A DNA stretch of 51,242 nucleotides, from positions 1 to 51,242 of the IMG/VR virus record IMGVR_UViG_3300038825_000172, one strand, 5' to 3'. The notes under the pieces were generated by a model. It was not told the origin of the DNA and did no database searches. It saw only the letters and a list, made by a program, of their open reading frames with translations. Both the position numbers and the translations under genes were made by a program. This document shows positions 1-51,242 of the stretch, in pieces. How positions within the stretch are numbered: the stretch's first letter is position 1; each line of letters begins with the position of its first letter. The DNA comes from a virus.

Positions 1-99
1 TCCTGTTTGTCCATGTGAGTAACTTGGTATTCCAGTTTGTTCATCTGCAAGTTGTCTAAACTTGTCAAACATCATCATGTTTTCTGGTGCTGTATTAGG
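1..99. repeat. Contig-end direct repeat, left copy
   Basis: Identical to 51144-51242. A 99-base perfect end overlap is typical of assembly circularisation, meaning a circular map, circularly permuted DNA or collapsed terminal repeats. It lies inside the portal gene, whose reading frame continues exactly across the join, so it is more likely an assembly overlap than a biological terminal repeat. Confidence 0.95.
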
Positions 100-1599
100 A
101 AACTTTAAACCATGTATAGATTGTCCGGGCATTCCTGCTTGTCTTCTAAATATCTTACCCGGATATATTTCCATACTTTGTCCACCAACTAATGCAGACT
201 CATCTACATCAAATACTAATGAACCAGCCATTGCTAAATTATCTACAGCCATTCTTGCATGACCATTCATAATTTGTTGACTATCATCCATGTTTTCTGC
301 TACACCAATACCAAAAAAGTTATATGGATTTCTTTCATATGGAAAAGAATGATATGGTATTCTATAAGGAGTAAATGGATTTACTACTGCTCTTAATAAA
401 TAATGTCCACATGTCCATACATTTACTTGTACTTCGTCTAAATCATCAATATCATCTGATAGTTCTATACCTACTTCTCTAGCATACTCTGCATCCATTA
501 TTCCCCAGTATTCTAAAATTTCAAAATTACCGTGATAATCTTCATCAGCTCTTGCATCATCTTTTAGTTGACTTTCAAAATCTTTTTCAATATAATTAGC
601 ACCCATTTGAATTGCATTTCTAATTGCTTCTTCATCAAAATAAGGCATATTTCTAAGTTGTCTTAATTGACTACGATTCATTTTATGTCTATGAATAACA
701 TATTCACATTCATCCATATTAGTAGCATTAGGGTCTGGATAAAAATCCCAACAACTTACAAACTCTATTCTTGGAACTCTAACTTCTAATGGGTTATATG
801 TTCTTTTTCCTTCTTCATCTTTATCCCATTTATGAAGTTTTTTATTAAAATTAAATGGTCCTTTTACAATCCCTGTACCTAGTAAAGAAGATTCTAAAAG
901 AGCATTTCTTATTTCAGAAGAACCATTAGATTCATCTATCTGGTCATGGATAAGTTTTTCCATTCTTCTTGCAGCTCTTTGTGCTGGGTTTAATTCTAAT
1001 TCTGAAGGATTATAACTAACACCATCTTTTAAAATATTAGCTTCTCTAGCTTGTTCTTCTAAAGTTTCTTCAAACATTCCATTTTGAAGAGTAGCACCAG
1101 ATTTTAAAACTTTACCATCACCTTCATACCCAACATCATATGGATTATCAATTCGATTTCCTATATCATCAGGTAATTCACCTACTGTTGTTTCAATACT
1201 AGGTGTAGGATTATTAATATCTAAGTGTGCTATATTTGTTTCGCCTTCTGGTATTTTAGTTTCGTTAATACCTATTGGAAATTTACCTGTTCCAAATATA
1301 ACATCTACTAATTGACCAAAAGCTGCTAATACTTTTGTTTTTGTTACTTTAACAAATACTCTAGACTTTTCAGATTCTCTGAATCTTATTGATTTATTAT
1401 ATAAACCTCTATAATTTTCGTAAGCTTTAAGCCATCTTTTTTCATCTGTTTCTCTTGCAGTTTCTGCTTGAGCAAATCTACCTTTAATAATACCAATAAG
1501 ATTTCTTTGTTGGTCTTCTTCTAAAGTTAATTGAACTCCAGCTTCACCTTCTACTTCTTCGTAAAGATTATCAGCATTTAAAAATGTATTTTCTTCCAT
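1..1599 (-). CDS. Portal protein, N-terminal 533 codons (continues at 51143)
   Basis: Start ATG at 1599, two bases after the terminase large subunit stop. The open frame runs to base 1 and, through the 99-bp contig overlap, continues in frame at 51143 down to the stop at 50547, giving a 731-residue protein. The portal forms the dodecameric DNA entry and exit ring at the capsid vertex and docks the terminase. The size, the position directly after TerL, the motif NPYNFFGIGVAENM and the following alpha-helical stretch with IMNGHARMAVDN fit large podovirus-type portals. No frameshift is seen. Function is inferred from gene order and resemblance; I cannot place it in a specific portal family. Confidence 0.85.
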   Translation of the reverse strand, partial: MEENTFLNADNLYEEVEGEAGVQLTLEEDQQRNLIGIIKGRFAQAETARETDEKRWLKAYENYRGLYNKSIRFRESEKSRVFVKVTKTKVLAAFGQLVDVIFGTGKFPIGINETKIPEGETNIAHLDINNPTPSIETTVGELPDDIGNRIDNPYDVGYEGDGKVLKSGATLQNGMFEETLEEQAREANILKDGVSYNPSELELNPAQRAARRMEKLIHDQIDESNGSSEIRNALLESSLLGTGIVKGPFNFNKKLHKWDKDEEGKRTYNPLEVRVPRIEFVSCWDFYPDPNATNMDECEYVIHRHKMNRSQLRQLRNMPYFDEEAIRNAIQMGANYIEKDFESQLKDDARADEDYHGNFEILEYWGIMDAEYAREVGIELSDDIDDLDEVQVNVWTCGHYLLRAVVNPFTPYRIPYHSFPYERNPYNFFGIGVAENMDDSQQIMNGHARMAVDNLAMAGSLVFDVDESALVGGQSMEIYPGKIFRRQAGMPGQSIHGLKFPNTAPENMMMFDKFRQLADEQTGIPSYSHGQTG

Positions 1600-1601
1600 A
1601 C

Positions 1602-3398
1602 TTAATATCCAAATGTAGAATCAGAAGGTTTAAACATTTCTCTTTTTAATCCTCTAATTCTTTCTAAAGGACTTTCCATCCTTGGTCTGCTCATAATCAT
1701 ATAACGCAAAGCATCATATGCATGGTCAGAAGCGTGAGTATCTACATCTTCTGGATTAGTTTTAGATAATGGTATAGATTGTAATTCTCTTATTAAGTTA
1801 GGACATGTATTAAATATCTGTAACTTAGGTCTTCCATTCTCTCTAATCTTTAAATACTCATGTAATTGTATTTTACCTTGTATTCTATTCTTGTCAGCTC
1901 TTCTTAATTTATGTCCAGCTCTAACAAGAGATTCTCCGACAGTAGGACCAGTTGTTCCTGTATTTGCCCATGCTGCAGTATCTAAAACACCACTAACAGA
2001 AAAAGGGTCTTCTGTCTCCATATCTGTTATTATACTAGCTAATTCAACACCTGTCAAGCCTTTTCTGTATAATTCTCTATAAATTATTAAAGTATTGTCA
2101 TTCATGTCCATTATTCCCCATAAACAACAGCTTTCTGATGCATAACCATAGTCAATACCTTTTACTCTTTCCCAATGAATTGGTAAAGCAAAAGGAGTTA
2201 TAACATGTGTATGTGGGTCAAATTCTGTAAATGCTGCACCTTCTGCTACATCCCAATTACCTTCTAGTAGTTGTTGTCGTTGAGTAGGAGGAAGAGATTT
2301 AAGCATTTGTTCATAGACACCATCTTCAGAAAGATATGGGTTGTCTGCTAACTTAGCTGGAATAAACTTTCTAGTTAAACCATCATTACCTAAAAAACTT
2401 TTATTATGTTCATTAGATTCTATGTATCTTTTTTTAACCCAATGAGAACCAACACCACCGGGGTTAGCTGTACAGCGTAGATAAGTTTTTATTTCTGGGT
2501 CAGTAGTACGAAGCCTAGAAGCAAGATAGTTCCAACTAAACTCTGTAGGTAAATGAGTTATTTCATCAAAACCTATCCAACTATAAGCTTGTCCTTGATA
2601 TCTATATACATCTGCATCTCTTTCTAAGAAACCAAATTCTATTTTAGCTCCACTAGGAAAGTTCCAAAGTTTTTCTACTTCACGAAACTTAGCACCGGGA
2701 AATGCTTGTGGATATAGTTCACGAGACTTATCAATCATCTCACGAAGTTCTGGCATTGAACGTCTTAATATTAAAGCCCTATGAGCTTTTTTGTGAGCAT
2801 AGCGTAGGGGGTCAACTAACATAGCATAGGATTTACCACCACCTGCAGCTCCACCATAAAGAACATCTTTTTCATCAGCAGCAAGAAAGTCTGTCTGTGG
2901 ACCTTCGTTAGCATGAAAGATTACATTACTTTCTTCTAATACTTCTTTAATAGAAGGAGATACCTGTTCTAATTGCTTTTCAGTTACTATCTTGGATGTA
3001 GTTTTTTCTGTAGCCTTTTTAATTACTTCTTCTTCGTTTTTAATTTTAGATTCTTTGTAAGCTACTCTTTGTTTTGCTTTTGCTAATTCTTTTTTTTGTT
3101 TGTTAAGTTTTTGTTTTCTTCTTTGTTCTGGAGAGTATTTATATTTTACTTTAGGTTGTGGAGTTTTTTGTACAATTTGAGATAATCCTACATGACTTAT
3201 TTTTCTACCAGACTCTTCAGATATTAACTGTGCTGCTTTTCTTAAAGAATATTCTTCATTAAGAACAGACTGTATGTATTTGTTTAGTATTTTTAATTCA
3301 GATTCTATAGGTTTTAGATAACCTTCAATACTACTTAGTTTGTAACCAAAAGGAATAGTTACACTTTTCTTTTTTATATAGTCTTTTGGTATAGACAT
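1602..3398 (-). CDS. terL: Terminase large subunit with N-terminal helix-turn-helix extension
   Basis: The 598-residue ATPase-nuclease packages DNA into the prohead through the portal. Walker A GGAAGGGKS lies at about 182-190 and Walker B WIGFDE at about 274-279. The RNase H-like nuclease half shows acidic residues in GIDYGY, GVLDTAAW and HASDHAYDALRY. The first 150 residues are not part of the standard motor: residues 45-78 look like a helix-turn-helix (SLRKAAQLISEESGRK, then a second helix), followed by a very basic coiled stretch at 90-130. This resembles the DNA-binding part of a small terminase joined to the motor, although a separate TerS-like gene exists upstream. Its start codon overlaps the stop of the preceding basic-protein gene. 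Confidence 0.95.
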   Translation of the reverse strand: MSIPKDYIKKKSVTIPFGYKLSSIEGYLKPIESELKILNKYIQSVLNEEYSLRKAAQLISEESGRKISHVGLSQIVQKTPQPKVKYKYSPEQRRKQKLNKQKKELAKAKQRVAYKESKIKNEEEVIKKATEKTTSKIVTEKQLEQVSPSIKEVLEESNVIFHANEGPQTDFLAADEKDVLYGGAAGGGKSYAMLVDPLRYAHKKAHRALILRRSMPELREMIDKSRELYPQAFPGAKFREVEKLWNFPSGAKIEFGFLERDADVYRYQGQAYSWIGFDEITHLPTEFSWNYLASRLRTTDPEIKTYLRCTANPGGVGSHWVKKRYIESNEHNKSFLGNDGLTRKFIPAKLADNPYLSEDGVYEQMLKSLPPTQRQQLLEGNWDVAEGAAFTEFDPHTHVITPFALPIHWERVKGIDYGYASESCCLWGIMDMNDNTLIIYRELYRKGLTGVELASIITDMETEDPFSVSGVLDTAAWANTGTTGPTVGESLVRAGHKLRRADKNRIQGKIQLHEYLKIRENGRPKLQIFNTCPNLIRELQSIPLSKTNPEDVDTHASDHAYDALRYMIMSRPRMESPLERIRGLKREMFKPSDSTFGY

Positions 3399-3646
3399 TA
3401 TTTTACCTTTCTATATATTCTAGTTTTTCTTGCTGTTTCTTTTGGTTGTGGGCTGTGTTGTTTTCCTTCTGCTGTATCTTGTCTTTTTTTTGCTGTTGTT
3501 GCAGCATATTCTTTAGCCGATAATGATTTAATCGCTTTTTCTGGGAGATACCTCTCACCCGTTTCTGAAGATTTTTTACCACTCTTAGTTCCCCATTTTT
3601 GTTTAGTCCAACTTCTAAGACTTCGTTGTGATTTTGCTAGAGCCAT
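3398..3646 (-). CDS. Small basic protein, conserved viral type
   Basis: 82 residues, strongly basic, with the run SGKKSSETGERYLPEKAI and many Lys/Arg/Ser. Short basic proteins with GERYLP-like motifs occur in several large-virus and marine-phage genomes (from memory), but no function is established. It overlaps the terL start by one base, so translation is probably coupled. A DNA-associated or packaging role is plausible from charge and position only. Confidence 0.75.
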   Translation of the reverse strand: MALAKSQRSLRSWTKQKWGTKSGKKSSETGERYLPEKAIKSLSAKEYAATTAKKRQDTAEGKQHSPQPKETARKTRIYRKVK

Positions 3647-3708
3647 TTTCTTAAGTAGTTATTTATTTTAGTTAAAAATTCTTTTATATATTGTATTATT
3701 ATATTCAT
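3637..3708 (-). CDS. Possible 23-residue peptide
   Basis: An ATG at 3708 follows AGGAGG (within the preceding gene's last codons) at an acceptable distance. It opens a 23-residue frame, mixed hydrophobic and basic, ending in KWL. It overlaps the start of the next gene by 10 bases. The good ribosome-binding site is the only real support; it may instead be untranslated spacer. Confidence 0.3.
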   Translation of the reverse strand: MNIIIQYIKEFLTKINNYLRKWL

Positions 3709-3709
3709 A

Positions 3710-3925
3710 TTATTTATAGCCTCCTCCTTTAGCTTTATATTCTTTAGCTAAGAGCTGGGCTTTCCGAGCAGACCATTGACCGGCTTTACCTCCACGAGTA
3801 CCTGCCTTGATTTTCTCGAAAAGCCTCTTACGCATACTAGGCTTAGTATAATTACCAGCTTTATTAACAGTTGACTTCTTTTTAGTCTTAGAGACTACTT
3901 TAGTCGTTGTTTTCTTTCTTGGCAT
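3710..3925 (-). CDS. Small basic protein (DUF5872-like, tentative)
   Basis: 71 residues from the ATG at 3925, chosen because GGAGAAAAA lies just upstream; a longer frame from 3985 lacks this. The N-terminal 30 residues are a Lys/Thr/Ser-rich tail. The C-terminal half carries the run TRGGKAGQWSARKAQLLAKE and ends GGGYK, a pattern I associate with viral DUF5872 proteins. A role in DNA compaction or packaging is possible; function unknown. It overlaps the upstream 60-residue gene by 26 bases. Confidence 0.7.
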   Translation of the reverse strand: MPRKKTTTKVVSKTKKKSTVNKAGNYTKPSMRKRLFEKIKAGTRGGKAGQWSARKAQLLAKEYKAKGGGYK

Positions 3926-4082
3926 TTTTTTCTCCTTTCTTAAAAATCCTGTCGTAGTTATCTTGGTATTGTTTTGAAAAAACATTTACTCTAGGTCTTG
4001 CACCTTTACTTTCACTTTTACCATAGATACTTTTTCTGAAGACTACTTGATTGCCTTCATCGTTTCCTATTTGTCTACCCAT
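3900..4082 (-). CDS. Small basic hypothetical protein
   Basis: 60 residues, rich in Lys, Arg and Asn, with no recognisable domain. It sits in the run of small basic genes between the small and large terminase genes, with a short AT-rich gap before it (4083-4152). The support is an intact frame in a same-strand gene array. Confidence 0.6.
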   Translation of the reverse strand: MGRQIGNDEGNQVVFRKSIYGKSESKGARPRVNVFSKQYQDNYDRIFKKGEKNAKKENND

Positions 4083-4152
4083 AAGAACATCCTACATATT
4101 TTATTTATTCTTCCAGATTTCATAAATTTATGAAACTTATCTAAATACATTT

Positions 4153-4449
4153 TTACCATTTAACCTTATCAGCCCAATAAGCTGCTGACATTTTTCCTTT
4201 AGCAATATTCTTAGCATGTCTAGCTTTAAAAGACTTTCTTTTGGCTTTCATTCTATCAGACTCACCTGCTTTAGGTTTACCTGCAGTCTTTGCACCTTTT
4301 TGACCAAAACGAATTAACTTTAAAGTATGTCCGTCTTGAGCTAATACCATATGTGATTTAGTTTTATGACCCGGAGTTCTTTTAGGTTTATTAACTCCTG
4401 CTAGTCCATGCTTTTTTAATAAAGCTTTTTTTCTATTCTCGTGTGCCAT
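4153..4449 (-). CDS. Basic conserved phage protein (DUF6321-like, tentative)
   Basis: 98 residues, highly basic. It contains SHMVLAQDGHTLKLIRFGQK followed by AGKPKAGES and KAKRKSFKARHAKN, and ends YWADKVKW. This RFGQKG...KRKSFKARH layout is typical of a family seen in marine phages and large viruses (recalled as DUF6321), function unknown. Its start overlaps the stop of the 58-residue gene upstream by one base. Confidence 0.75.
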   Translation of the reverse strand: MAHENRKKALLKKHGLAGVNKPKRTPGHKTKSHMVLAQDGHTLKLIRFGQKGAKTAGKPKAGESDRMKAKRKSFKARHAKNIAKGKMSAAYWADKVKW

Positions 4450-4625
4450 TAGTGTATTACCTCTTCTTTTGGTGGTAGTTCATGCTTAAGTTCGTATAGT
4501 TCTCCTACAACTACTAAAGCATACATGTCAGCTATCTCTATAGCTTCTTCTATATCCTCTGCTTGTATGTAAGGACCAACTAACATCTTATTATCTTTTA
4601 AGACTTCAGTCAGAAATATTTTCAT
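4449..4625 (-). CDS. Small hypothetical protein, 58 aa
   Basis: ATG at 4625 to TAA at 4449-4451. Acidic (ELPPKEEVIH end), with a predicted alpha-beta pattern (MKIFLTEVLK, then EDIEEAIEIADMYAL). It overlaps its upstream neighbour by four bases and its downstream neighbour by one, the tight coupling expected of real phage genes. No family recognised. Confidence 0.6.
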   Translation of the reverse strand: MKIFLTEVLKDNKMLVGPYIQAEDIEEAIEIADMYALVVVGELYELKHELPPKEEVIH

Positions 4626-4729
4626 CCTAACATTCCTTTACCTAATATCCAACCCATTAAAAACCAGAAACCAAACCAACCCGGACTATCATATGCAAAG
4701 GCTATAAGTTTATTCAGATAGTTCTTCAT
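4622..4729 (-). CDS. Small membrane peptide, 35 aa
   Basis: ATG at 4729 to TGA at 4622. A short basic N-terminus is followed by an aromatic hydrophobic segment, SPGWFGFWFLMGWILG, long enough to span a membrane once. It starts inside the 3' end of the small terminase gene and overlaps the next gene ATGA-style. Function unknown. Confidence 0.5.
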   Translation of the reverse strand: MKNYLNKLIAFAYDSPGWFGFWFLMGWILGKGMLG

Positions 4730-5117
4730 AGTCTGTTATATCTATAGTTTCTTTTTCAGGTAGTATAAATATACCACCTTGGACATTATGATTAACATCA
4801 AGTCTTTCTTTTTTACCTAAACCAACTCTGTCAAGTATTGTTTGTGCTGCTTGTAGCTTCACATTAGCTTGAGGTAGTGGTTTATCACTTTCTAATACCT
4901 CAACAAGTTTAAAGGCTGCAGAAGGGGCTTCTTTTGCAAGTACATCTGAGGCTAAATCAACTATTTCATGTTTAAGACTTTTTATTACTTGGTAGTGATT
5001 GCCTGAGTAACCTGCAAGTTCTGCCGAAAGTTTGAGATTTCCTTTAGTCTCTATGAGGCTATTAAGAAATAACTCTTGTTTTTCTGTCAGCTTTCTTTTT
5101 GTTGTAGGTAAAGACAT
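4710..5117 (-). CDS. Terminase small subunit (TerS-like)
   Basis: 135 residues. The N-terminal 45 residues read LTEKQELFLNSLIETKGN then SAELAGYSGNH, the helix-turn-helix layout of small terminases that bind the packaging site. A central helical region fits oligomerisation, and a short C-terminal strand (GGIFILPEKE) may contact TerL. It is the first gene of the leftward late arm, with terL four small genes downstream. The ATG lies only six bases after a perfect -10 box, so the mRNA may be leaderless. The identification rests on fold-like motifs and position. Confidence 0.8.
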   Translation of the reverse strand: MSLPTTKRKLTEKQELFLNSLIETKGNLKLSAELAGYSGNHYQVIKSLKHEIVDLASDVLAKEAPSAAFKLVEVLESDKPLPQANVKLQAAQTILDRVGLGKKERLDVNHNVQGGIFILPEKETIDITDYEELSE

Positions 5118-5123
5118 ACAGAT

Positions 5124-5152
5124 ATTATATACCTAAAAGGGGCATTTGTCAA
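5124..5152 (-). promoter_or_regulatory. Consensus sigma70 promoter for the late arm
   Basis: Read leftward, TTGACA (5152-5147), 17-bp spacer, TATAAT (5129-5124): a perfect match at optimal spacing. The expected start site falls on the A of the TerS start codon at 5117. Confidence 0.85.
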
Positions 5153-5177
5153 GTATTTAAAATAATTAATAAAAGAC

Positions 5178-5206
5178 TTGACAAAATGCTTATTAATCTA
5201 TATAAT
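5178..5206 (+). promoter_or_regulatory. Consensus sigma70 promoter into non-coding region
   Basis: TTGACA (5178-5183), 17-bp spacer, TATAAT (5201-5206). It points rightward into about 480 bases without any plausible gene, so its product would be a non-coding RNA or an antisense RNA to the 5737-6123 gene. Confidence 0.8.
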
Positions 5207-5212
5207 AAGATT

Positions 5213-5330
5213 AAGTCTGCCGGGGTTTAAAGACATATCCTAGGGAGCTGTTCTGCTCTGTCTAGCCCTGTGAAGTTTACAACTGAAATCTGTCAAAAAT
5301 GTATGAGTATTAGTATATATATATGGTATG
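5213..5330 (+). ncRNA. Candidate small RNA from the 5178 promoter
   Basis: Begins at the predicted start site of a perfect promoter and is richer in G and C than its surroundings. Possible stems include GTCT/AGAC (5215 region) and GAGC/GCTC flanked by CTAG on both sides. No family recognised, and the 3' end is not defined: no strong intrinsic terminator follows on this strand before 5689. Confidence 0.35.
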
Positions 5331-5360
5331 GGGTATGGTCATCTGGCGTGGGGGCTACAT

Positions 5361-5400
5361 AGAACTACATAGAACTACATAGAACTATATAGAACTATAA
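5361..5400. repeat. Four tandem 10-bp repeats (AGAACTACAT type)
   Basis: AGAACTACAT, AGAACTACAT, AGAACTATAT and AGAACTATAA follow one another without gaps, preceded by a partial copy (GCTACAT). The 10-bp period puts the copies on one face of the helix, as in iterons or arrayed protein sites. Confidence 0.85.
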
Positions 5401-5688
5401 AAACCTACAAAGATTTACGAGCTACGAGCAAAACATATCAGAACTTGATAGAGCTATATAGATTTATGAAGTTAAGTTGTGAGAACTTACCAAAATTTTT
5501 AAAGTTTTTGTGCCTTTGTTTTATAGTTTCCAACATCTTAATATGTAAATCACTCTATAGAGCCATATAAAGCTTCTTATGGCTCATTCAGATATAAGTT
5601 AGTAGGTAAGTATCAGTAAGATTGTTAAGCTCTTACAAGGCATTAGAATTAGTCAATGTATGCAATGCTAACATTAGATTTCAGACAT

Positions 5689-5713
5689 AAAAAAAGGCAA
5701 TCCGTAGACTGCC
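5689..5713 (-). terminator. Intrinsic terminator after the 128-aa gene
   Basis: Read leftward, GGCA (5713-5710), ten-base loop, TGCC (5699-5696) followed by seven T. It lies 24 bases after the stop of the 5737-6123 gene, so that gene has its own transcript and does not feed the late arm. Confidence 0.7.
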
Positions 5714-5736
5714 CTTTAAAGATTTTCTTAAATTTT

Positions 5737-6123
5737 TTAAGTATCTAAAGCTTTTAATTTCTTATAAGCTATCATACCCTTAATATCTGATGCTGGAAGA
5801 CTTTTAGCCGATAAAATTTTAGAAACTTGCCCTTGTGTCAAAGGTTTATTTTTATCATTCAGTCTAGCTGTAAAATGTCCAACAATAGTGTAATAATTTA
5901 TTTCCTTTGGTAAAGGTTTTTTATTATTCTCAGTATGTTTTAAGAATGTCATTGCAATTCTTTTTATCATTCCAACGCTTGATAAAGCATTTTCATCTTT
6001 TACAGTAAATTCTTTAGAAGATTTTGCTGTTTTCTTTTGGTTTAATATTTGACTTCCTAGTTCCTCTAATACTTTTGGATTAGATTCTAAAAAATCAGTC
6101 AAAGTTTTACTTAATTGTGTCAT
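5737..6123 (-). CDS. Putative small regulatory protein, 128 aa
   Basis: Not recognised as a known family. It is basic and helical. The C-terminal region LTQGQVSKILSAKSLPASDI resembles the helix-turn-helix of Cro/CI-type DNA-binding proteins. It has its own promoter (6182-6209), a palindrome between start site and ATG (6153-6166) and its own terminator (5689-5713). This is the arrangement expected of an autoregulated repressor sitting between two divergent arms. The regulator role is inference. Confidence 0.6.
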   Translation of the reverse strand: MTQLSKTLTDFLESNPKVLEELGSQILNQKKTAKSSKEFTVKDENALSSVGMIKRIAMTFLKHTENNKKPLPKEINYYTIVGHFTARLNDKNKPLTQGQVSKILSAKSLPASDIKGMIAYKKLKALDT

Positions 6124-6152
6124 ATTTTTTCCTATGTTTAAGTATTTTATTA

Positions 6153-6166
6153 AGCAACCTATTGCT
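6153..6166. promoter_or_regulatory. Palindrome, candidate operator
   Basis: AGCAA-CCTA-TTGCT, a perfect 5-bp inverted repeat in the leader of the 128-aa gene, just downstream of its predicted start site; a natural position for repression. Confidence 0.4.
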
Positions 6167-6181
6167 CAATTTCTGAACACA

Positions 6182-6209
6182 TCATATCAAGTCAAAATTA
6201 TTTGTCAAA
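6182..6209 (-). promoter_or_regulatory. Promoter for the 128-aa gene
   Basis: Read leftward, TTGACA (6209-6204), 16-bp spacer, TATGAT (6187-6182). The start site would be near 6175, giving a leader of about 50 bases. Confidence 0.65.
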
Positions 6210-6277
6210 TCTTTTTTAAAATTAATTTTTTTACCTAAATATAAGGCATATATAAGGATTGCATGGCTAAATATGGA

Positions 6278-6302
6278 CTATACACAAAGATTGCGTGTAT
6301 AG
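6278..6302. repeat. Inverted repeat CTATACAC/GTGTATAG
   Basis: Perfect 8-bp arms with a 9-base centre, 39 bp upstream of the 6341 promoter. It could be an operator for the rightward early arm or a cruciform-forming site. Confidence 0.45.
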
Positions 6303-6340
6303 TTTTATATAGTCGTAAACATTATACGCGTGTGTCTGAC

Positions 6341-6369
6341 TTGACATTGGATTTTTTTTTGTTTACAAT
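6341..6369 (+). promoter_or_regulatory. Early promoter 1
   Basis: TTGACA (6341-6346), 17 bp, TACAAT (6364-6369), in the context CTGACTTGACA shared with promoters 2 and 3. An in-frame ATG at 6370 is at the edge of the -10 box and cannot be translated from this transcript, which fixes the first gene's start at 6412. Confidence 0.75.
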
Positions 6370-6411
6370 GTGCAACATCAACTAACCGACTTAACAAGTC
6401 AAGGAGATATA

Positions 6412-6621
6412 ATGAGTATTAAATATTTAAAAGAAATAAATAGATTGCAAGAACTTCAAGAACTTCAAGAACAACAAGAAGAAATATTAGATAATAATAT
6501 TATTACTAATGATAGTTTAGATGAACTAGATGATATAGATGTTCAAAAGTTTTGTAGTGAACAGAATGGCTATGAAAGTCTTGATAGTCTTGATGATAAC
6601 TTTAATTATATGGAAATATAA
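6412..6621 (+). CDS. Small acidic hypothetical protein, 69 aa
   Basis: First gene of the early arm. The start at 6412 is chosen for the AAGGAG at 6401-6406 and because the upstream ATG lies in the promoter. It is low in complexity: a Leu/Gln/Glu repeat (RLQELQELQEQQEE) suggesting a short coiled coil, then an Asp/Ser-rich acidic half with SLDELDDIDV. No family recognised; small acidic first-expressed phage proteins often bind host enzymes, which is only an analogy. Confidence 0.7.
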   Translation: MSIKYLKEINRLQELQELQEQQEEILDNNIITNDSLDELDDIDVQKFCSEQNGYESLDSLDDNFNYMEI

Positions 6622-6623
6622 CA

Positions 6624-6851
6624 ATGGAATGGACAAAAGAAAAACTAATTGAAACACTACAGTATATCATACAGTCTAGCAAAAGTAAAGAAGAAGCTTT
6701 TGAAAAAACAGATTATATGTTTTTTGAACATCTTACAAAAGATGATTTAGTAGATATAATTATAGATTTTATAGAAAAAGATAATGATAAAAAACTTGAT
6801 GAAGTCTATGATTTTGATAGTAAGAAACCAGATTTAAAGGTAGTTCATTAA
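6624..6851 (+). CDS. Small acidic hypothetical protein, 75 aa
   Basis: Two bases after the previous stop, so cotranscribed with it. Predicted all-helical with many Glu, Asp and Lys (FEHLTKDDLVDIIIDFIEKD). No motif recognised. Confidence 0.65.
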   Translation: MEWTKEKLIETLQYIIQSSKSKEEAFEKTDYMFFEHLTKDDLVDIIIDFIEKDNDKKLDEVYDFDSKKPDLKVVH

Positions 6852-6881
6852 ATATATAAATAATTTACATGGGCGTTTGAC

Positions 6882-6910
6882 TTGACAACGAATTTGTTAT
6901 CGAGTATAAT
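6882..6910 (+). promoter_or_regulatory. Early promoter 2 with palindrome in spacer
   Basis: TTGACA, 17 bp, TATAAT, a perfect match. The spacer holds AACGAATTTGTT, a near-palindrome. The flanks (TTTGAC before, GAG just before the -10) match early promoter 3. Confidence 0.85.
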
Positions 6911-6943
6911 GCCTAACAAGTTCAACAACTAACTAAAGGAATT

Positions 6944-7210
6944 ATGAAGAAACAGTATAACAATAAATTAGAATTATTAAATATTATTAATAAAACAATA
7001 ATAAAACCAATAAAGTTTAATAGTCTTGATAAGGCTAAAAGATACCTTAAATCAGAGGGTTATAAATTTAGACAAGCATTTAATCACAAAGAAGAAAGGA
7101 CTATGATATATCAAAATAAATTTGGGTGGGTTAAAATATCTTCTTCAAAAGATTATCTTAATGATAATACTATGGAACAGGGAACTGTTTGGAAAATATT
7201 AAAAATATAA
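6944..7210 (+). CDS. Small basic hypothetical protein, 88 aa
   Basis: ATG at 6944 after AAAGGA. Lys/Asn-rich with a central alpha-beta pattern (KAKRYLKSEGYKFRQAF). No family recognised. It is the first gene behind early promoter 2. Confidence 0.65.
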   Translation: MKKQYNNKLELLNIINKTIIKPIKFNSLDKAKRYLKSEGYKFRQAFNHKEERTMIYQNKFGWVKISSSKDYLNDNTMEQGTVWKILKI

Positions 7211-7219
7211 GGATAAATT

Positions 7220-7402
7220 ATGGATAGATATAGAGTAGAACTATCATTAAATATTTATTGTGATAGTGATAAAGAAGCTATAAAGATTGCAGAAAATATT
7301 TGTAAAAAACAAAAGAAAAAGTTTGACAATAGATGTCAACTTATAAATTTATATGAAAGTCCTTTTGCTAGATTGCAAGAAAGATTAATTAAATTTATAT
7401 AA
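7220..7402 (+). CDS. Small hypothetical protein, 60 aa
   Basis: Nine bases after the preceding gene, preceded by AAGGAT. The pattern beta strand (MDRYRVELSLNIYC), helix with DKEAIKIAENICKKQKKK, strand suggests a small ferredoxin-like fold. No match recalled. Confidence 0.6.
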   Translation: MDRYRVELSLNIYCDSDKEAIKIAENICKKQKKKFDNRCQLINLYESPFARLQERLIKFI

Positions 7403-7424
7403 AATATATGTGCATGTGTTTGAC

Positions 7425-7453
7425 TTGACAACGAGTTCGTTATCGAGTATAAT
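7425..7453 (+). promoter_or_regulatory. Early promoter 3 with palindrome in spacer
   Basis: TTGACA, 17 bp, TATAAT, a perfect match. The spacer contains AACGA-GT-TCGTT. The downstream leader (GTGCAACATCAA...CGACTAAC...AGGAGATAT) repeats that of early promoter 1. Confidence 0.85.
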
Positions 7454-7485
7454 GTGCAACATCAATCGACTAACTAGGAGATATT

Positions 7486-7671
7486 ATGATAAAGATATTT
7501 AGAGATAGTCAAAGTAATAACAAATACTTTTATCACTTTAATCTATTTGGATTAAAATTTAGAGTAGCTACTAATACTAGAGGTTTTAGTAAGTATGGAA
7601 CTTATAGAACTAATAGAGGTAGAGTGTTAAACTTTGGTAGAAAATATATGTGCTTTATTCCTATGTTTTAA
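7486..7671 (+). CDS. Small basic hypothetical protein, 61 aa
   Basis: Single gene behind early promoter 3, with AGGAGATATT before the ATG. Rich in Arg, Tyr, Phe and Gly (YGTYRTNRGRVLNFGRKYM), possibly a small beta-rich nucleic-acid-binding protein. No family recognised. Confidence 0.6.
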   Translation: MIKIFRDSQSNNKYFYHFNLFGLKFRVATNTRGFSKYGTYRTNRGRVLNFGRKYMCFIPMF

Positions 7672-7688
7672 AGCATATAGTAATATAA

Positions 7689-7732
7689 TGATTGAAACAA
7701 TCAGACATGAGTTCTACATATGTAAATGTAGA
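7689..7732 (+). ncRNA. Two consecutive hairpins in intergenic leader
   Basis: TGATTG-AAA-CAATCA (7689-7703) and TCTACAT-ATGTAA-ATGTAGA (7713-7732). Both have perfect arms and tight loops. Together with the terminator-like stem at 7758-7790 they fill the gap before the next gene. Confidence 0.4.
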
Positions 7733-7757
7733 TATACATGGTATTATTATATATAGA

Positions 7758-7790
7758 AGTTGGCAGACCTGCTGAAAAAACTGCCACTTT
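7758..7790 (+). terminator. Probable intrinsic terminator
   Basis: TGGCAG (7761-7766), 14-base A-rich loop, CTGCCA (7781-7786), then CTTTTATT. The stem extends by AAG/CTT around a one-base mismatch. It ends the transcript of the 7486-7671 gene, possibly with read-through. Confidence 0.55.
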
Positions 7791-7818
7791 TATTAACTAA
7801 ATTATATGGAGATATATT

Positions 7819-8247
7819 ATGACACAGATGAGAAAATTTGAACAAGAGGCAATAGCTACTGAAATCTATCAAAAGATACAGGAAACTAATAGTGTTGTTC
7901 AAAAAGAACTAGAACAAACTAAAGACTATAAAGCTATACAATCTAAAGTAGATAAACTATATGTTTTACAAAAAGAATATGATGAACTAAATAAAACTAT
8001 GAAAGAAGCTAGAGATAACATAAACGAAATTGTTAAACAGTTTAATGAGAAAATAAGTAAAAATAATTTTCATCTTACTACTGTAGGTGCATATTATAAT
8101 AGTTCAGGTCAACTTATTTGGACTGATGAAGAATGGAAAGTAAAACAAGACATTGAAAGAAAGTTAGCAATAGCTCTTATATCACCTGATTGGAAAGATA
8201 AACTATCAACTATCATTGATGATATTGCTAGTCAATTTGGTGCTTAA
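7819..8247 (+). CDS. Coiled-coil hypothetical protein, 142 aa
   Basis: Residues 5-75 are a long charged helix with heptad-like spacing (VDKLYVLQKEYDELNKTMKE), followed by a short strand-turn region (TTVGAYYNSSGQLIW) and a C-terminal helix. GGAGATAT precedes the ATG at 7819; an in-frame ATG at 7828 is an alternative. No family recognised. Confidence 0.65.
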   Translation: MTQMRKFEQEAIATEIYQKIQETNSVVQKELEQTKDYKAIQSKVDKLYVLQKEYDELNKTMKEARDNINEIVKQFNEKISKNNFHLTTVGAYYNSSGQLIWTDEEWKVKQDIERKLAIALISPDWKDKLSTIIDDIASQFGA

Positions 8248-8256
8248 AACATAGTC

Positions 8257-8347
8257 GTGGCTAGAATGCGAGTCTTTGTAAAATCCTTGAAAAAGAGGTT
8301 AAGAATGAATGAGAGATAAGAACTACACCACAGCTCTCACTAGCCAC
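8257..8347 (+). ncRNA. Candidate structured RNA closed by an 8-bp stem
   Basis: GTGGCTAG (8257-8264) pairs perfectly with CTAGCCAC (8340-8347). Directly inside its 3' arm, TGAGAG (8310-8315) pairs with CTCTCA (8334-8339), so the two stems stack. The remaining loop can form a weaker hairpin (AATCC with GGTT). The region is free of genes and richer in G and C than its surroundings. It does not fold as a tRNA. It could be a small RNA or a leader element of the next gene. Confidence 0.45.
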
Positions 8348-8373
8348 ACTTTTAATTTTAATAGGAGATAAAA

Positions 8374-8715
8374 ATGAAACCAACAAATAGTGATGATGTA
8401 ATTGATAGTAAAGATATACTATCTTACATAAAAGATAAAGAAAATGATAGAGATTTTGAATTAGAAAACTTTATCAAAGATTTTTGTGATGAACATTCTG
8501 ATTATGATAAAGCATTAGAAAATTTAGAAGATGGAATAACTTTTATTAGATATAGCTACTTTGAAGATTATATGCTAAACTATTTCTTACAATTTAATCA
8601 AGTAGATGAGGCTTTAGAGTGCTATATAGACATAGAAGCTTTTGCACAAGACCAACAATATAATTATACCTCTATTGATTTTGATGGTATAAAGTATTGG
8701 TATCATAACTGTTAA
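8374..8715 (+). CDS. ArdA-like antirestriction protein (short)
   Basis: 113 very acidic residues. The C-terminal part, ALECYIDIEAFAQDQQ followed by SIDFDGIKYWYH, matches the ArdA signature (YxDYEAFARDL, then a strand ending in tyrosine/tryptophan). ArdA proteins mimic bent B-DNA and block type I restriction enzymes. At 113 residues it is shorter than the usual 160-170, keeping roughly the last two of three domains. Early position and strong negative charge fit an anti-defence role. The assignment is by motif only; an unrelated acidic protein remains possible. Confidence 0.55.
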   Translation: MKPTNSDDVIDSKDILSYIKDKENDRDFELENFIKDFCDEHSDYDKALENLEDGITFIRYSYFEDYMLNYFLQFNQVDEALECYIDIEAFAQDQQYNYTSIDFDGIKYWYHNC

Positions 8716-8728
8716 TCAAGGAGGTAAT

Positions 8729-8893
8729 ATGATAGATATGACTAAAGAAGAATGGGTAGAAAATACAGTTGATGATATGGATTGGAAAGACTTATATCGA
8801 ATAGCTTATGATGTTATGTTTGATTATGTCGAAGATATGTCTGATAAAGAGTTCCAAGAATATTTAATTGAACAAGGTTATGAGGAGGACTAA
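8729..8893 (+). CDS. Small acidic hypothetical protein, 54 aa
   Basis: ATG at 8729 after AAGGAGG, TAA at 8891-8893. Strongly acidic and helical (MTKEEWVENTVDDMDWKDLY). It lies between two genes of the same strand with only two bases to the next. It may be a DNA-mimic or binding partner like its neighbours; no family recognised. Confidence 0.6.
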   Translation: MIDMTKEEWVENTVDDMDWKDLYRIAYDVMFDYVEDMSDKEFQEYLIEQGYEED

Positions 8894-8895
8894 AC

Positions 8896-9120
8896 ATGTA
8901 TATAGAAGGCTTTAGAGAAGCAGTTGAATCAGAAATTGAAGATAGAATGGGTGATGCTACCAAGTATAATGGTAAGATATTTGAACTTACTATTGATGAA
9001 AACAATAAGTATGGTAGTCATGGAGACATCGTTAAATACATTGATGAAGAAGTAAAAACTTTAAAAGATATGAAAGAAGTTGTAAAGGCTTTAATTTTAG
9101 GACTAAACAAGGAGGCATAA
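8896..9120 (+). CDS. Small acidic hypothetical protein, 74 aa
   Basis: Follows AGGAGGAC at a good distance. Acidic, alpha-beta, no recognised motif. Its stop overlaps the start of the next small gene (TAATG). Confidence 0.6.
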   Translation: MYIEGFREAVESEIEDRMGDATKYNGKIFELTIDENNKYGSHGDIVKYIDEEVKTLKDMKEVVKALILGLNKEA

Positions 9121-9209
9121 TGAAAGACTGTGAACATAACAATGTATGGCACATTGATGAATATAATTTATCACCACCAACACCAATAACAAGGGAGATA
9201 GAACTATGA
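9120..9209 (+). CDS. Very small hypothetical protein, 29 aa
   Basis: ATG at 9120 directly follows GGAGGCATA and overlaps the previous stop. The end overlaps the next ATG (ATGA). Contains CEHNNVWHIDE, with one Cys and two His. The strong ribosome-binding site and double overlap argue that it is translated; function unknown. Confidence 0.45.
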   Translation: MKDCEHNNVWHIDEYNLSPPTPITREIEL

Positions 9210-9403
9210 ATATGCATTGGGCAGAAAGAAAAGAGCCACAAGCAACATTAAAAGATGATGCTACTTTCAAGGAAGTAAAACAATATTTACAAGACTTAAA
9301 AGATGAAGGACATGGTTGGCTATCAAGTGCAATGAAAGAAAGAATTAAAAATCCCATATTTGGTTTAACTAATTTAACAACAAAGGAGTTAGAAAAATTA
9401 TGA
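9206..9403 (+). CDS. Small hypothetical protein, 65 aa
   Basis: Preceded by GGGAGATAG. Helical with charged surface (TFKEVKQYLQDLKDEGHGWL). Its TGA overlaps the next start by four bases, so translation is probably coupled to the GP88-like gene. Confidence 0.6.
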   Translation: MNMHWAERKEPQATLKDDATFKEVKQYLQDLKDEGHGWLSSAMKERIKNPIFGLTNLTTKELEKL

Positions 9404-10107
9404 GCTATCAATTACTAAGTTTTAATAATCCAAAGGTTAAGAAAGGTGAAGCAGTAAGTAATTACTTAACTGCTATCATGCATCTTAGCCCAATCAATAC
9501 TAAGATATGTCCTTATCAAGACATTGCTGGATGTAAGGAAGCCTGTCTAAATACAGCAGGTAGAGGTGGTATCATTAAGAAAGGTGAGACTACCAATGTA
9601 ATCCAAGAAGCTAGGAAACGTAAGACTAAATTATTCTTAGAAGCTAGAGATATTTTTATGGAATATTTGATTTCAGATATTACAAAGTTTGTAAGATATT
9701 GTAGCAACAAAGACAAGCTTCCTTGCATAAGACTCAATGGCACTAGTGATATACAATGGGAGACTATCAAGGTAGACGAACAGAATATCTTTGAGATGTT
9801 TCCTGATGTTCAGTTCTATGATTACACCAAGATACCTACAAGAAAAGTATCTGATTACAAAAATTATCACTTGACATGGAGCTATTCAGAAGCTAACATG
9901 AAGTATGCAAATTGGTTTGACAAGATTGCATATAACATAGCAGTAGTATTCAATGGAGCTTTCCCTATCTATTTCAAAGGTAGAGAGGTAGTCAATGGAG
10001 ATGAAAGTGATTTAAGATTTTTAGACAAGCAGAATATTATTGTAGGTTTAAAAGCAAAAGGCAAAGCACGTAAAGATATGAGTGGCTTTGTAATACATAC
10101 AGCATAG
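9400..10107 (+). CDS. GP88-like phage protein
   Basis: 235 residues, starting MSYQLLSFNNPKVKKGEA, with a cysteine cluster in the first third (ICPYQDIAGCKEACLNTAGR) and ending GFVIHTA. This layout, N-terminal LLS.GN-like opening followed by CP....C...C, matches what I recall of the gene product 88 family found in many phages, whose function is unknown. The three clustered cysteines could hold a metal or iron-sulphur site. Family assignment is from memory. Confidence 0.6.
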   Translation: MSYQLLSFNNPKVKKGEAVSNYLTAIMHLSPINTKICPYQDIAGCKEACLNTAGRGGIIKKGETTNVIQEARKRKTKLFLEARDIFMEYLISDITKFVRYCSNKDKLPCIRLNGTSDIQWETIKVDEQNIFEMFPDVQFYDYTKIPTRKVSDYKNYHLTWSYSEANMKYANWFDKIAYNIAVVFNGAFPIYFKGREVVNGDESDLRFLDKQNIIVGLKAKGKARKDMSGFVIHTA

Positions 10108-10115
10108 GAGGTAGT

Positions 10116-10328
10116 ATGACGAGTGAAATAGAACCTGATGTAGACATGATAAACGAACAAGCATTTGATAGAATACTTGACGATGTTTTAGAACAAGATA
10201 AGCAAGGCTTACTTGAAGAAGATATTAGAATCATCTGTGATGTCTATGGTTTACATGAAGACGATGACAAAGATGATATACTATTCTTTATTGCAGAAAG
10301 TTTATATGAGCATGGGGTGGTAGAATGA
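10116..10328 (+). CDS. Small acidic hypothetical protein, 70 aa
   Basis: Follows AGGAGGTAGT. Very acidic and helical (DMINEQAFDRILDDVLEQDK). Overlaps the next gene ATGA-style. No family recognised. Confidence 0.6.
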   Translation: MTSEIEPDVDMINEQAFDRILDDVLEQDKQGLLEEDIRIICDVYGLHEDDDKDDILFFIAESLYEHGVVE

Positions 10329-10519
10329 CACAATACGAAGATAAAGTTCAAGCCCAACGAGAAAAACTTGAACAAGAAAAAATAGATAACTCCGTTACAT
10401 CTATAGATTGTAGATATGAGAATGGTAAATGGACTAAGATGATTACTAAATATGGTAATGGTAAAGAAGTTACAGAGTATAACGACAAAAGAAAAAAGGA
10501 TAAGGTAGAATGGCAGTAA
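10325..10519 (+). CDS. Small hypothetical protein, 64 aa
   Basis: Coiled N-terminal half (EDKVQAQREKLEQEKID) and a beta-hairpin-like half (RYENGKWTKMITKYGNGKEV). Overlaps both neighbours. Function unknown. Confidence 0.55.
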   Translation: MTQYEDKVQAQREKLEQEKIDNSVTSIDCRYENGKWTKMITKYGNGKEVTEYNDKRKKDKVEWQ

Positions 10520-10668
10520 GAGGTAAGACAATACAAACTATAGAGCATGTTAAAAAGGTAACATCACAAGGCACAGGAGGTCGTTCTAGGGGTGTTAAAA
10601 TATCAACAGCTCACATGAATAAAAATAAACGCAGAAGTTATAAAGCATATAGAGGGCAAGGAAGATGA
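10510..10668 (+). CDS. Small basic protein, 52 aa
   Basis: ATG at 10510 within the end of the preceding gene after AAGGTAGA; TGA at 10666-10668. Basic C-terminus (MNKNKRRSYKAYRGQGR) and a Gly/Ser-rich centre (TSQGTGGRSRGVK), suggesting nucleic-acid binding. Overlaps the next gene ATGA-style. Confidence 0.5.
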   Translation: MAVRGKTIQTIEHVKKVTSQGTGGRSRGVKISTAHMNKNKRRSYKAYRGQGR

Positions 10669-10832
10669 TAACGATGGAAGAAATTATAGATGTAGCTAAT
10701 ATAGTTAAAGAAGAAGGAAAATGGATTGAAAAAAAATCTGAAGATGAATACAGGAAATTTTGCTTTGGAGTCAGTAGTATGGTAGGACACTTAGTAATGT
10801 TGGAGGAACAAGATTATGAGAGTATTAATTAA
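10665..10832 (+). CDS. Small acidic hypothetical protein, 55 aa
   Basis: ATG at 10665 follows AAGGAAG. Helical (MEEIIDVANIVKEEGKWIEK). It is one link in an unbroken chain of overlapping small genes. No family recognised. Confidence 0.5.
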   Translation: MITMEEIIDVANIVKEEGKWIEKKSEDEYRKFCFGVSSMVGHLVMLEEQDYESIN

Positions 10833-10983
10833 ATCACATGGTTGTTATAGCGTATTCTTCGATAGAATGTTTGGCTATAAAAGATACTATGTTGCATGGA
10901 GAAATGGAACACTTGAAACTTATTCAGGTTTATGGTATAATGAGAAACAAGTAATTAAATTAGCAGAGGATAGATTATGTTAG
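10816..10983 (+). CDS. Small basic hypothetical protein, 55 aa
   Basis: ATG at 10816 preceded by TTGGAGGAAC; TAG at 10981-10983. Beta-rich pattern with aromatic residues (YYVAWRNGTLETYSGLWY). It overlaps the previous gene by 17 bases and the next by seven. Confidence 0.5.
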   Translation: MRVLIKSHGCYSVFFDRMFGYKRYYVAWRNGTLETYSGLWYNEKQVIKLAEDRLC

Positions 10984-11084
10984 GAGATATTATAGGTTAT
11001 ATACTTCTTGGAAGTTTTGTAGGCTTTTGTTTAACAGGACTTGTAATTATTTTATTAGATGAAAAACATTGGAGGGATAAATGA
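10977..11084 (+). CDS. Single-span membrane peptide, 35 aa
   Basis: ATG at 10977, TGA at 11082-11084. About 25 uninterrupted hydrophobic residues (IIGYILLGSFVGFCLTGLVI) then DEKHWRDK. The C-terminal charge places that end in the cytoplasm by the positive-inside tendency. Function unknown. Confidence 0.5.
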   Translation: MLGDIIGYILLGSFVGFCLTGLVIILLDEKHWRDK

Positions 11085-11590
11085 ATATATTTTATTTTTA
11101 TGATAAAGATGAACTTGATAGTTTTAAAAAATCAGCACAAGCACAACCTGACAAGATGCTAGTGAAGATGCCTTTGGAAACAGCACAGATGTTATGCACA
11201 GCACATAGAGAGTTAGATGGCGATGAGTATGCTGATGAGGTAGGTTTATATAAAAGAGCTTACTGGAATCACCCATGCACAGTATGGGCAAGACAAACAA
11301 GTTCAAATTATATATGGTTATATGAACATTTTTTAGCTTTAGGTGAAGAATATAAATATAGATATGGTAGAGAACATGCAAGTATAATTAAACTTGCTAA
11401 ACCTTTATTATGCATACCTGAAAATATTAAAACAGATGCAATGACACCACCTGCACAGGCTATGCCTGATGAGTACAAAAATGATGACCCTGTCAAAGCA
11501 TATAGAGATTATTGTACCCATGAAAAACACTATGCTAAATGGGAAAAAGGTAGAACTAAACCAGAATGGTGGACATTGGAGGTCGCATGA
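11081..11590 (+). CDS. Conserved phage protein, pyrimidine-dimer glycosylase-like (tentative)
   Basis: 169 residues. Opens MNIFYFYDKD, then KMLVKMPLETAQMLCTAHRE, then YWNHPCTVWARQTSSNYIWL, ending with KGRTKPEWW. This is a widespread phage family in which LExAQMLxTAHR and NHPxxVWxR are the hallmarks. The NHP..W.R motif and the overall plan recall small pyrimidine-dimer DNA glycosylases related to T4 endonuclease V, but no enzymatic activity is established for this branch to my knowledge. A helix-rich DNA-repair role is the best guess. Overlaps both neighbours by four bases. Confidence 0.6.
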   Translation: MNIFYFYDKDELDSFKKSAQAQPDKMLVKMPLETAQMLCTAHRELDGDEYADEVGLYKRAYWNHPCTVWARQTSSNYIWLYEHFLALGEEYKYRYGREHASIIKLAKPLLCIPENIKTDAMTPPAQAMPDEYKNDDPVKAYRDYCTHEKHYAKWEKGRTKPEWWTLEVA

Positions 11591-11793
11591 AAGCTACACT
11601 AACACGAAAAGAATATAAAGATTTTAATATCTATGTTGATAATTTAAAATCAAAACATGATATAGATATACCCCATACTGTTGAAAAGATTGGGGATAAG
11701 TTTCTAGTAGAAATGCTAGATGATATTGATGTAAATAAATTAGATGATTTACTTGACATTGATGACAACTTGTTGTATAATGCAACACAATAA
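11587..11793 (+). CDS. Small acidic hypothetical protein, 68 aa
   Basis: The start at 11587 is chosen over 11566 because GGAGGTCGC precedes it and it overlaps the previous TGA in ATGA form. Basic N-terminus, acidic C-terminus with DDIDVNKLDDLLDIDDN. The last codons contain a perfect promoter for the following ssb gene. Confidence 0.55.
   Translation: MKATLTRKEYKDFNIYVDNLKSKHDIDIPHTVEKIGDKFLVEMLDDIDVNKLDDLLDIDDNLLYNATQ
11753..11781 (+). promoter_or_regulatory. Consensus promoter for the replication genes
   Basis: TTGACA (11753-11758), 17 bp, TATAAT (11776-11781). The spacer carries ACAAC-TT-GTTGT, a perfect 5-bp inverted repeat abutting the -10 box. It drives the single-stranded DNA-binding protein gene and the genes beyond. 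Confidence 0.8.
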
Positions 11794-11814
11794 CAACGCC
11801 AAAGGAGGTAATTT

Positions 11815-12267
11815 ATGGCAGTATTAGAAGGAAAAGCTTACTGGGCTTCAGTAACTACACCAAATACTACTTTTGAACCTGTATATACAGTAGACTTAGT
11901 AGTTGATGATGAAGTTGCAAATGATTTTGAAGCTCGTGGGTTTAGAATAAAAGACTTATCTATTAAAGATGAGCAAGGAACTCCAACATCTGTTGGGAGA
12001 GCTTTAACAATTAAAAGAAAAGTAAATGGTCCAAATGGCATGGTCAGAACTGCACCTAAACTTTTTGATAAAGAGAAAAATCTCATGGACGATGTCGTGG
12101 GTAATGGCTCTAGTGTAAAAGTTCAATACAACGAGTGGGAAACTGATAATAAGTTTGGAACATTTAAAGGTTTAGATTTTCAAGCTATGCAGGTTTTAGA
12201 TTTAGTTCCTTTAAAATCTCAAGATGGAGCAGAGCTAGACCCTTATGGGGATGGCGAGGAGTTTTAA
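11815..12267 (+). CDS. Single-stranded DNA-binding protein (T7 gp2.5-like)
   Basis: 150 residues. The N-terminus EGKAYWASVTTPNTTFEPVY followed by beta-rich sequence is typical of the phage OB-fold proteins recalled as gp2.5-like/DUF2815. The acidic C-terminal tail DPYGDGEEF ending in phenylalanine is the partner-binding tail of phage single-stranded DNA-binding proteins. It lies upstream of the primase-helicase and polymerase, the partners of that tail in T7. Own promoter at 11753 and ribosome-binding site AAAGGAGG. Confidence 0.75.
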   Translation: MAVLEGKAYWASVTTPNTTFEPVYTVDLVVDDEVANDFEARGFRIKDLSIKDEQGTPTSVGRALTIKRKVNGPNGMVRTAPKLFDKEKNLMDDVVGNGSSVKVQYNEWETDNKFGTFKGLDFQAMQVLDLVPLKSQDGAELDPYGDGEEF

Positions 12268-12268
12268 T

Positions 12269-12523
12269 ATGATTGTAACTATTAACAACAAAAATGGAAC
12301 AACAACTTATGATGTTTCAAAAGTTAGTAATGAAAGTATTAGAACTCAAGCTACTGTTATGATAAATAAAGTAGGTCAGCTTGAGGTTTTATTAGAGGCT
12401 TTAAACTTTACCAGTTCAACACACAGGGCAAATCTAGAAGCCCTCTTAAAAGATTGTCCTGAATCTCTGGTAGAAGTTGAAGAAGAAGAAGTCGCAGAAG
12501 AAACAAAAGATTCTGAAGACTAA
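12269..12523 (+). CDS. Small acidic hypothetical protein, 84 aa
   Basis: The start at 12269 is chosen because it lies one base after the ssb stop with GAGGAG upstream. An N-terminal beta strand region (MIVTINNKNGTTTYDV) and helices lead to a Glu-rich tail (VEVEEEEVAEETKDSED). Followed by a strong hairpin. Function unknown; it may bind replication proteins. Confidence 0.65.
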   Translation: MIVTINNKNGTTTYDVSKVSNESIRTQATVMINKVGQLEVLLEALNFTSSTHRANLEALLKDCPESLVEVEEEEVAEETKDSED

Positions 12524-12538
12524 TTCGTATCTCCAAGT

Positions 12539-12566
12539 GAGAGGTTAGACTTTTGTTTAGCCTCTC
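12539..12566 (+). terminator. Strong 12-bp hairpin between ssb operon and helicase
   Basis: GAGAGGTTAGAC (12539-12550), TTTT loop, GTTTAGCCTCTC (12555-12566): twelve consecutive pairs including two G-U, then CATTTTAATT. The weak T tract suggests a partial terminator or a transcript-stabilising 3' end that limits expression of the downstream polymerase genes relative to ssb. Confidence 0.65.
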
Positions 12567-12593
12567 CATTTTAATTCCAAATGAGGGTAAATT

Positions 12594-14243
12594 ATGGAAC
12601 AAAACAAATTTATAAAGTATCATGTATCATGCCATGCTTGTGGTAGTTCTGATGCTGTATCAGTAAACGAAGATGGCTCGGCTAAATGTTTTAGCTGTGG
12701 CAAATTTTATAGTAATTATGAAAACAAGGTAACACCAATGGAAAAATATACACAACCAACTACCATTGTAAATCCTCATGGAGGTATCTTTGGTAAACTA
12801 ACAGATAGAAATATCACAAAAGAAACAGCAGAAAAATATGGAGTGAAAGTTATATATGACTCGAATGGACAGATAGCACAACACTTATATCCTTTTTATA
12901 TAAACAATGAGCAATGTGCTACAAAAACTAGGTACATAAAAGATAAAAAGTTTTCTTTCAATGGGTCTTTGCAAGGCTCTGGATTGTTTGGACAAAACTT
13001 ATTTAAAGAAGGGGGTAAGTATCTTACTATAGTTGAAGGTGAGTGTGATGCTATGGCAGGGTATGAATTACTAGGTAGCAAGTGGGCTTGTGTAAGTATT
13101 AAAAGAGGAGCTGCAGCAGCAGTAAAAGATATAAAAGAAAGTTTAGAATATGTAGAAAGTTTTGACAATGTTGTTCTATGTTTTGACAAAGATAAGCAAG
13201 GACAGGAAGCTGCACAGAAAGTAGCTACAATTTTAAAACCGGGGAAAGCAAAGATTGTAACACTACCAAATGGTTACAAGGATGCAAACGATATGCTCAA
13301 ACAAGGTAAGCATCAAGAGTTTACAAGAGCATGGTGGGATGCAAAGGTATATACTCCTAGTGGTATCATAAAAGTATCAGATAAGAAAAAATCTTACTTA
13401 AATAGAGAAAGAAAAGAAAGCATACCTTTTCCTTGGGAAGGATTAAATAAAAAGTTATATGGTTTAAGGCAAGGGGAACTCATAACTCTTACTGGTGGCA
13501 CAGGACTTGGTAAGTCTAGTGTTACTAGAGAGCTAGAGCATTGGCTTATTAATCAGACAGAAGATAATGTAGGTGTGATTGCATTGGAAGAAGATTGGAA
13601 AAGAACAGTTGATGGCATACTTTCTATTGAGGCTAATGCAAGACTATACATTGACCAAGAACGAGAAAAGTTTGATAGAGATACTATCATGCAAATGTTT
13701 GATAAAGTATTTGAGGAGGATAGAGTATTTATTCATGCACACTTTGGCACTAACGAGATAGATGACATCTTTGCAAAGCTTAGATATCTTATAGTTGGTT
13801 GTGATTGTAAGTGGGTTGTGGTAGACCATTTACATATGCTTGTTAGTGCTGTGCATGAGGGAGATGAAAGAAGAGCTATAGATTCTATCATGACTAGACT
13901 TCGTAGCTTGGTTGAAGAAACAGGAGCAGGACTAATACTTGTATCACACTTACGTAGGGTGGATGGAAACAAAGGACACGAGAATGGTGTAGAAGTTTCT
14001 TTATCACATCTTCGTGGGTCAAATAGTATTGGACAATTAAGTGATTGTGTGATAGCATTAGAAAGAAATCAACAATCATCTGATGAACTTGAGGCAAGAA
14101 CAACAAAGCTTCGTGTCCTGAAATCAAGATACACAGGAGATGTAGGCATGGCAAGTTCATTGGTGTATGATAAAGATACAGGTAGATTAGCAGAAGAAGA
14201 CATGTCAGAATTTGAGGTAGAGGAAAATGGAATTAGTATTTGA
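12594..14243 (+). CDS. Bifunctional primase-helicase (T7 gp4-like)
   Basis: 549 residues. The N-terminal zinc ribbon has C13, C16, C32 and C35. A TOPRIM primase core follows: IVEGECDAMAG at 146-156 with the metal-binding Glu, then CFDKDKQGQE around 196-205 with Asp pair. The C-terminal RecA-like helicase starts with Walker A GGTGLGKSS at 301-309; ALEEDW, VVVDHLHML and the later SHLRGSNSIGQLSD match the SF4 (DnaB/T7 gp4) motifs. It primes and unwinds at the replication fork with the polymerase encoded next, whose gene overlaps it by 17 bases. Length and domain order are those of full-length phage enzymes. Confidence 0.95.
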   Translation: MEQNKFIKYHVSCHACGSSDAVSVNEDGSAKCFSCGKFYSNYENKVTPMEKYTQPTTIVNPHGGIFGKLTDRNITKETAEKYGVKVIYDSNGQIAQHLYPFYINNEQCATKTRYIKDKKFSFNGSLQGSGLFGQNLFKEGGKYLTIVEGECDAMAGYELLGSKWACVSIKRGAAAAVKDIKESLEYVESFDNVVLCFDKDKQGQEAAQKVATILKPGKAKIVTLPNGYKDANDMLKQGKHQEFTRAWWDAKVYTPSGIIKVSDKKKSYLNRERKESIPFPWEGLNKKLYGLRQGELITLTGGTGLGKSSVTRELEHWLINQTEDNVGVIALEEDWKRTVDGILSIEANARLYIDQEREKFDRDTIMQMFDKVFEEDRVFIHAHFGTNEIDDIFAKLRYLIVGCDCKWVVVDHLHMLVSAVHEGDERRAIDSIMTRLRSLVEETGAGLILVSHLRRVDGNKGHENGVEVSLSHLRGSNSIGQLSDCVIALERNQQSSDELEARTTKLRVLKSRYTGDVGMASSLVYDKDTGRLAEEDMSEFEVEENGISI

Positions 14244-15963
14244 TATAGAAACAGACGGGTTAAATCCTACAGTCATATGGTGTCTAGTAGCTATAGATGA
14301 AACAGGAAAGTTTTATCATTACTACGAAGATACTTTAGATGAAGGTATAAAACTTTTACACAAAGCAGATAAAATTATAGGACACAATATCATAGGATAT
14401 GACATACCAGTAATTAAAAAATTAAAAGGTATAGATTTATACGACCCAGATAAAGTCGTAGACACTTTAGTTCTTTCAAGATTGTTTAATCCTACAAGAG
14501 AAGGTGGACATAGTATAGCTAAATGGGGATATAAATTAGGTATAGCTAAGAAAGATTCTCCTGAATGGACTGCATTCACTAAAGAAATGTTATCGTATTG
14601 TGAGAGAGATGTTTCTATAAATTTTAAATTATTTAATTATTTGAAAAAAGAATCTATTGGTTTTTCAAAAGATTCAATTATGTTAGAACATAAAGTAACA
14701 TATCTTTTAGAAGAACAAAAAAGAAATGGGTTTTTATTTGATGATGAAAAAGCTATGATGTTGACATCAGAATTAAGTTCTAAATTAAAAGAAACAGAAG
14801 ATAAAGTACATGAAACATTCAAGCCTATTTGGATTGATGATAAAATGATTACACCTAAATTAAAAAAAGACGGTAAACTTTCTAAGCAAGGATTGACAGA
14901 GCAAGAATATACCGATATAATAGAGGGTAGACTTAATCAAAAACCTTTCATGAGAAAGACTCTTCAAGAGTTTAATCTAGGTTCAAGAAAACAAATAGGT
15001 CAAAGACTACAAGAGTTTGGTTGGAAACCAAATAAATTTACACCTACTGGTCAAGCTATTGTAGATGAAGCAACACTTAAAAAGATTACACATATAAAAG
15101 AAGCTCAACTTATAGCAGATTTTTTATTGTATCAGAAAAGATTAGCACAAGTCCATTCTTGGATAGATGCTGTAAACAAAAAAGACAATAGAGTTCATGG
15201 CTCAGTCATATGTACTGGAGCTATTACTGGTCGTATGGCTCATAGAGGTCCTAACATGGCTCAGATACCTGCAGTTTACAGTCCTTACGGTAAAGAATGT
15301 AGGTCTTGTTGGACTGTTCCAGAAGGATATAAGCTTGTAGGTATAGATGCAAGTGGTTTAGAATTAAGAATGTTAGCACACTATATGGCTGACAAGGAGT
15401 ATATAAATGAAATTATTAACGGAGACATTCACACAGCTAACCAAAGATTTGCTGGACTTAAATCAAGAGATGAGGCAAAAACTTTCATCTATGCACTCAT
15501 TTACGGAGCTGGAGATGAAAAGATTGGAAGAATCACTAAGGGAAGCAGGGATGCAGGTAAGCGATTGCGAGAACGCTTTCTTGGTAGTCTACCAACACTT
15601 AGAACTCTTAAGGAACGAGTTGATAGAGCTTCGGAAAAGAAATTCTTAAAAGGTTTAGACGGTAGAAAAATATTAATTAGACATAAACATGCTGCACTTA
15701 ACTCTTTATTACAAGGAGGTGGAGCAATAGTAATGAAAAAAGCATTGACACTTCTGCATTTAGACTTGCAATTAAATGTAATTGATGCTAAAATAGTAGC
15801 GAACATTCACGATGAATGGCAAATAGAAGTGAAAGAATCACAAGCAGATTATGTTGGGAGAGCAGGGGTTCAAGCAATAAAAGAGGCAGGTGAATATTAC
15901 AACATGCGTTGTCCTTTGGATGGCGAATATAAAATAGGAGAGAATTGGTATGAAACCCACTAA
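14227..15963 (+). CDS. DNA polymerase A with 3'-5' exonuclease
   Basis: 578 residues, T7-type family A replicase. Exonuclease motif I is DIET near residues 6-9 and GHNIIGYD follows. Polymerase motif A is GIDASGLELRMLAHY at about 372, motif B SRDEAKTFIYALIYG at about 413-427, motif C NIHDEWQIEV at about 524. The residue equivalent to E. coli Pol I F762 is tyrosine (TFIY), as in T7, a variant associated with fast, lytic replication. Overlaps the helicase and the nuclease gene downstream. No thioredoxin-binding insert can be assigned with confidence. Confidence 0.95.
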   Translation: MELVFDIETDGLNPTVIWCLVAIDETGKFYHYYEDTLDEGIKLLHKADKIIGHNIIGYDIPVIKKLKGIDLYDPDKVVDTLVLSRLFNPTREGGHSIAKWGYKLGIAKKDSPEWTAFTKEMLSYCERDVSINFKLFNYLKKESIGFSKDSIMLEHKVTYLLEEQKRNGFLFDDEKAMMLTSELSSKLKETEDKVHETFKPIWIDDKMITPKLKKDGKLSKQGLTEQEYTDIIEGRLNQKPFMRKTLQEFNLGSRKQIGQRLQEFGWKPNKFTPTGQAIVDEATLKKITHIKEAQLIADFLLYQKRLAQVHSWIDAVNKKDNRVHGSVICTGAITGRMAHRGPNMAQIPAVYSPYGKECRSCWTVPEGYKLVGIDASGLELRMLAHYMADKEYINEIINGDIHTANQRFAGLKSRDEAKTFIYALIYGAGDEKIGRITKGSRDAGKRLRERFLGSLPTLRTLKERVDRASEKKFLKGLDGRKILIRHKHAALNSLLQGGGAIVMKKALTLLHLDLQLNVIDAKIVANIHDEWQIEVKESQADYVGRAGVQAIKEAGEYYNMRCPLDGEYKIGENWYETH

Positions 15964-16369
15964 AGAAAATAGAAAAAAGTTTGACATAGATTTAGAATAT
16001 GGTACAATAAGAGAAGATAAAGTAGCAGATATGCTTACTAATAAAAAGATAGAAGTTAAATCTGAAAGAGGTATGTGGATGAAAACAGGTAACATATGTA
16101 TTGAGTATCAATCTTATGGTAAACCTTCCGGCATAGCAGCAACAGAATCAGACTATTGGTTTCACAATCTTTGTATAGGGGATGATATTTTTTGCACATT
16201 TATATTTGATGTACCTAAACTTAAACAACTTATAGAAAAGTTAGACTTTAAAAAATCTGTAAGTGGTGGAGACCACAACGCAAGTAGAATGTGGTTAGTA
16301 AACATAAGAAAACTATTTACATCAGATGTATTTAAAACATTTGAAGGATTAGATAATGACAAAAAATAA
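15950..16369 (+). CDS. Putative PD-(D/E)XK-type nuclease or DNA-binding protein
   Basis: 139 residues. KKIEVKSERGMWMKTGN places an E-x-K signature after a short helix, and GIAATESDYWFH follows, the pattern of small phage restriction-fold proteins. An upstream acidic residue could complete the metal site (EDKVADML). Its start overlaps the polymerase gene by 14 bases and its end overlaps the next nuclease gene, suggesting a joint role in recombination or host DNA breakdown. The nuclease activity is inferred. Confidence 0.6.
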   Translation: MKPTKENRKKFDIDLEYGTIREDKVADMLTNKKIEVKSERGMWMKTGNICIEYQSYGKPSGIAATESDYWFHNLCIGDDIFCTFIFDVPKLKQLIEKLDFKKSVSGGDHNASRMWLVNIRKLFTSDVFKTFEGLDNDKK

Positions 16370-17111
16370 TAATTACAAATCAGAAGCAGGACATTGGTAC
16401 GACCATGAAGGTAAACCTATGTATACTATTGTAGGTGTTAATGGTAAAGAAAGAAACACTACGCTTCGTGATGCTAAGAAAGAAGGATTCGTTCCCTCTG
16501 TTACTACTATCATAGGCATAGCAGCCAAGCCTTCATTAGAAAACTGGAAGATTACACAAGCATTAGAAGCATCTTTAAATGTAAATCAAGATGACCCAGA
16601 ATATGTAAACAAATGTAAGTATGCAGGTAGAGAAGTAGGAATGAACGCTGCTAAACAAGGTACAAAAATTCATGCTATGATTGAGAAAGGATTTCTAGGT
16701 GGAGCTAAAACAAAACCTTACAAAGTTATTAGGTCTTGGTTAGATGCAAACTATCCTAACGAAGAATGGATAGCAGAAGATTCTTTCTGTGCTAACGAGG
16801 GTTATGGTGGTAAAATAGATTTGTATTCTAAGTCTGGTATATTTATAGACTTTAAAACTAAAGACAATTTAAAAGGAAAAAACTCTAGTAAATTAGTATA
16901 TGATGAACATGGTATGCAACTGTCTGCTTATGCACAAGGATGCAACATAGAAGACCCTGAAAGAGTATCTATATTTGTTGACAGAGCAGACACAGAATTA
17001 GTTTTAACTCATGTATGGGATAAAGACACACATTATAAACACAAAGAAATGTTTAACAGCTTATTAAATTATTGGAAGCTTGTTAAAAATTATGACTCAA
17101 CAGTATTATGA
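16356..17111 (+). CDS. RecB-family PD-(D/E)XK exonuclease
   Basis: 251 residues. Contains SVTTIIG then a helical segment with GTKIHAMIEKG, GGKIDLYSKSG (catalytic Asp), IFIDFKTK (D-x-K) and MQLSAYAQG (QxxxY motif). This order, H...GxxD...DxK...QxxxY, is that of RecB/Cas4-like phage exonucleases, functional equivalents of T7 gp6. It probably processes DNA ends for recombination and degrades host DNA. Ends ATGA over the next gene. Confidence 0.8.
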   Translation: MTKNNNYKSEAGHWYDHEGKPMYTIVGVNGKERNTTLRDAKKEGFVPSVTTIIGIAAKPSLENWKITQALEASLNVNQDDPEYVNKCKYAGREVGMNAAKQGTKIHAMIEKGFLGGAKTKPYKVIRSWLDANYPNEEWIAEDSFCANEGYGGKIDLYSKSGIFIDFKTKDNLKGKNSSKLVYDEHGMQLSAYAQGCNIEDPERVSIFVDRADTELVLTHVWDKDTHYKHKEMFNSLLNYWKLVKNYDSTVL

Positions 17112-17374
17112 ACGGAAGAAAAGCAAAACAAATAAGAAAAAAATCAAGACAATTAGTTGTTGATTGGTTACAAACTATGTTGGTAGAAGAAGAACAAAAA
17201 AAACTATCGATAGATAATTTTGAAAATTATTTACCAGAACAAACTCATGTTTATATGAATAAAACATTTAGGATTTCTGCATACACACCTAGATGGTTTG
17301 CACAAAGAATTAAAAAATCTAATAAAAGAGTAAAGGATATTACATGGCAGGATATAGAAAACCAAGAAAGATAA
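17108..17374 (+). CDS. Small basic conserved phage protein, 88 aa
   Basis: Begins MNGRKAKQIRKKSRQLVVDW and includes LPEQTHVYMNKTFRISAY then TPRWFAQRIKK. Short proteins with this RxIRKKS...LPxQTH pattern accompany replication genes in marine phages (recalled), without known function. It overlaps the resolvase gene by 31 bases. Confidence 0.6.
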   Translation: MNGRKAKQIRKKSRQLVVDWLQTMLVEEEQKKLSIDNFENYLPEQTHVYMNKTFRISAYTPRWFAQRIKKSNKRVKDITWQDIENQER

Positions 17375-17781
17375 GACCTAAAGAAAAAAATGTACCTAAA
17401 AAATATGATTCTAATTGGGAATATAAACTACACAATACAGTTTTAAAAGGTTGGGAACATCACAATCAAAACATAGATTATGTTGTTGAACATAAATACG
17501 AGCCTGACTTTGTTAAAGAAATTAATGGTAAAATAATATTACTAGAAGCAAAAGGAAGATTCTGGGATTACGCAGAGTATAGTAAATATATTTGGATAAG
17601 AGAAGCTCTTAAAGAAAAAGTAGAATCTTATGAATTAGTGTTTTTATTTTCTAGTCCACATTCTCCTATGCCACAAGCTAAAAGAAGAAAAGACGGAACT
17701 AAAAGAAGTCATGCAGAATGGGCAGAAACAAATAACTTTACATGGTATAGTGAAGAAACATTACCAGAGGAATGGAAATGA
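17344..17781 (+). CDS. Holliday junction resolvase, T7 endonuclease I-like
   Basis: 145 residues, closely following the plan of T7 gp3: start MAGYRKPRKIR, long helix, then YEPDFVKEINGKIILLEAKG carrying the PD...(E)xK catalytic residues, the following IWIREAL, a strand ELVFLFSS, and a C-terminal segment with HAEWAETNNF and LPEEW. T7 has MAGYGAKGIRK, YTPDFLLPNGIFVETKG, LIREQ, IVFSSS and IPAEW at matching positions. It resolves branched DNA before packaging and helps degrade host DNA. The length is normal for the family. Confidence 0.9.
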   Translation: MAGYRKPRKIRPKEKNVPKKYDSNWEYKLHNTVLKGWEHHNQNIDYVVEHKYEPDFVKEINGKIILLEAKGRFWDYAEYSKYIWIREALKEKVESYELVFLFSSPHSPMPQAKRRKDGTKRSHAEWAETNNFTWYSEETLPEEWK

Positions 17782-18068
17782 AATATAAATTCAATGAAGA
17801 TAATATCATACAACAGATACAAAGATATGTTGATGGTACATACGAAAGACATTATGCACAAGGAAAGTATCAGGCTACTGATATGATAATAGATGCAGGA
17901 CATGGAGAAGGTTTTTGTATGGGTAACATTATGAAGTATGCTATGAGGTGTGGTAAAAAAGAAGGCACAGATGCAGAAATGGACTTGCTAAAAATAATAC
18001 ATTATGCTATAATAGCAATAGCTTTAGAAGATACGAAGTATCATTTAGGAGAAGACAAAAATGGTTGA
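17778..18068 (+). CDS. DUF3310-family protein (T7 gp1.7-like)
   Basis: 96 residues from ATG 17778, preferred to 17772 because GAGG then lies at proper distance and ATGA overlap with the resolvase results. Contains HYAQGKYQATDMI, GNIMKYAMRCGKKEG and DLLKIIHYAI, the DUF3310 pattern (HY..gk.q..D, GN.iKY..R, D..K..HY). T7 gp1.7, a nucleotide kinase, belongs to the same group. It overlaps the start of nrdA, in keeping with a role in nucleotide supply. Confidence 0.75.
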   Translation: MKYKFNEDNIIQQIQRYVDGTYERHYAQGKYQATDMIIDAGHGEGFCMGNIMKYAMRCGKKEGTDAEMDLLKIIHYAIIAIALEDTKYHLGEDKNG

Positions 18069-19956
18069 TGATAAAATAGGAACCAAGCCTTACTTGGGAA
18101 TTGAAATAGACTACGATAAAGAAAAAGAGTTTGATAGGTTTAGTCTAGATACACTCAAAGATAGATATTTTTGGGAAGGAGAAACACATGCACAAGAAGC
18201 ACTCGCAAGAGCCTCAGTCTATGGGGCAACCTTCAAAGGTGAAACAGATTTTGAATTGGCTCAAAGACTTTACAACTACAGTTCCTCTCGTTGGTTCATG
18301 TTTAGCACTCCTATACTTAGTAACGGGGGAACCAGTCGTGGGCTACCTATCTCTTGTTTCCTTAATTATGTTCCTGACAGTCGCAATGGTTTATCTAATC
18401 ACTACGATGAGAACATTTGGTTGGCAAGTTCAGGTGGAGGCATTGGTGGATATTGGGGCGATATTAGGAGCAACGGTATTTCTACTACTCATGGCAGTCG
18501 TTCTACTGGTTCAATTCCATTCATGCATGTGGTAGATTCTCAGATGTTAGCCTTTAATCAAGGCACAACTAGAAGAGGTTCTTATGCTGCTTACATGGAT
18601 ATAAGTCACCCAGAGATAGAAGAGTTTATAAACATGCGTAAAGAATCTGGTGGAGATATTAATCGTAAATGTCTTAACTTACATAATGGAGTAAACATAA
18701 CAGATTCATTTTTAGATGCAGTAAAAAATGATGAAGACTGGAGATTGATTGACCCTAAAACTAACGAAGCTGTTAAGGTTATTAATGCTAGAGATTTATG
18801 GTGGCAGCTTATACATGCAAGAGCAGAAACAGGTGAGCCATATATGGTGAACATAGATACTTGTAACGAAGCTTTACCTAAACAACAAAAAGATTTAGGT
18901 TTAAAAATTAGACAAAGCAACTTATGTTCTGAAATAACTTTACCAACTAACGAAGAAAGAACAGCAGTATGTTGTTTGTCTTCTGTAAACTTAGAACACT
19001 TTGATACTTGGTCTAAAGATGATAATTTTATATTAGATTTAATAACAATGTTAGACAATGTAATAGAACACTATATTGAAAACGCAGTAGACACATCACA
19101 ACTAGGAGGATATAATGCAAATTACAATAGGTTTTCTAAATATATTAAAGAAGACAAAGAAGGATATACTAAATCTGCCTATTCGGCGTATAGAGAAAGA
19201 AGTCTCGGCTTGGGTGCAATGGGGTTTCATGCATATCTACAATCTAGGAACATACCTTTCGAGGGAATTTTTGCAACTGGGTTTAATCACACAGCTTTCA
19301 CATACATTAAATCAAAAGCTTTACAAGCTACTAAAGAGTTGGCTATCCAAAGGGGCGAAGCTCCTGACATACATGGTTCAAGTCGTAGAAACGCTAACCT
19401 ACTTGCTGTTGCTCCTAACGCTAGTAGTGGGATTATATGTAGTGGCACTTCTCCTAGTATCGAGCCTTATAGAGCTAACTGTTATACTCATAAAACTTTA
19501 TCAGGAAGCTATCAAGTTAAAAACAAATTTCTCGAAAAAATTTTTAAATCCAAAGGATTGAAAGTTAAAGAGTTAGAAAATATTTGGAAAGACATCGCAA
19601 GTAAAGATGGGTCAGTACAACACTTAGATATACTTACTGATGAAGAAAAAGAAATATTTAAAACAGCAAATGAAATAAATCAAATCTGGATTGTAGAACA
19701 CGCATATCAAAGACAACAATTTATATGTCAAGCACAATCCGTAAACTTATTCTTTACCTTACCAAAGGCAACTGAAGGTCAAGAGATACACGATGAATAC
19801 ATGCAGTATGTTAATGATGTTCATTGGTATGGTATGAATAAACTTAAATCACTCTACTACTTTAGGTCTAACGCAGCTAGAAATGTAGAGAATGTAAACA
19901 TTAAAGTTCCAAGAATCAAGTTAGATGATGTGGAATGTATAGCCTGTGAGGGATAA
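18061..19956 (+). CDS. nrdA: Ribonucleotide reductase, large subunit (class I)
   Basis: 631 residues. Key motifs: LPISCFLNYVPDS with one of the active-site cysteines, SGGGIGGYWGDIRS, RQSNLCSEITLP (N-x-C-x-E radical site), AVCCLSSVNLEHF with the second redox cysteine, and a C-terminal ECIACEG tail for reductant exchange. The N-terminal ATP-cone allosteric domain of cellular NrdA is absent, as in many phages, so overall activity may escape dATP inhibition. With NrdB (20156-21130) it makes deoxynucleotides from host ribonucleotides. It overlaps the DUF3310 gene by eight bases. Confidence 0.95.
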   Translation: MVDDKIGTKPYLGIEIDYDKEKEFDRFSLDTLKDRYFWEGETHAQEALARASVYGATFKGETDFELAQRLYNYSSSRWFMFSTPILSNGGTSRGLPISCFLNYVPDSRNGLSNHYDENIWLASSGGGIGGYWGDIRSNGISTTHGSRSTGSIPFMHVVDSQMLAFNQGTTRRGSYAAYMDISHPEIEEFINMRKESGGDINRKCLNLHNGVNITDSFLDAVKNDEDWRLIDPKTNEAVKVINARDLWWQLIHARAETGEPYMVNIDTCNEALPKQQKDLGLKIRQSNLCSEITLPTNEERTAVCCLSSVNLEHFDTWSKDDNFILDLITMLDNVIEHYIENAVDTSQLGGYNANYNRFSKYIKEDKEGYTKSAYSAYRERSLGLGAMGFHAYLQSRNIPFEGIFATGFNHTAFTYIKSKALQATKELAIQRGEAPDIHGSSRRNANLLAVAPNASSGIICSGTSPSIEPYRANCYTHKTLSGSYQVKNKFLEKIFKSKGLKVKELENIWKDIASKDGSVQHLDILTDEEKEIFKTANEINQIWIVEHAYQRQQFICQAQSVNLFFTLPKATEGQEIHDEYMQYVNDVHWYGMNKLKSLYYFRSNAARNVENVNIKVPRIKLDDVECIACEG

Positions 19957-20175
19957 ATGATAAAAGAAAAACTATATGATGCTTTGTATGATAGATATAA
20001 AGCTGAACAATCAGAAGCTTTATGCAATCTTCAAATGTATTTCAGAGAGGGTGTTGGTGTAGCTGACCATCCTAATACAATAGATACTGTAGCTAAATTA
20101 TTTGAAGAGTATGCAGAAGCAACAGAACATTTAAAATTATTAAAGGAGAATAGATATGAGTTTGTTGGGCAATAG
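19957..20175 (+). CDS. Small hypothetical protein between nrdA and nrdB, 72 aa
   Basis: Starts directly after the nrdA stop and overlaps nrdB by 20 bases. Helical (LYDALYDRYKAEQSEALCNL, then VAKLFEEYAEATEHLKLL). Conserved position inside the reductase operon suggests a link with it, but no thioredoxin/glutaredoxin CxxC motif is present. Function unknown. Confidence 0.65.
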   Translation: MIKEKLYDALYDRYKAEQSEALCNLQMYFREGVGVADHPNTIDTVAKLFEEYAEATEHLKLLKENRYEFVGQ

Positions 20176-21130
20176 AGATTATTATAAACCATTTGAATAT
20201 CCCTGGATGTTTGATTACTATGTATTACAAAATCAAATGCATTGGATGCCAGAATCTGTACCATTACATACAGATGTAAAAGACTGGCAAGAACTTACAG
20301 ACAAAGAAAAGAATTTACTTACACAAATATTTAGATTGTTTACTCAATCAGATGTAGATGTAGCTTCAGGATATATAGATAAATATATGCCTGTATTTAA
20401 AAAACCAGAAGCAAGAATGATGATGTCATCTTTTGCTAACATGGAATCAATACATCAACATGCCTACAGCTTACTACTTGATACTGTTGGTATGCCAGAA
20501 GTAGAATACAAAGCTTTTGCTGACTATGAAGAGATGGCAAACAAGCATGACTATGTTGGTAACTTTAAACCTACAAAAGCTAAGAAAGAAACTATAGCTA
20601 AAACTCTTGCTGTTTATTCTGCTTTTACAGAAGGACTACAACTCTTTAGTAGCTTTGCAATCTTATTAAATTTTCCTAGATTTGGAAAGATGAAAGGTAT
20701 GGGTCAGATAGTTACTTATTCTATTCGTGATGAGTCAATGCATGTAGAAGCTATGACTAAACTCTTTAGAGAATTTATACAAGAGAACATAGAAATATGG
20801 ACAGATGATTTTAAGAAAGAACTATATGAAATATGTAGGCAAATGGTTACACTTGAAGATAAATTTTTAGACCTTGTGTTTGAGATGGGAGATTTACAAG
20901 GACTAACTAAGAAAGATATGTATGCTTACAATAGATACATAGCCGATAGAAGATTATTACAACTTGGTCTTAAAACTAACTATGACCAACGTGAGAATCC
21001 TCTAGGTTGGATTGATGAAGTCATGGGTGTTGAACATCAAAACTTTTTTGAAGGTAGAGCAACAACATACATGAAAGCAGGATTGAGAGGAAGACAAGAC
21101 AACATAACCTTTAGTGATTTAAATGAGTAG
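20156..21130 (+). CDS. nrdB: Ribonucleotide reductase, small subunit
   Basis: 324 residues of ferritin-like fold. Metal and radical residues are intact: D in FTQSDVDVASGY, E and H plus the radical tyrosine in NMESIHQHAYSLL (E-x-x-H-x-x-x-Y), E in AFTEGLQLF, and E/H in IRDESMHVEAM. It therefore appears to be a classical di-iron tyrosyl-radical subunit. The ribosome-binding site AAAGGAG lies within the preceding small gene. Confidence 0.95.
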   Translation: MSLLGNRDYYKPFEYPWMFDYYVLQNQMHWMPESVPLHTDVKDWQELTDKEKNLLTQIFRLFTQSDVDVASGYIDKYMPVFKKPEARMMMSSFANMESIHQHAYSLLLDTVGMPEVEYKAFADYEEMANKHDYVGNFKPTKAKKETIAKTLAVYSAFTEGLQLFSSFAILLNFPRFGKMKGMGQIVTYSIRDESMHVEAMTKLFREFIQENIEIWTDDFKKELYEICRQMVTLEDKFLDLVFEMGDLQGLTKKDMYAYNRYIADRRLLQLGLKTNYDQRENPLGWIDEVMGVEHQNFFEGRATTYMKAGLRGRQDNITFSDLNE

Positions 21131-21371
21131 ACTAAGTGATAAAAAAGATGCTGCTTGGTTTTTAAAGTGGGTATCTAGTTTTATAATTGTAACTGCTATG
21201 TCTTTACGAGGCATAGAAAATATGCAAGTTTATGATTTAACTTTATCTATAATAGGAGTAACCGGTTGGTTAGGTGTTGGTATGTTATGGAAAGATAGAG
21301 CATTAATTATTTTAAATGCTGTTGGTCTTGTTTTTTTATTTAGAAACTTATTAATAGAATATATATTATGA
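21123..21371 (+). CDS. Small membrane protein, 82 aa
   Basis: Two or three hydrophobic segments: FLKWVSSFIIVTAMSL, LTLSIIGVTGWLGVGML and ALIILNAVGLVFLF. Overlaps nrdB by eight bases and the next gene ATGA-style. The family resembles short integral membrane proteins seen in marine phages; function unknown. Its place just before the cyclase gene could mean an envelope role. Confidence 0.65.
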   Translation: MSRLSDKKDAAWFLKWVSSFIIVTAMSLRGIENMQVYDLTLSIIGVTGWLGVGMLWKDRALIILNAVGLVFLFRNLLIEYIL

Positions 21372-21589
21372 AAACAAAAGAAGCAAAATTATTACAATAT
21401 ACTTTACTATACGACAGGTCAGGTAAATTAGTTACAGAAAGAATATCAACAGATATTAAAAAACTAAAACCTTATTTTAGTAAAGAAGAGTATTCAATAC
21501 TAACAACTCTTATGAGAGAATGTACTCAAAAATTAGATGAGATACATAATCATATAGAATGTAATTTAGATGCAAGGGTAATGACATAA
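21368..21589 (+). CDS. Small hypothetical protein, 73 aa
   Basis: Opens MKTKEAKLLQYTLLYDRSGK, then helices ending in IHNHIECNLDARVMT. No family recognised. Both ends overlap neighbours (ATGA at its start, one base with the cyclase start), so it is translationally linked to the cyclase. Confidence 0.6.
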   Translation: MKTKEAKLLQYTLLYDRSGKLVTERISTDIKKLKPYFSKEEYSILTTLMRECTQKLDEIHNHIECNLDARVMT

Positions 21590-23397
21590 TGAAATGGGCT
21601 TGTTTATTATTAAGTTTATTAACATTACCTTTATTATTTAATGTTACACCTTTAGAAACAATAAGATTAAAAACCTTTGATGCTTTTGTACACACTCCTG
21701 AACCATCAGGCAACTTTGTAATCTTAAATATTACTGAAGAAGATGTAGAGAAAAAAAGAGGTTATCCTTTTCCTAGACAAGATTTAGCACAAATACAAGC
21801 AGATTTAATTAACAAAGGTGCTTTAGGTGTAGGGTGGGTTATAGTTTTCCCACAACCAGATAGGTTTGGAGGAGATAAAATATTCGCAGAAATTTTAAGT
21901 TATTCTTCTAGTGTATTAGCTATGCCAGAGTTTAACAATGGAAAATATCCTAAGACACATGGTACAGTTATATTAGGACCAGATGTAAACTTACCGATAG
22001 CTAAAGGATTTATACAAAATATACCAGAGCTTCAAGAAGTTTCTTCTCAAGGTGCTGTGTCTGCTCCTGTAGATGTAGACAATCTTGTAAGAAGAATACC
22101 TTTACTACAAAAAACTCCAGATGGTTGGGTAGCTTCTTTTGGAACTGAAGTATTGAAAACTTTAGTAGATGCTAATACTTATCAAATAAAAACAAATGAA
22201 AACGGAATTGAACAAATAAGAGTTAGAGGACTTGAGCCAATATCAACAGATAGTCTTGGTCGTAAATGGATTAGTTGGGTTGATACACCACAAACCACAC
22301 TAGAAGAAATGGATGTTGAAGGTAAGTTTGTATTTGTAGGTGTTACTGCGTCAGGTGTAATGCCCACTTTAGCCACGCCAAATGGGTTATTAGAACCACA
22401 CAAGATACAGGCTGCCCTTGCAGAAAGTATTTTGATTGACTCTCCTTTCATACCAGACTATAGATTGTTTGTAGAACTACTTATATTATGTGTCTCTGGA
22501 TTACTCATAGCCTTTCTAATAACAAGATTAGGTATTACATGGGGTATGTTATCAGCAGGAACTTTAATGTTCTCAGTAGGCTCTCTTGGTTATTACTTTA
22601 TATCTATCGGGTATCTTATAGATGTCACATGGAGTATGACATGTATGACACTTATTGCCCTACAACAATTCTATTTAAACTTTAGAACACAATTTAAATT
22701 AAGACAACAAATCAAAAAACAATTTGGTACTTACCTTTCTCCTGATATGGTAGCTATGCTACAAAAGAATCCAGAGCTTTTAAAGCTAGGTGGAGAAAGA
22801 AAAGAAATGACATTCTTATTTACTGACATCATGGGCTTTACTCCTGTGTCAGAAGTATTTAAAAATAATGATGACCCTGAAGGTTTAGTAGAACTTATTA
22901 ATACTTATCTTGATAAGATGACAAAGATTATACTAGCTAATGGTGGAACTATTGACAAGTATATGGGTGATTGTATCATGGCATTTTGGAATGCTCCTCT
23001 TCCTTGTGAGAATCATGCAGAGTTAGCTATTAAATCTGCAATAGAAATAGAAGAAGCAACCTTAGAACTTAATAAACAATTTAAAGAACAAGGTTTAGAC
23101 TTACCACCTATCAATGTAGGAACTGGTGTCAACTCTGGAACTTGTATTGTTGGCAACATGGGAAGCGAAACAAGGTTTGATTACTCTGTTGTTGGGGATG
23201 CTGTAAATTTATCAGCTAGATTAGAAGCTACTGCCGGTAGAAATGATTATAAACAATGGAAGATAATTATATCTGAGTATACTAAAGACTTAGCAGGTGA
23301 TTGTTTTGATTATGAAAAGATAGATAGTATATTAGTAAAAGGTAAATCAGAACCAATAACAATTTATTCTCCTAAACCCTTGACAAATTTAAAATAA
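21589..23397 (+). CDS. CHASE2-domain adenylate cyclase (class III), membrane bound
   Basis: 602 residues. One N-terminal membrane helix (3-18), a periplasmic CHASE2 sensor (about 25-290), three membrane helices (292-312, 316-338, 343-360), a short helical linker and a C-terminal class III cyclase (about 405-595). Catalytic residues are complete: metal-binding D413 (FTDIMGFT) and D461 (KYMGDC), substrate-selecting K457 and D531 (FDYSVVGD), transition-state N540 and R544 (VNLSARLE). The K/D pair indicates ATP, hence cAMP. It would sense an envelope signal and raise host cAMP. It is last but one in the early arm; a FecR-domain protein, a partner often seen beside CHASE2 cyclases in bacteria (recalled), is encoded opposite at 24002. 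Codon use matches its neighbours. Confidence 0.9.
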   Translation: MKWACLLLSLLTLPLLFNVTPLETIRLKTFDAFVHTPEPSGNFVILNITEEDVEKKRGYPFPRQDLAQIQADLINKGALGVGWVIVFPQPDRFGGDKIFAEILSYSSSVLAMPEFNNGKYPKTHGTVILGPDVNLPIAKGFIQNIPELQEVSSQGAVSAPVDVDNLVRRIPLLQKTPDGWVASFGTEVLKTLVDANTYQIKTNENGIEQIRVRGLEPISTDSLGRKWISWVDTPQTTLEEMDVEGKFVFVGVTASGVMPTLATPNGLLEPHKIQAALAESILIDSPFIPDYRLFVELLILCVSGLLIAFLITRLGITWGMLSAGTLMFSVGSLGYYFISIGYLIDVTWSMTCMTLIALQQFYLNFRTQFKLRQQIKKQFGTYLSPDMVAMLQKNPELLKLGGERKEMTFLFTDIMGFTPVSEVFKNNDDPEGLVELINTYLDKMTKIILANGGTIDKYMGDCIMAFWNAPLPCENHAELAIKSAIEIEEATLELNKQFKEQGLDLPPINVGTGVNSGTCIVGNMGSETRFDYSVVGDAVNLSARLEATAGRNDYKQWKIIISEYTKDLAGDCFDYEKIDSILVKGKSEPITIYSPKPLTNLK

Positions 23398-23407
23398 GTA
23401 TTATAAT
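23380..23407 (+). promoter_or_regulatory. Promoter for hsp20
   Basis: TTGACA (23380-23385), 16 bp, TATAAT (23402-23407), with the -35 box inside the last cyclase codons. It allows hsp20 to be expressed independently of the cyclase operon; the start site is near 23414. Confidence 0.75.
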
Positions 23408-23440
23408 ATAAGAAGAGTGTGCGAAAGGTCGGCACTCAAT

Positions 23441-23461
23441 AACTTGCTTTATAAAGGAGTT
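23441..23461 (+). promoter_or_regulatory. Hairpin over the hsp20 ribosome-binding site (possible RNA thermometer)
   Basis: AACTT (23441-23445) can pair with GAGTT (23457-23461, one G-U), then after a bulged G CTT (23447-23449) pairs with AAG (23454-23456) around a TATA loop. The Shine-Dalgarno AAGGAG (23454-23459) is fully within the stem, and the weak A-U pairs would open on warming. Another small stem, GTGC/GCAC, lies upstream at about 23419-23434. Small heat-shock genes are classic thermometer targets; this is inference from pairing. Confidence 0.4.
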
Positions 23462-23464
23462 AAT

Positions 23465-23878
23465 ATGACAAACATAAAAGCATTTGGGCAATTCAGTCCG
23501 TTCTCAGTAGGGTTTGATGAAATGTTTAATACATTACAAAGAGCATCAATACCTCAATCAAACTATCCACCTTATAATATTCTTAAAAAAGGTGATACAT
23601 ATTATATTGAAATAGCAATGGCAGGATTTAATAAGTCTGATATTGATATTGAAATAGAAGATAATACTTTAACTGTCTCTGCATGTTATGGAGATAGAGA
23701 AGATGATATAGAATTTGTTCACAAAGGAATTTCTGAACGAGAATTTTATAAATCATTTGCTCTAGCTGAGTATGTTGAAGTTAAAAAAGCTAGTGTTGCT
23801 GATGGAATATTACTTATTGAACTAAATAAAAACATTCCAGATGAGCAAAAGCCTAAAAAAATTAAAATTTCTAGGTAA
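23465..23878 (+). CDS. Small heat-shock protein, IbpA/Hsp20 type
   Basis: 137 residues from ATG 23465 (AAAGGAG upstream; the longer frame from 23417 lacks one). The alpha-crystallin domain is complete: YPPYNILKKGDTYYIEIAMA, GFNKSDIDIEIEDNTLTVS, then HKGISEREFYKSFALAEYVE and ADGILLIELNKNIPD, and it ends KPKKIKISR. This follows bacterial IbpA closely, including the short N-terminal GFDEMFNTL. It would hold unfolding proteins during infection, possibly including secreted amyloid-like product from the facing cluster. It has its own promoter and a possible thermometer. Confidence 0.9.
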   Translation: MTNIKAFGQFSPFSVGFDEMFNTLQRASIPQSNYPPYNILKKGDTYYIEIAMAGFNKSDIDIEIEDNTLTVSACYGDREDDIEFVHKGISEREFYKSFALAEYVEVKKASVADGILLIELNKNIPDEQKPKKIKISR

Positions 23879-23901
23879 AAATAGCTAAATCCTCTCAGAG
23901 G

Positions 23902-23988
23902 CACGGAGAAGCCCGTAGTTGAATAATAGTTCTTTTTGAAGCAAAGGTATTAACTACCCTCTAAATGTTTAACCTCGGGCATTCTGTG
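23902..23988. ncRNA. GC-rich fold in the convergent junction
   Basis: Long-range stem: CAC with GTG (23902-23904/23986-23988), AGAA with TTCT (23907-23910/23982-23985), GCCCG with CGGGC (23911-23915/23976-23980), then TAGTT with AACTA (23916-23920/23952-23956). A separate small palindrome CCTCT-C-AGAGG lies at 23891-23901. It is unusually GC-rich for this genome and forms the shared 3' end of the two arms. No T tract follows, so it is not a standard intrinsic terminator; it may be a small RNA, a transcript-end stabiliser or a factor-dependent termination region. Confidence 0.5.
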
Positions 23989-24001
23989 ATGTCAATTTTC
24001 T

Positions 24002-25108
24002 CTAATCCCCTTGTTTTATCTTAATAGTAGAAGAACCACCACCATTAACTACAATTTGTGTACTCTTTCCATTTTGCACAAGGATAACAGTATAAGAACC
24101 TGTCTTATCTAAATCTAATCTTACTGTATCTTCTAATGATTTTAAAAATGTTACGACATTATCTGTAGTAAAAGTATTAACTTGTGTGTTAGAATCAAAA
24201 CCCATAGTTGTTCCTTTTAAATCAAAGTCAGCTTTCAATAAAGTTTCTGTTTGGTCTAACTCATTTACATCTTGTATAATATCTAACAAGTCTTCAAGAA
24301 AGTTTACATCTAAATAATTAATATCTAGTTCTGTAAATTCTAACTCATCCTCTGCTAGATAGTCTACATCTAAATCATCAAAGTCAAGGAAGTTAGCATC
24401 AAGAACATTAGAACTGCTACTTCCATCTTCTCCCTGTACATTTATATTCTCCTTTGGTGGATTAACTATTAACATATTATCTATTAACTCTAAAGTTAAA
24501 TCTAATATAACCGGTTTAGTAGGTTCTAGTTCAAACATAGAAACTGTAGTAGCTTGATAGGGCTTGTTAAGAATTACTTCTCCTGCACCTGTTGCTACTA
24601 ATATTTCTCCACTAGGAGTTCCATCTGCTTTTGGTAATAATATAATCAACGATTCGCCTATCTCATTTACTGTAATTGTAAAATCAGTTCCACGAATTGA
24701 CACATTAGCACTTGGCGTACTAATAGAAATGTTTTCTTTGTTTATATTATTTAACTTGCCAGTAATAAACCTTGCAGTTCCACTAGCAAAATTCAAAGCC
24801 ATTGTAGATTTTGAAGGATTAGGGTCATAGATAAATTCATCTATAACTAATTGTGAATGCTCTGTTAATCTTACTTGACTATTATTAACAAAGGTTATAC
24901 CTATTCTACCATTAGAAGTTTCAACATTGTCAAAACTTTCTATACCAAAAGATAAAGCAGCATCGTAAGTTTCATCTCTTACAATCCTGCTGTTACCTTT
25001 AAGTTCTGTTACGCTTCCAATACTAGCATCCGACTGTTGTGCCACCATCGTTTTGGATAACACAGACAGTACCATTATTGCCAGTTGAAAGTATCTTGAG
25101 CCAATCAT
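24002..25108 (-). CDS. FecR-domain secreted protein with acidic leucine-pentad repeats
   Basis: 368 residues. Signal peptide about 1-24 (LAIMVLSVLSKTMVAQQ). The FecR domain (about 30-185) shows GNSRIVR..., FDNVETSNGRIGITFVNN, VRLTEHSQLVIDEFIYDP and ANVSIRGTDFTITVN, typical of periplasmic FecR proteins that stand apart from iron-sigma systems. Residues 236-276 are eight tandem five-residue units starting with Leu (LDANF, LDFDD, LDVDY ... LDVNF). A beta-rich C-terminus ends VVNGGGSSTIKIKQGD. Last gene of the late arm; its signal-peptide coding part overlaps the curlin-like gene by 86 bases. Possible partner of the CHASE2 cyclase or of the curli-like fibre. Confidence 0.8.
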   Translation of the reverse strand: MIGSRYFQLAIMVLSVLSKTMVAQQSDASIGSVTELKGNSRIVRDETYDAALSFGIESFDNVETSNGRIGITFVNNSQVRLTEHSQLVIDEFIYDPNPSKSTMALNFASGTARFITGKLNNINKENISISTPSANVSIRGTDFTITVNEIGESLIILLPKADGTPSGEILVATGAGEVILNKPYQATTVSMFELEPTKPVILDLTLELIDNMLIVNPPKENINVQGEDGSSSSNVLDANFLDFDDLDVDYLAEDELEFTELDINYLDVNFLEDLLDIIQDVNELDQTETLLKADFDLKGTTMGFDSNTQVNTFTTDNVVTFLKSLEDTVRLDLDKTGSYTVILVQNGKSTQIVVNGGGSSTIKIKQGD

Positions 25109-25739
25109 TGTCTAATGTACTAAGTTGTTGTATGTTAAAAGTTCTAGAGTTACCTGTTTGGTCTAAGTAAAAATAACCACCAGCATAACCACTACCTGTA
25201 AAAGTAACATTGTTACTATCTCCATCAACATCAACATAAGAAGTACCACTATCGTAGTTTATATCAAAATCAAATGTATTACTACTACCATTAATAATCC
25301 AGTCTAAATCTGTATTACTAGCCATAGCAGTTGTACCTACATCTAATGTAAAAGTATTACTATCTCCAGTAGTATCTACATTAAAATTAGAACTATCAAT
25401 ACCATAAGTATTGGTTGGGTCTGCTTGTATAGTAAATGTATTACTGTCTCCATCAAATTCAAAAAATCCTGTAATATTATCTCCTAGTATATCACCAAGA
25501 AATTTATTACTATCTCCTATTTGATTAATATCTAGAGTTAGATTTAATCCATCTAAATCTAGGGCAGTTAAAGTTCCTGCAACAGAATTTAATCCACCTA
25601 TTATATTTCCAGAACCAAGTTGTTCTAAATCTATATTAGCAGTAGCACCTGATTGGTCAATGTATATTTCGTTATCAGCCCCGTATGTTGTCAACGCAGT
25701 CAACATCACAACTAGGCTCATCAATTTTAATTGTTTCAT
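25023..25739 (-). CDS. Curlin-repeat (CsgA/CsgB-like) secreted protein
   Basis: 238 residues. Signal peptide about 1-20 (MSLVVMLTALTTYGA). The mature part is built of about nine units with a G-x-x-N core between hydrophobic strands: DQSGATANI, EQLGSGNII, NQIGDSNKF, EFDGDSNTF, DTTGDSNTF, IINGSSNTF, DVDGDSNNV, DQTGNSRTF and LSTGNNGTV. This is the strand-turn-strand unit of curlins (QxGxxN), which stack as a beta-solenoid amyloid. Two Cys end the protein (VCVIQ...VGC). It lies directly behind csgG and overlaps it by 65 bases. It is the likely substrate of that channel; polymerisation is inferred. Confidence 0.8.
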   Translation of the reverse strand: MKQLKLMSLVVMLTALTTYGADNEIYIDQSGATANIDLEQLGSGNIIGGLNSVAGTLTALDLDGLNLTLDINQIGDSNKFLGDILGDNITGFFEFDGDSNTFTIQADPTNTYGIDSSNFNVDTTGDSNTFTLDVGTTAMASNTDLDWIINGSSNTFDFDINYDSGTSYVDVDGDSNNVTFTGSGYAGGYFYLDQTGNSRTFNIQQLSTLDNDWLKILSTGNNGTVCVIQNDGGTTVGC

Positions 25740-26532
25740 ATTCCCAATACCCTCTCTCTATTCCTGTTTCTATTAAGTTAAATACTCCAGCTTCTATTGC
25801 CTTTTGCAAAGCTATAGAACCCACCTCGTTCTCAGCTACTCCTCCTTCTATTTCTACAAGTTCTGTACCTTGTTCATAGAATTTAAAGACATCTTGAGAA
25901 ACGCTTGTAGATAAAACATTTTTAGAAACTGTAGTCTCTACTAATATTTCACCTGTTGATACAGAAACTAATCGTAATGATATAGTTACTACATCTTCTC
26001 GGTATTGTTTACTTGTACCTATTCCTAAATACCTAGCACCAATACCACCAGATTCTACATTTGTGTCATAACTAATTACTCCACCTTGTATTATAAGACC
26101 AGCAAATAATAAAGGCTGGAGCTTTTGGTCTTGCTCAAAGTTTTCTCTGGTTGACCGAATAAGTTGTCGTTCTTTTGTAAGATTATCTAATCCTACTCGT
26201 TCAACAACTCTAAAAAATTCTCCGTTAGCAGCATGTTTTAAAGCTCTTATAAGTAATGCTTCAGGAGCTTGTGTGACTGCTGTACTAAACAAAGCAAAGC
26301 TACTGTTACTTTTTCTTTGTCCTGTTAAGTCTTGAAAGCTATCTCTATATACTGCTATTATTGGTTTTCTTTTAGCAGGAGGTACTTCAGCTAATGCAAC
26401 TGATTGTAAATCTAAAATATTGGCAGGTTCTGTATCTCTTGTTAAAGATAAATCTTTATTTTGATTTAAAACTGCACAGCCACTAAAAGGTAAAGCTACC
26501 AATAGGCAAAGAAATAGTCGTTGTATTTCCAT
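25675..26532 (-). CDS. csgG: CsgG-like outer-membrane curli secretion channel
   Basis: 285 residues against 277 in E. coli. A lipoprotein signal ends at the lipobox FSGC (Cys18). Strong family signatures: FSTAVTQAPEALLIRALKHA, VVERVGLDNLTKERQLIRST, SGGIGARYLGIGTSKQY and LRLVSVSTGEILVETTVSK, ending with GIERGYWEYE. CsgG forms a nine-subunit lipoprotein barrel. In the constriction loop the E. coli Phe56 has a match (ALFSTAV) but Asn55 aligns with Leu and Tyr51 with Ser, so the pore lining differs. Encoded after csgF and before the curlin-like gene. No CsgE or CsgC homologue is visible. Confidence 0.93.
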   Translation of the reverse strand: MEIQRLFLCLLVALPFSGCAVLNQNKDLSLTRDTEPANILDLQSVALAEVPPAKRKPIIAVYRDSFQDLTGQRKSNSSFALFSTAVTQAPEALLIRALKHAANGEFFRVVERVGLDNLTKERQLIRSTRENFEQDQKLQPLLFAGLIIQGGVISYDTNVESGGIGARYLGIGTSKQYREDVVTISLRLVSVSTGEILVETTVSKNVLSTSVSQDVFKFYEQGTELVEIEGGVAENEVGSIALQKAIEAGVFNLIETGIERGYWEYETIKIDEPSCDVDCVDNIRG

Positions 26533-26977
26533 CTGAATCCGTAATTTTCAAAGTTATTATTCCATCGACAACACTATATTCGATTGTATTGCCCTCTAAA
26601 GTTAATACACCACTATCGCTAGGAGTTTCTCCAAATAAGTTTTCTACTAATTGTCTTGATAGCTGTGCATATATTCTAGACTCTAAGTTTCTTATAAACC
26701 TTGCAAGTGTTGTGTTTTCTTTGTCTCTTTTAATCTGGTCCTGTAAAGCTTTGAGTTCTTCTTTGATACTCATCTTTCTATTAAACTCTTGATTTTCTAT
26801 AGTAAGATAATGTGCAGATGTTCCCATACCACTAAAGCTAGGGTTTTTAAATTGATGTACCATCTCATCTGATATACTATTAACAGACCAAAACATAATT
26901 AACATGGACCAAAAGAACATACAAAACTTACAGTTCCTATCAGTTTTTTTACTTTTAAATGTTGGTTTTATTTTCAT
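26483..26977 (-). CDS. csgF: CsgF-like curli assembly factor
   Basis: 164 residues from ATG 26977; a start at 27007 (174 residues) is also open. The shorter one follows the previous stop by one base. After a hydrophobic signal (FFWSMLIMFWSVNSIS) the mature N-terminus is MVHQFKNPSFSG, matching the FxFxNPxFGG segment by which CsgF plugs into the CsgG pore. The C-terminus (EYSVVDGIITLKITDSDGN, then TTTISLP) matches the CsgF tail. Between them lies a longer charged helix than in E. coli (EELKALQDQIKRDKENTTLA). It overlaps csgG by 50 bases. CsgF links channel and nucleator on the cell surface. Confidence 0.88.
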   Translation of the reverse strand: MKIKPTFKSKKTDRNCKFCMFFWSMLIMFWSVNSISDEMVHQFKNPSFSGMGTSAHYLTIENQEFNRKMSIKEELKALQDQIKRDKENTTLARFIRNLESRIYAQLSRQLVENLFGETPSDSGVLTLEGNTIEYSVVDGIITLKITDSDGNTTTISLPIGSFTF

Positions 26978-26978
26978 A

Positions 26979-27266
26979 TTAATCTTTTCGTTGGTCTTTT
27001 TTTCCATCTGCTCTTGCTAACCTATCTACATCTATAGTTACTCCCATAGCTGTTCTTACCATAGAGTCTATTCTTATCATATCATTATCCATTTGTCTTA
27101 CTCTGTCTATTAATGCAACTATCATACTATGTTGCGTATCTAATTTTTTATGTACATCTGCTATTAAAGCATTAAATAATTTATATACCATCCAACCAGC
27201 AGCAACTGCAAAGGCTGCAGGAATACCTACAGACTCTAATATTGTCATAAAATCTCTAGTGTCCAT
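26979..27266 (-). CDS. Holin-like membrane protein, one span plus coiled coil
   Basis: 95 residues: a membrane helix (VGIPAAFAVAAGWMVYKLF), then a long amphipathic helix with heptad spacing (LIDRVRQMDNDMIRIDSM) and a charged tail KKDQRKD. This plan is common among small phage lysis and membrane-anchor proteins. It lies between the three-span protein and csgF, overlapping both at its ends. The holin role is inferred from topology and position at the end of the late operon. Confidence 0.55.
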   Translation of the reverse strand: MDTRDFMTILESVGIPAAFAVAAGWMVYKLFNALIADVHKKLDTQHSMIVALIDRVRQMDNDMIRIDSMVRTAMGVTIDVDRLARADGKKDQRKD

Positions 27267-27706
27267 TATCTTCCTTTTGCTAAACTACCACCAAAGTACA
27301 TACCTATAATAGCTGATACTAAGTTAGTGTCAAGTTGTGTAATTACAAGACCCTTAAAAGTTATCCATTCAAACATCTCTCTACCGGCTCTAAACAAACC
27401 ACCGGGATTCCATTGAGTATAACCAACAGTAACACTTACATCTGGATAATAAACTGCTACAAGTTTAGGTAAAAGAACAATAGCAAATACAGAAGTAAGT
27501 GCTATAATTCTTCTTGTCCAAGCAAACCCTTTGTCTTTTAATCCATGATTAAGTGATTGCTTCTTAGCTTTTATATCAAACTCACCACGAGTAATAAGAA
27601 GCTTTTCATTTTCTGCTTTAGCTTTTCTACTCTCAGCCCACACACTCATAACACCACCAAGCACAGTTGATGCTAACATGGTTATTATTTCAAAAGGAAA
27701 ACCCAT
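27266..27706 (-). CDS. Three-span holin-like membrane protein
   Basis: 146 residues with hydrophobic segments at about 6-22 (IITMLASTVLGGVMSV), 65-86 (IIALTSVFAIVLLPKLVAVY) and 115-140 (ending LVSAIIGMYFGGS). A charged helical linker carries RKAKAENEKLL. The layout resembles three-span holins of gene transfer agents and marine phages (recalled). Directly follows the giant virion protein and overlaps the next membrane gene by one base; together they are the best candidates for the lysis timer. Confidence 0.6.
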   Translation of the reverse strand: MGFPFEIITMLASTVLGGVMSVWAESRKAKAENEKLLITRGEFDIKAKKQSLNHGLKDKGFAWTRRIIALTSVFAIVLLPKLVAVYYPDVSVTVGYTQWNPGGLFRAGREMFEWITFKGLVITQLDTNLVSAIIGMYFGGSLAKGR

Positions 27707-30700
27707 TTATTTTCTTTTCCACCTTTTTTTAGCTAAGTTTATAGTTTTTTCATTATACTCTTGTTTTTTACTAGACAAAGTGTGATGTTCTTTCCCAAAT
27801 AAATCAAAAGCACCTTGTCTTGCTTTATCTATACTATCGTAGTCAGTCTCATCCATAAAAAATATTGGAGCTAGAAAATTATCAGTTCCTTTTCTTTGAA
27901 ACATATCAGCTAAAAATAACATATCTTGTTTGTTTTGTGTTAATGCACTTGTATCATTATTTACTAAAGCTTTACCAAATATTTTTTCTGCTTCTTTTCT
28001 AGAAAAATATCTTTCTACTCTATTAAAAGCAGGTCGTACGCTATCAACTATATATTGATAAAATCCTGATGCACTACTATCTAACTTATTTGTACCTCTA
28101 GCTAAATTTTCATTAGTGCTTTCTATAAATTTTGTTTCATTTAGTAAAATTTTTTTAATATTTTCTTTAGCTTGTTCATATGTTGTTTGTGCTGCTAAGT
28201 CTTTATATTTAGGGTTTTGTGATAAACGATTATATTCTGGTAATAAAATACTATCTATTGTAACAAGACTTTCATCTGTAGCACCATGAAATTCTTTTTC
28301 CATATTTTTAAATTTTTGTTCTGTTTTTATTTTAGTTGGGTCTGTTAAATCTTTAGATAAATAAGATGGAGTAGTACCAGATAATCCAAACCTTCTTAGT
28401 TTTTCTGGAGTTAATGGACCACCTTGAAATAATCCAAGCCTATCTATCTGGTCAGAGTAAGGTACTCCTGTATTAGGGTCTACTCTATCTGCAGGGTCCT
28501 CTTTAGTATTAGGAACATCAAATGTACCTGTTACTAAACCACCTGTAGAAAAAGTTTTAACTCCTTCTTTTAGTATTCTTTCTTTAAATTTTTCATCAAA
28601 TATTAAAGCATTAGTTTTAAATAAATTTTCTTTTTTGTAAGGTGGTTTTCTATCTATTGTACCACTAGAGTAAGTATCAAAGTATTCAAATTTTCCAGTA
28701 CTACTTAAATCGAAAGGGTCTATTTCAAGTTCTTCTAATTTAATATTATATTTTTTAGATAACTTTTCTAAATGTTTTGGAACTAAAGTATCGTATATTT
28801 TTTTATAATAATCATTATCTACTCCGGGATATCTTTGTGATATAATATCTGATTTAACAAATGATACAGAATCTTTATTTTCTTTTACAGCTTGTAACAT
28901 TATTCTATCTATTGTTCTTTTTAAAGCTTCATCATTTTGTATAGGATTTTCTGGTATAAGATTAGAGTCATCACCGTACTTACTAATTATTGTATTAAGT
29001 TCTCTTCTTAAATAATTCATATTTTTTATTGTTAAAAACATTTCGTAAGGATTAATATTTTTTAAAGGTGCATTCATAGGAGTTTCAATAACAGAACTAC
29101 CTCCTGTTTTATTAAATGATATATTAAACTCTTGAACAATATCTAATATTCTTGAGTTTATTTTTCTAGTATTCCCTTCTCTTTTATTTGCAATATCATT
29201 AAGTTTATCTAGTGAAGTAAAATTTTTATTATTATTAATAATTTTATTATATTTTTCTTTAAACTTATCTAGTATTTTTAAATCAGATTTTGTGTAGGTA
29301 AAAATCCCTGCTTTTTTACTTAATGTGTCAGTTGCTTTTGTATATGTATCAAATAACCAATCTTCTATTCTGTCGATACCCAAATTATCCATGTCATTTA
29401 AAAATGCTTGACTTCCACCACTAGGGTTATTTATAGTAGAAGAATTTCTTATTATTTTATTTTCTATAATATTAATAGCCTCAGGGGTATTTTTATTTTT
29501 TATTAAATCTTCTAGTCCTTCAGTAAGAATCCCTACTTTTTTACTTAATGTGTCAAATACTTTATCAGCTTCCTCCATTATTTCTGTACTTAATTTTATA
29601 TTTTTATCAGTCTTTAATCCAAAATCATATACATTAGTAATATAATCACTTTGTATTTCTTCTACATTTTTAGTAGTTAATTTATCATTAGAAGAACTTA
29701 GTAAAACTCTATCTTTAGTAACAGCATGAGCAAATTGTTTTTGTTCTGCTTCTGCACTACTTTTAAAATGAATCATTTTCATATCATCAAGAGGAAGGTA
29801 TTTTGTTTTAGGACCTGTTACTCCATAAATAATATTTTGATAATTACTTCCACCCGGAGAATTTTCATCAATTATTTCTTTAAGAATAGGTCGGTTGTTT
29901 AAAGTATATGTTGAGTTATCTAATACTCCTAAGTCTTCTAAAACATTATTCATTCTTATTTTAGCTTCTGTAGAATTAAAAGGCATTCCACCATTATTGT
30001 TTATTGCTTTAGTTACGTCATCTAAATTAGCCCAATTACTTTTTTCAAGTCCGGGAAAATATAATTGATAACCTACCTCATTATTACCAAAAGCAAAAGC
30101 TTCTCCTATATCTTCAATAGTTACTCCTTCAGTTAATGATTTATCTGAATTAAGTTTTAATCTGATTCTTTCAAAAGGATTAGATTCATAACCTTCTAAA
30201 TTTCTACCTATAGGTAAGTACATATCTGGATGTTGATTATATATATAATTTTGCCTACCTAGTCCAATACCACTTTCAGGAGATTCTTTAAGAAACTCTA
30301 TTGCTTCATCAGCAGTAAAAGTATTACTTTCAAACTCTATTGTTTTATCAGCTACTGGTAATTCATCTTCTTTTCTTACACTAGAAATAATTTTTAATTT
30401 GTTTGGTGCTAATGCTTCTCCTACTTCTTTTCCAGTAGCATAAGGAGTTTCTTTTATATAATTTTCTACTTCTAAATAATCTAATTCTTTTTGTTTAATA
30501 CCTTTAAGGCTTCTTTGTTTTTTTAACCATTTATTTAATTTAGTACCAGTTATATCATCAGGAGAATCTAGTACTAAAGTTTTAATAGTAGGAGAATAGT
30601 TACCATAGTCATCCATATATAAAGCTTTTAGCATATCTTCTTCTTCTTTATCTACAATATCTTTAATAGGTTTACTACTTCCACCACCCATATCATCGCC

Positions 30701-33700
30701 AACTTTAGAAAAAATATTTGGAGCTTTTTTACTTAAAAGTCTACCTATTTGACCACCAATATTTTTTTGTTCTCTATCATAATCTGGTAATCCTTTATCA
30801 TAATCTGGTAATCCTTCACTATAATCTGGTAATCCACTTTGAGTTCCTTGTTGTGTTTGTTCAGGTAAAATTAAGTCACCAAAAAGAGTAAATCCTCCTC
30901 CCATTTTTTTATCTAGTTCTTTAGCTGCTTTTTGTATAGGTGTATAGGGTTCTCTAACATCAAAAGACTCTTCTAGAGTATCACCAAGATATCTATCTAT
31001 TATATTTTTAGTTCCTGTTAAAGGAAGTTTACGAGCTAATGTTTCTGTAAGTCCTCTATCATATAACAACATTGCAGTTACATCTCCTACAATAGGTCCT
31101 GCTGTTCCTACAGTAGCTGTAAGAGGATTTTGTCCATAAAGGTTAGTGCCTTCTATAATTCTAAGAAAATACTCTGATGGACCTAGTAAACCAACACGCT
31201 GTACAGCTTTTATAGTGTCATAAACTTTTTCTTCTCCAGAGTCTATTTTTTCTCTTTGTTCTTCATTACTTCTCCAATAGTTAGTAGCTTTAGCAACATT
31301 AGTAGATATAGCTGCAAAAGCTGCAAGTTTAGGAGCATTAACTGTCGTATCTTTTATAGTGCTTCTTGCAAAATTTCTTAGTACTGTATTACCAAATACC
31401 GTAGGATATCTTAAAAACTGTGTTAAAATATCTATCTTAGGATTTGTCATATATCTAGGAACATTAGCAAACTCTCTACCTGTTTGCAGTATAACACTAT
31501 TTGTAAATCTTCCTGCTCCTCTTATAATATCATTCTGATAAAAATTATCATTTATAGCATTTATATTTATATCATCACCAAACTTTTTGTGCCACTTTAA
31601 TCCTTTCTTTATGTCTACTCCTAAATCAAATAATTCTTCTTCAAGTCTTGTCTTAGAATTTTTAGTTAATTTTTTACCAAAAAGATTTTTACCACTTGAA
31701 AGTTGTTGTAAGTTAGTCATTATCATATCTTTACCTGTAGAAAAGGCAGCTAATTGTACTGTTTTTGTCCAAGGTATAAGCATATTAAGTCTATAAAAAC
31801 CTCTTGATGCCCTTTTAAGTGTTTCGTTTTGTAGTCCTTCACCATCTAAACGATTTGTTAAATCTGCAACAGCTTCATCTACAGCTAGAAAAACTTTGTT
31901 CATTTCTTTTAATATTTCATTATCAGTCAATTTATGTTTTTCTTTTAAAATTTGACCCATATCTCTTTGAAGTATGTGTCCTCCATTTTGTATAGCATCT
32001 TGCATACCTTTAATTGCAGATTTTGTAGGAGCTTTACCTAATGTTATAAATGCTTCTGACAATGAAGATACAGTAGCTAAAGGAAGATAAGCCATAGCAT
32101 TTGCTAGTTTAGTAAAATCATATATACCTTGACCAAACTGATTTGTAAAATAATCTACTTGACCCGTAATAGATTTATAAATATCTAAAATTTCTTTTTT
32201 ATCTTTAGCTCTTAATTGTCTATTACTACCATATTTTTTTAACTCTTTATTTATAGGGTTAATAAATTTCTTTATAAACTGTTCTTCATTAGTTTCTTTA
32301 AATAATACCACATTACCTTCTTCTGTAGGAATAGCTTTTACATTTTTACCTTTTCCTAAAAAATGTTTTTTATGTTCTATAGCTCTAGCAGCATTCATCC
32401 AATAATCAGTAGTAACACTATGTAAATCATTTGTTAAAAATTCTTTAAATAAATTATCATCTAAGTTTTCAAATACTCTACCATGTGTTAATAAATTAGA
32501 ATGAGAGCTATAAAGTTCATTTTGTTTAGTTAGCATTCCATCAACAACATCATCTACTTTATCTACTTCAACAATTCTAAATTTATTTCCATTTTTATCT
32601 GTTCTAAGTCTTGATAACATCTTTTTAAACTTGTCAGGATTTTGTTGTATTGCATCTCTATTCCAACTACGAGGGAAATAATTTTTAATATTTGTAACAT
32701 CTATACCAACTTCAACAGCATCTTGTCTTACACTATCAAAAAACTTTCTTAAATTTTTAGCAGTTTGTACTACTTCTTTAGAAGCATTAGGAACTTTACC
32801 ACCTCTTAATAAAGTTATAACTTGCTCACCTAATTCTGGAGACATACGACCTGTTTTGTAAAGAGGAGTTATAGCAAGTTCATATCCTTCTTTATAATTA
32901 CCTCTTCTAAATTGTATATCTTCTGCATAAGAAAATCCTAATCTTTGCTTAGACCTTCTAGTTAAATCTTTATTAAATTCAGAATTAAATTTTTGACCAA
33001 GTAATCTAGCAGTTGGAGAATATTCTGCAAAAGTTTTAAGTGGGTGAGCAGCAGAACCAAACAAAAATTTACCTATAGCTCTATCTTTAAATCTTCTAGC
33101 TTTAAACATAGCATCGCTACCTGCGTCTTTTCTATAACCATCATTAGTATATAGTCTTTCCATTCTTTGTTTAAAAAATTCATTTTTATTTGCAAGACCT
33201 CCAAAAAGTCCACCTGTTAAAGTACCTAAAACTGTAGAACCAATTAACTCTGGATTAGAGTAAAATGTTCTCATGTTTGTATTTAGCTCTGCTTGTTGTC
33301 TAAAATGATTATCTGTACCTGTCCAAGTACCAGCTTCAGCAGCAAAAAATCCAGTACTTTGTCCTGCTGTAATTTTACTAGGTTTAGCAGCAGATTTAGC
33401 AAGACCTTTTAAACCAGCTTTAGCTGCAGTTGCTGCAGTCATTCGTGCAGCTAATGAAGTTCCTCCAGTTACAGGAGTTAATAAAACTGATGCTAACATA
33501 GTTGGGTCTCTTAACATATCTATTCCAGCATCTTTAATAAGTTCTACATATTGTTTTAAACTTCCCATATCTGCACCATCAAAAGTCCTACGAAGATAAG
33601 CGTAGTCTTCTTTTTGTTGCTCACTAAAATTATTAGTTTCACTCATTCTTTTAAAACCTGAAAACAAATTAAAATCAGAATCTCTTAGATATTCAAATAC

Positions 33701-33838
33701 ATCATCTGATTGTTCTCCGATAGATGTAAGAAATCTTTCAGAAACTATTTGAAATTGCTCATCCTTTTCAAGGTCATCTAAAGTATACTTATAAGGCAAT
33801 GCTTCAAAATTGTTTTGATTGTTAAAATTAAGTTTCAT
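27707..33838 (-). CDS. Giant internal virion (DNA-ejection) protein, 2043 aa
   Basis: The largest gene. The N-terminal region has a hydrophobic Ala/Gly-rich stretch (SVLLTPVTGGTSLAARMTAA) and long helical segments, as in ejection proteins that cross the envelope. Around residues 1000-1020 is a triple GLPDY repeat (21-bp DNA repeat), suggesting a flexible linker. Near the C-terminus, FIESTNENLARGTNKL followed by DSSASGFYQYI recalls the catalytic Glu and (A)SGxxQF motif of lytic transglycosylases. Position after the other virion genes fits T7 gp16-type proteins that open peptidoglycan during entry. Enzyme activity is inferred from motif only. Confidence 0.75.
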   Translation of the reverse strand: MKLNFNNQNNFEALPYKYTLDDLEKDEQFQIVSERFLTSIGEQSDDVFEYLRDSDFNLFSGFKRMSETNNFSEQQKEDYAYLRRTFDGADMGSLKQYVELIKDAGIDMLRDPTMLASVLLTPVTGGTSLAARMTAATAAKAGLKGLAKSAAKPSKITAGQSTGFFAAEAGTWTGTDNHFRQQAELNTNMRTFYSNPELIGSTVLGTLTGGLFGGLANKNEFFKQRMERLYTNDGYRKDAGSDAMFKARRFKDRAIGKFLFGSAAHPLKTFAEYSPTARLLGQKFNSEFNKDLTRRSKQRLGFSYAEDIQFRRGNYKEGYELAITPLYKTGRMSPELGEQVITLLRGGKVPNASKEVVQTAKNLRKFFDSVRQDAVEVGIDVTNIKNYFPRSWNRDAIQQNPDKFKKMLSRLRTDKNGNKFRIVEVDKVDDVVDGMLTKQNELYSSHSNLLTHGRVFENLDDNLFKEFLTNDLHSVTTDYWMNAARAIEHKKHFLGKGKNVKAIPTEEGNVVLFKETNEEQFIKKFINPINKELKKYGSNRQLRAKDKKEILDIYKSITGQVDYFTNQFGQGIYDFTKLANAMAYLPLATVSSLSEAFITLGKAPTKSAIKGMQDAIQNGGHILQRDMGQILKEKHKLTDNEILKEMNKVFLAVDEAVADLTNRLDGEGLQNETLKRASRGFYRLNMLIPWTKTVQLAAFSTGKDMIMTNLQQLSSGKNLFGKKLTKNSKTRLEEELFDLGVDIKKGLKWHKKFGDDININAINDNFYQNDIIRGAGRFTNSVILQTGREFANVPRYMTNPKIDILTQFLRYPTVFGNTVLRNFARSTIKDTTVNAPKLAAFAAISTNVAKATNYWRSNEEQREKIDSGEEKVYDTIKAVQRVGLLGPSEYFLRIIEGTNLYGQNPLTATVGTAGPIVGDVTAMLLYDRGLTETLARKLPLTGTKNIIDRYLGDTLEESFDVREPYTPIQKAAKELDKKMGGGFTLFGDLILPEQTQQGTQSGLPDYSEGLPDYDKGLPDYDREQKNIGGQIGRLLSKKAPNIFSKVGDDMGGGSSKPIKDIVDKEEEDMLKALYMDDYGNYSPTIKTLVLDSPDDITGTKLNKWLKKQRSLKGIKQKELDYLEVENYIKETPYATGKEVGEALAPNKLKIISSVRKEDELPVADKTIEFESNTFTADEAIEFLKESPESGIGLGRQNYIYNQHPDMYLPIGRNLEGYESNPFERIRLKLNSDKSLTEGVTIEDIGEAFAFGNNEVGYQLYFPGLEKSNWANLDDVTKAINNNGGMPFNSTEAKIRMNNVLEDLGVLDNSTYTLNNRPILKEIIDENSPGGSNYQNIIYGVTGPKTKYLPLDDMKMIHFKSSAEAEQKQFAHAVTKDRVLLSSSNDKLTTKNVEEIQSDYITNVYDFGLKTDKNIKLSTEIMEEADKVFDTLSKKVGILTEGLEDLIKNKNTPEAINIIENKIIRNSSTINNPSGGSQAFLNDMDNLGIDRIEDWLFDTYTKATDTLSKKAGIFTYTKSDLKILDKFKEKYNKIINNNKNFTSLDKLNDIANKREGNTRKINSRILDIVQEFNISFNKTGGSSVIETPMNAPLKNINPYEMFLTIKNMNYLRRELNTIISKYGDDSNLIPENPIQNDEALKRTIDRIMLQAVKENKDSVSFVKSDIISQRYPGVDNDYYKKIYDTLVPKHLEKLSKKYNIKLEELEIDPFDLSSTGKFEYFDTYSSGTIDRKPPYKKENLFKTNALIFDEKFKERILKEGVKTFSTGGLVTGTFDVPNTKEDPADRVDPNTGVPYSDQIDRLGLFQGGPLTPEKLRRFGLSGTTPSYLSKDLTDPTKIKTEQKFKNMEKEFHGATDESLVTIDSILLPEYNRLSQNPKYKDLAAQTTYEQAKENIKKILLNETKFIESTNENLARGTNKLDSSASGFYQYIVDSVRPAFNRVERYFSRKEAEKIFGKALVNNDTSALTQNKQDMLFLADMFQRKGTDNFLAPIFFMDETDYDSIDKARQGAFDLFGKEHHTLSSKKQEYNEKTINLAKKRWKRK
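30777..30839 (-). repeat. Three tandem 21-bp units coding GLPDY repeats
   Basis: Units at 30777-30797, 30798-30818 and 30819-30839 differ at a few bases and encode GLPDYSE, GLPDYDK and GLPDYDR within the giant virion protein. The repeat could change length by slippage. Confidence 0.85.
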
Positions 33839-35748
33839 TATTGAGTAAGTGAATAATTATTTACATAAGACATATCATAACCTAAATTGTTTATTTGTGT
33901 TTTTAAAGTTTGATAATAATTGTTAAAAAGTTTTTTGTATTCTTCATTATTTTCTGCTAAAGTAGAATAATCATCTTTAGTTTTATCTTTATTTTCTGGT
34001 AAGGATAAATAATATTCTCTTACCATATTTTCAACTGAAAAGGTTTTGGTATAAATACCTTTATAATTTGTTTTATCATTTTCTATATTATATAAATCTT
34101 TTAAAACTGCTTCTAGGCTAGTTCCATTTTTATTAGTTTGACTATACAAAGCAGGTATATTTTTTTTATTTTTATCTATAGTTTTAAAAATTGCATTTTG
34201 TTTCTTTTCATACGACCTAGATTTATAATCAATTTCTTCTTCTTCTTCTTCTGTTTTATTATTAAACTTATTAAAAGACTTACTATTTTGTTTTTGTTCT
34301 TCTTCTTCTTCAATGGTAGGATAGCCTAACTTTTTATAAATATTATCTAATGCTATTAGGTCTTGTTCTTTTTTATCTTCAGATTCCTTGGTATTATTTT
34401 TAATACCTTGTACAATATCTCTTCTCATACTTAATAATGTTTCTTCTTTTTGTGATTTATTTAGGTTAGTATTTTGTAATATATCTGCAATATAGCCAGC
34501 AATTTTTTCATTATCAGCTATTCCTGATAATTTTTCTATTTCAAATAAAGTTGGAGTAGTATTTATATAAGGGTTTGCTCCTTGCTCTAGTACAAACTCA
34601 GTAGCTACTGCAAATGCTGTAGCTTCAGGCAAGTTATATTTTTTTAAATTGTTCATAGTATGTGCAATGTTAATTGCAGCACCATTTAATTGTGATGTGT
34701 TTTTTACTTTTGAAAGGTCTTTTTGACCCTTTGTAATTGTGTCCCAATAGTTTTTTGCTTTTTGGCTGTTAGGTCCAAAACTATTAATTATTCCTTGAAC
34801 TCTATTATTTATCAGAGGTAAAGATGAAACGTCAACAACAAACTCATCTTCTGATATTTCTGCTACAGTATCTATTACTGGCGTACTATCAAATACAATA
34901 TTTTTATTATTTGCACCTAGTCCAGAACTAATAGCATATGTTACTTTTCTTTTATTTCCATTCTTATCAAAAACATCTCTTGTTTCAAATGATTGATTAA
35001 GATTTTTATAAGGAATAAATTTTGGGTCATTTTTATTAGCCATTATTACTCTTGCTAATTCGCTAACAGCATTATCTTGAGTTTTCCAATCAGTTAAAGC
35101 TGATTTAACATTATCAAAATCTGTACCAAGAATACCACCAATTTGTCTTTTTGCTGCTTCTTTATCTTTTTCAGTTAAAGTTTCTTCATCATGAGACTTA
35201 TGTATTTTTTTAATTTTACTACCAAACCATTCTGCTATATTTCTAGGAGGTGCATCTTTTGTTTTAATATAATTTGTAAGTTGTTCCCTAGTCATGTTTG
35301 GTATTTGTGAATAGGCTTCAATCATTTCGTTGTAAGATTTTAAATTATCTGCATTAGCAGCAAATTCTTTAGCTATTTGTTGTACTGCATCTGACTTATA
35401 CCCTTCTCCATATGTTTGAGTAATATAACTATTAAGTTTGTTTACTGTTTCAAGTTCTAATATTTCTTGATTACTATATCCTTGGTCCACATATGTTTGA
35501 TAACCTTTATTAAAAATTTGAGCATTTTCATTTAAACTAAAGTAATGACTTTTTTCAAAAAGATTTTCTTGCTCTAATAAATTTGCTTTTTTATTTAAAT
35601 TTGAAGTTACAGCATTTATTCCTCCAAGTGCTATTAATAATCTTTTACTAAATTTTTCTTGGTCTTTAGATTGTTTATCTCTTCTTTCTCTAGCTTTATC
35701 AAATTGTTCTTGTGCAAAACTTACACCACCATCTTCATACATTGCCAT
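33838..35748 (-). CDS. Internal virion protein, helical, 636 aa
   Basis: Mostly charged helices (FDKARERRDKQSKDQEKFSK near the start, Glu-rich stretches around residues 500-530), no signal peptide. A length of about 600-700 residues and position next to the giant protein fit a T7 gp15-like ejection-tube protein. The start overlaps the stop of the previous gene by one base. No sequence family recognised. Confidence 0.6.
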   Translation of the reverse strand: MAMYEDGGVSFAQEQFDKARERRDKQSKDQEKFSKRLLIALGGINAVTSNLNKKANLLEQENLFEKSHYFSLNENAQIFNKGYQTYVDQGYSNQEILELETVNKLNSYITQTYGEGYKSDAVQQIAKEFAANADNLKSYNEMIEAYSQIPNMTREQLTNYIKTKDAPPRNIAEWFGSKIKKIHKSHDEETLTEKDKEAAKRQIGGILGTDFDNVKSALTDWKTQDNAVSELARVIMANKNDPKFIPYKNLNQSFETRDVFDKNGNKRKVTYAISSGLGANNKNIVFDSTPVIDTVAEISEDEFVVDVSSLPLINNRVQGIINSFGPNSQKAKNYWDTITKGQKDLSKVKNTSQLNGAAINIAHTMNNLKKYNLPEATAFAVATEFVLEQGANPYINTTPTLFEIEKLSGIADNEKIAGYIADILQNTNLNKSQKEETLLSMRRDIVQGIKNNTKESEDKKEQDLIALDNIYKKLGYPTIEEEEEQKQNSKSFNKFNNKTEEEEEEIDYKSRSYEKKQNAIFKTIDKNKKNIPALYSQTNKNGTSLEAVLKDLYNIENDKTNYKGIYTKTFSVENMVREYYLSLPENKDKTKDDYSTLAENNEEYKKLFNNYYQTLKTQINNLGYDMSYVNNYSLTQ

Positions 35749-36344
35749 TATCTTTCTCCTCTAGCCAACAAACTTTCTTCTGGTTGACTTTCTTGTTTAT
35801 CTAATAAACTATCAGACATTTCAATATCTTTAACTCTTTCTAATATTTCTGAGGGTATTGCTCCTGAAGGTATTTGAGTTTGATTTTTTATTTTTCGTGA
35901 TGTTAATTTTTTTAAATTATTTCTTTTCATTTCTGAAATTTCATCATCATCATCAGCATCTATATCATCTTCTTCATCTCCATTTAAACGATACTTAATA
36001 TTTGCTTTTTCAGCTAAAGCCATTAGTGTATAAATAGTAGGCTCTACTAACATCATTAACAAATCAGGATTCCATTTACCTTGTTGAAATCCTTCTTGTA
36101 ACATTTGTAGTGTTATATCTGTTAAAGGAATACCATCTCCTATTCCTTTCATAAGAGGAACATATACTTCTTTATCTAATAATTTATCAGCTATAAAATT
36201 TAAAGCTGGTCTAAACTCTGTAAATTCTGGAGGACTTTCCCAAGCATATTTTTGGTCTGGGTCATTTGTTAATGATTGTCCGGGTATAGGTCTTCCTGCA
36301 TTAGCTAATGCATCTACTCCTGCTTGGTTATATTCTTCTCTCAT
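35748..36344 (-). CDS. Virion-associated hypothetical protein, 198 aa
   Basis: Acidic, with a central DEEDDIDADDDDEISE run, a Pro-rich N-terminal third (GRPIPGQSLTND) and a helical middle. Lies between two ejection-type genes and overlaps one of them. Probably an internal virion or assembly protein; not recognised. Confidence 0.55.
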   Translation of the reverse strand: MREEYNQAGVDALANAGRPIPGQSLTNDPDQKYAWESPPEFTEFRPALNFIADKLLDKEVYVPLMKGIGDGIPLTDITLQMLQEGFQQGKWNPDLLMMLVEPTIYTLMALAEKANIKYRLNGDEEDDIDADDDDEISEMKRNNLKKLTSRKIKNQTQIPSGAIPSEILERVKDIEMSDSLLDKQESQPEESLLARGER

Positions 36345-36346
36345 TT

Positions 36347-37255
36347 TTAAATTCCACTCCCATATCTTAATTTACTTACTCTATTAGCATATTGTATATC
36401 TCCACCACCAAAAATTTCTTTAGTTAAATAAGGAGCAGCAACACTATTAACAGCTCCCCAAGAACTTCCCATTGATTGATATGCATTATTACCTGCTGTA
36501 AAATCTACTTGATTCATTATACCATTTTGACTAAAAGAGTTCATACCCATTACATCAAAATTAGTTCTAATAACTCTTTGTATCGGAGGTTCTCCTGCTA
36601 TTTCTGAACTAATTCTATTAGCAATACCACTTTTAGCACCAGCTTGTATACTATCTTTTACTAACTCTCCGGGATTAGTAAACGCATCTTTAACTCCTTT
36701 AAGACTTCCTTCTATAAAATCACCAGCTTTTTCTTTTACTTTACCTAGTAGATTTGGTTTATCAAAAGTTTGTATATTTGTTACATCAGGATTCATTAAA
36801 TCTACTCCTGTTTTATCAAGAGTTATACCAGTATCTCCAATTTTAATTTTTTCTGGAGCAACATCAAACAAAGTATCACCATCTGTTAATTTAGCATACT
36901 CTGCTTCAGCTCCAAAAAAACCTTTACTAGGGTCTGTTAAAGTAAATCCTTCTCCCTTTAAAAAATTACCAGCTCTATCAAATCCATTGCTTATAGCTTG
37001 TGTTACAGTTTTATAAACATTACCTATAGCACTTCCAGCATTGTATACAGCTCCTACAGCTTTGTGAAATAAAGAACTTCCTTTTTGTGCAAAGCTTCCT
37101 AGCTTACCCCAAAGACTTCCAGCAAGTTGAGGCATAAACATCATCAATCCTATTTGACCAACAATACCAAGTTTACCAAAAGCTGAACCAACTTTTTTAA
37201 CAACCTTCTTAATTGCTTTGCCTATTTTTTTAACTGTTTTTCTTAAAAATCCCAT
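36347..37255 (-). CDS. Virion protein with cationic membrane-active N-terminus, 302 aa
   Basis: The first 45 residues are Lys- and Gly-rich amphipathic helix followed by a hydrophobic segment: KTVKKIGKAIKKVVKKVGSA, then GIVGQIGLMMFMPQLAGSLW. This looks like a membrane-inserting peptide. The rest is Gly/Asn-rich. By position it corresponds to the smallest T7 ejection protein (gp14), which enters the outer membrane. The role is inferred from composition and gene order. Confidence 0.6.
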   Translation of the reverse strand: MGFLRKTVKKIGKAIKKVVKKVGSAFGKLGIVGQIGLMMFMPQLAGSLWGKLGSFAQKGSSLFHKAVGAVYNAGSAIGNVYKTVTQAISNGFDRAGNFLKGEGFTLTDPSKGFFGAEAEYAKLTDGDTLFDVAPEKIKIGDTGITLDKTGVDLMNPDVTNIQTFDKPNLLGKVKEKAGDFIEGSLKGVKDAFTNPGELVKDSIQAGAKSGIANRISSEIAGEPPIQRVIRTNFDVMGMNSFSQNGIMNQVDFTAGNNAYQSMGSSWGAVNSVAAPYLTKEIFGGGDIQYANRVSKLRYGSGI

Positions 37256-37263
37256 TTTGTCTC

Positions 37264-39648
37264 CTAACCTATTCCAAATATTGTATTTATTGTACTTGAT
37301 ATATTATTAAAATTACTTGTCCAATTTTTAGCAACATCACCTTCAGCACTAGCAGCAGCTATCATAGCTTGTACTTTTCTTGTAGCACTATCATTAGCCC
37401 ATCTAAAATTATAATCAGCTTGGTCTCTTAATTCTTGCCATAAAAATGCTTGGGCTGCTGTAGTCATACCATATGCCATCTTAGCATTTTCTTGATTAAT
37501 AGCATTTTGTGCTGCAGTATCAGCTAAGTTTGCTCTTCTTCTCCATTCTACATTTGATTGTTGAATTGCTAATGCATTTTGTGTATTAAACTGGTCTCTA
37601 TTAAAATCCATTGTTTCATTAAATTGTTTTGTTTGATTTACTATAGCAGCATTTGCTTTGTTTAAATCAGCTTCTCTTCCTGCTCTACGAGCTTCTGCAG
37701 CATTTGATTGTTGTGCATTAAATTGTTTTGAAGCATTTATCTGTTGAGAATTAAACTGTGATATCTGTGTATTTAAGTTAGCCATAAATTGCATCATTTG
37801 ATTTTCACTTGTAGCATTAAATTGTCTCGCAGCATTTTGTGCAGCTTGATTACTTAAAAGTCTTTGTTGCTCTTGTTGGGACTGAACCATAACAGTTTGT
37901 TGTTCATTAGATAAATTTTGCATATCCATAGCTAAAAAGTTTTTAGCATTTTGTATTTGTCTTTGTCCTTCTATATTAGCTTCAGTTAAATTAGCTTGAG
38001 ACATTAAAACTGCATTTTGTATTGTAGCTTGTTGTTCATTACTAGCTTCAGCTAAACTTACAGTTTGCATAAATTTACTATTACTTAACTCTGTTTGTTG
38101 GTCAGCACTAAATTGAGCCATATTAAGATTAAATACTTTATCAGCATTACTTAAAGCTGTTTGTTGTCTAAGTTTAGCATTTTCAATTTCTGTTTGTGCT
38201 TCAATACTTTTTTGTTGACTTATACTTTGTTGAATAGCTTGTGCATTGCTTTGAGCTATAGGTACAGCACTTTGAATAATAGCATTAAATAAATTATCTC
38301 TACCAACACTAGAAGCACTTAATCCTCTTTTAGCTAACATAGCTTCTACATTAGCTACAGCAGGTCTTGCCCATGTTGGTATTTCACCATTTTCCATACC
38401 ACTTAATAAACTATCTATTTGATTAGAAACTAAAGCTTCTTTAGGTAATCCTGCTATCATACCTCTTTGTTCTTCAGTAAATTCAGTTAATTTAGCTTCT
38501 AATTCTTCTGGGTCACTACCAAGTTCTGTTATGTCTTCTTCTGATAACCCTGCATTTCTTAATTGTTTTTTAGCTCTTGTTATTCTAGCTAAAGATGTAC
38601 CAGCTACTTGAGCAGCACTCGCCTTTGCTTCAGGACTTAACTCTCCTACTACTCTTTCTGCTAAAGCACCGGGTTCTATCTCAACCTCTGCTCCTTCTAT
38701 TGGTGCAACTCTATCTACTCCTGTAACTTTTGCTAATGCTTCATCTCTTATTTCTCCTTTAGCAGATTCTATAGAAACATCTTCACCTACAGTTTTTGCA
38801 TTCATTGTAGAAGTAACAGAAGGTTCTGGAGTTTTTACTGTAGAAATATCTTCCATTTGTTCTACAATTTCTGGTCCGACTTCTTTTATATATTCAGGAG
38901 TAACTCCTTTTCTTTCAGCTAATTCAATTACACCTGCCTCGTATTCTTCTCCCTGACCAACATTTACTAATTCTTGTTCAGGTATCATTCCTTCTGGTAA
39001 ATTTCCTGCAGCTATATCTTGTGCAGTTTGTCCTGTTTCTATAATTCTAGTATTTCTTTCAGCCTCAAACTTAGCTTGTTTTTGTGCATCAGTCATTTGG
39101 TCTACAGGAATATCAGTAGTTGTAGTAGTACCACCACCTCCACTTTGAATTACCCATGATGTACCGTTCCATACTAAAACTGTTCCATTAGGTAATGTTC
39201 TAGTTTGTCCTACAGTAAATCTATTAATGTCAGCTTGACGACCTCCTTCTCTTCCACCTCTTCCACCATCCATAACATCATCTACTGCCATAGATGCTCT
39301 GTCCATATTGTCAGCAAAAACCATATTACTTCTGTCAGGTCTTTGTTGTCGGTCAACTGGCATTTTATCTAATACTGGGTCATTAATTCGAACTGTTTGT
39401 TGTTGCCCTCCTGCTGTTAAATCTTTCATGTCGCCTGTTAATACAGGTTGATTACCTTGTATAGGAGGAAGATTAGGCATAGGCTCATCTTGTCTTTGTA
39501 TAGATAGTTCTTCTTGACTAGGGTCTTGAACCATTTTACCAAGTTGATAACCAACTCTACCACCCTTAGACATATCTACACGCCCACCAGTAGTATACTT
39601 TTGTTGATATTTTTTATTTCTTTTCTTTTGTTGTTTTTTTCTTGCCAT
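37264..39648 (-). CDS. Large virion structural protein, Gln/Asn-rich coil, 794 aa
   Basis: The basic N-terminus (MARKKQQKKRNKKYQQKYTT) is followed by a Gly/Gln-rich, low-complexity third with VWNGTSWVI, an acidic middle, and about 300 residues of Gln/Asn/Ala-rich helix with quasi-repeats such as NEQQATIQNAVLMSQANL and SNEQQTVMVQSQQEQQ. Long alpha-helical fibres or internal scaffold-like virion proteins have this composition. It lies between fibre genes and ejection genes. No enzymatic motif seen. Confidence 0.6.
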   Translation of the reverse strand: MARKKQQKKRNKKYQQKYTTGGRVDMSKGGRVGYQLGKMVQDPSQEELSIQRQDEPMPNLPPIQGNQPVLTGDMKDLTAGGQQQTVRINDPVLDKMPVDRQQRPDRSNMVFADNMDRASMAVDDVMDGGRGGREGGRQADINRFTVGQTRTLPNGTVLVWNGTSWVIQSGGGGTTTTTDIPVDQMTDAQKQAKFEAERNTRIIETGQTAQDIAAGNLPEGMIPEQELVNVGQGEEYEAGVIELAERKGVTPEYIKEVGPEIVEQMEDISTVKTPEPSVTSTMNAKTVGEDVSIESAKGEIRDEALAKVTGVDRVAPIEGAEVEIEPGALAERVVGELSPEAKASAAQVAGTSLARITRAKKQLRNAGLSEEDITELGSDPEELEAKLTEFTEEQRGMIAGLPKEALVSNQIDSLLSGMENGEIPTWARPAVANVEAMLAKRGLSASSVGRDNLFNAIIQSAVPIAQSNAQAIQQSISQQKSIEAQTEIENAKLRQQTALSNADKVFNLNMAQFSADQQTELSNSKFMQTVSLAEASNEQQATIQNAVLMSQANLTEANIEGQRQIQNAKNFLAMDMQNLSNEQQTVMVQSQQEQQRLLSNQAAQNAARQFNATSENQMMQFMANLNTQISQFNSQQINASKQFNAQQSNAAEARRAGREADLNKANAAIVNQTKQFNETMDFNRDQFNTQNALAIQQSNVEWRRRANLADTAAQNAINQENAKMAYGMTTAAQAFLWQELRDQADYNFRWANDSATRKVQAMIAAASAEGDVAKNWTSNFNNISSTINTIFGIG

Positions 39649-39663
39649 AGTTATAAACCTATT

Positions 39664-39906
39664 TTACTTGACTTCAAAGAGTTTGTCAAGCTTTTCTCCA
39701 ATTTTATCTATTCTATCCATGAGTATTCCCATGTCATCTTTTAATTCATTTTTAGTAACATAGTCTTTTGCCATCTCTTCACGAGTTTTGTTTAAGAGTA
39801 TGTCTATTCTTTTGTTTTCTGAAGTATTACTTTTAATACTATAGAGTATGGGTGCTAACACCAATGTTATAAAGATGTTCCAAAATAAATAAGGTGTTAG
39901 TTCCAT
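39664..39906 (-). CDS. Small membrane-anchored coiled-coil protein, 80 aa
   Basis: One N-terminal membrane helix (LFWNIFITLVLAPILYSI) and a charged coiled coil (ILMDRIDKIGEKLDKLFEV). Same design as the 95-residue protein at 26979, so it may be a second holin/spanin-like or membrane-anchor protein. Function not known. Confidence 0.55.
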   Translation of the reverse strand: MELTPYLFWNIFITLVLAPILYSIKSNTSENKRIDILLNKTREEMAKDYVTKNELKDDMGILMDRIDKIGEKLDKLFEVK

Positions 39907-39911
39907 ACTTT

Positions 39912-40256
39912 TTATCCGATTGTTTTAGTAACAGATGTTGGTGTAATTAGTAATGCGATTTGTGCATCTAGACCAGCTTTTAAAGCTGTAACTTCATCAG
40001 CACCCATAGCTGTTTCTACCCAGCCTTGTACGTCACTAGCTTTTAAATCTCCAAAAGCTGTAAAGCTTGACAAGTCTGTAGTATCTACAGATTGAGTTCC
40101 GTAGCTAGAAGCTGTCCAGTTATTACCCTCACTATCTTTATTAGTATCATCAGTAGCTGTTATTCTCCAATGAACATTGTAAACTACATCACTTTTACTA
40201 TCTTTTGTTGGGTAAGTATCAACTGTTGAAACATCCCAAGTATATCCTATTGCCAT
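39912..40256 (-). CDS. Conserved virion-associated protein, 114 aa (DUF7936-like, tentative)
   Basis: Begins GYTWDVSTVDTYPTKDSKSD and continues VVYNVHWRITATD, a pattern seen in small proteins beside tail-fibre genes of marine phages (recalled as DUF7936). Beta-rich N-terminal half and helical C-terminal half with WVETAMGADEVTALKAGLDA. Two bases separate it from the fibre gene upstream, so it may be a fibre-associated or chaperone protein. Confidence 0.6.
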   Translation of the reverse strand: MAIGYTWDVSTVDTYPTKDSKSDVVYNVHWRITATDDTNKDSEGNNWTASSYGTQSVDTTDLSSFTAFGDLKASDVQGWVETAMGADEVTALKAGLDAQIALLITPTSVTKTIG

Positions 40257-40258
40257 AT

Positions 40259-43200
40259 TTATTCTCCTTTAAGTAAGTTAATTTCAGATTGTAAGGCATC
40301 AATCTGTTCTTGTTGTTCTTGTATAGCTTTTATGAGTGGTGTTACTACCCTGCTATAATCCATTTCATAATAATCATCTGAATTTTTAGAAACTGCGTGT
40401 GGTATTATTTCCATAACCTCTTGTGCTATTAAACCATCTTGAATTTCTTTAGATTCGTTCCACTCAAAGTTTACTGGATTTAATTTATTTACTATTTCTA
40501 ACCCTTCAGCTTTACCTAAAACAGTTTTAAGTCTAGCATCTGAACTTGTATTAAAACTGGTTCCTGAGTCAGTAATTCCTACACTACCTCTTTGTGTTCC
40601 TTGTTTTCTAAATACAACTACATCTGTTGCTGCTGCTTGGTTAAGTCCAAATACTGCTGCTGAACCACCAATAGCTGCAACTTCTAAACTTCCTAAACTT
40701 GTATCAAATCCAAAACCTTTTTGGTCGCTGTGAGCAGATGCTGGATTTACAGTTGTGTTGCCAATCATTACGTCACCTGAACTATCAATACGCATTCTTT
40801 CATTAGCTGGATAATTACCACTAATATTTGTAGTACCTACATTAAAGGTCATATTGCTATAACTAAATAGGTGCATATTGTTAGTGTTGGCATCGTATTG
40901 CATACCACCATCGCCTGAACCTGCTGAGCTAACTAACAAGGTAGCTTTACCTGAATTACTGTTGGGTTCAACCCTAGCCACTGTAGCAGCATCGCCTTTA
41001 ACATGAAACTCTGAAGAAGGAGTAACACCAATTCCAACATTTCCTAAACTATCAATTCTCATTCTTTCTGTTGGTGAGGAAGCACCATCTGCTGTAGTAA
41101 AGAAAGTTAATCTACCGGGCATATCATTACTACCGGGTGTTCCATCAACTTCACAAAATATTTTTGCTGCTAAAGTAACAGTATCAGAGCCATCACTAGC
41201 GGCAAATGATATTTGACCTAAATTATCTCCATCTTGAACTATAGTATTACCGCCAACTGTGCCATTTCTTGATTTTATAAATTGTAAAGTTGGTGCATTT
41301 GCATTAGCACTAAATCTACCTATTGACATTGTAGAACCAGCATTATCTGTTCCATTAATTTGTAATTTTGCTGTTGTAGTACCTGTAACTGCTGTTGAAC
41401 TAGCAACTAATAAACGACCTGAACCATCAATACGCATTCTTTCGCTTTCGCTAGAGCCTGTATAGAACATTAAATTATCATTACTATCTGCATCAATAGA
41501 ACCTCTTATAGTTCCACCTGCTTGATGTTTCCACCTTAAATGATTGCTTTGTACTAAATCTAAGTTGCCTCCACTGTCAAGTCTCATATTCTCTGTTGGA
41601 GCAGAACCAGGACCTGTTCCTGTTGGTTTTGTATTAAAAGCTAAGTGTGTAGCTGCTGTACTACCACTATGGTCTTCAGCAGCAATAGCTACTATGGATG
41701 CTTCGGCAGCAGCATTACTATTAGCACCATCTACTCCTTTCCAAGCATAAGAACCTAAAGTTTCTCCGTCACTAGGATTGCCACCCACTTCTCTATTTAA
41801 CTGTATACCACCATTACCACCACCAGTAAGAATATTTAATCCTTGTAAGGTAGCTGTAGGTTTCGAAGAATAACCAATTCCAACATTGTCTAAACCACCA
41901 TCAACAAACAAAGCATAAGTTTGTCCGTTTGATTCAACTCTAAAGTCTATGTCTAAAGAATCTTCATTAACTATAGTAGCTGCTTCATTCATTAACAAAC
42001 GAGATTGTAGAGTGCCATTTAACATGGTTTCAAAATCAAAGTAACCATCTTCAGTACCATCTGAAGCATCTTTAATTCTTGTTTCTATATTTGAGTAGAT
42101 AACATCTTGTGAGTTATCGTTTCTTCCAGTAAATCTTATTTCTCCAAGATGGTCATTATCTGCTGGACTACTAGAGTTTCTATAAAAATTTACATTAGGA
42201 CCTGTTGTTGCATCTGCGTCAGTTGATACTATGGTTAAGTTATCTGAGTTATCAGCAACAGTAATTGTAGCACCCGCAGAAGATGTAATAGCTCCATCTA
42301 CTTGTAGTGTAGAAGCCATATCTACAGCTCCGTCAATATCTACTACGTCTAGGTTGGTAGTTCCGTCTACGTCTATATCGCCTGAGATGTCTAATGAAGT
42401 TGCATCTAACTCACCTGCTACTGTAACTACTCCAGAAGCTACTGTTATTAAATCTGTATCTCCTGTGTGTCCAATAGTAGAACCATTAATAATTACATTA
42501 TCTACTGTAAGTGTTGTAAGAGTTCCAAGACTTGTAATATTTGATTGTGCTGCACCTGTTACTGTTGCTGCTGTACCTGTAGTATCTTGATTAAGTGTAC
42601 CAACTGTAAAGTCTAATGTATTATCTGAATCATCATATGCTACTGTAATACCACTTTCAGTATTACTTGTTACCATAGCTCCTATAGTATCACTAATTGT
42701 TTCTGCTAGTGTTGTACCATTTACTGTAATAGCATCAGCTTCTAGTGTACCATCTACATCTACATCTCCAGAAATATCTAAAGTTGCAGCAGCAAGTTGA
42801 CCACCTATTGTTAAATTACCTGAACTAGGATTATAAGTTAAACCTGTATCGCTTTCTGCTCCTTGAGAACCTGTAGCTCCGTCAACAAAAATAGGATATA
42901 CAGTTTCATCTGTACTATTATTTGCAGAGACTGTAATGTTATCTGCTGTACCTGTAGTATCTTGGTTAAGTGTTCCAATAACAAAGTCTAATGTATTATC
43001 ACTATCTTCGTATGTAACTGTAATGTTTGTCTCGGTATTAGAAGATACCATTGCACCAACAGTATCACTAATTGTTTCTGCTAATGTAACACCACCAATA
43101 GTAATTGCATCGGCTTCTAGTGTTCCATCAATATCTGCATCACCACTAATATCTAATGTAGCTGCATCTAATTCACCACTAATAGTTATATTTCTACCAC

Positions 43201-44209
43201 CAGTAATGTCTTTGTTTGAATCTGTTATAATAGCTTTACTTGCTATTACTGTTCCGTTTGTTATTCCATCTATAAGATTTATATCGGTTGCACTAGCTGT
43301 AACACCATCTAAGATGTTTAATTCTGCTGCAGTACTTGTTACCCCGTCAAGGATATTAAGTTCTGCTGCTGTACTTGTAACACCATCTAAAATATTTAAT
43401 TCAGCAGTAGTTGCAGTAACTCCATCAAGTATATTAAGTTCTGCTGCTGTAGATGTTACTCCATCAAGAATATTAAGCTCGGATGCTGTGGATGTTACTC
43501 CATCTAATATGTTTAGTTCAGCAGCAGTTGATGTAATTGCAGTGCCGTTAAAGTTAATTGCATCTACATAAGCAACCCCATCAACATATAAGTCTTTCCA
43601 TTCAGAACCTGAAGCACCTAAGTCATAAGTATTATCAGCACTTGGTAATAAATTAGAAGCAACATCTGCACTAAATGCTACAGTATCTGAAGCTGCATCA
43701 CCAAATGTTAAATTACCTGATATTGTAGCATTACCTGTAACTGTAAGATTTCCACCTACTGCTAAGTTACCAGAAATATCTGCAGCACCATTCATATCTA
43801 TTGTAGTCGCTGCTATTTGTATTTCTGTATCAGCTACTAAATCTAACTGCCCATCAGCACTAGAATTAATATATATAGCTGTATCTCTAAATTGTATTTT
43901 TTCTGTTGTAGCAATTAATAAATCATCTGAAAACTCAAAGTAATCTTCATCTTCTTTCCATGTTAATACACCATCATTAGATGCAGCATTAAATGTAATA
44001 GCAATATCACTTTCAGCATTTGTACCAAACACTAAAGCATTACTAAATAAATTTGAGATAGGACCACCATCACCGGTTGTACTACCATCATGTGTATGTC
44101 CTGAACTTACATTAAATGCGTTTACTAATTGATTAAATTCATTATTAAATAGTGCAGCAGTAATGGTATCTCCATCACTAAATGTACTTTGCCTAATATA
44201 ACTTGCCAT
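40259..44209 (-). CDS. Tail fibre/spike with C-terminal S74 intramolecular chaperone
   Basis: 1316 residues. The N-terminal virion-attachment region has TFSDGDTITAALFNNEFN and SSGHTHDGSTTG. A central shaft includes six near-identical 13-residue repeats (STAAELNILDGVT) and several xxDISGDxDVDGT motifs of beta-helical trimeric fibres. The C-terminal 100 residues are a Peptidase_S74 chaperone: SSDARLKTVLGKAEGLEIV (catalytic Ser, then Lys), FEWNES, GLIAQEVMEIIPHAV and a closing coiled coil. S74 domains trimerise the fibre and cleave themselves off. This is the host-recognition protein. Confidence 0.9.
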   Translation of the reverse strand: MASYIRQSTFSDGDTITAALFNNEFNQLVNAFNVSSGHTHDGSTTGDGGPISNLFSNALVFGTNAESDIAITFNAASNDGVLTWKEDEDYFEFSDDLLIATTEKIQFRDTAIYINSSADGQLDLVADTEIQIAATTIDMNGAADISGNLAVGGNLTVTGNATISGNLTFGDAASDTVAFSADVASNLLPSADNTYDLGASGSEWKDLYVDGVAYVDAINFNGTAITSTAAELNILDGVTSTASELNILDGVTSTAAELNILDGVTATTAELNILDGVTSTAAELNILDGVTSTAAELNILDGVTASATDINLIDGITNGTVIASKAIITDSNKDITGGRNITISGELDAATLDISGDADIDGTLEADAITIGGVTLAETISDTVGAMVSSNTETNITVTYEDSDNTLDFVIGTLNQDTTGTADNITVSANNSTDETVYPIFVDGATGSQGAESDTGLTYNPSSGNLTIGGQLAAATLDISGDVDVDGTLEADAITVNGTTLAETISDTIGAMVTSNTESGITVAYDDSDNTLDFTVGTLNQDTTGTAATVTGAAQSNITSLGTLTTLTVDNVIINGSTIGHTGDTDLITVASGVVTVAGELDATSLDISGDIDVDGTTNLDVVDIDGAVDMASTLQVDGAITSSAGATITVADNSDNLTIVSTDADATTGPNVNFYRNSSSPADNDHLGEIRFTGRNDNSQDVIYSNIETRIKDASDGTEDGYFDFETMLNGTLQSRLLMNEAATIVNEDSLDIDFRVESNGQTYALFVDGGLDNVGIGYSSKPTATLQGLNILTGGGNGGIQLNREVGGNPSDGETLGSYAWKGVDGANSNAAAEASIVAIAAEDHSGSTAATHLAFNTKPTGTGPGSAPTENMRLDSGGNLDLVQSNHLRWKHQAGGTIRGSIDADSNDNLMFYTGSSESERMRIDGSGRLLVASSTAVTGTTTAKLQINGTDNAGSTMSIGRFSANANAPTLQFIKSRNGTVGGNTIVQDGDNLGQISFAASDGSDTVTLAAKIFCEVDGTPGSNDMPGRLTFFTTADGASSPTERMRIDSLGNVGIGVTPSSEFHVKGDAATVARVEPNSNSGKATLLVSSAGSGDGGMQYDANTNNMHLFSYSNMTFNVGTTNISGNYPANERMRIDSSGDVMIGNTTVNPASAHSDQKGFGFDTSLGSLEVAAIGGSAAVFGLNQAAATDVVVFRKQGTQRGSVGITDSGTSFNTSSDARLKTVLGKAEGLEIVNKLNPVNFEWNESKEIQDGLIAQEVMEIIPHAVSKNSDDYYEMDYSRVVTPLIKAIQEQQEQIDALQSEINLLKGE
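43301..43540 (-). repeat. Six 39-bp tandem repeats in the fibre gene
   Basis: Each unit encodes a 13-residue ELNILDGV repeat; third-base changes differ among copies while the protein is nearly constant, showing selection on the repeat protein rather than recent duplication alone. A seventh, degenerate unit (DINLIDGI) follows. Confidence 0.85.
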
Positions 44210-44213
44210 TATT

Positions 44214-45821
44214 TTATCTCCTACCTGAAGGTATATAATCTACATATAAACCATTAATTTTATATGGTGATTTCGTATCATTTGAAATCACAGTAAAATT
44301 GTTACTTGTCCCACTCCCTTGTAATGGAACTCTTATCATTGGAGAAGAAACTCCTCCGAATGAATTTGTGCCAAATACAGCACTATTAAATTTTGAAGGT
44401 GGATTTATTGTTCCTAAATCAAATAAAGCTGTAGGTTGAGGTATACTTGTATTACCATACTCAAACTTAACTTGTACATCTGGCTCTACAATACCTTCAG
44501 CACTTGCAGATATTCTAACATAATGTAAAGTTTTTAAAGTTCCTAAATCTCCATAATCATAATCAGGTGTAGAGTATCTTGCTAAAATTGCAGTACCATC
44601 AAAGTCATCTCCTGAATCATGTACATATACATAACCTGTATTATTACCATGATAGTATTTTTCTATACCATTTGAACTAAATCCAGAACCTATTTCTGTT
44701 ACTTCTAGTCCTTTTGTTTGAGACCATTCAAATCCATTTTGTCTTAAAGTTCCTATTATTCCTTCTTGTCCTGATGCTGCTGCACTAAGATTAGTATAAA
44801 ATAATCTATATTGTGATTTTTCTCTAATCACTACACTTGTAATTCTATAACTATTAATACTCTGTGCTAGTACAGTTAATTCTGGTTGTATAGCTTTACT
44901 AACTGTACCTAACTCAACATCTCCGATTCTTGCAGTACCAGCGACTGTTCTTATTCCATCTGGTGCTAAAAATATTAAGTCACCACCTATCTCTTGAATA
45001 CTATAACCACTTAAACAACCGACATTCTTAGTAACTGGTACTATAGCTATATTACTTGCATCATTTATATTTATTAACTTAAATATACTATTTGTACAAA
45101 ATATATATAGTTCATTACGAAAACCTTTAATTCCTTCTATCTGGTCTTCTAATACAATATTACCTGAACCAGTACTTGTAAAATCTGTAGGGTCTAAAGT
45201 ACCACTATAATAAATTGTATTTAAGTTATCTTCAACTCCAGCAGCTATTAAATGTTTATCATGGACTGTAAGATATTTAACACCTTTAGTACTTGATACA
45301 GTTATTTCTTCTGCAAAAAATGTTCTATCACTAATACTACCTGTTCCTTCCATTCTAAATGCATAAGGTTTATTTGCTCCATCAGCTATAATAACTTGAC
45401 CATAATCATAAGTAGCACCATCAAATAATGTAAACTGACATTGCCCTTGTGAAGTTCTTGTTAATGCACTTCTACCTGTAAAAGTTGAATAATTATCCCC
45501 ACTACCAGATACAGAACTTCTATTTATTTGTACCCAACTTGTTCCTGTATTACTAAAATAAATATTTGTACCAGCAGTAACAATTACTCCATCTGCATAA
45601 GGAAATACTCCTAGTATTGCAGTAGAACCTCCTGTTGGTTGTACAGCACTACTTCCACCAAATTTTGTAAATCCATTAATTCTTCTATAACCACCTTCTA
45701 TAGAAACTTCAAAATTTTCTAATTCAGTAGCTACTCCGGGTCTACGCAATAAATCAATTTGATTAGATGCTGTAACTAATCCTCCTTCACATGCTACTGT
45801 ATATGGTTGACTCCTAGCCAT
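44214..45821 (-). CDS. Tail nozzle-type protein, 535 aa
   Basis: N-terminus with ASNQIDLLRRPGVATELENF and GGYRRINGFTKFGG, followed by repeated short beta blades (AILGVFPYADGVIVTAGTNI, NTIYYSGTLDPTDF, GGDLIFLAPDGIRTVAGTAR). This is the beta-propeller plan of short-tail nozzle/phage stabilisation proteins (T7 gp12, P22 gp10 class). It overlaps the tail adaptor gene by one base. The assignment rests on composition, length and order. Confidence 0.7.
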   Translation of the reverse strand: MARSQPYTVACEGGLVTASNQIDLLRRPGVATELENFEVSIEGGYRRINGFTKFGGSSAVQPTGGSTAILGVFPYADGVIVTAGTNIYFSNTGTSWVQINRSSVSGSGDNYSTFTGRSALTRTSQGQCQFTLFDGATYDYGQVIIADGANKPYAFRMEGTGSISDRTFFAEEITVSSTKGVKYLTVHDKHLIAAGVEDNLNTIYYSGTLDPTDFTSTGSGNIVLEDQIEGIKGFRNELYIFCTNSIFKLININDASNIAIVPVTKNVGCLSGYSIQEIGGDLIFLAPDGIRTVAGTARIGDVELGTVSKAIQPELTVLAQSINSYRITSVVIREKSQYRLFYTNLSAAASGQEGIIGTLRQNGFEWSQTKGLEVTEIGSGFSSNGIEKYYHGNNTGYVYVHDSGDDFDGTAILARYSTPDYDYGDLGTLKTLHYVRISASAEGIVEPDVQVKFEYGNTSIPQPTALFDLGTINPPSKFNSAVFGTNSFGGVSSPMIRVPLQGSGTSNNFTVISNDTKSPYKINGLYVDYIPSGRR

Positions 45822-46585
45822 TAAAAGTATGTCCTATCATCTGTCATATATTTTGGAGTAGGATTCATAAGATTTGATTTCATACTTCTTAATGCTTTTT
45901 TATAATCATCTGCTGCCATCATAGCTTGTTGTGGACTTTCTTTAAACTGCCATATATAGTATCTAGTCCTTGCAGTTATTACATTACTGTATTGTTCTGG
46001 TAAAACTATTGTATCTCCATGAGCATCTAAAGCTGTAGGTTTTGTAAATGCATAAAAATGCACATTATAAACCTTATCAGGTATTGGACTTAAACCAAAT
46101 TTCCTGCTATCTGGAGACTTAATAACATGTATTGGTTCAGCATGGGTTGAATTAGCATCATCTGCATTTTCACTATCTCTATAATATCTTTTCCAATCAT
46201 CTAAGGTTAAAAATCTTAATCCTTTAGAAACATAAGGGCTTGACTCACCACTTACATTTATTGTAGTAATATAAAAATCATCCCAATCTATTGAAGCATA
46301 GTCAGTAGTTATACTAGAGCTATCAGCTTTTAAAGTATACCACCTTTGTCCTGCTACACTTGCTACTGTTACATTACCATAGAAAGGGTCTGTACTACCA
46401 CTAACACCTGCACTAAAGAAAGGTAGTTGTGGTTCTGCATTTGCTATATCAAATATAGATTTATTAATTGCATCTTTTACAAATTTCTGTAATCCTATTG
46501 CATCTGCAAAGTTTGCAGAAGTTAAAGGAAGTTCATTTAATTCTCTAAGAACTTCGTTAGTTAAATCTAAATATGTTGTAGCCAT
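45821..46585 (-). CDS. Tail adaptor protein (T7 gp11-like), 254 aa
   Basis: Opens MATTYLDLTNEVLRELNE with KFVKDAINKSIFDIAN, the helical start of tail tubular A/adaptor proteins that dock below the portal, and later HEPI-like strand and PKYMTDDRTYF end. The middle (GQRWYTLKADSSSI, YITTINVSGESSPYV) is beta-rich. Directly upstream of the nozzle gene as in T7. Confidence 0.7.
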   Translation of the reverse strand: MATTYLDLTNEVLRELNELPLTSANFADAIGLQKFVKDAINKSIFDIANAEPQLPFFSAGVSGSTDPFYGNVTVASVAGQRWYTLKADSSSITTDYASIDWDDFYITTINVSGESSPYVSKGLRFLTLDDWKRYYRDSENADDANSTHAEPIHVIKSPDSRKFGLSPIPDKVYNVHFYAFTKPTALDAHGDTIVLPEQYSNVITARTRYYIWQFKESPQQAMMAADDYKKALRSMKSNLMNPTPKYMTDDRTYF

Positions 46586-46758
46586 TATTTTTTACCTTTA
46601 GCTTTTTTCTTTGCTGTCTTGCTTAAATCTTTAAAGTGATAAAGTCTAACGCTTGTTTTAGTATGAGTTTTATTAGAATGTAAATGTCCGTTAGGCATTT
46701 TATGTGTGTTACCTTTAAACTCAGTACCGTCTTTTTTATAATGTTTTACGCCTTTCAT
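46585..46758 (-). CDS. Small basic protein, 57 aa
   Basis: The start at 46758 lies one base past the previous stop; a longer frame from 46812 would overlap that gene by 53 bases. Very basic, with KHYKKDGTEFKGNTHKMPNG and a Lys-rich tail. Similar in style to the small basic proteins near the terminase genes. Function unknown. Confidence 0.6.
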   Translation of the reverse strand: MKGVKHYKKDGTEFKGNTHKMPNGHLHSNKTHTKTSVRLYHFKDLSKTAKKKAKGKK

Positions 46759-46759
46759 A

Positions 46760-47056
46760 TTAACAAGGTTTAGCTTTTGGCATATCCCCTGATTTATATT
46801 GAGGCTGTCCACCTTGATTAAGTTTTTTTCTAGGTTGTGTAAAACTTGTTTTATTTCCTATTTGTTCACCACCAGCATAGTTAGCAGCTCTTTTAGCTTT
46901 TCTAGCAGCTCTTCTAGCTTTTCTTCTTTCTTGCCCGGGTTTTCCAAATACATTTTTAGCTGCAGGTATTACTTCAGACATACCACCAGTATCAACTGCT
47001 GCTTTTATTCTCATTCCTGTTTTTAAAGCTTTTGCAGCTTTTTCTTTTTTTGACAT
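46760..47056 (-). CDS. Small basic protein, 98 aa
   Basis: Contains RRKARRAARKAKRAANYAGG in the middle and a Gln/Lys-rich C-terminus ending KAKPC. Preceded by AAGGAGAAAT. An arginine-rich helix of this kind would bind DNA or pass through membranes. Not recognised. Confidence 0.6.
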   Translation of the reverse strand: MSKKEKAAKALKTGMRIKAAVDTGGMSEVIPAAKNVFGKPGQERRKARRAARKAKRAANYAGGEQIGNKTSFTQPRKKLNQGGQPQYKSGDMPKAKPC

Positions 47057-47079
47057 TATTTCTCCTTTTTTAAATTAGT

Positions 47080-47123
47080 GGAGGAATAATTAAACTCCTC
47101 CGTTTTGGTATCAGTTAATACCG
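47080..47123 (-). promoter_or_regulatory. Two hairpins before the small basic genes
   Basis: Read leftward, GGTAT/ATACC (about 47107-47122) then GGAGGA/TCCTCC (47101-47080). No T tract follows, so a processing or attenuation element is more likely than a full terminator. Confidence 0.35.
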
Positions 47124-47135
47124 TAGATTGTATTA

Positions 47136-47612
47136 TTAACCAGCTTGAGTAGTTGTAATACCATCTTGAACTTTACACTGTCCGTCTAAATACCAGTTAG
47201 TGCCATCAGACCATACATGAACAAAATCTCCATGAACAGCTTTATTAGCAACAAATGAAATGGTATCTGCGTCTGTAACTGTAGCTACTGAACCTGCTGC
47301 ATCTTCTGGAGAAGATACATTACCTACAATAATATTAGCACTAGATGCTGTAACTACTGTGTGTGTTCCTGTAGGTTCTGTTGCTCCAACATAAAACCAA
47401 TACTCTAATCCTGCTGCTGGAGTAGGAAGAGTTTGTATTTTAGCTGCTGCTACGTTTAAAACATAACGAGTGCCTGATTCATCTGCTGTAATTGTATTAG
47501 CTGCAGTTATTGCTTCAGTATCTGAAGGTTTCTGAACTTTAGTAGCAAGTTCACGAACATCGCCTACTTTTGCTGAATTACGACCAGTATCTCTTATATT
47601 TACTATTGCCAT
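47136..47612 (-). CDS. Probable head decoration or virion surface protein, 158 aa
   Basis: Small beta-rich protein (TRYVLNVAAAKIQTLPTPAA, EYWFYVGATEPTGTHTVVT, then GTNWYLDGQCKV) right after the major capsid gene and its terminator. Ala/Thr/Val-rich composition and position fit a capsid decoration protein. Not identified by family. Confidence 0.6.
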   Translation of the reverse strand: MAIVNIRDTGRNSAKVGDVRELATKVQKPSDTEAITAANTITADESGTRYVLNVAAAKIQTLPTPAAGLEYWFYVGATEPTGTHTVVTASSANIIVGNVSSPEDAAGSVATVTDADTISFVANKAVHGDFVHVWSDGTNWYLDGQCKVQDGITTTQAG

Positions 47613-47639
47613 ATTATTTACCTCTAAAATTTATGGGTT

Positions 47640-47668
47640 AAAAAAAGGAGGAGTCCTAAAACTCCCCC
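47640..47668 (-). terminator. Strong intrinsic terminator after the capsid gene
   Basis: Read leftward, GGGGGAGT (47668-47661), six-base loop, ACTCCTCC (47654-47647) then seven T (47646-47640): eight pairs with one G-U. It caps the highly expressed capsid transcript. Confidence 0.9.
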
Positions 47669-47679
47669 AAGTTTATATA

Positions 47680-48654
47680 TTAGTCAATTCCGTAGAATGC
47701 ACTTACTAAAGCTTCATCTCTAAGTACTTTTGCACCATAGACATGTAAGCCTCTAACAATGTCACCAAACGATGTTGGGTCTCTCAACACTTCTGTTGAA
47801 AGGATTGTGTTAGCAGTTGCAGTTGAAGACATGTGACCAGCCATACATTTACCAGCAGCATTAGATGTTGCAGCAATGTTGTTTGACTTGTACATGCTAA
47901 ATCCACGAAGTTTTCCACTTGAAACCATTCCATTTCTAATAGAACCTTGTCCACCGTTATAGTCGACAGATAATAATTTAGAACTAGATTGTCCTAAGAC
48001 TTCATAAAAGTCAGGACTTGCAACGAACCATCTACCTTCTTCAGGTACATTTTGTTCGTCTAATAGTCTTGCCATTCTACCCATAAGGTCTAATGGGTCA
48101 TGTTCATTAGAATCAAAACCAATATCTAAATTACCTGTTCCATCAAAAGTTCCTGCTGCTAAATCAGTAGCATTGTCAGAACCTAAAATGTGATTAGGTG
48201 ATGAAGCTGAACAACCAGAAAACATAGTTGCTAATACAGCAGCATCATATGAATCTTTCAATGCATATGCAGCAGAGCTGGAAGCAACCTCTTTGAAGTT
48301 GACATGTGACATATTAGTTTCAATATCATCTACGATGAATTTGAAAGCTTTAGCACTATCAACAACCAAAGTAATTTCTTGGTCTGTCAGTCTAGTTTCA
48401 GTTGTGTCGCTATTTCTTGTGTAATCTGACACAGAAATAACTGGTTCTTTGATAATCTTTACAGAGTCTCCGAAAGAGGATATCTCACCGGCATAGTCGG
48501 TGTTTGTGATAGCTTCAATTACCGAGGCTTTTCTAAAGAAGTTTAAAACCTTTTTAGAGTAAACCGAAGGTAAAAAGAAACTATTAGTTTGTCCACTTAC
48601 GGAGTTTGCAAAGTTAGCATTGGTATCTGTTGAGGGTTCAAAAAATTGAGCCAT
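47680..48654 (-). CDS. Major capsid protein, HK97 fold
   Basis: 324 residues. Features include FFLPSVYSKKVLNFFRKASV, the spine-helix-like region with YALKDSYDAAVLATMFSG, the PDFYEVLGQ segment, and GFSMYKSNNI preceding ILSTEVLRDPTSFGDIVRGL and VYGAKVLRDEALVSAFYGID. The last motif (GxKVxRPEALV-like) is a frequent C-terminus of podovirus/T7-type capsid proteins. Flanked by scaffold upstream and a strong terminator downstream. Ribosome-binding site AGGAGAAAG. Confidence 0.9.
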   Translation of the reverse strand: MAQFFEPSTDTNANFANSVSGQTNSFFLPSVYSKKVLNFFRKASVIEAITNTDYAGEISSFGDSVKIIKEPVISVSDYTRNSDTTETRLTDQEITLVVDSAKAFKFIVDDIETNMSHVNFKEVASSSAAYALKDSYDAAVLATMFSGCSASSPNHILGSDNATDLAAGTFDGTGNLDIGFDSNEHDPLDLMGRMARLLDEQNVPEEGRWFVASPDFYEVLGQSSSKLLSVDYNGGQGSIRNGMVSSGKLRGFSMYKSNNIAATSNAAGKCMAGHMSSTATANTILSTEVLRDPTSFGDIVRGLHVYGAKVLRDEALVSAFYGID

Positions 48655-48679
48655 GATACTTTCTCCTTTAAGTTATAGT

Positions 48680-49567
48680 TTATTTTGTGATTCTGCCTTC
48701 TTGCATAGCATCTGATATGTCTTTTTCATACTTATCAAATTCTGCCATACTTAATGCAGCAATCTCCCTTTCTGACCATACTTTCTGTTGCTTTGGTTCA
48801 ACTGTTGTTGTTTTAGTTGAAACCATATCTGCAGCAGATTTTCTAGTCGGTTTAGAAGATGACTTAGTCTTTGTAGATTCAATACCAAAATCTTTTTTAA
48901 ATAAATCTAAAGCACGAGAAGCTAAATCAGCATCATCAGCATTTGAGTATATCCAATTTTGAATAGACTTAGGTTGCTCTTTTGCCCAAGTATGAAAGTC
49001 ATCACTATTTCTGATATCTTCAAAATCAGGATGTCTTTCTAATAACCTTTTTTCTGCATCTTGTCGTATTAAATCGTTTTCACGTTCTTGGAGTTTACTA
49101 AGGCGTTCTTCTAGAACTTTTGCTTTAGATTCGCTTTGCATGTGAGCAACGGTTTCTACAACTTCATACACATCAGGATAGTTATTTTTAAACTGTTCTA
49201 GTTCTTCTTCAGATTTTGGAGCTTTATATTCGGTTCTATTTTTAGTAGCTTCCTCTATTAACTCTTGTTCTCTACTTTTAAACTCATTAAGTTTACTATC
49301 ATAATGTTTTTTTAAATCATCATATCTTTTTTTGTAGTTAGGTCTTTTATAAGGTGTGTCCTTTTTAGACTCTAATTCTTCAGTATTAACACTTCCTTCA
49401 GCTTCCACTTCAGTTATGTCATCTGATTTGAATAACTTATTCTTTTCAGAAGGTTCTTCAAAATACATAGTATCTGATGATAAAAAAGGTTTATCTTCTC
49501 CTTTGTGCCAAGGTTTATTTTCATTGTAAGGATTTGGCGTTTCCTCTTTTTGGACTTTATTAGTCAT
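48680..49567 (-). CDS. Capsid scaffolding protein
   Basis: 295 residues, very charged and helical: a Pro/Glu/Lys-rich disordered start, a long coiled coil around residues 80-180 (RYDDLKKHYDSKLNEFKSRE, ERLSKLQERENDLIRQDAEK) and a basic/Ser-rich end. Position directly before the capsid gene is the rule for scaffolds. Function inferred from composition and order. Confidence 0.75.
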   Translation of the reverse strand: MTNKVQKEETPNPYNENKPWHKGEDKPFLSSDTMYFEEPSEKNKLFKSDDITEVEAEGSVNTEELESKKDTPYKRPNYKKRYDDLKKHYDSKLNEFKSREQELIEEATKNRTEYKAPKSEEELEQFKNNYPDVYEVVETVAHMQSESKAKVLEERLSKLQERENDLIRQDAEKRLLERHPDFEDIRNSDDFHTWAKEQPKSIQNWIYSNADDADLASRALDLFKKDFGIESTKTKSSSKPTRKSAADMVSTKTTTVEPKQQKVWSEREIAALSMAEFDKYEKDISDAMQEGRITK

Positions 49568-49689
49568 TTTCTTTTCTCCTAATTGGGGCTTTGTTTACAA
49601 GGTAGCTCTATGTCGACTAGAGGGCTTGTATTGTAAAGGTAGCCTTTCGGTTCTTAATTTGATAAAGTGCCTACGCTAGTAGGGTAGCT
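49568..49689 (-). promoter_or_regulatory. Structured leader before scaffold and capsid genes
   Basis: 122 bases without a gene. Read leftward: GATAAAG/CTTTATC enclosing CTAC-TAGC-GTAG, a CC-GAAA-GG tetraloop, and ACAAG/CTTGT enclosing CTCTA/TAGAG. GCTACC occurs three times (complements at 49683-49688, 49638-49643, 49601-49606). This marks the step where expression must rise for scaffold and capsid; a processing site, a stabiliser or a protein-binding leader are options. No clear -35/-10 pair was found. Confidence 0.45.
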
Positions 49690-50337
49690 TTATCTTCCAT
49701 ACCCAGCTCCACGAATAGGTGGTTGTAATAAAGGATTTGTATAATCTTCTTTCCTATTATCTAAAGTAGAGCCTTCTACTCCTAAAGGATTAGGATTATC
49801 TTTATCCATTACACCTCCCATTTGGGCTGGTTGTCTTTCATCTGCAGTAGCTTCAGCATCTTTCATCATACGCATCAATTCATCAGCTCCGATTTCTTCT
49901 GTAGCTTTTGCAGTAAAGACAAATTCTCCATCCGATAACCTTGCAGGTATCGAATCAGAGACTCCTGAACCCGGACCTTCAACAGGACCAGACCCAGCAA
50001 ATTCTTGTGCTACATCTATTACTTTATCAAATAACATTTGTAGTTCTTCATCTTGTTCTAATTTGGACATAAGCATATTTTCTTCTTCTTCACTTAATGC
50101 TTCTTCCATAATAAATTGTGTATAGTTTTCTTCCATAGCATTATCAGTTTCCATAGGTTCTACTGGTTCATTCATAGCCATTTGCATTTGGTCGTCCATA
50201 GACCCACCTTCTTGATAACCCATTCTTTTGACAACTTCTGGAGCTTCTTTTTTTAAAGCTTCTAATCCTTTATTAGGAAGTTTAATTTCTTCTCCGTCTT
50301 TATATTTTATTCTTATTTCGTTGTCATCTTGTAACAT
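49690..50337 (-). CDS. Virion assembly protein, acidic, 215 aa
   Basis: Acidic with Met- and Glu-rich helices (EEALSEEEENMLMSKLEQDE) and the motif GPGSGVSDSIPARLSDGEFVF followed by ATEEIGADELMRMMKDAE. The SDSIPARLSDGEFVF pattern is common in phage proteins encoded between portal and capsid genes (seen widely, no assigned function). Possibly a second scaffold or a head assembly factor. Confidence 0.6.
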   Translation of the reverse strand: MLQDDNEIRIKYKDGEEIKLPNKGLEALKKEAPEVVKRMGYQEGGSMDDQMQMAMNEPVEPMETDNAMEENYTQFIMEEALSEEEENMLMSKLEQDEELQMLFDKVIDVAQEFAGSGPVEGPGSGVSDSIPARLSDGEFVFTAKATEEIGADELMRMMKDAEATADERQPAQMGGVMDKDNPNPLGVEGSTLDNRKEDYTNPLLQPPIRGAGYGR

Positions 50338-50338
50338 T

Positions 50339-50515
50339 TTATTTCTCCTTGGCTCTACCTATATTAATAGCAAACCAATCAATAACTTTATAAGCTTTAC
50401 TTATTAAATTATCATCGTGTGGTGTAGGTGTTAATGCAGCAATCATTGAACAAATTGAAATTATCCAAGGTACTACTCCTACTATTTTTAAAATTGTATC
50501 TAATATATCTAACAT
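50339..50515 (-). CDS. Small membrane protein, 58 aa
   Basis: ATG at 50515 to TAA at 50339-50341. One hydrophobic segment (TILKIVGVVPWIISICSMIA) followed by ALTPTPHDDNLISKAYKVID and a basic end GRAKEK. Small proteins with TPTPxDD after a membrane helix are recurrent near phage portal genes (recalled). Could be a holin-like protein; the position far from the lysis-like genes speaks against certainty. Confidence 0.55.
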   Translation of the reverse strand: MLDILDTILKIVGVVPWIISICSMIAALTPTPHDDNLISKAYKVIDWFAINIGRAKEK

Positions 50516-50546
50516 TTATATCTCCTTTTTTCTTGTTATTGCTTCT

Positions 50547-51242
50547 TTAACTTGTAGGTCCAGTTGCTCTAAGCGTACCAGAGAAGCTATCTTCCCCTGG
50601 AATCGGCACATCTCCTGTTCCGATGTTGCCACCACCAGTCCCTGTAGGTCCAAGTTCTTGAGGACCTGTAGGTACTCCTTGAACGCTTCCCATTGAGGGC
50701 TGTTGACCAGTGGGTTGAGTTTCTTCGCCATTTGTTTGTCCAGCATTTTGCATTCCTATTATCTGTGCCATGATAGCTGCTTCTTCAGGGTCATTGAGTA
50801 TTTCATCAGGGTCTAAATCTAAGCTATAAGCAAGTTCACTTACGAGTTTAGAAATCTTAACAAATGGAGCAATAGCTGGACTTTGTGCAGTTTGTAAGAA
50901 CATAGTCAATCTTTGACTTCGTACTTCTTTTTGCATCAAGCTATTTGTTCCAGTAGCTTTAACTTCTAAATCACCTTCAATATCTAATTCACCTTCATGA
51001 AATTGCATGTTCCATTGAAAGTAAGATTCTCCAAGTGGTCTTAATAAAAAGTCATCAAGATTCTTGACAACAGTTTTAATATTTAAACTAGATGCTCCAA
51101 GTAACATAGACATACCTGAAGCAGTTCTTGTCATACTTTGTATTCCTGTTTGTCCATGTGAGTAACTTGGTATTCCAGTTTGTTCATCTGCAAGTTGTCT
51201 AAACTTGTCAAACATCATCATGTTTTCTGGTGCTGTATTAGG
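50547..51242 (-). CDS. Portal protein, C-terminal part (joins 1-1599)
   Basis: Bases 51144-51242 duplicate 1-99; the unique remainder, 51143-50547, supplies the last 198 codons and the stop of the 731-residue portal that starts at 1599. It contains SYSHGQTGIQSMTRTASG, a helical crown-like segment (EAAIMAQIIGMQNAG), and a Gly/Pro/Thr-rich, disordered tail ending TLRATGPTS. The Gln/Pro/Gly tail may reach into the capsid. Confidence 0.85.
   Translation of the reverse strand, partial: PNTAPENMMMFDKFRQLADEQTGIPSYSHGQTGIQSMTRTASGMSMLLGASSLNIKTVVKNLDDFLLRPLGESYFQWNMQFHEGELDIEGDLEVKATGTNSLMQKEVRSQRLTMFLQTAQSPAIAPFVKISKLVSELAYSLDLDPDEILNDPEEAAIMAQIIGMQNAGQTNGEETQPTGQQPSMGSVQGVPTGPQELGPTGTGGGNIGTGDVPIPGEDSFSGTLRATGPTS
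51144..51242. repeat. Contig-end direct repeat, right copy
   Basis: Perfect copy of 1-99; see that entry. Joining the two gives an uninterrupted portal gene and a 51,143-bp circle. Confidence 0.95.

Follow-up and report, generated by a model that had tools for sequence, protein, structure and literature searches.

What would a bacteriophage gain from a membrane-bound sensor enzyme of the kind that bacteria use to make cAMP? This question is raised by a gene in IMG/VR record IMGVR_UViG_3300038825_000172, the whole of which, at 51,242 nucleotides, is referred to here as the window. The gene encodes a CHASE2 domain followed by a class III nucleotide cyclase domain (Table 1). A preliminary description of the window had proposed that the phage gains control of cAMP signalling in its host, perhaps to shift carbon metabolism or to switch on envelope genes, and had called such a gene unusual in a phage. 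The neighbours and relatives of the cyclase suggest a different role, possibly as the input-sensing part of a phage-encoded secretion module.

Domain architecture and predicted structure

The open reading frame given in the preliminary description is borne out, as are its two domains. The CHASE2 match (E-value 7.2e-27) and the Guanylate_cyc match (PF00211, E-value 1.2e-18) both lie far over the Pfam cut-offs. Nearly the whole protein also matches PHROG 35576, a family without an assigned function. An AlphaFold model, for which 36 viral and bacterial sequences were used, reaches a mean pLDDT of 89.4 and contains helices at residues 2–16, 292–339 and 347–379. Hydropathy and the model agree on an N-terminal hydrophobic helix, the CHASE2 domain and then membrane helices. 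The earlier count of three following helices fits, with the qualification that the long modelled helix covers two of the three expected passes and does not resolve them as separate spans.

Structural comparison of the model, which covers mainly residues 355–599, finds the catalytic fold of known class III cyclases. The closest match is Pseudomonas aeruginosa CyaB (3r5g; Z 26.6, 2.0 Å over 190 residues), followed by Spirulina CyaC (Z 25.5) and Synechocystis Cya2 (2w01; Z 25.2). The phage enzyme shares this fold with Cya2 and CyaB at 37–39% identity and Z scores of 25–27. That the protein is a membrane-bound CHASE2 sensor enzyme predicted to make cAMP is well supported by the sequence, the model and the selection on the gene.

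Table 1. Features of the cyclase locus and its surroundings, in window coordinates.
Feature	Position	Strand	Basis or remark
Ribonucleotide reductase large and small subunit genes (nrdA, nrdB)	18061..21130	+	Upstream, on the cyclase strand
Two small genes (DUF6552 membrane protein; 73-aa protein)	21123..21589	+	Overlap into the cyclase start
CHASE2-class III cyclase gene, predicted adenylate cyclase (602 aa)	21589..23397	+	ORF, Pfam, alignment, model
CHASE2 periplasmic sensor domain, residues 15–305	21631..22503	+	Pfam; extends into the first membrane helix after it
Membrane-helix region, about residues 291–366	22459..22686	+	Hydropathy and model
Class III catalytic domain, residues 405–591	22801..23361	+	Asp413, Lys457, Asp461, Ser533, Asn540, Arg544
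Hsp20 gene	23417..23878	+	Shares the inversion with the cyclase
FecR-domain protein (hydrophobic segment at the N-terminus), probably a partner in the periplasm	24002..25108	-	Adjoins the cyclase in every testable contig (55/55)
Candidate fibre protein with curlin repeats (CsgA/B-like)	25023..25739	-	Kin to HTVC008M/Melnitz curlin-associated proteins; weak CsgB match
CsgG outer-membrane curli pore protein	25675..26532	-	2e-50
CsgF curli pore partner	26483..27007	-	1.8e-18
Small one-helix membrane protein at the cassette head (95 aa, PHROG 18771)	26979..27266	-	Profile match

Active site and substrate

Conservation of the active site was counted over 77 aligned full-length viral proteins. All 77 have the metal-binding pair Asp413/Asp461, Lys457 and Arg544. 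Asn540, which forms the catalytic pair with Arg544, is kept in 76 of the proteins, the sole exception being that of phage Melnitz. Both pairs had been claimed from the single sequence and hold across the group. The claimed Lys/Asp ATP-selecting pair holds by half: Lys457 is correct, but the site homologous to the Asp is occupied by Ser533, and Asp531 lies two residues upstream of it. Ser533 stands three residues before Gly536 and aligns with the Thr of CyaB (DYTIIG) and CyaC (DFTAIG). This position is Ser in 69 of the viral proteins, Thr in seven and Asp in one. The base-selecting pair Lys457/Ser533 is therefore of the class IIIb type (Lys with Ser or Thr), as opposed to the Lys and Asp of class IIIa.

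In Cya2, which makes cGMP, the base-selecting residue is Glu, whereas the phage cyclase has Lys there. A change of this Glu to Lys turns Cya2, a CHASE2-regulated guanylate cyclase, into an adenylate cyclase (PMC5995499). Because Lys457 occupies the same site, ATP is indicated as the substrate, and we infer that the phage enzyme would use ATP and would work as a homodimer. From the sequence and the model the protein is very probably an active adenylate cyclase. The Melnitz cyclase (L083, 7917–9965) has Ser for Asn540 and Asp for Ser533 and sits on a long catalytic branch, its activity may have been changed or lost, or its specificity changed.

Against close relatives of the same catalytic lineage, dN/dS is 0.03–0.16 in the linker and catalytic part and higher, at 0.13–0.23, in the CHASE2 part. 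Since at least 594 viral-contig stretches encode relatives of the cyclase and its catalytic dN/dS is low, the gene is more than a chance passenger. A non-catalytic role, for example as a dead enzyme that excludes other phages, is rejected on the catalytic conservation together with the low dN/dS.

Genome and position of the cyclase

The window begins and ends with an identical 99-base terminal direct repeat (1–99 and 51144–51242), which makes it probable that the record is a closed genome of about 51.1 kb. The DNA polymerases closest to that of the window come from Pelagibacter phages HTVC115P, HTVC103P and HTVC104P (51–53%). By the polymerase and by the same junction from ribonucleotide reductase (RNR) to Hsp20, the layout is that of an HTVC023P/HTVC103P-type pelagipodovirus. 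The gene order matches HTVC115P: RNR shares a strand with the replication genes, and the structural genes are on the opposite strand.

The cyclase lies where the two strands converge. It follows immediately on nrdA-nrdB and two small genes and precedes Hsp20, and its start overlaps the preceding stop by one base. The earlier placement within a phage replication operon is thus right as to position, but it leaves out the curli/FecR cassette that adjoins on the other strand. The DUF6552 small membrane protein (21123–21371, +) has no known function and is found near the cyclase in several relatives too. A perfect sigma-70 consensus (TTGACA-16-TATAAT; 23380–23407, +) is present within the 3' end of the cyclase, ahead of Hsp20. 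This site aside, promoter and terminator counts around the cyclase are not above those of shuffled sequences. Hsp20 probably starts at the downstream ATG at 23465 rather than at the GTG at 23417. Further upstream on the plus strand are a pyrimidine-dimer glycosylase match (11081–11590) and a phage endonuclease I match (17344–17781), the latter near but under the cut-off.

Association with a curli/FecR cassette

Just past Hsp20, and convergent with the cyclase, is a curli/type VIII secretion (T8SS) cassette (24002–27007, -) consisting of FecR, a curlin-repeat protein, CsgG and CsgF. The structure model of the FecR protein is of low confidence (pLDDT 52). The cassette is headed by a protein of PHROG 18771, a family that occurs at cassette heads in one or two copies of roughly 90–120 aa with one helix. 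No kinase domain was found in a search of these head proteins. The head gene of the pelagiphage T8SS module has been called a histidine kinase (PMC9599517); this is probably the PHROG 18771 one-helix protein under another name.

Curli genes alone were described in pelagiphages earlier (PMC7029224), and a curli module with FecR and adenylate cyclase was reported in 2022 in HTVC023P-type podoviruses and HTVC008M-type pelagimyophages, where the cyclase is frequent though not constant (PMC9599517). The window resembles this module in having CsgF, CsgG, the curlin repeat, FecR and the cyclase side by side. It differs in that the cyclase is constant in the podoviral sample studied here, and in that the window and 20 CsgG-selected contigs have the cyclase, with Hsp20 where present, inverted relative to FecR and onto the RNR strand. 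The window belongs to this inverted group. Its cyclase is a further copy of a phage gene whose existence and association with curli are already published (PMC9599517), and the unusualness claimed for it was too strong. New with respect to the literature are the inversion, the exchange of sensor and output, the tracking of FecR and CsgG by the sensor half, and the bacterial gene context.

The linkage is complete wherever it could be counted. Of the fetched contigs, all 55 that extend 2 kb or more past the cyclase towards the cassette have FecR beside it, and all 53 that extend 3.5 kb have CsgG. When contigs were selected by CsgG instead, the cyclase was present in 36 of the 36 with room for it. 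The contigs sampled are those most closely related to the window, and the counts describe that group rather than all phages. Among annotated phages, full-length homologues are found in HTVC008M, which infects Pelagibacter, and in four isolates of Melnitz, which infects Methylophilales. In both phages the cyclase is at the end of a CsgF-CsgG-curlin-FecR cassette. The HTVC008M protein (AGE60353, adenylate/guanylyl cyclase) is 41.6% identical to that of the window and the Melnitz protein (QZI94833) is 32.4% identical. Both genes are codirectional with FecR, unlike the gene in the window. HTVC115P has Hsp20 near the junction with no annotated cyclase or curli genes there, and a protein search found no cyclase homologue in this phage.

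Exchange of sensor and catalytic halves

The two halves of the cyclase have different histories. In contigs L017, L019, L021, L022, L033 and L050 the CHASE2 domain is 71–83% identical to that of the window, and the catalytic domain only about 42–46%. The diverged catalytic domains keep their catalytic residues and belong to a separate clade of nine phages. The reverse is seen in L063–L065, where CHASE2 is only about 30% identical to the window and the catalytic domain about 80%. Comparison of the DNA places the switch point inside the gene, at about residues 417–422, and the Hsp20 side is homologous again. Sensor and catalytic halves have been exchanged independently between phages, with the active sites intact. 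Assembly chimaeras are an unlikely source of the swapped catalytic domains, as nine contigs share that catalytic clade. For one pair, L002 and L017, the CHASE2 domains are identical in protein sequence and the DNA is 97% identical from FecR into the cyclase, after which the catalytic domains are wholly different. The exchange in this pair may be very recent, or it may be an artefact of chimaeric assembly.

Distances between CHASE2 domains correlate with those between FecR proteins (rho 0.71) and CsgG proteins (0.65), whereas the catalytic domain gives 0.11 and 0.19 respectively. The correlation of CHASE2 with FecR after removing CsgG is 0.40. The permutation test on distances leaves shared ancestry and gene linkage in as confounders, and the tracking of FecR divergence by CHASE2 supports, but does not prove, a partnership of the sensor with FecR.

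Bacterial CHASE2 cyclases

Alphaproteobacterial CHASE2 cyclases, of which Sinorhizobium meliloti CyaD1, CyaD2 and CyaK are representatives, have the same domain order as the phage protein at about 30–36% identity, and many have a FecR neighbour. The gene surroundings of 80 bacterial homologues, most of them from Alphaproteobacteria, contain 26 FecR matches. Of these, 24 are no more than 3.5 kb from the cyclase, and at 13 loci FecR is directly upstream on the same strand. The majority of the 80 are without a FecR neighbour. CsgG or CsgF neighbours were found at none of these 80 loci, which in this respect differ from the phages. Besides FecR, the bacterial partners are secretion parts (HlyD, TolC-type proteins) and cAMP-phosphodiesterase genes.

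In one small marine alphaproteobacterium (L185) the cyclase is part of a type I secretion operon (3151–14149). It is flanked on one side by an HlyD protein that carries a cyclic-nucleotide-binding domain and on the other by a small cyclic-nucleotide-binding protein, and close by are a TolC-type protein and an ABC exporter of the C39 type. Loci L186 and L187 have a similar pattern of open reading frames and cyclic-nucleotide-binding matches. Direct control of secretion by cAMP, with no transcription factor, is possible in such small-genome marine alphaproteobacteria.

Clusters of FecR and CHASE2 cyclases have been described in Campylobacterota (PMC9239204) and in S. meliloti (PMC5498481), and FecR occurs with a CHASE2 kinase in the control of Burkholderia biofilms (PMC5192318). 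The S. meliloti CHASE2 cyclases respond to an outside protein by way of an outer-membrane beta-barrel (PMC13001267). The FecR gene smc02177, a cyclase neighbour in S. meliloti, is dispensable for signal perception (PMC5498481), FecR may therefore act downstream.

Proposed function

We propose the following mechanism. During infection the phage would supply an outer-membrane pore of CsgG and CsgF, together with the curlin-repeat protein and, in the periplasm, the FecR-domain protein. How this export apparatus stands (pore assembled, fibre passing, or an outside ligand) would be signalled to the CHASE2 domain, most likely by FecR, and the membrane helices would then alter the catalytic dimer so that ATP is converted to cAMP. 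The cAMP would act on host cyclic-nucleotide-binding proteins and so adjust the envelope or the gene expression of the infected cell. None of the 30 phage records searched encodes a cyclic-nucleotide-binding protein, so any cAMP target must be the host's. FecR as relay, the direction of signalling and the host target are the parts that we infer. Several observations count against this mechanism. In the group of the window the cyclase is on the strand opposite FecR, so the two are not co-transcribed. The dispensability of smc02177 in S. meliloti, the bacterial loci without a FecR neighbour and the lack of a cyclic-nucleotide-binding protein in the phage records weigh in the same direction, and clumping was not seen with Melnitz (PMC9004378).

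We consider the chances about even that the protein is a homodimeric class IIIb-type adenylate cyclase with CHASE2 as the input of the phage curli/FecR module, and take the same balanced position on FecR or the export apparatus being what the cyclase reads. More tentatively, and with somewhat more doubt than confidence, the CHASE2 sensor made by the phage may monitor the phage's own curli pore and fibre through FecR, with interchangeable cyclase outputs, and cAMP would then be feedback on phage-encoded secretion in hosts without curli of their own.

Four other roles have to be weighed against this one. The cyclase might be a free-standing takeover gene which floods the host with cAMP and redirects carbon metabolism, its curli neighbours being incidental. 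Its predicted activity agrees with this, as does its position on the nucleotide-metabolism strand of the window and not on the curli strand. Simple flooding would not need a conserved periplasmic sensor, however, and the linkage to FecR and CsgG holds in both orientations, so we regard this role as unlikely. The carbon-metabolism part of the earlier proposal is accordingly without specific support, the gene being fixed in a curli/FecR cassette and its bacterial kin often lying near FecR or secretion genes; the part concerning envelope genes is closer to the evidence. A role in the timing of lysis, in which the CsgG pore is a gated hole in the outer membrane and the cyclase senses a late state of the envelope to time release, appears less probable still. 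A proposal of this kind linking the pore and lysis has been published for Melnitz (PMC9004378), and the small membrane protein at the head of the Melnitz cassette has weak similarity to a holin profile (1e-4). The corresponding protein of the window gave no holin match in the profile comparison, its cyclase is on the strand of the replication genes, and the FecR and curlin-repeat proteins would be left unexplained.

Class IIIb cyclases are bicarbonate-responsive. The Lys and Ser/Thr pair is typical of this class, and with CyaB and CyaC as the nearest folds the phage enzyme might respond mainly to cytoplasmic bicarbonate or CO2, CHASE2 serving as a mere membrane anchor. We judge this improbable, as CHASE2 is under clear purifying selection and its divergence tracks that of FecR and CsgG. 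Most improbable of all is a defence-related role, in which the cyclic nucleotide would disrupt anti-phage signalling of the Pycsar type or have its origin in it. PADLOC PycC profiles do match the cyclase (best 7e-23), but the match is confined to the common class III domain and so to the level of the superfamily. No Pycsar effector was seen among the scanned neighbours (curli, FecR, Hsp20 and RNR genes), and the partners of the cyclase in the cassette are curli and FecR genes.

If the proposed coupling of the cyclase to the curli/FecR module is correct, phages of the most abundant ocean bacteria would bring into the cell both a fibre-secretion pore and a second-messenger sensor that watches the pore. 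Infected SAR11 cells would gain a signalling route that is perhaps otherwise absent. FecR would also be a concrete and testable partner for CHASE2, a sensor domain that is common in bacteria but for which few inputs are known. The natural domain-swapped chimaeras described here would provide material for studying CHASE2.

Follow-up and report, generated by a model that had tools for sequence, protein, structure and literature searches.

A stretch of viral DNA of 51,242 nucleotides (IMGVR_UViG_3300038825_000172, the window hereafter) encodes a curli, or type VIII secretion, module in which the pore, its partner and a curlin-type substrate are all supported, as had been proposed in an earlier note on this DNA. 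The source is an HTVC103P-type podovirus (PolA 53% to HTVC115P, 24% to HTVC023P), and the host of this marine phage is probably SAR11. The core of the module consists of four open reading frames of the minus strand, at the positions given in the earlier note, which code in turn for CsgF, for CsgG, for a secreted repeat protein of the curlin type and for a secreted protein with a FecR domain. The cluster comes after the virion genes, in agreement with its assignment to the late strand, and genes for a CHASE2-cyclase and an Hsp20 protein converge on it; the module occupies the point where the early and late gene arms meet. The association of a substrate and FecR in one phage operon had been thought new, but it has precedents in phages HTVC008M and Melnitz and in the literature (PMC9599517). 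What is new is a further phage lineage, together with a bacterial operon of the same order that points to the origin of FecR and the cyclase. The HTVC103P-type podovirus differs from the published curli-carrying lineages, and the module is now present in a third phage lineage. Phage-encoded curli would represent a rare case of a virus giving its host a new surface fibre.

The explanation that we favour, and hold to be somewhat better than even, is that the phage captured as a unit the csgF-csgG-curlin-FecR-CHASE2-cyclase operon of an alphaproteobacterium. In the late phase of infection, CsgG with CsgF attached would make up a pore in the outer membrane and export the curlin protein, which would assemble as an amyloid-type fibre at the surface of the infected cell. 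In the periplasm, FecR would pair with the cyclase's CHASE2 sensor, with no part in iron regulation, and the two would couple envelope state, or curlin export, to cAMP. The benefit may be a shield against superinfection, or the holding together of cells. Counting against this explanation, Melnitz-infected cultures showed no clumping (PMC9004378). We found no recent timing study of a curli-carrying phage in the literature; a paper covering HTVC022P and HTVC027P (PMC12753301) makes no mention of curli.

CsgF (26483-27007, minus strand; likely start 26977) is identified by its Pfam match (E=1.8e-18). It shares 25% identity with E. coli CsgF, relative to which the alignment reveals a helical insert, and its mature N-terminus retains the CsgG-binding motif (HQFKNPSFSG versus QFRNPNFGG in E. 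coli). CsgG (25675-26532, minus strand), an outer-membrane lipoprotein pore of 285 residues, is a clear member of its family (Pfam E=2e-50), as the earlier note had it, and displays 41% identity with its E. coli counterpart. Its lipobox, FSGC, harbors an invariant Cys19. The constriction loop is altered: Phe56 is retained, while E. coli Tyr51 and Asn55 are not, and these two differences out of three constriction residues weigh against the favoured explanation. The same holds for CsgE, CsgC and CsgD of the E. coli type, for which no match was found in Pfam and NCBIfam among the scanned genes of the module and its neighbours. To note, many bacterial curli operons do not possess these three proteins (PMC9599517).

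The curlin-type protein (25023-25739, minus strand, 238 residues) carries a signal peptide and eight G-x-x-N turns, and has a pair of cysteines at its C-terminal end. The earlier note had described a secreted repeat protein of nine such units; its nature stands, the count does not. Six of the repeats fit G[DNS][SNG]N, as compared to 0.27 expected from shuffles. Taken alone, the protein has no significant Pfam match (Curlin_rpt E=0.79) and its matches to the NCBIfam CsgB and CsgA models are weak (0.003 and 0.011). Its assignment to the curlins comes through profiles and relatives: Curlin_rpt is matched by 9 of the 16 members of its family (best 8.6e-6), and a profile of the phage curlin relatives, which links to bacterial curlins, finds, at E<1e-3, 78 ORFs within the csgG loci of bacteria and nothing in reversed or shuffled copies. 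The AlphaFold model (mean pLDDT 77) is a ladder of short β-strands. A structure search of the PDB with this model returned no significant match, and we do not consider the fold to be solved; a profile search of the PDB gave only a weak match to a curlin repeat (8c50, E=0.06). The poor Curlin_rpt score and the lack of a PDB match count against the favoured explanation. The gene is kept beside csgG, as is that of FecR, in every fetched relative with enough DNA past csgG, and with a dN/dS of about 0.13 it is the most constrained of the module. The protein is presumed to be the fibre subunit. It might instead be a secreted effector or a surface coat built on a curlin-solenoid scaffold, as its middle repeats are degenerate, with Q-x-G-x-x-N complete only twice, and its conserved cysteine pair sets it apart from E. 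coli CsgA. We consider this quite improbable: the repeats of a Caulobacteraceae curlin adjoining csgG are degenerate in a similar way, and it too has paired cysteines in its C-terminal part.

Directly before csgF, a gene (26979-27266, minus strand, PHROG 18771) encodes a protein of 95 residues that crosses the membrane once and contains a coiled coil. This gene and that of the CHASE2-cyclase were missing from the cluster delineated in the earlier note. The protein may be holin-like, as 3 of the 12 members of its family match a PHROG holin (best 1.1e-4). A "histidine kinase" has been placed at this position before csgF in the HTVC023P-type module (PMC9599517), and from its position the 95-residue gene would be the same gene. 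Neither the protein nor its 12-member family displays a HisKA/HATPase or other kinase domain in Pfam or NCBIfam; if the two genes are the same, the published reading of the first module gene comes into question. The gene was rejected as specific to the curli module, as cassette-free relatives (L121 and L152) carry it. It is preceded by a gene of the phage backbone (27266-27706, minus strand) for a multi-pass membrane protein of 146 residues; relatives without the cassette carry this gene at the corresponding position.

These holin-like membrane proteins adjoin the module on the late strand and, together with the lack of a CsgE gate among the genes scanned and the altered constriction loop, are consistent with a CsgG-CsgF pore adapted to a new role, either to time lysis or to permeabilise the envelope, in which the repeat protein would be secondary or a pore plug. 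Such a role has been put forward for Melnitz (PMC9004378), but the argument was drawn from missing curlin genes, while the Melnitz record (MZ577097) annotates two curlin-repeat proteins and a FecR. The curlin gene, which no relative read has lost and which is the most constrained of the module, and the CsgG-binding motif retained in CsgF also make this role an unlikely one. Furthermore, the module is carried by about a third of the close relatives, and the majority that do not carry it presumably still lyse their hosts. Relatives free of the cassette make its insertion place visible. Among genome contigs, an alignment-based scan found relatives where a single-protein scan had found none. The module genes are under purifying selection, with median dN/dS of about 0.13-0.21 for CsgF, CsgG, the curlin, FecR and the cyclase.

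The secreted FecR-domain protein (24002-25108, minus strand; Pfam E=5.5e-10) is composed of a signal peptide, a FecR/PupR-type domain (about 31-189), acidic Leu-Asp repeats of five residues (about 236-275) and a terminal β segment ending in STIKIKQGD. Its model matches FecR/PupR structures (Foldseek probability 1.0 to 6ovk and 4m0n). The cyclase (21589-23397, plus strand) associates a CHASE2 sensor (Pfam 7e-27) with a class III nucleotide cyclase domain (Guanylate_cyc 1e-18). The catalytic motifs known for class III cyclases are present, at residues 411, 456 and 529. In the window it is turned to the early strand and can share no transcript with FecR, which counts against the favoured explanation; in many relatives it follows FecR in the same direction. 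The adjoining Hsp20 small heat-shock protein (23417-23878, plus strand; Pfam HSP20 1.6e-17) was rejected as a module member: relatives that lack the cassette have it as well (HTVC115P gp39; L101), and it probably belongs to the phage backbone.

The name and domain of FecR would suit a pore through which nutrients or cofactors (iron compounds, for example) are taken up during infection while FecR senses iron, a role suggested previously (PMC9599517 and PMC7029224). It is very unlikely in our view. Pfam and the model reveal neither the N-terminal cytoplasmic anti-sigma domain of FecR regulators nor their membrane anchor, as the protein has no transmembrane segment besides its signal peptide; the search of the module turned up no gene for a sigma factor or a TonB receptor; and an uptake pore would have no need of a curlin substrate. 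Bacterial FecR pairs with CHASE2 sensors: the two lie within about 3.5 kb of each other in 11 of the 21 alphaproteobacterial genomes having both, and a Burkholderia operon of FecR and a CHASE2-kinase is reported to control biofilm (PMC5192318). Since FecR genes frequently lie next to CHASE2 genes in Alphaproteobacteria, a periplasmic partnership with the cyclase is a likelier role for the phage FecR than iron regulation. Full-length FecR of the phage type is rare in bacteria, which counts against the favoured explanation.

The FecR C-terminus resembles a curlin half repeat, measured against a background of bacterial ORFs only, about 2.5% of whose ends also score high, some of them perhaps undetected curlins. 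With its curlin-like terminal strand, FecR could attach to curlin at the pore or within the periplasm and signal this via CHASE2 to cAMP, and FecR and the CHASE2 cyclase would then be a curli-export sensor brought in whole by the phage. This extension is tentative and rather unlikely. If true, it would equip an infected cell that has no curli itself with a regulated system for amyloid secretion.

The favoured capture of a whole operon is supported by three alphaproteobacterial genomes, two Caulobacteraceae MAGs and Hyphomonas sp. TMED17 (L166-L168), whose chromosomes carry csgF-csgG-curlin-FecR-CHASE2 cyclase in the same order and strand, with overlapping FecR and cyclase genes in all three. 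Given this shared order, FecR and the cyclase probably came with the captured operon. In a quick CsgG tree, the three bacteria and all phages group apart from 73 other bacteria (SH-aLRT 95). As they form one cluster without resolved branching, the direction of transfer is inferred and not proven. FecR and the cyclase had been stated to be absent from bacterial curli operons (PMC9599517, 2022), a statement that these operons call into question.

Compared with E. coli csgBAC-csgDEFG, the phage module shares the curlin-type repeats and the CsgG and CsgF families at the identities given above, but its scanned genes include FecR and a cyclase and no CsgC, CsgD or CsgE, and its CsgG constriction residues are different. 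The Burkholderia BiofilmReg operon (PMC5192318) also sets a secreted FecR-domain protein beside a CHASE2-domain sensor, although the former is a FecR/LysM protein, the output is a histidine kinase and not a cyclase, and no curli genes are reported. Among phages, the CsgF-CsgG-CsgA/B-FecR-AC module described for HTVC023P-type podoviruses (Wittmers et al. 2022, PMC9599517) has the same succession of small membrane protein (their histidine kinase, by position), CsgF, CsgG, curlin, FecR, an optional second curlin and cyclase. In the HTVC103P-type phage of the window, the cyclase is inverted and adjoins Hsp20, and we found no second curlin gene. The clusters of pelagimyophage HTVC008M (NC_020484), whose record annotates a "curlin minor subunit CsgB", and of methylophage Melnitz also align CsgF, CsgG (44 and 40% identity, respectively), curlin, FecR and cyclase in order. 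These phages are myoviruses, with two copies of the small membrane protein and a second curlin-type gene between FecR and the cyclase. The three alphaproteobacterial operons share families, order and strand with the phage module, and their FecR is alike over its full length. They differ in being chromosomal, in having one or two curlins, an extra C-terminal stretch in the cyclase and no 95-residue membrane protein, and they offer a tractable source for learning the roles of FecR and the cyclase.

The curli module of the window, a virus record of 51,242 bp, forms part of a row of six minus-strand genes that lie behind the virion genes and overlap end to start. The first encodes a 146-aa membrane protein, the second a 95-aa membrane protein (26979-27266; PHROG 18771), and csgF follows directly (Pfam CsgF, 1.8e-18). 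Next come csgG (Pfam CsgG, 2e-50), the gene of a 238-aa secreted repeat protein of curlin type (25023-25739) and that of a 368-aa secreted FecR-domain protein (24002-25108; Pfam FecR, 5.5e-10). Ribonucleotide reductase beta, on the plus strand, converges on these six genes, as do a CHASE2-cyclase (Pfam CHASE2, 7e-27; cyclase, 1e-18) and an Hsp20 (Pfam HSP20, 1.6e-17), both within 21589-23878.

The CsgG-binding segment is conserved in the window CsgF. Of the residues that we take to form the CsgG constriction, Phe56 is kept, Tyr51 and Asn55 are not, and the loop is longer by one residue. A CsgG match of 42% identity is also encoded by OR851715.1 (1,499 bp), an entry named Salmonella phage S.Kent 1-2-1 whose DNA may come from the host and not from a phage.

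Taken alone, the 238-aa protein yields weak scores (Pfam Curlin_rpt, E=0.79; CsgB, 0.003; CsgA, 0.011). Within bacterial csgG loci, a profile of its phage relatives matched 78 ORFs (E<1e-3), many of them less than 2 kb from csgG and rich in Q-x-G-x-x-N motifs; reversed and shuffled controls gave zero matches. The protein has eight G-x-x-N turns, and six conform to G[DNS][SNG]N, as compared to 0.27 expected. The predicted structure is a ladder of short strands (mean pLDDT 77), with which a PDB structure search returned no significant match. The protein is thus predicted to be a curlin, an assignment convincing at the family level but weak from the single sequence. Its C-terminal Cys pair (VCVIQNDGGTTVGC) is conserved in many phage relatives, and the Caulobacteraceae curlins described below likewise end in a Cys pair.

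Structure search matched the FecR model to the FecR/PupR periplasmic domain. Since the protein starts with a signal peptide and lacks the anti-sigma domain, its reading as an iron regulator is little supported. FecR would instead be a partner of the CHASE2 sensor. A FecR match is present in 21 of 22 alphaproteobacterial genomes that were chosen because CHASE2 matched strongly; in 11 of these 21, a FecR lies within ~3.5 kb of a CHASE2 gene, as counted by hand from listed positions, with CHASE2 matches listed in part and contigs often short. In Burkholderia, a FecR-CHASE2 kinase operon controls biofilm (PMC5192318). A likeness to a curlin half repeat is seen at the FecR C-terminus (...NGGGSSTIKIKQGD): of 28 distinct FecR termini, 25 reach at least 8 bits on a bacterial-curlin matrix, against 2.6% of background ORF ends. 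As the termini are mutually related, two of the three low-scoring exceptions look truncated and one bacterial FecR (L168, below) is without the motif, this likeness is only a lead. Residues about 236-275, of low confidence in the model, consist of acidic Leu-Asp repeats, each five residues long (LDANF LDFDD LDVDY ...), that recall pentapeptide repeats.

A profile-guided genome scan, followed by a search with phage profiles, identified three bacterial loci with the order csgF-csgG-curlin-(curlin)-FecR-CHASE2 cyclase: L166 and L167 in Caulobacteraceae MAGs, and L168 on a 705-kb contig of Hyphomonas sp. TMED17. FecR and the cyclase (AC in PMC9599517), both missing from bacterial curli operons according to that study, here share one such operon, and their genes overlap. 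L166 and L168 are surrounded by what look like ordinary chromosomal genes (named by eye), e.g., CoA transferase, TonB receptor and acyl-CoA dehydrogenase. In a CsgG tree obtained by a quick method and with long branches, the phages and these three loci group together against all other bacteria (SH-aLRT 95). Because the order inside this group is left unresolved, capture of the module from bacteria is likelier than proven. No full-length match to this FecR type was found in 398, 199 and 398 further sampled genomes (partly overlapping samples); apart from the three genomes, the type is rare in bacteria. Four other matches in bacterial genome contigs, assigned to MAGs of Maricaulis, Pelagibacter, Rhodobacteraceae and Planctomycetaceae, contain the phage-type cassette including the 95-aa gene; these contigs probably belong to phages and were placed in bacterial bins.

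Seventy-six viral csgG loci were fetched; wherever their DNA reaches far enough beyond csgG, curlin and FecR adjoin it. Many loci have the cyclase in the same direction, several of them with Hsp20; in others, the window among them, the gene is inverted. The inverted gene lies on the early strand beside Hsp20 (together 21589-23878 in the window), in some relatives too, and elsewhere runs with FecR; its expression timing may differ between the two kinds of phages. Median pairwise dN/dS, by a simple counting method on related sequences, is 0.18 for CsgF, 0.20 for CsgG, 0.13 for curlin, 0.15 for FecR and 0.21 for the cyclase, and 0.40 for the 95-aa protein. Among close relatives chosen by ribonucleotide reductase, with at least 6.5 kb downstream, the module is present in 10 and absent in 19; the latter include the separately fetched HTVC115P, and therefore 10 of 28 chosen contigs carry it. 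One cassette-free relative (L152) has the 146-aa and 95-aa genes at the early/late junction and no csg genes, and another (L101) has the 146-aa gene and Hsp20; the module thus lies directly behind this membrane-protein pair.

According to PMC9599517, csgF is always preceded by a histidine kinase (HK), sometimes two. The window gene at this position encodes the 95-aa protein, with a single membrane segment and a coiled coil, and HTVC008M and Melnitz have two copies of this type; from position, it may be the HK of that study. Domain searches of the protein and its family found no kinase domain, and 3 of 12 family members have a weak PHROG holin match. The protein occurs in podoviruses and myoviruses, including two cassette-free relatives (L121 and L152).

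The window DNA polymerase and terminase are closest to those of HTVC115P, HTVC103P and HTVC104P, with identities to HTVC115P of 53% (PolA), 60% (capsid) and 71% (ribonucleotide reductase beta). The sole protein matching HTVC023P is PolA (24%). As the genome set of PMC9599517 required PolA similarity of at least 45% to its cultured phages, the window lineage should lie outside it. Three other viral loci (L071, L072 and L075) have six or seven proteins in common with HTVC023P; the window's clade has proteins in common with HTVC115P. From the nearest phages and 32% G+C, we infer SAR11 or a relative as host.

CsgF and CsgG were reported by Zaragoza-Solas et al. 2020, who proposed “sibling capture” (PMC7029224). 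Wittmers et al. 2022 described CsgF-CsgG-CsgA/B-FecR-(CsgA/B)-AC in HTVC023P-type podoviruses and myoviruses, detected the module across ocean viromes and saw transcripts (PMC9599517). Buchholz et al. 2022 proposed a role in lysis and saw no clumping (PMC9004378). The Melnitz paper states that csgA/csgB are lacking, yet the GenBank entry of this phage lists two curlin-repeat proteins within its curli cluster. For the window module, every function is an inference. The earlier note had called a phage operon with substrate and FecR new; given these descriptions, it is not. The pelagimyophage HTVC008M and the methylophage Melnitz possess, like the window, CsgF, CsgG, curlin, FecR and cyclase in identical order. 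What is new is the bacterial counterpart, together with two likely corrections to published annotation. The window module is, with good support, a member of an already known kind of phage curli system, in a further phage lineage.
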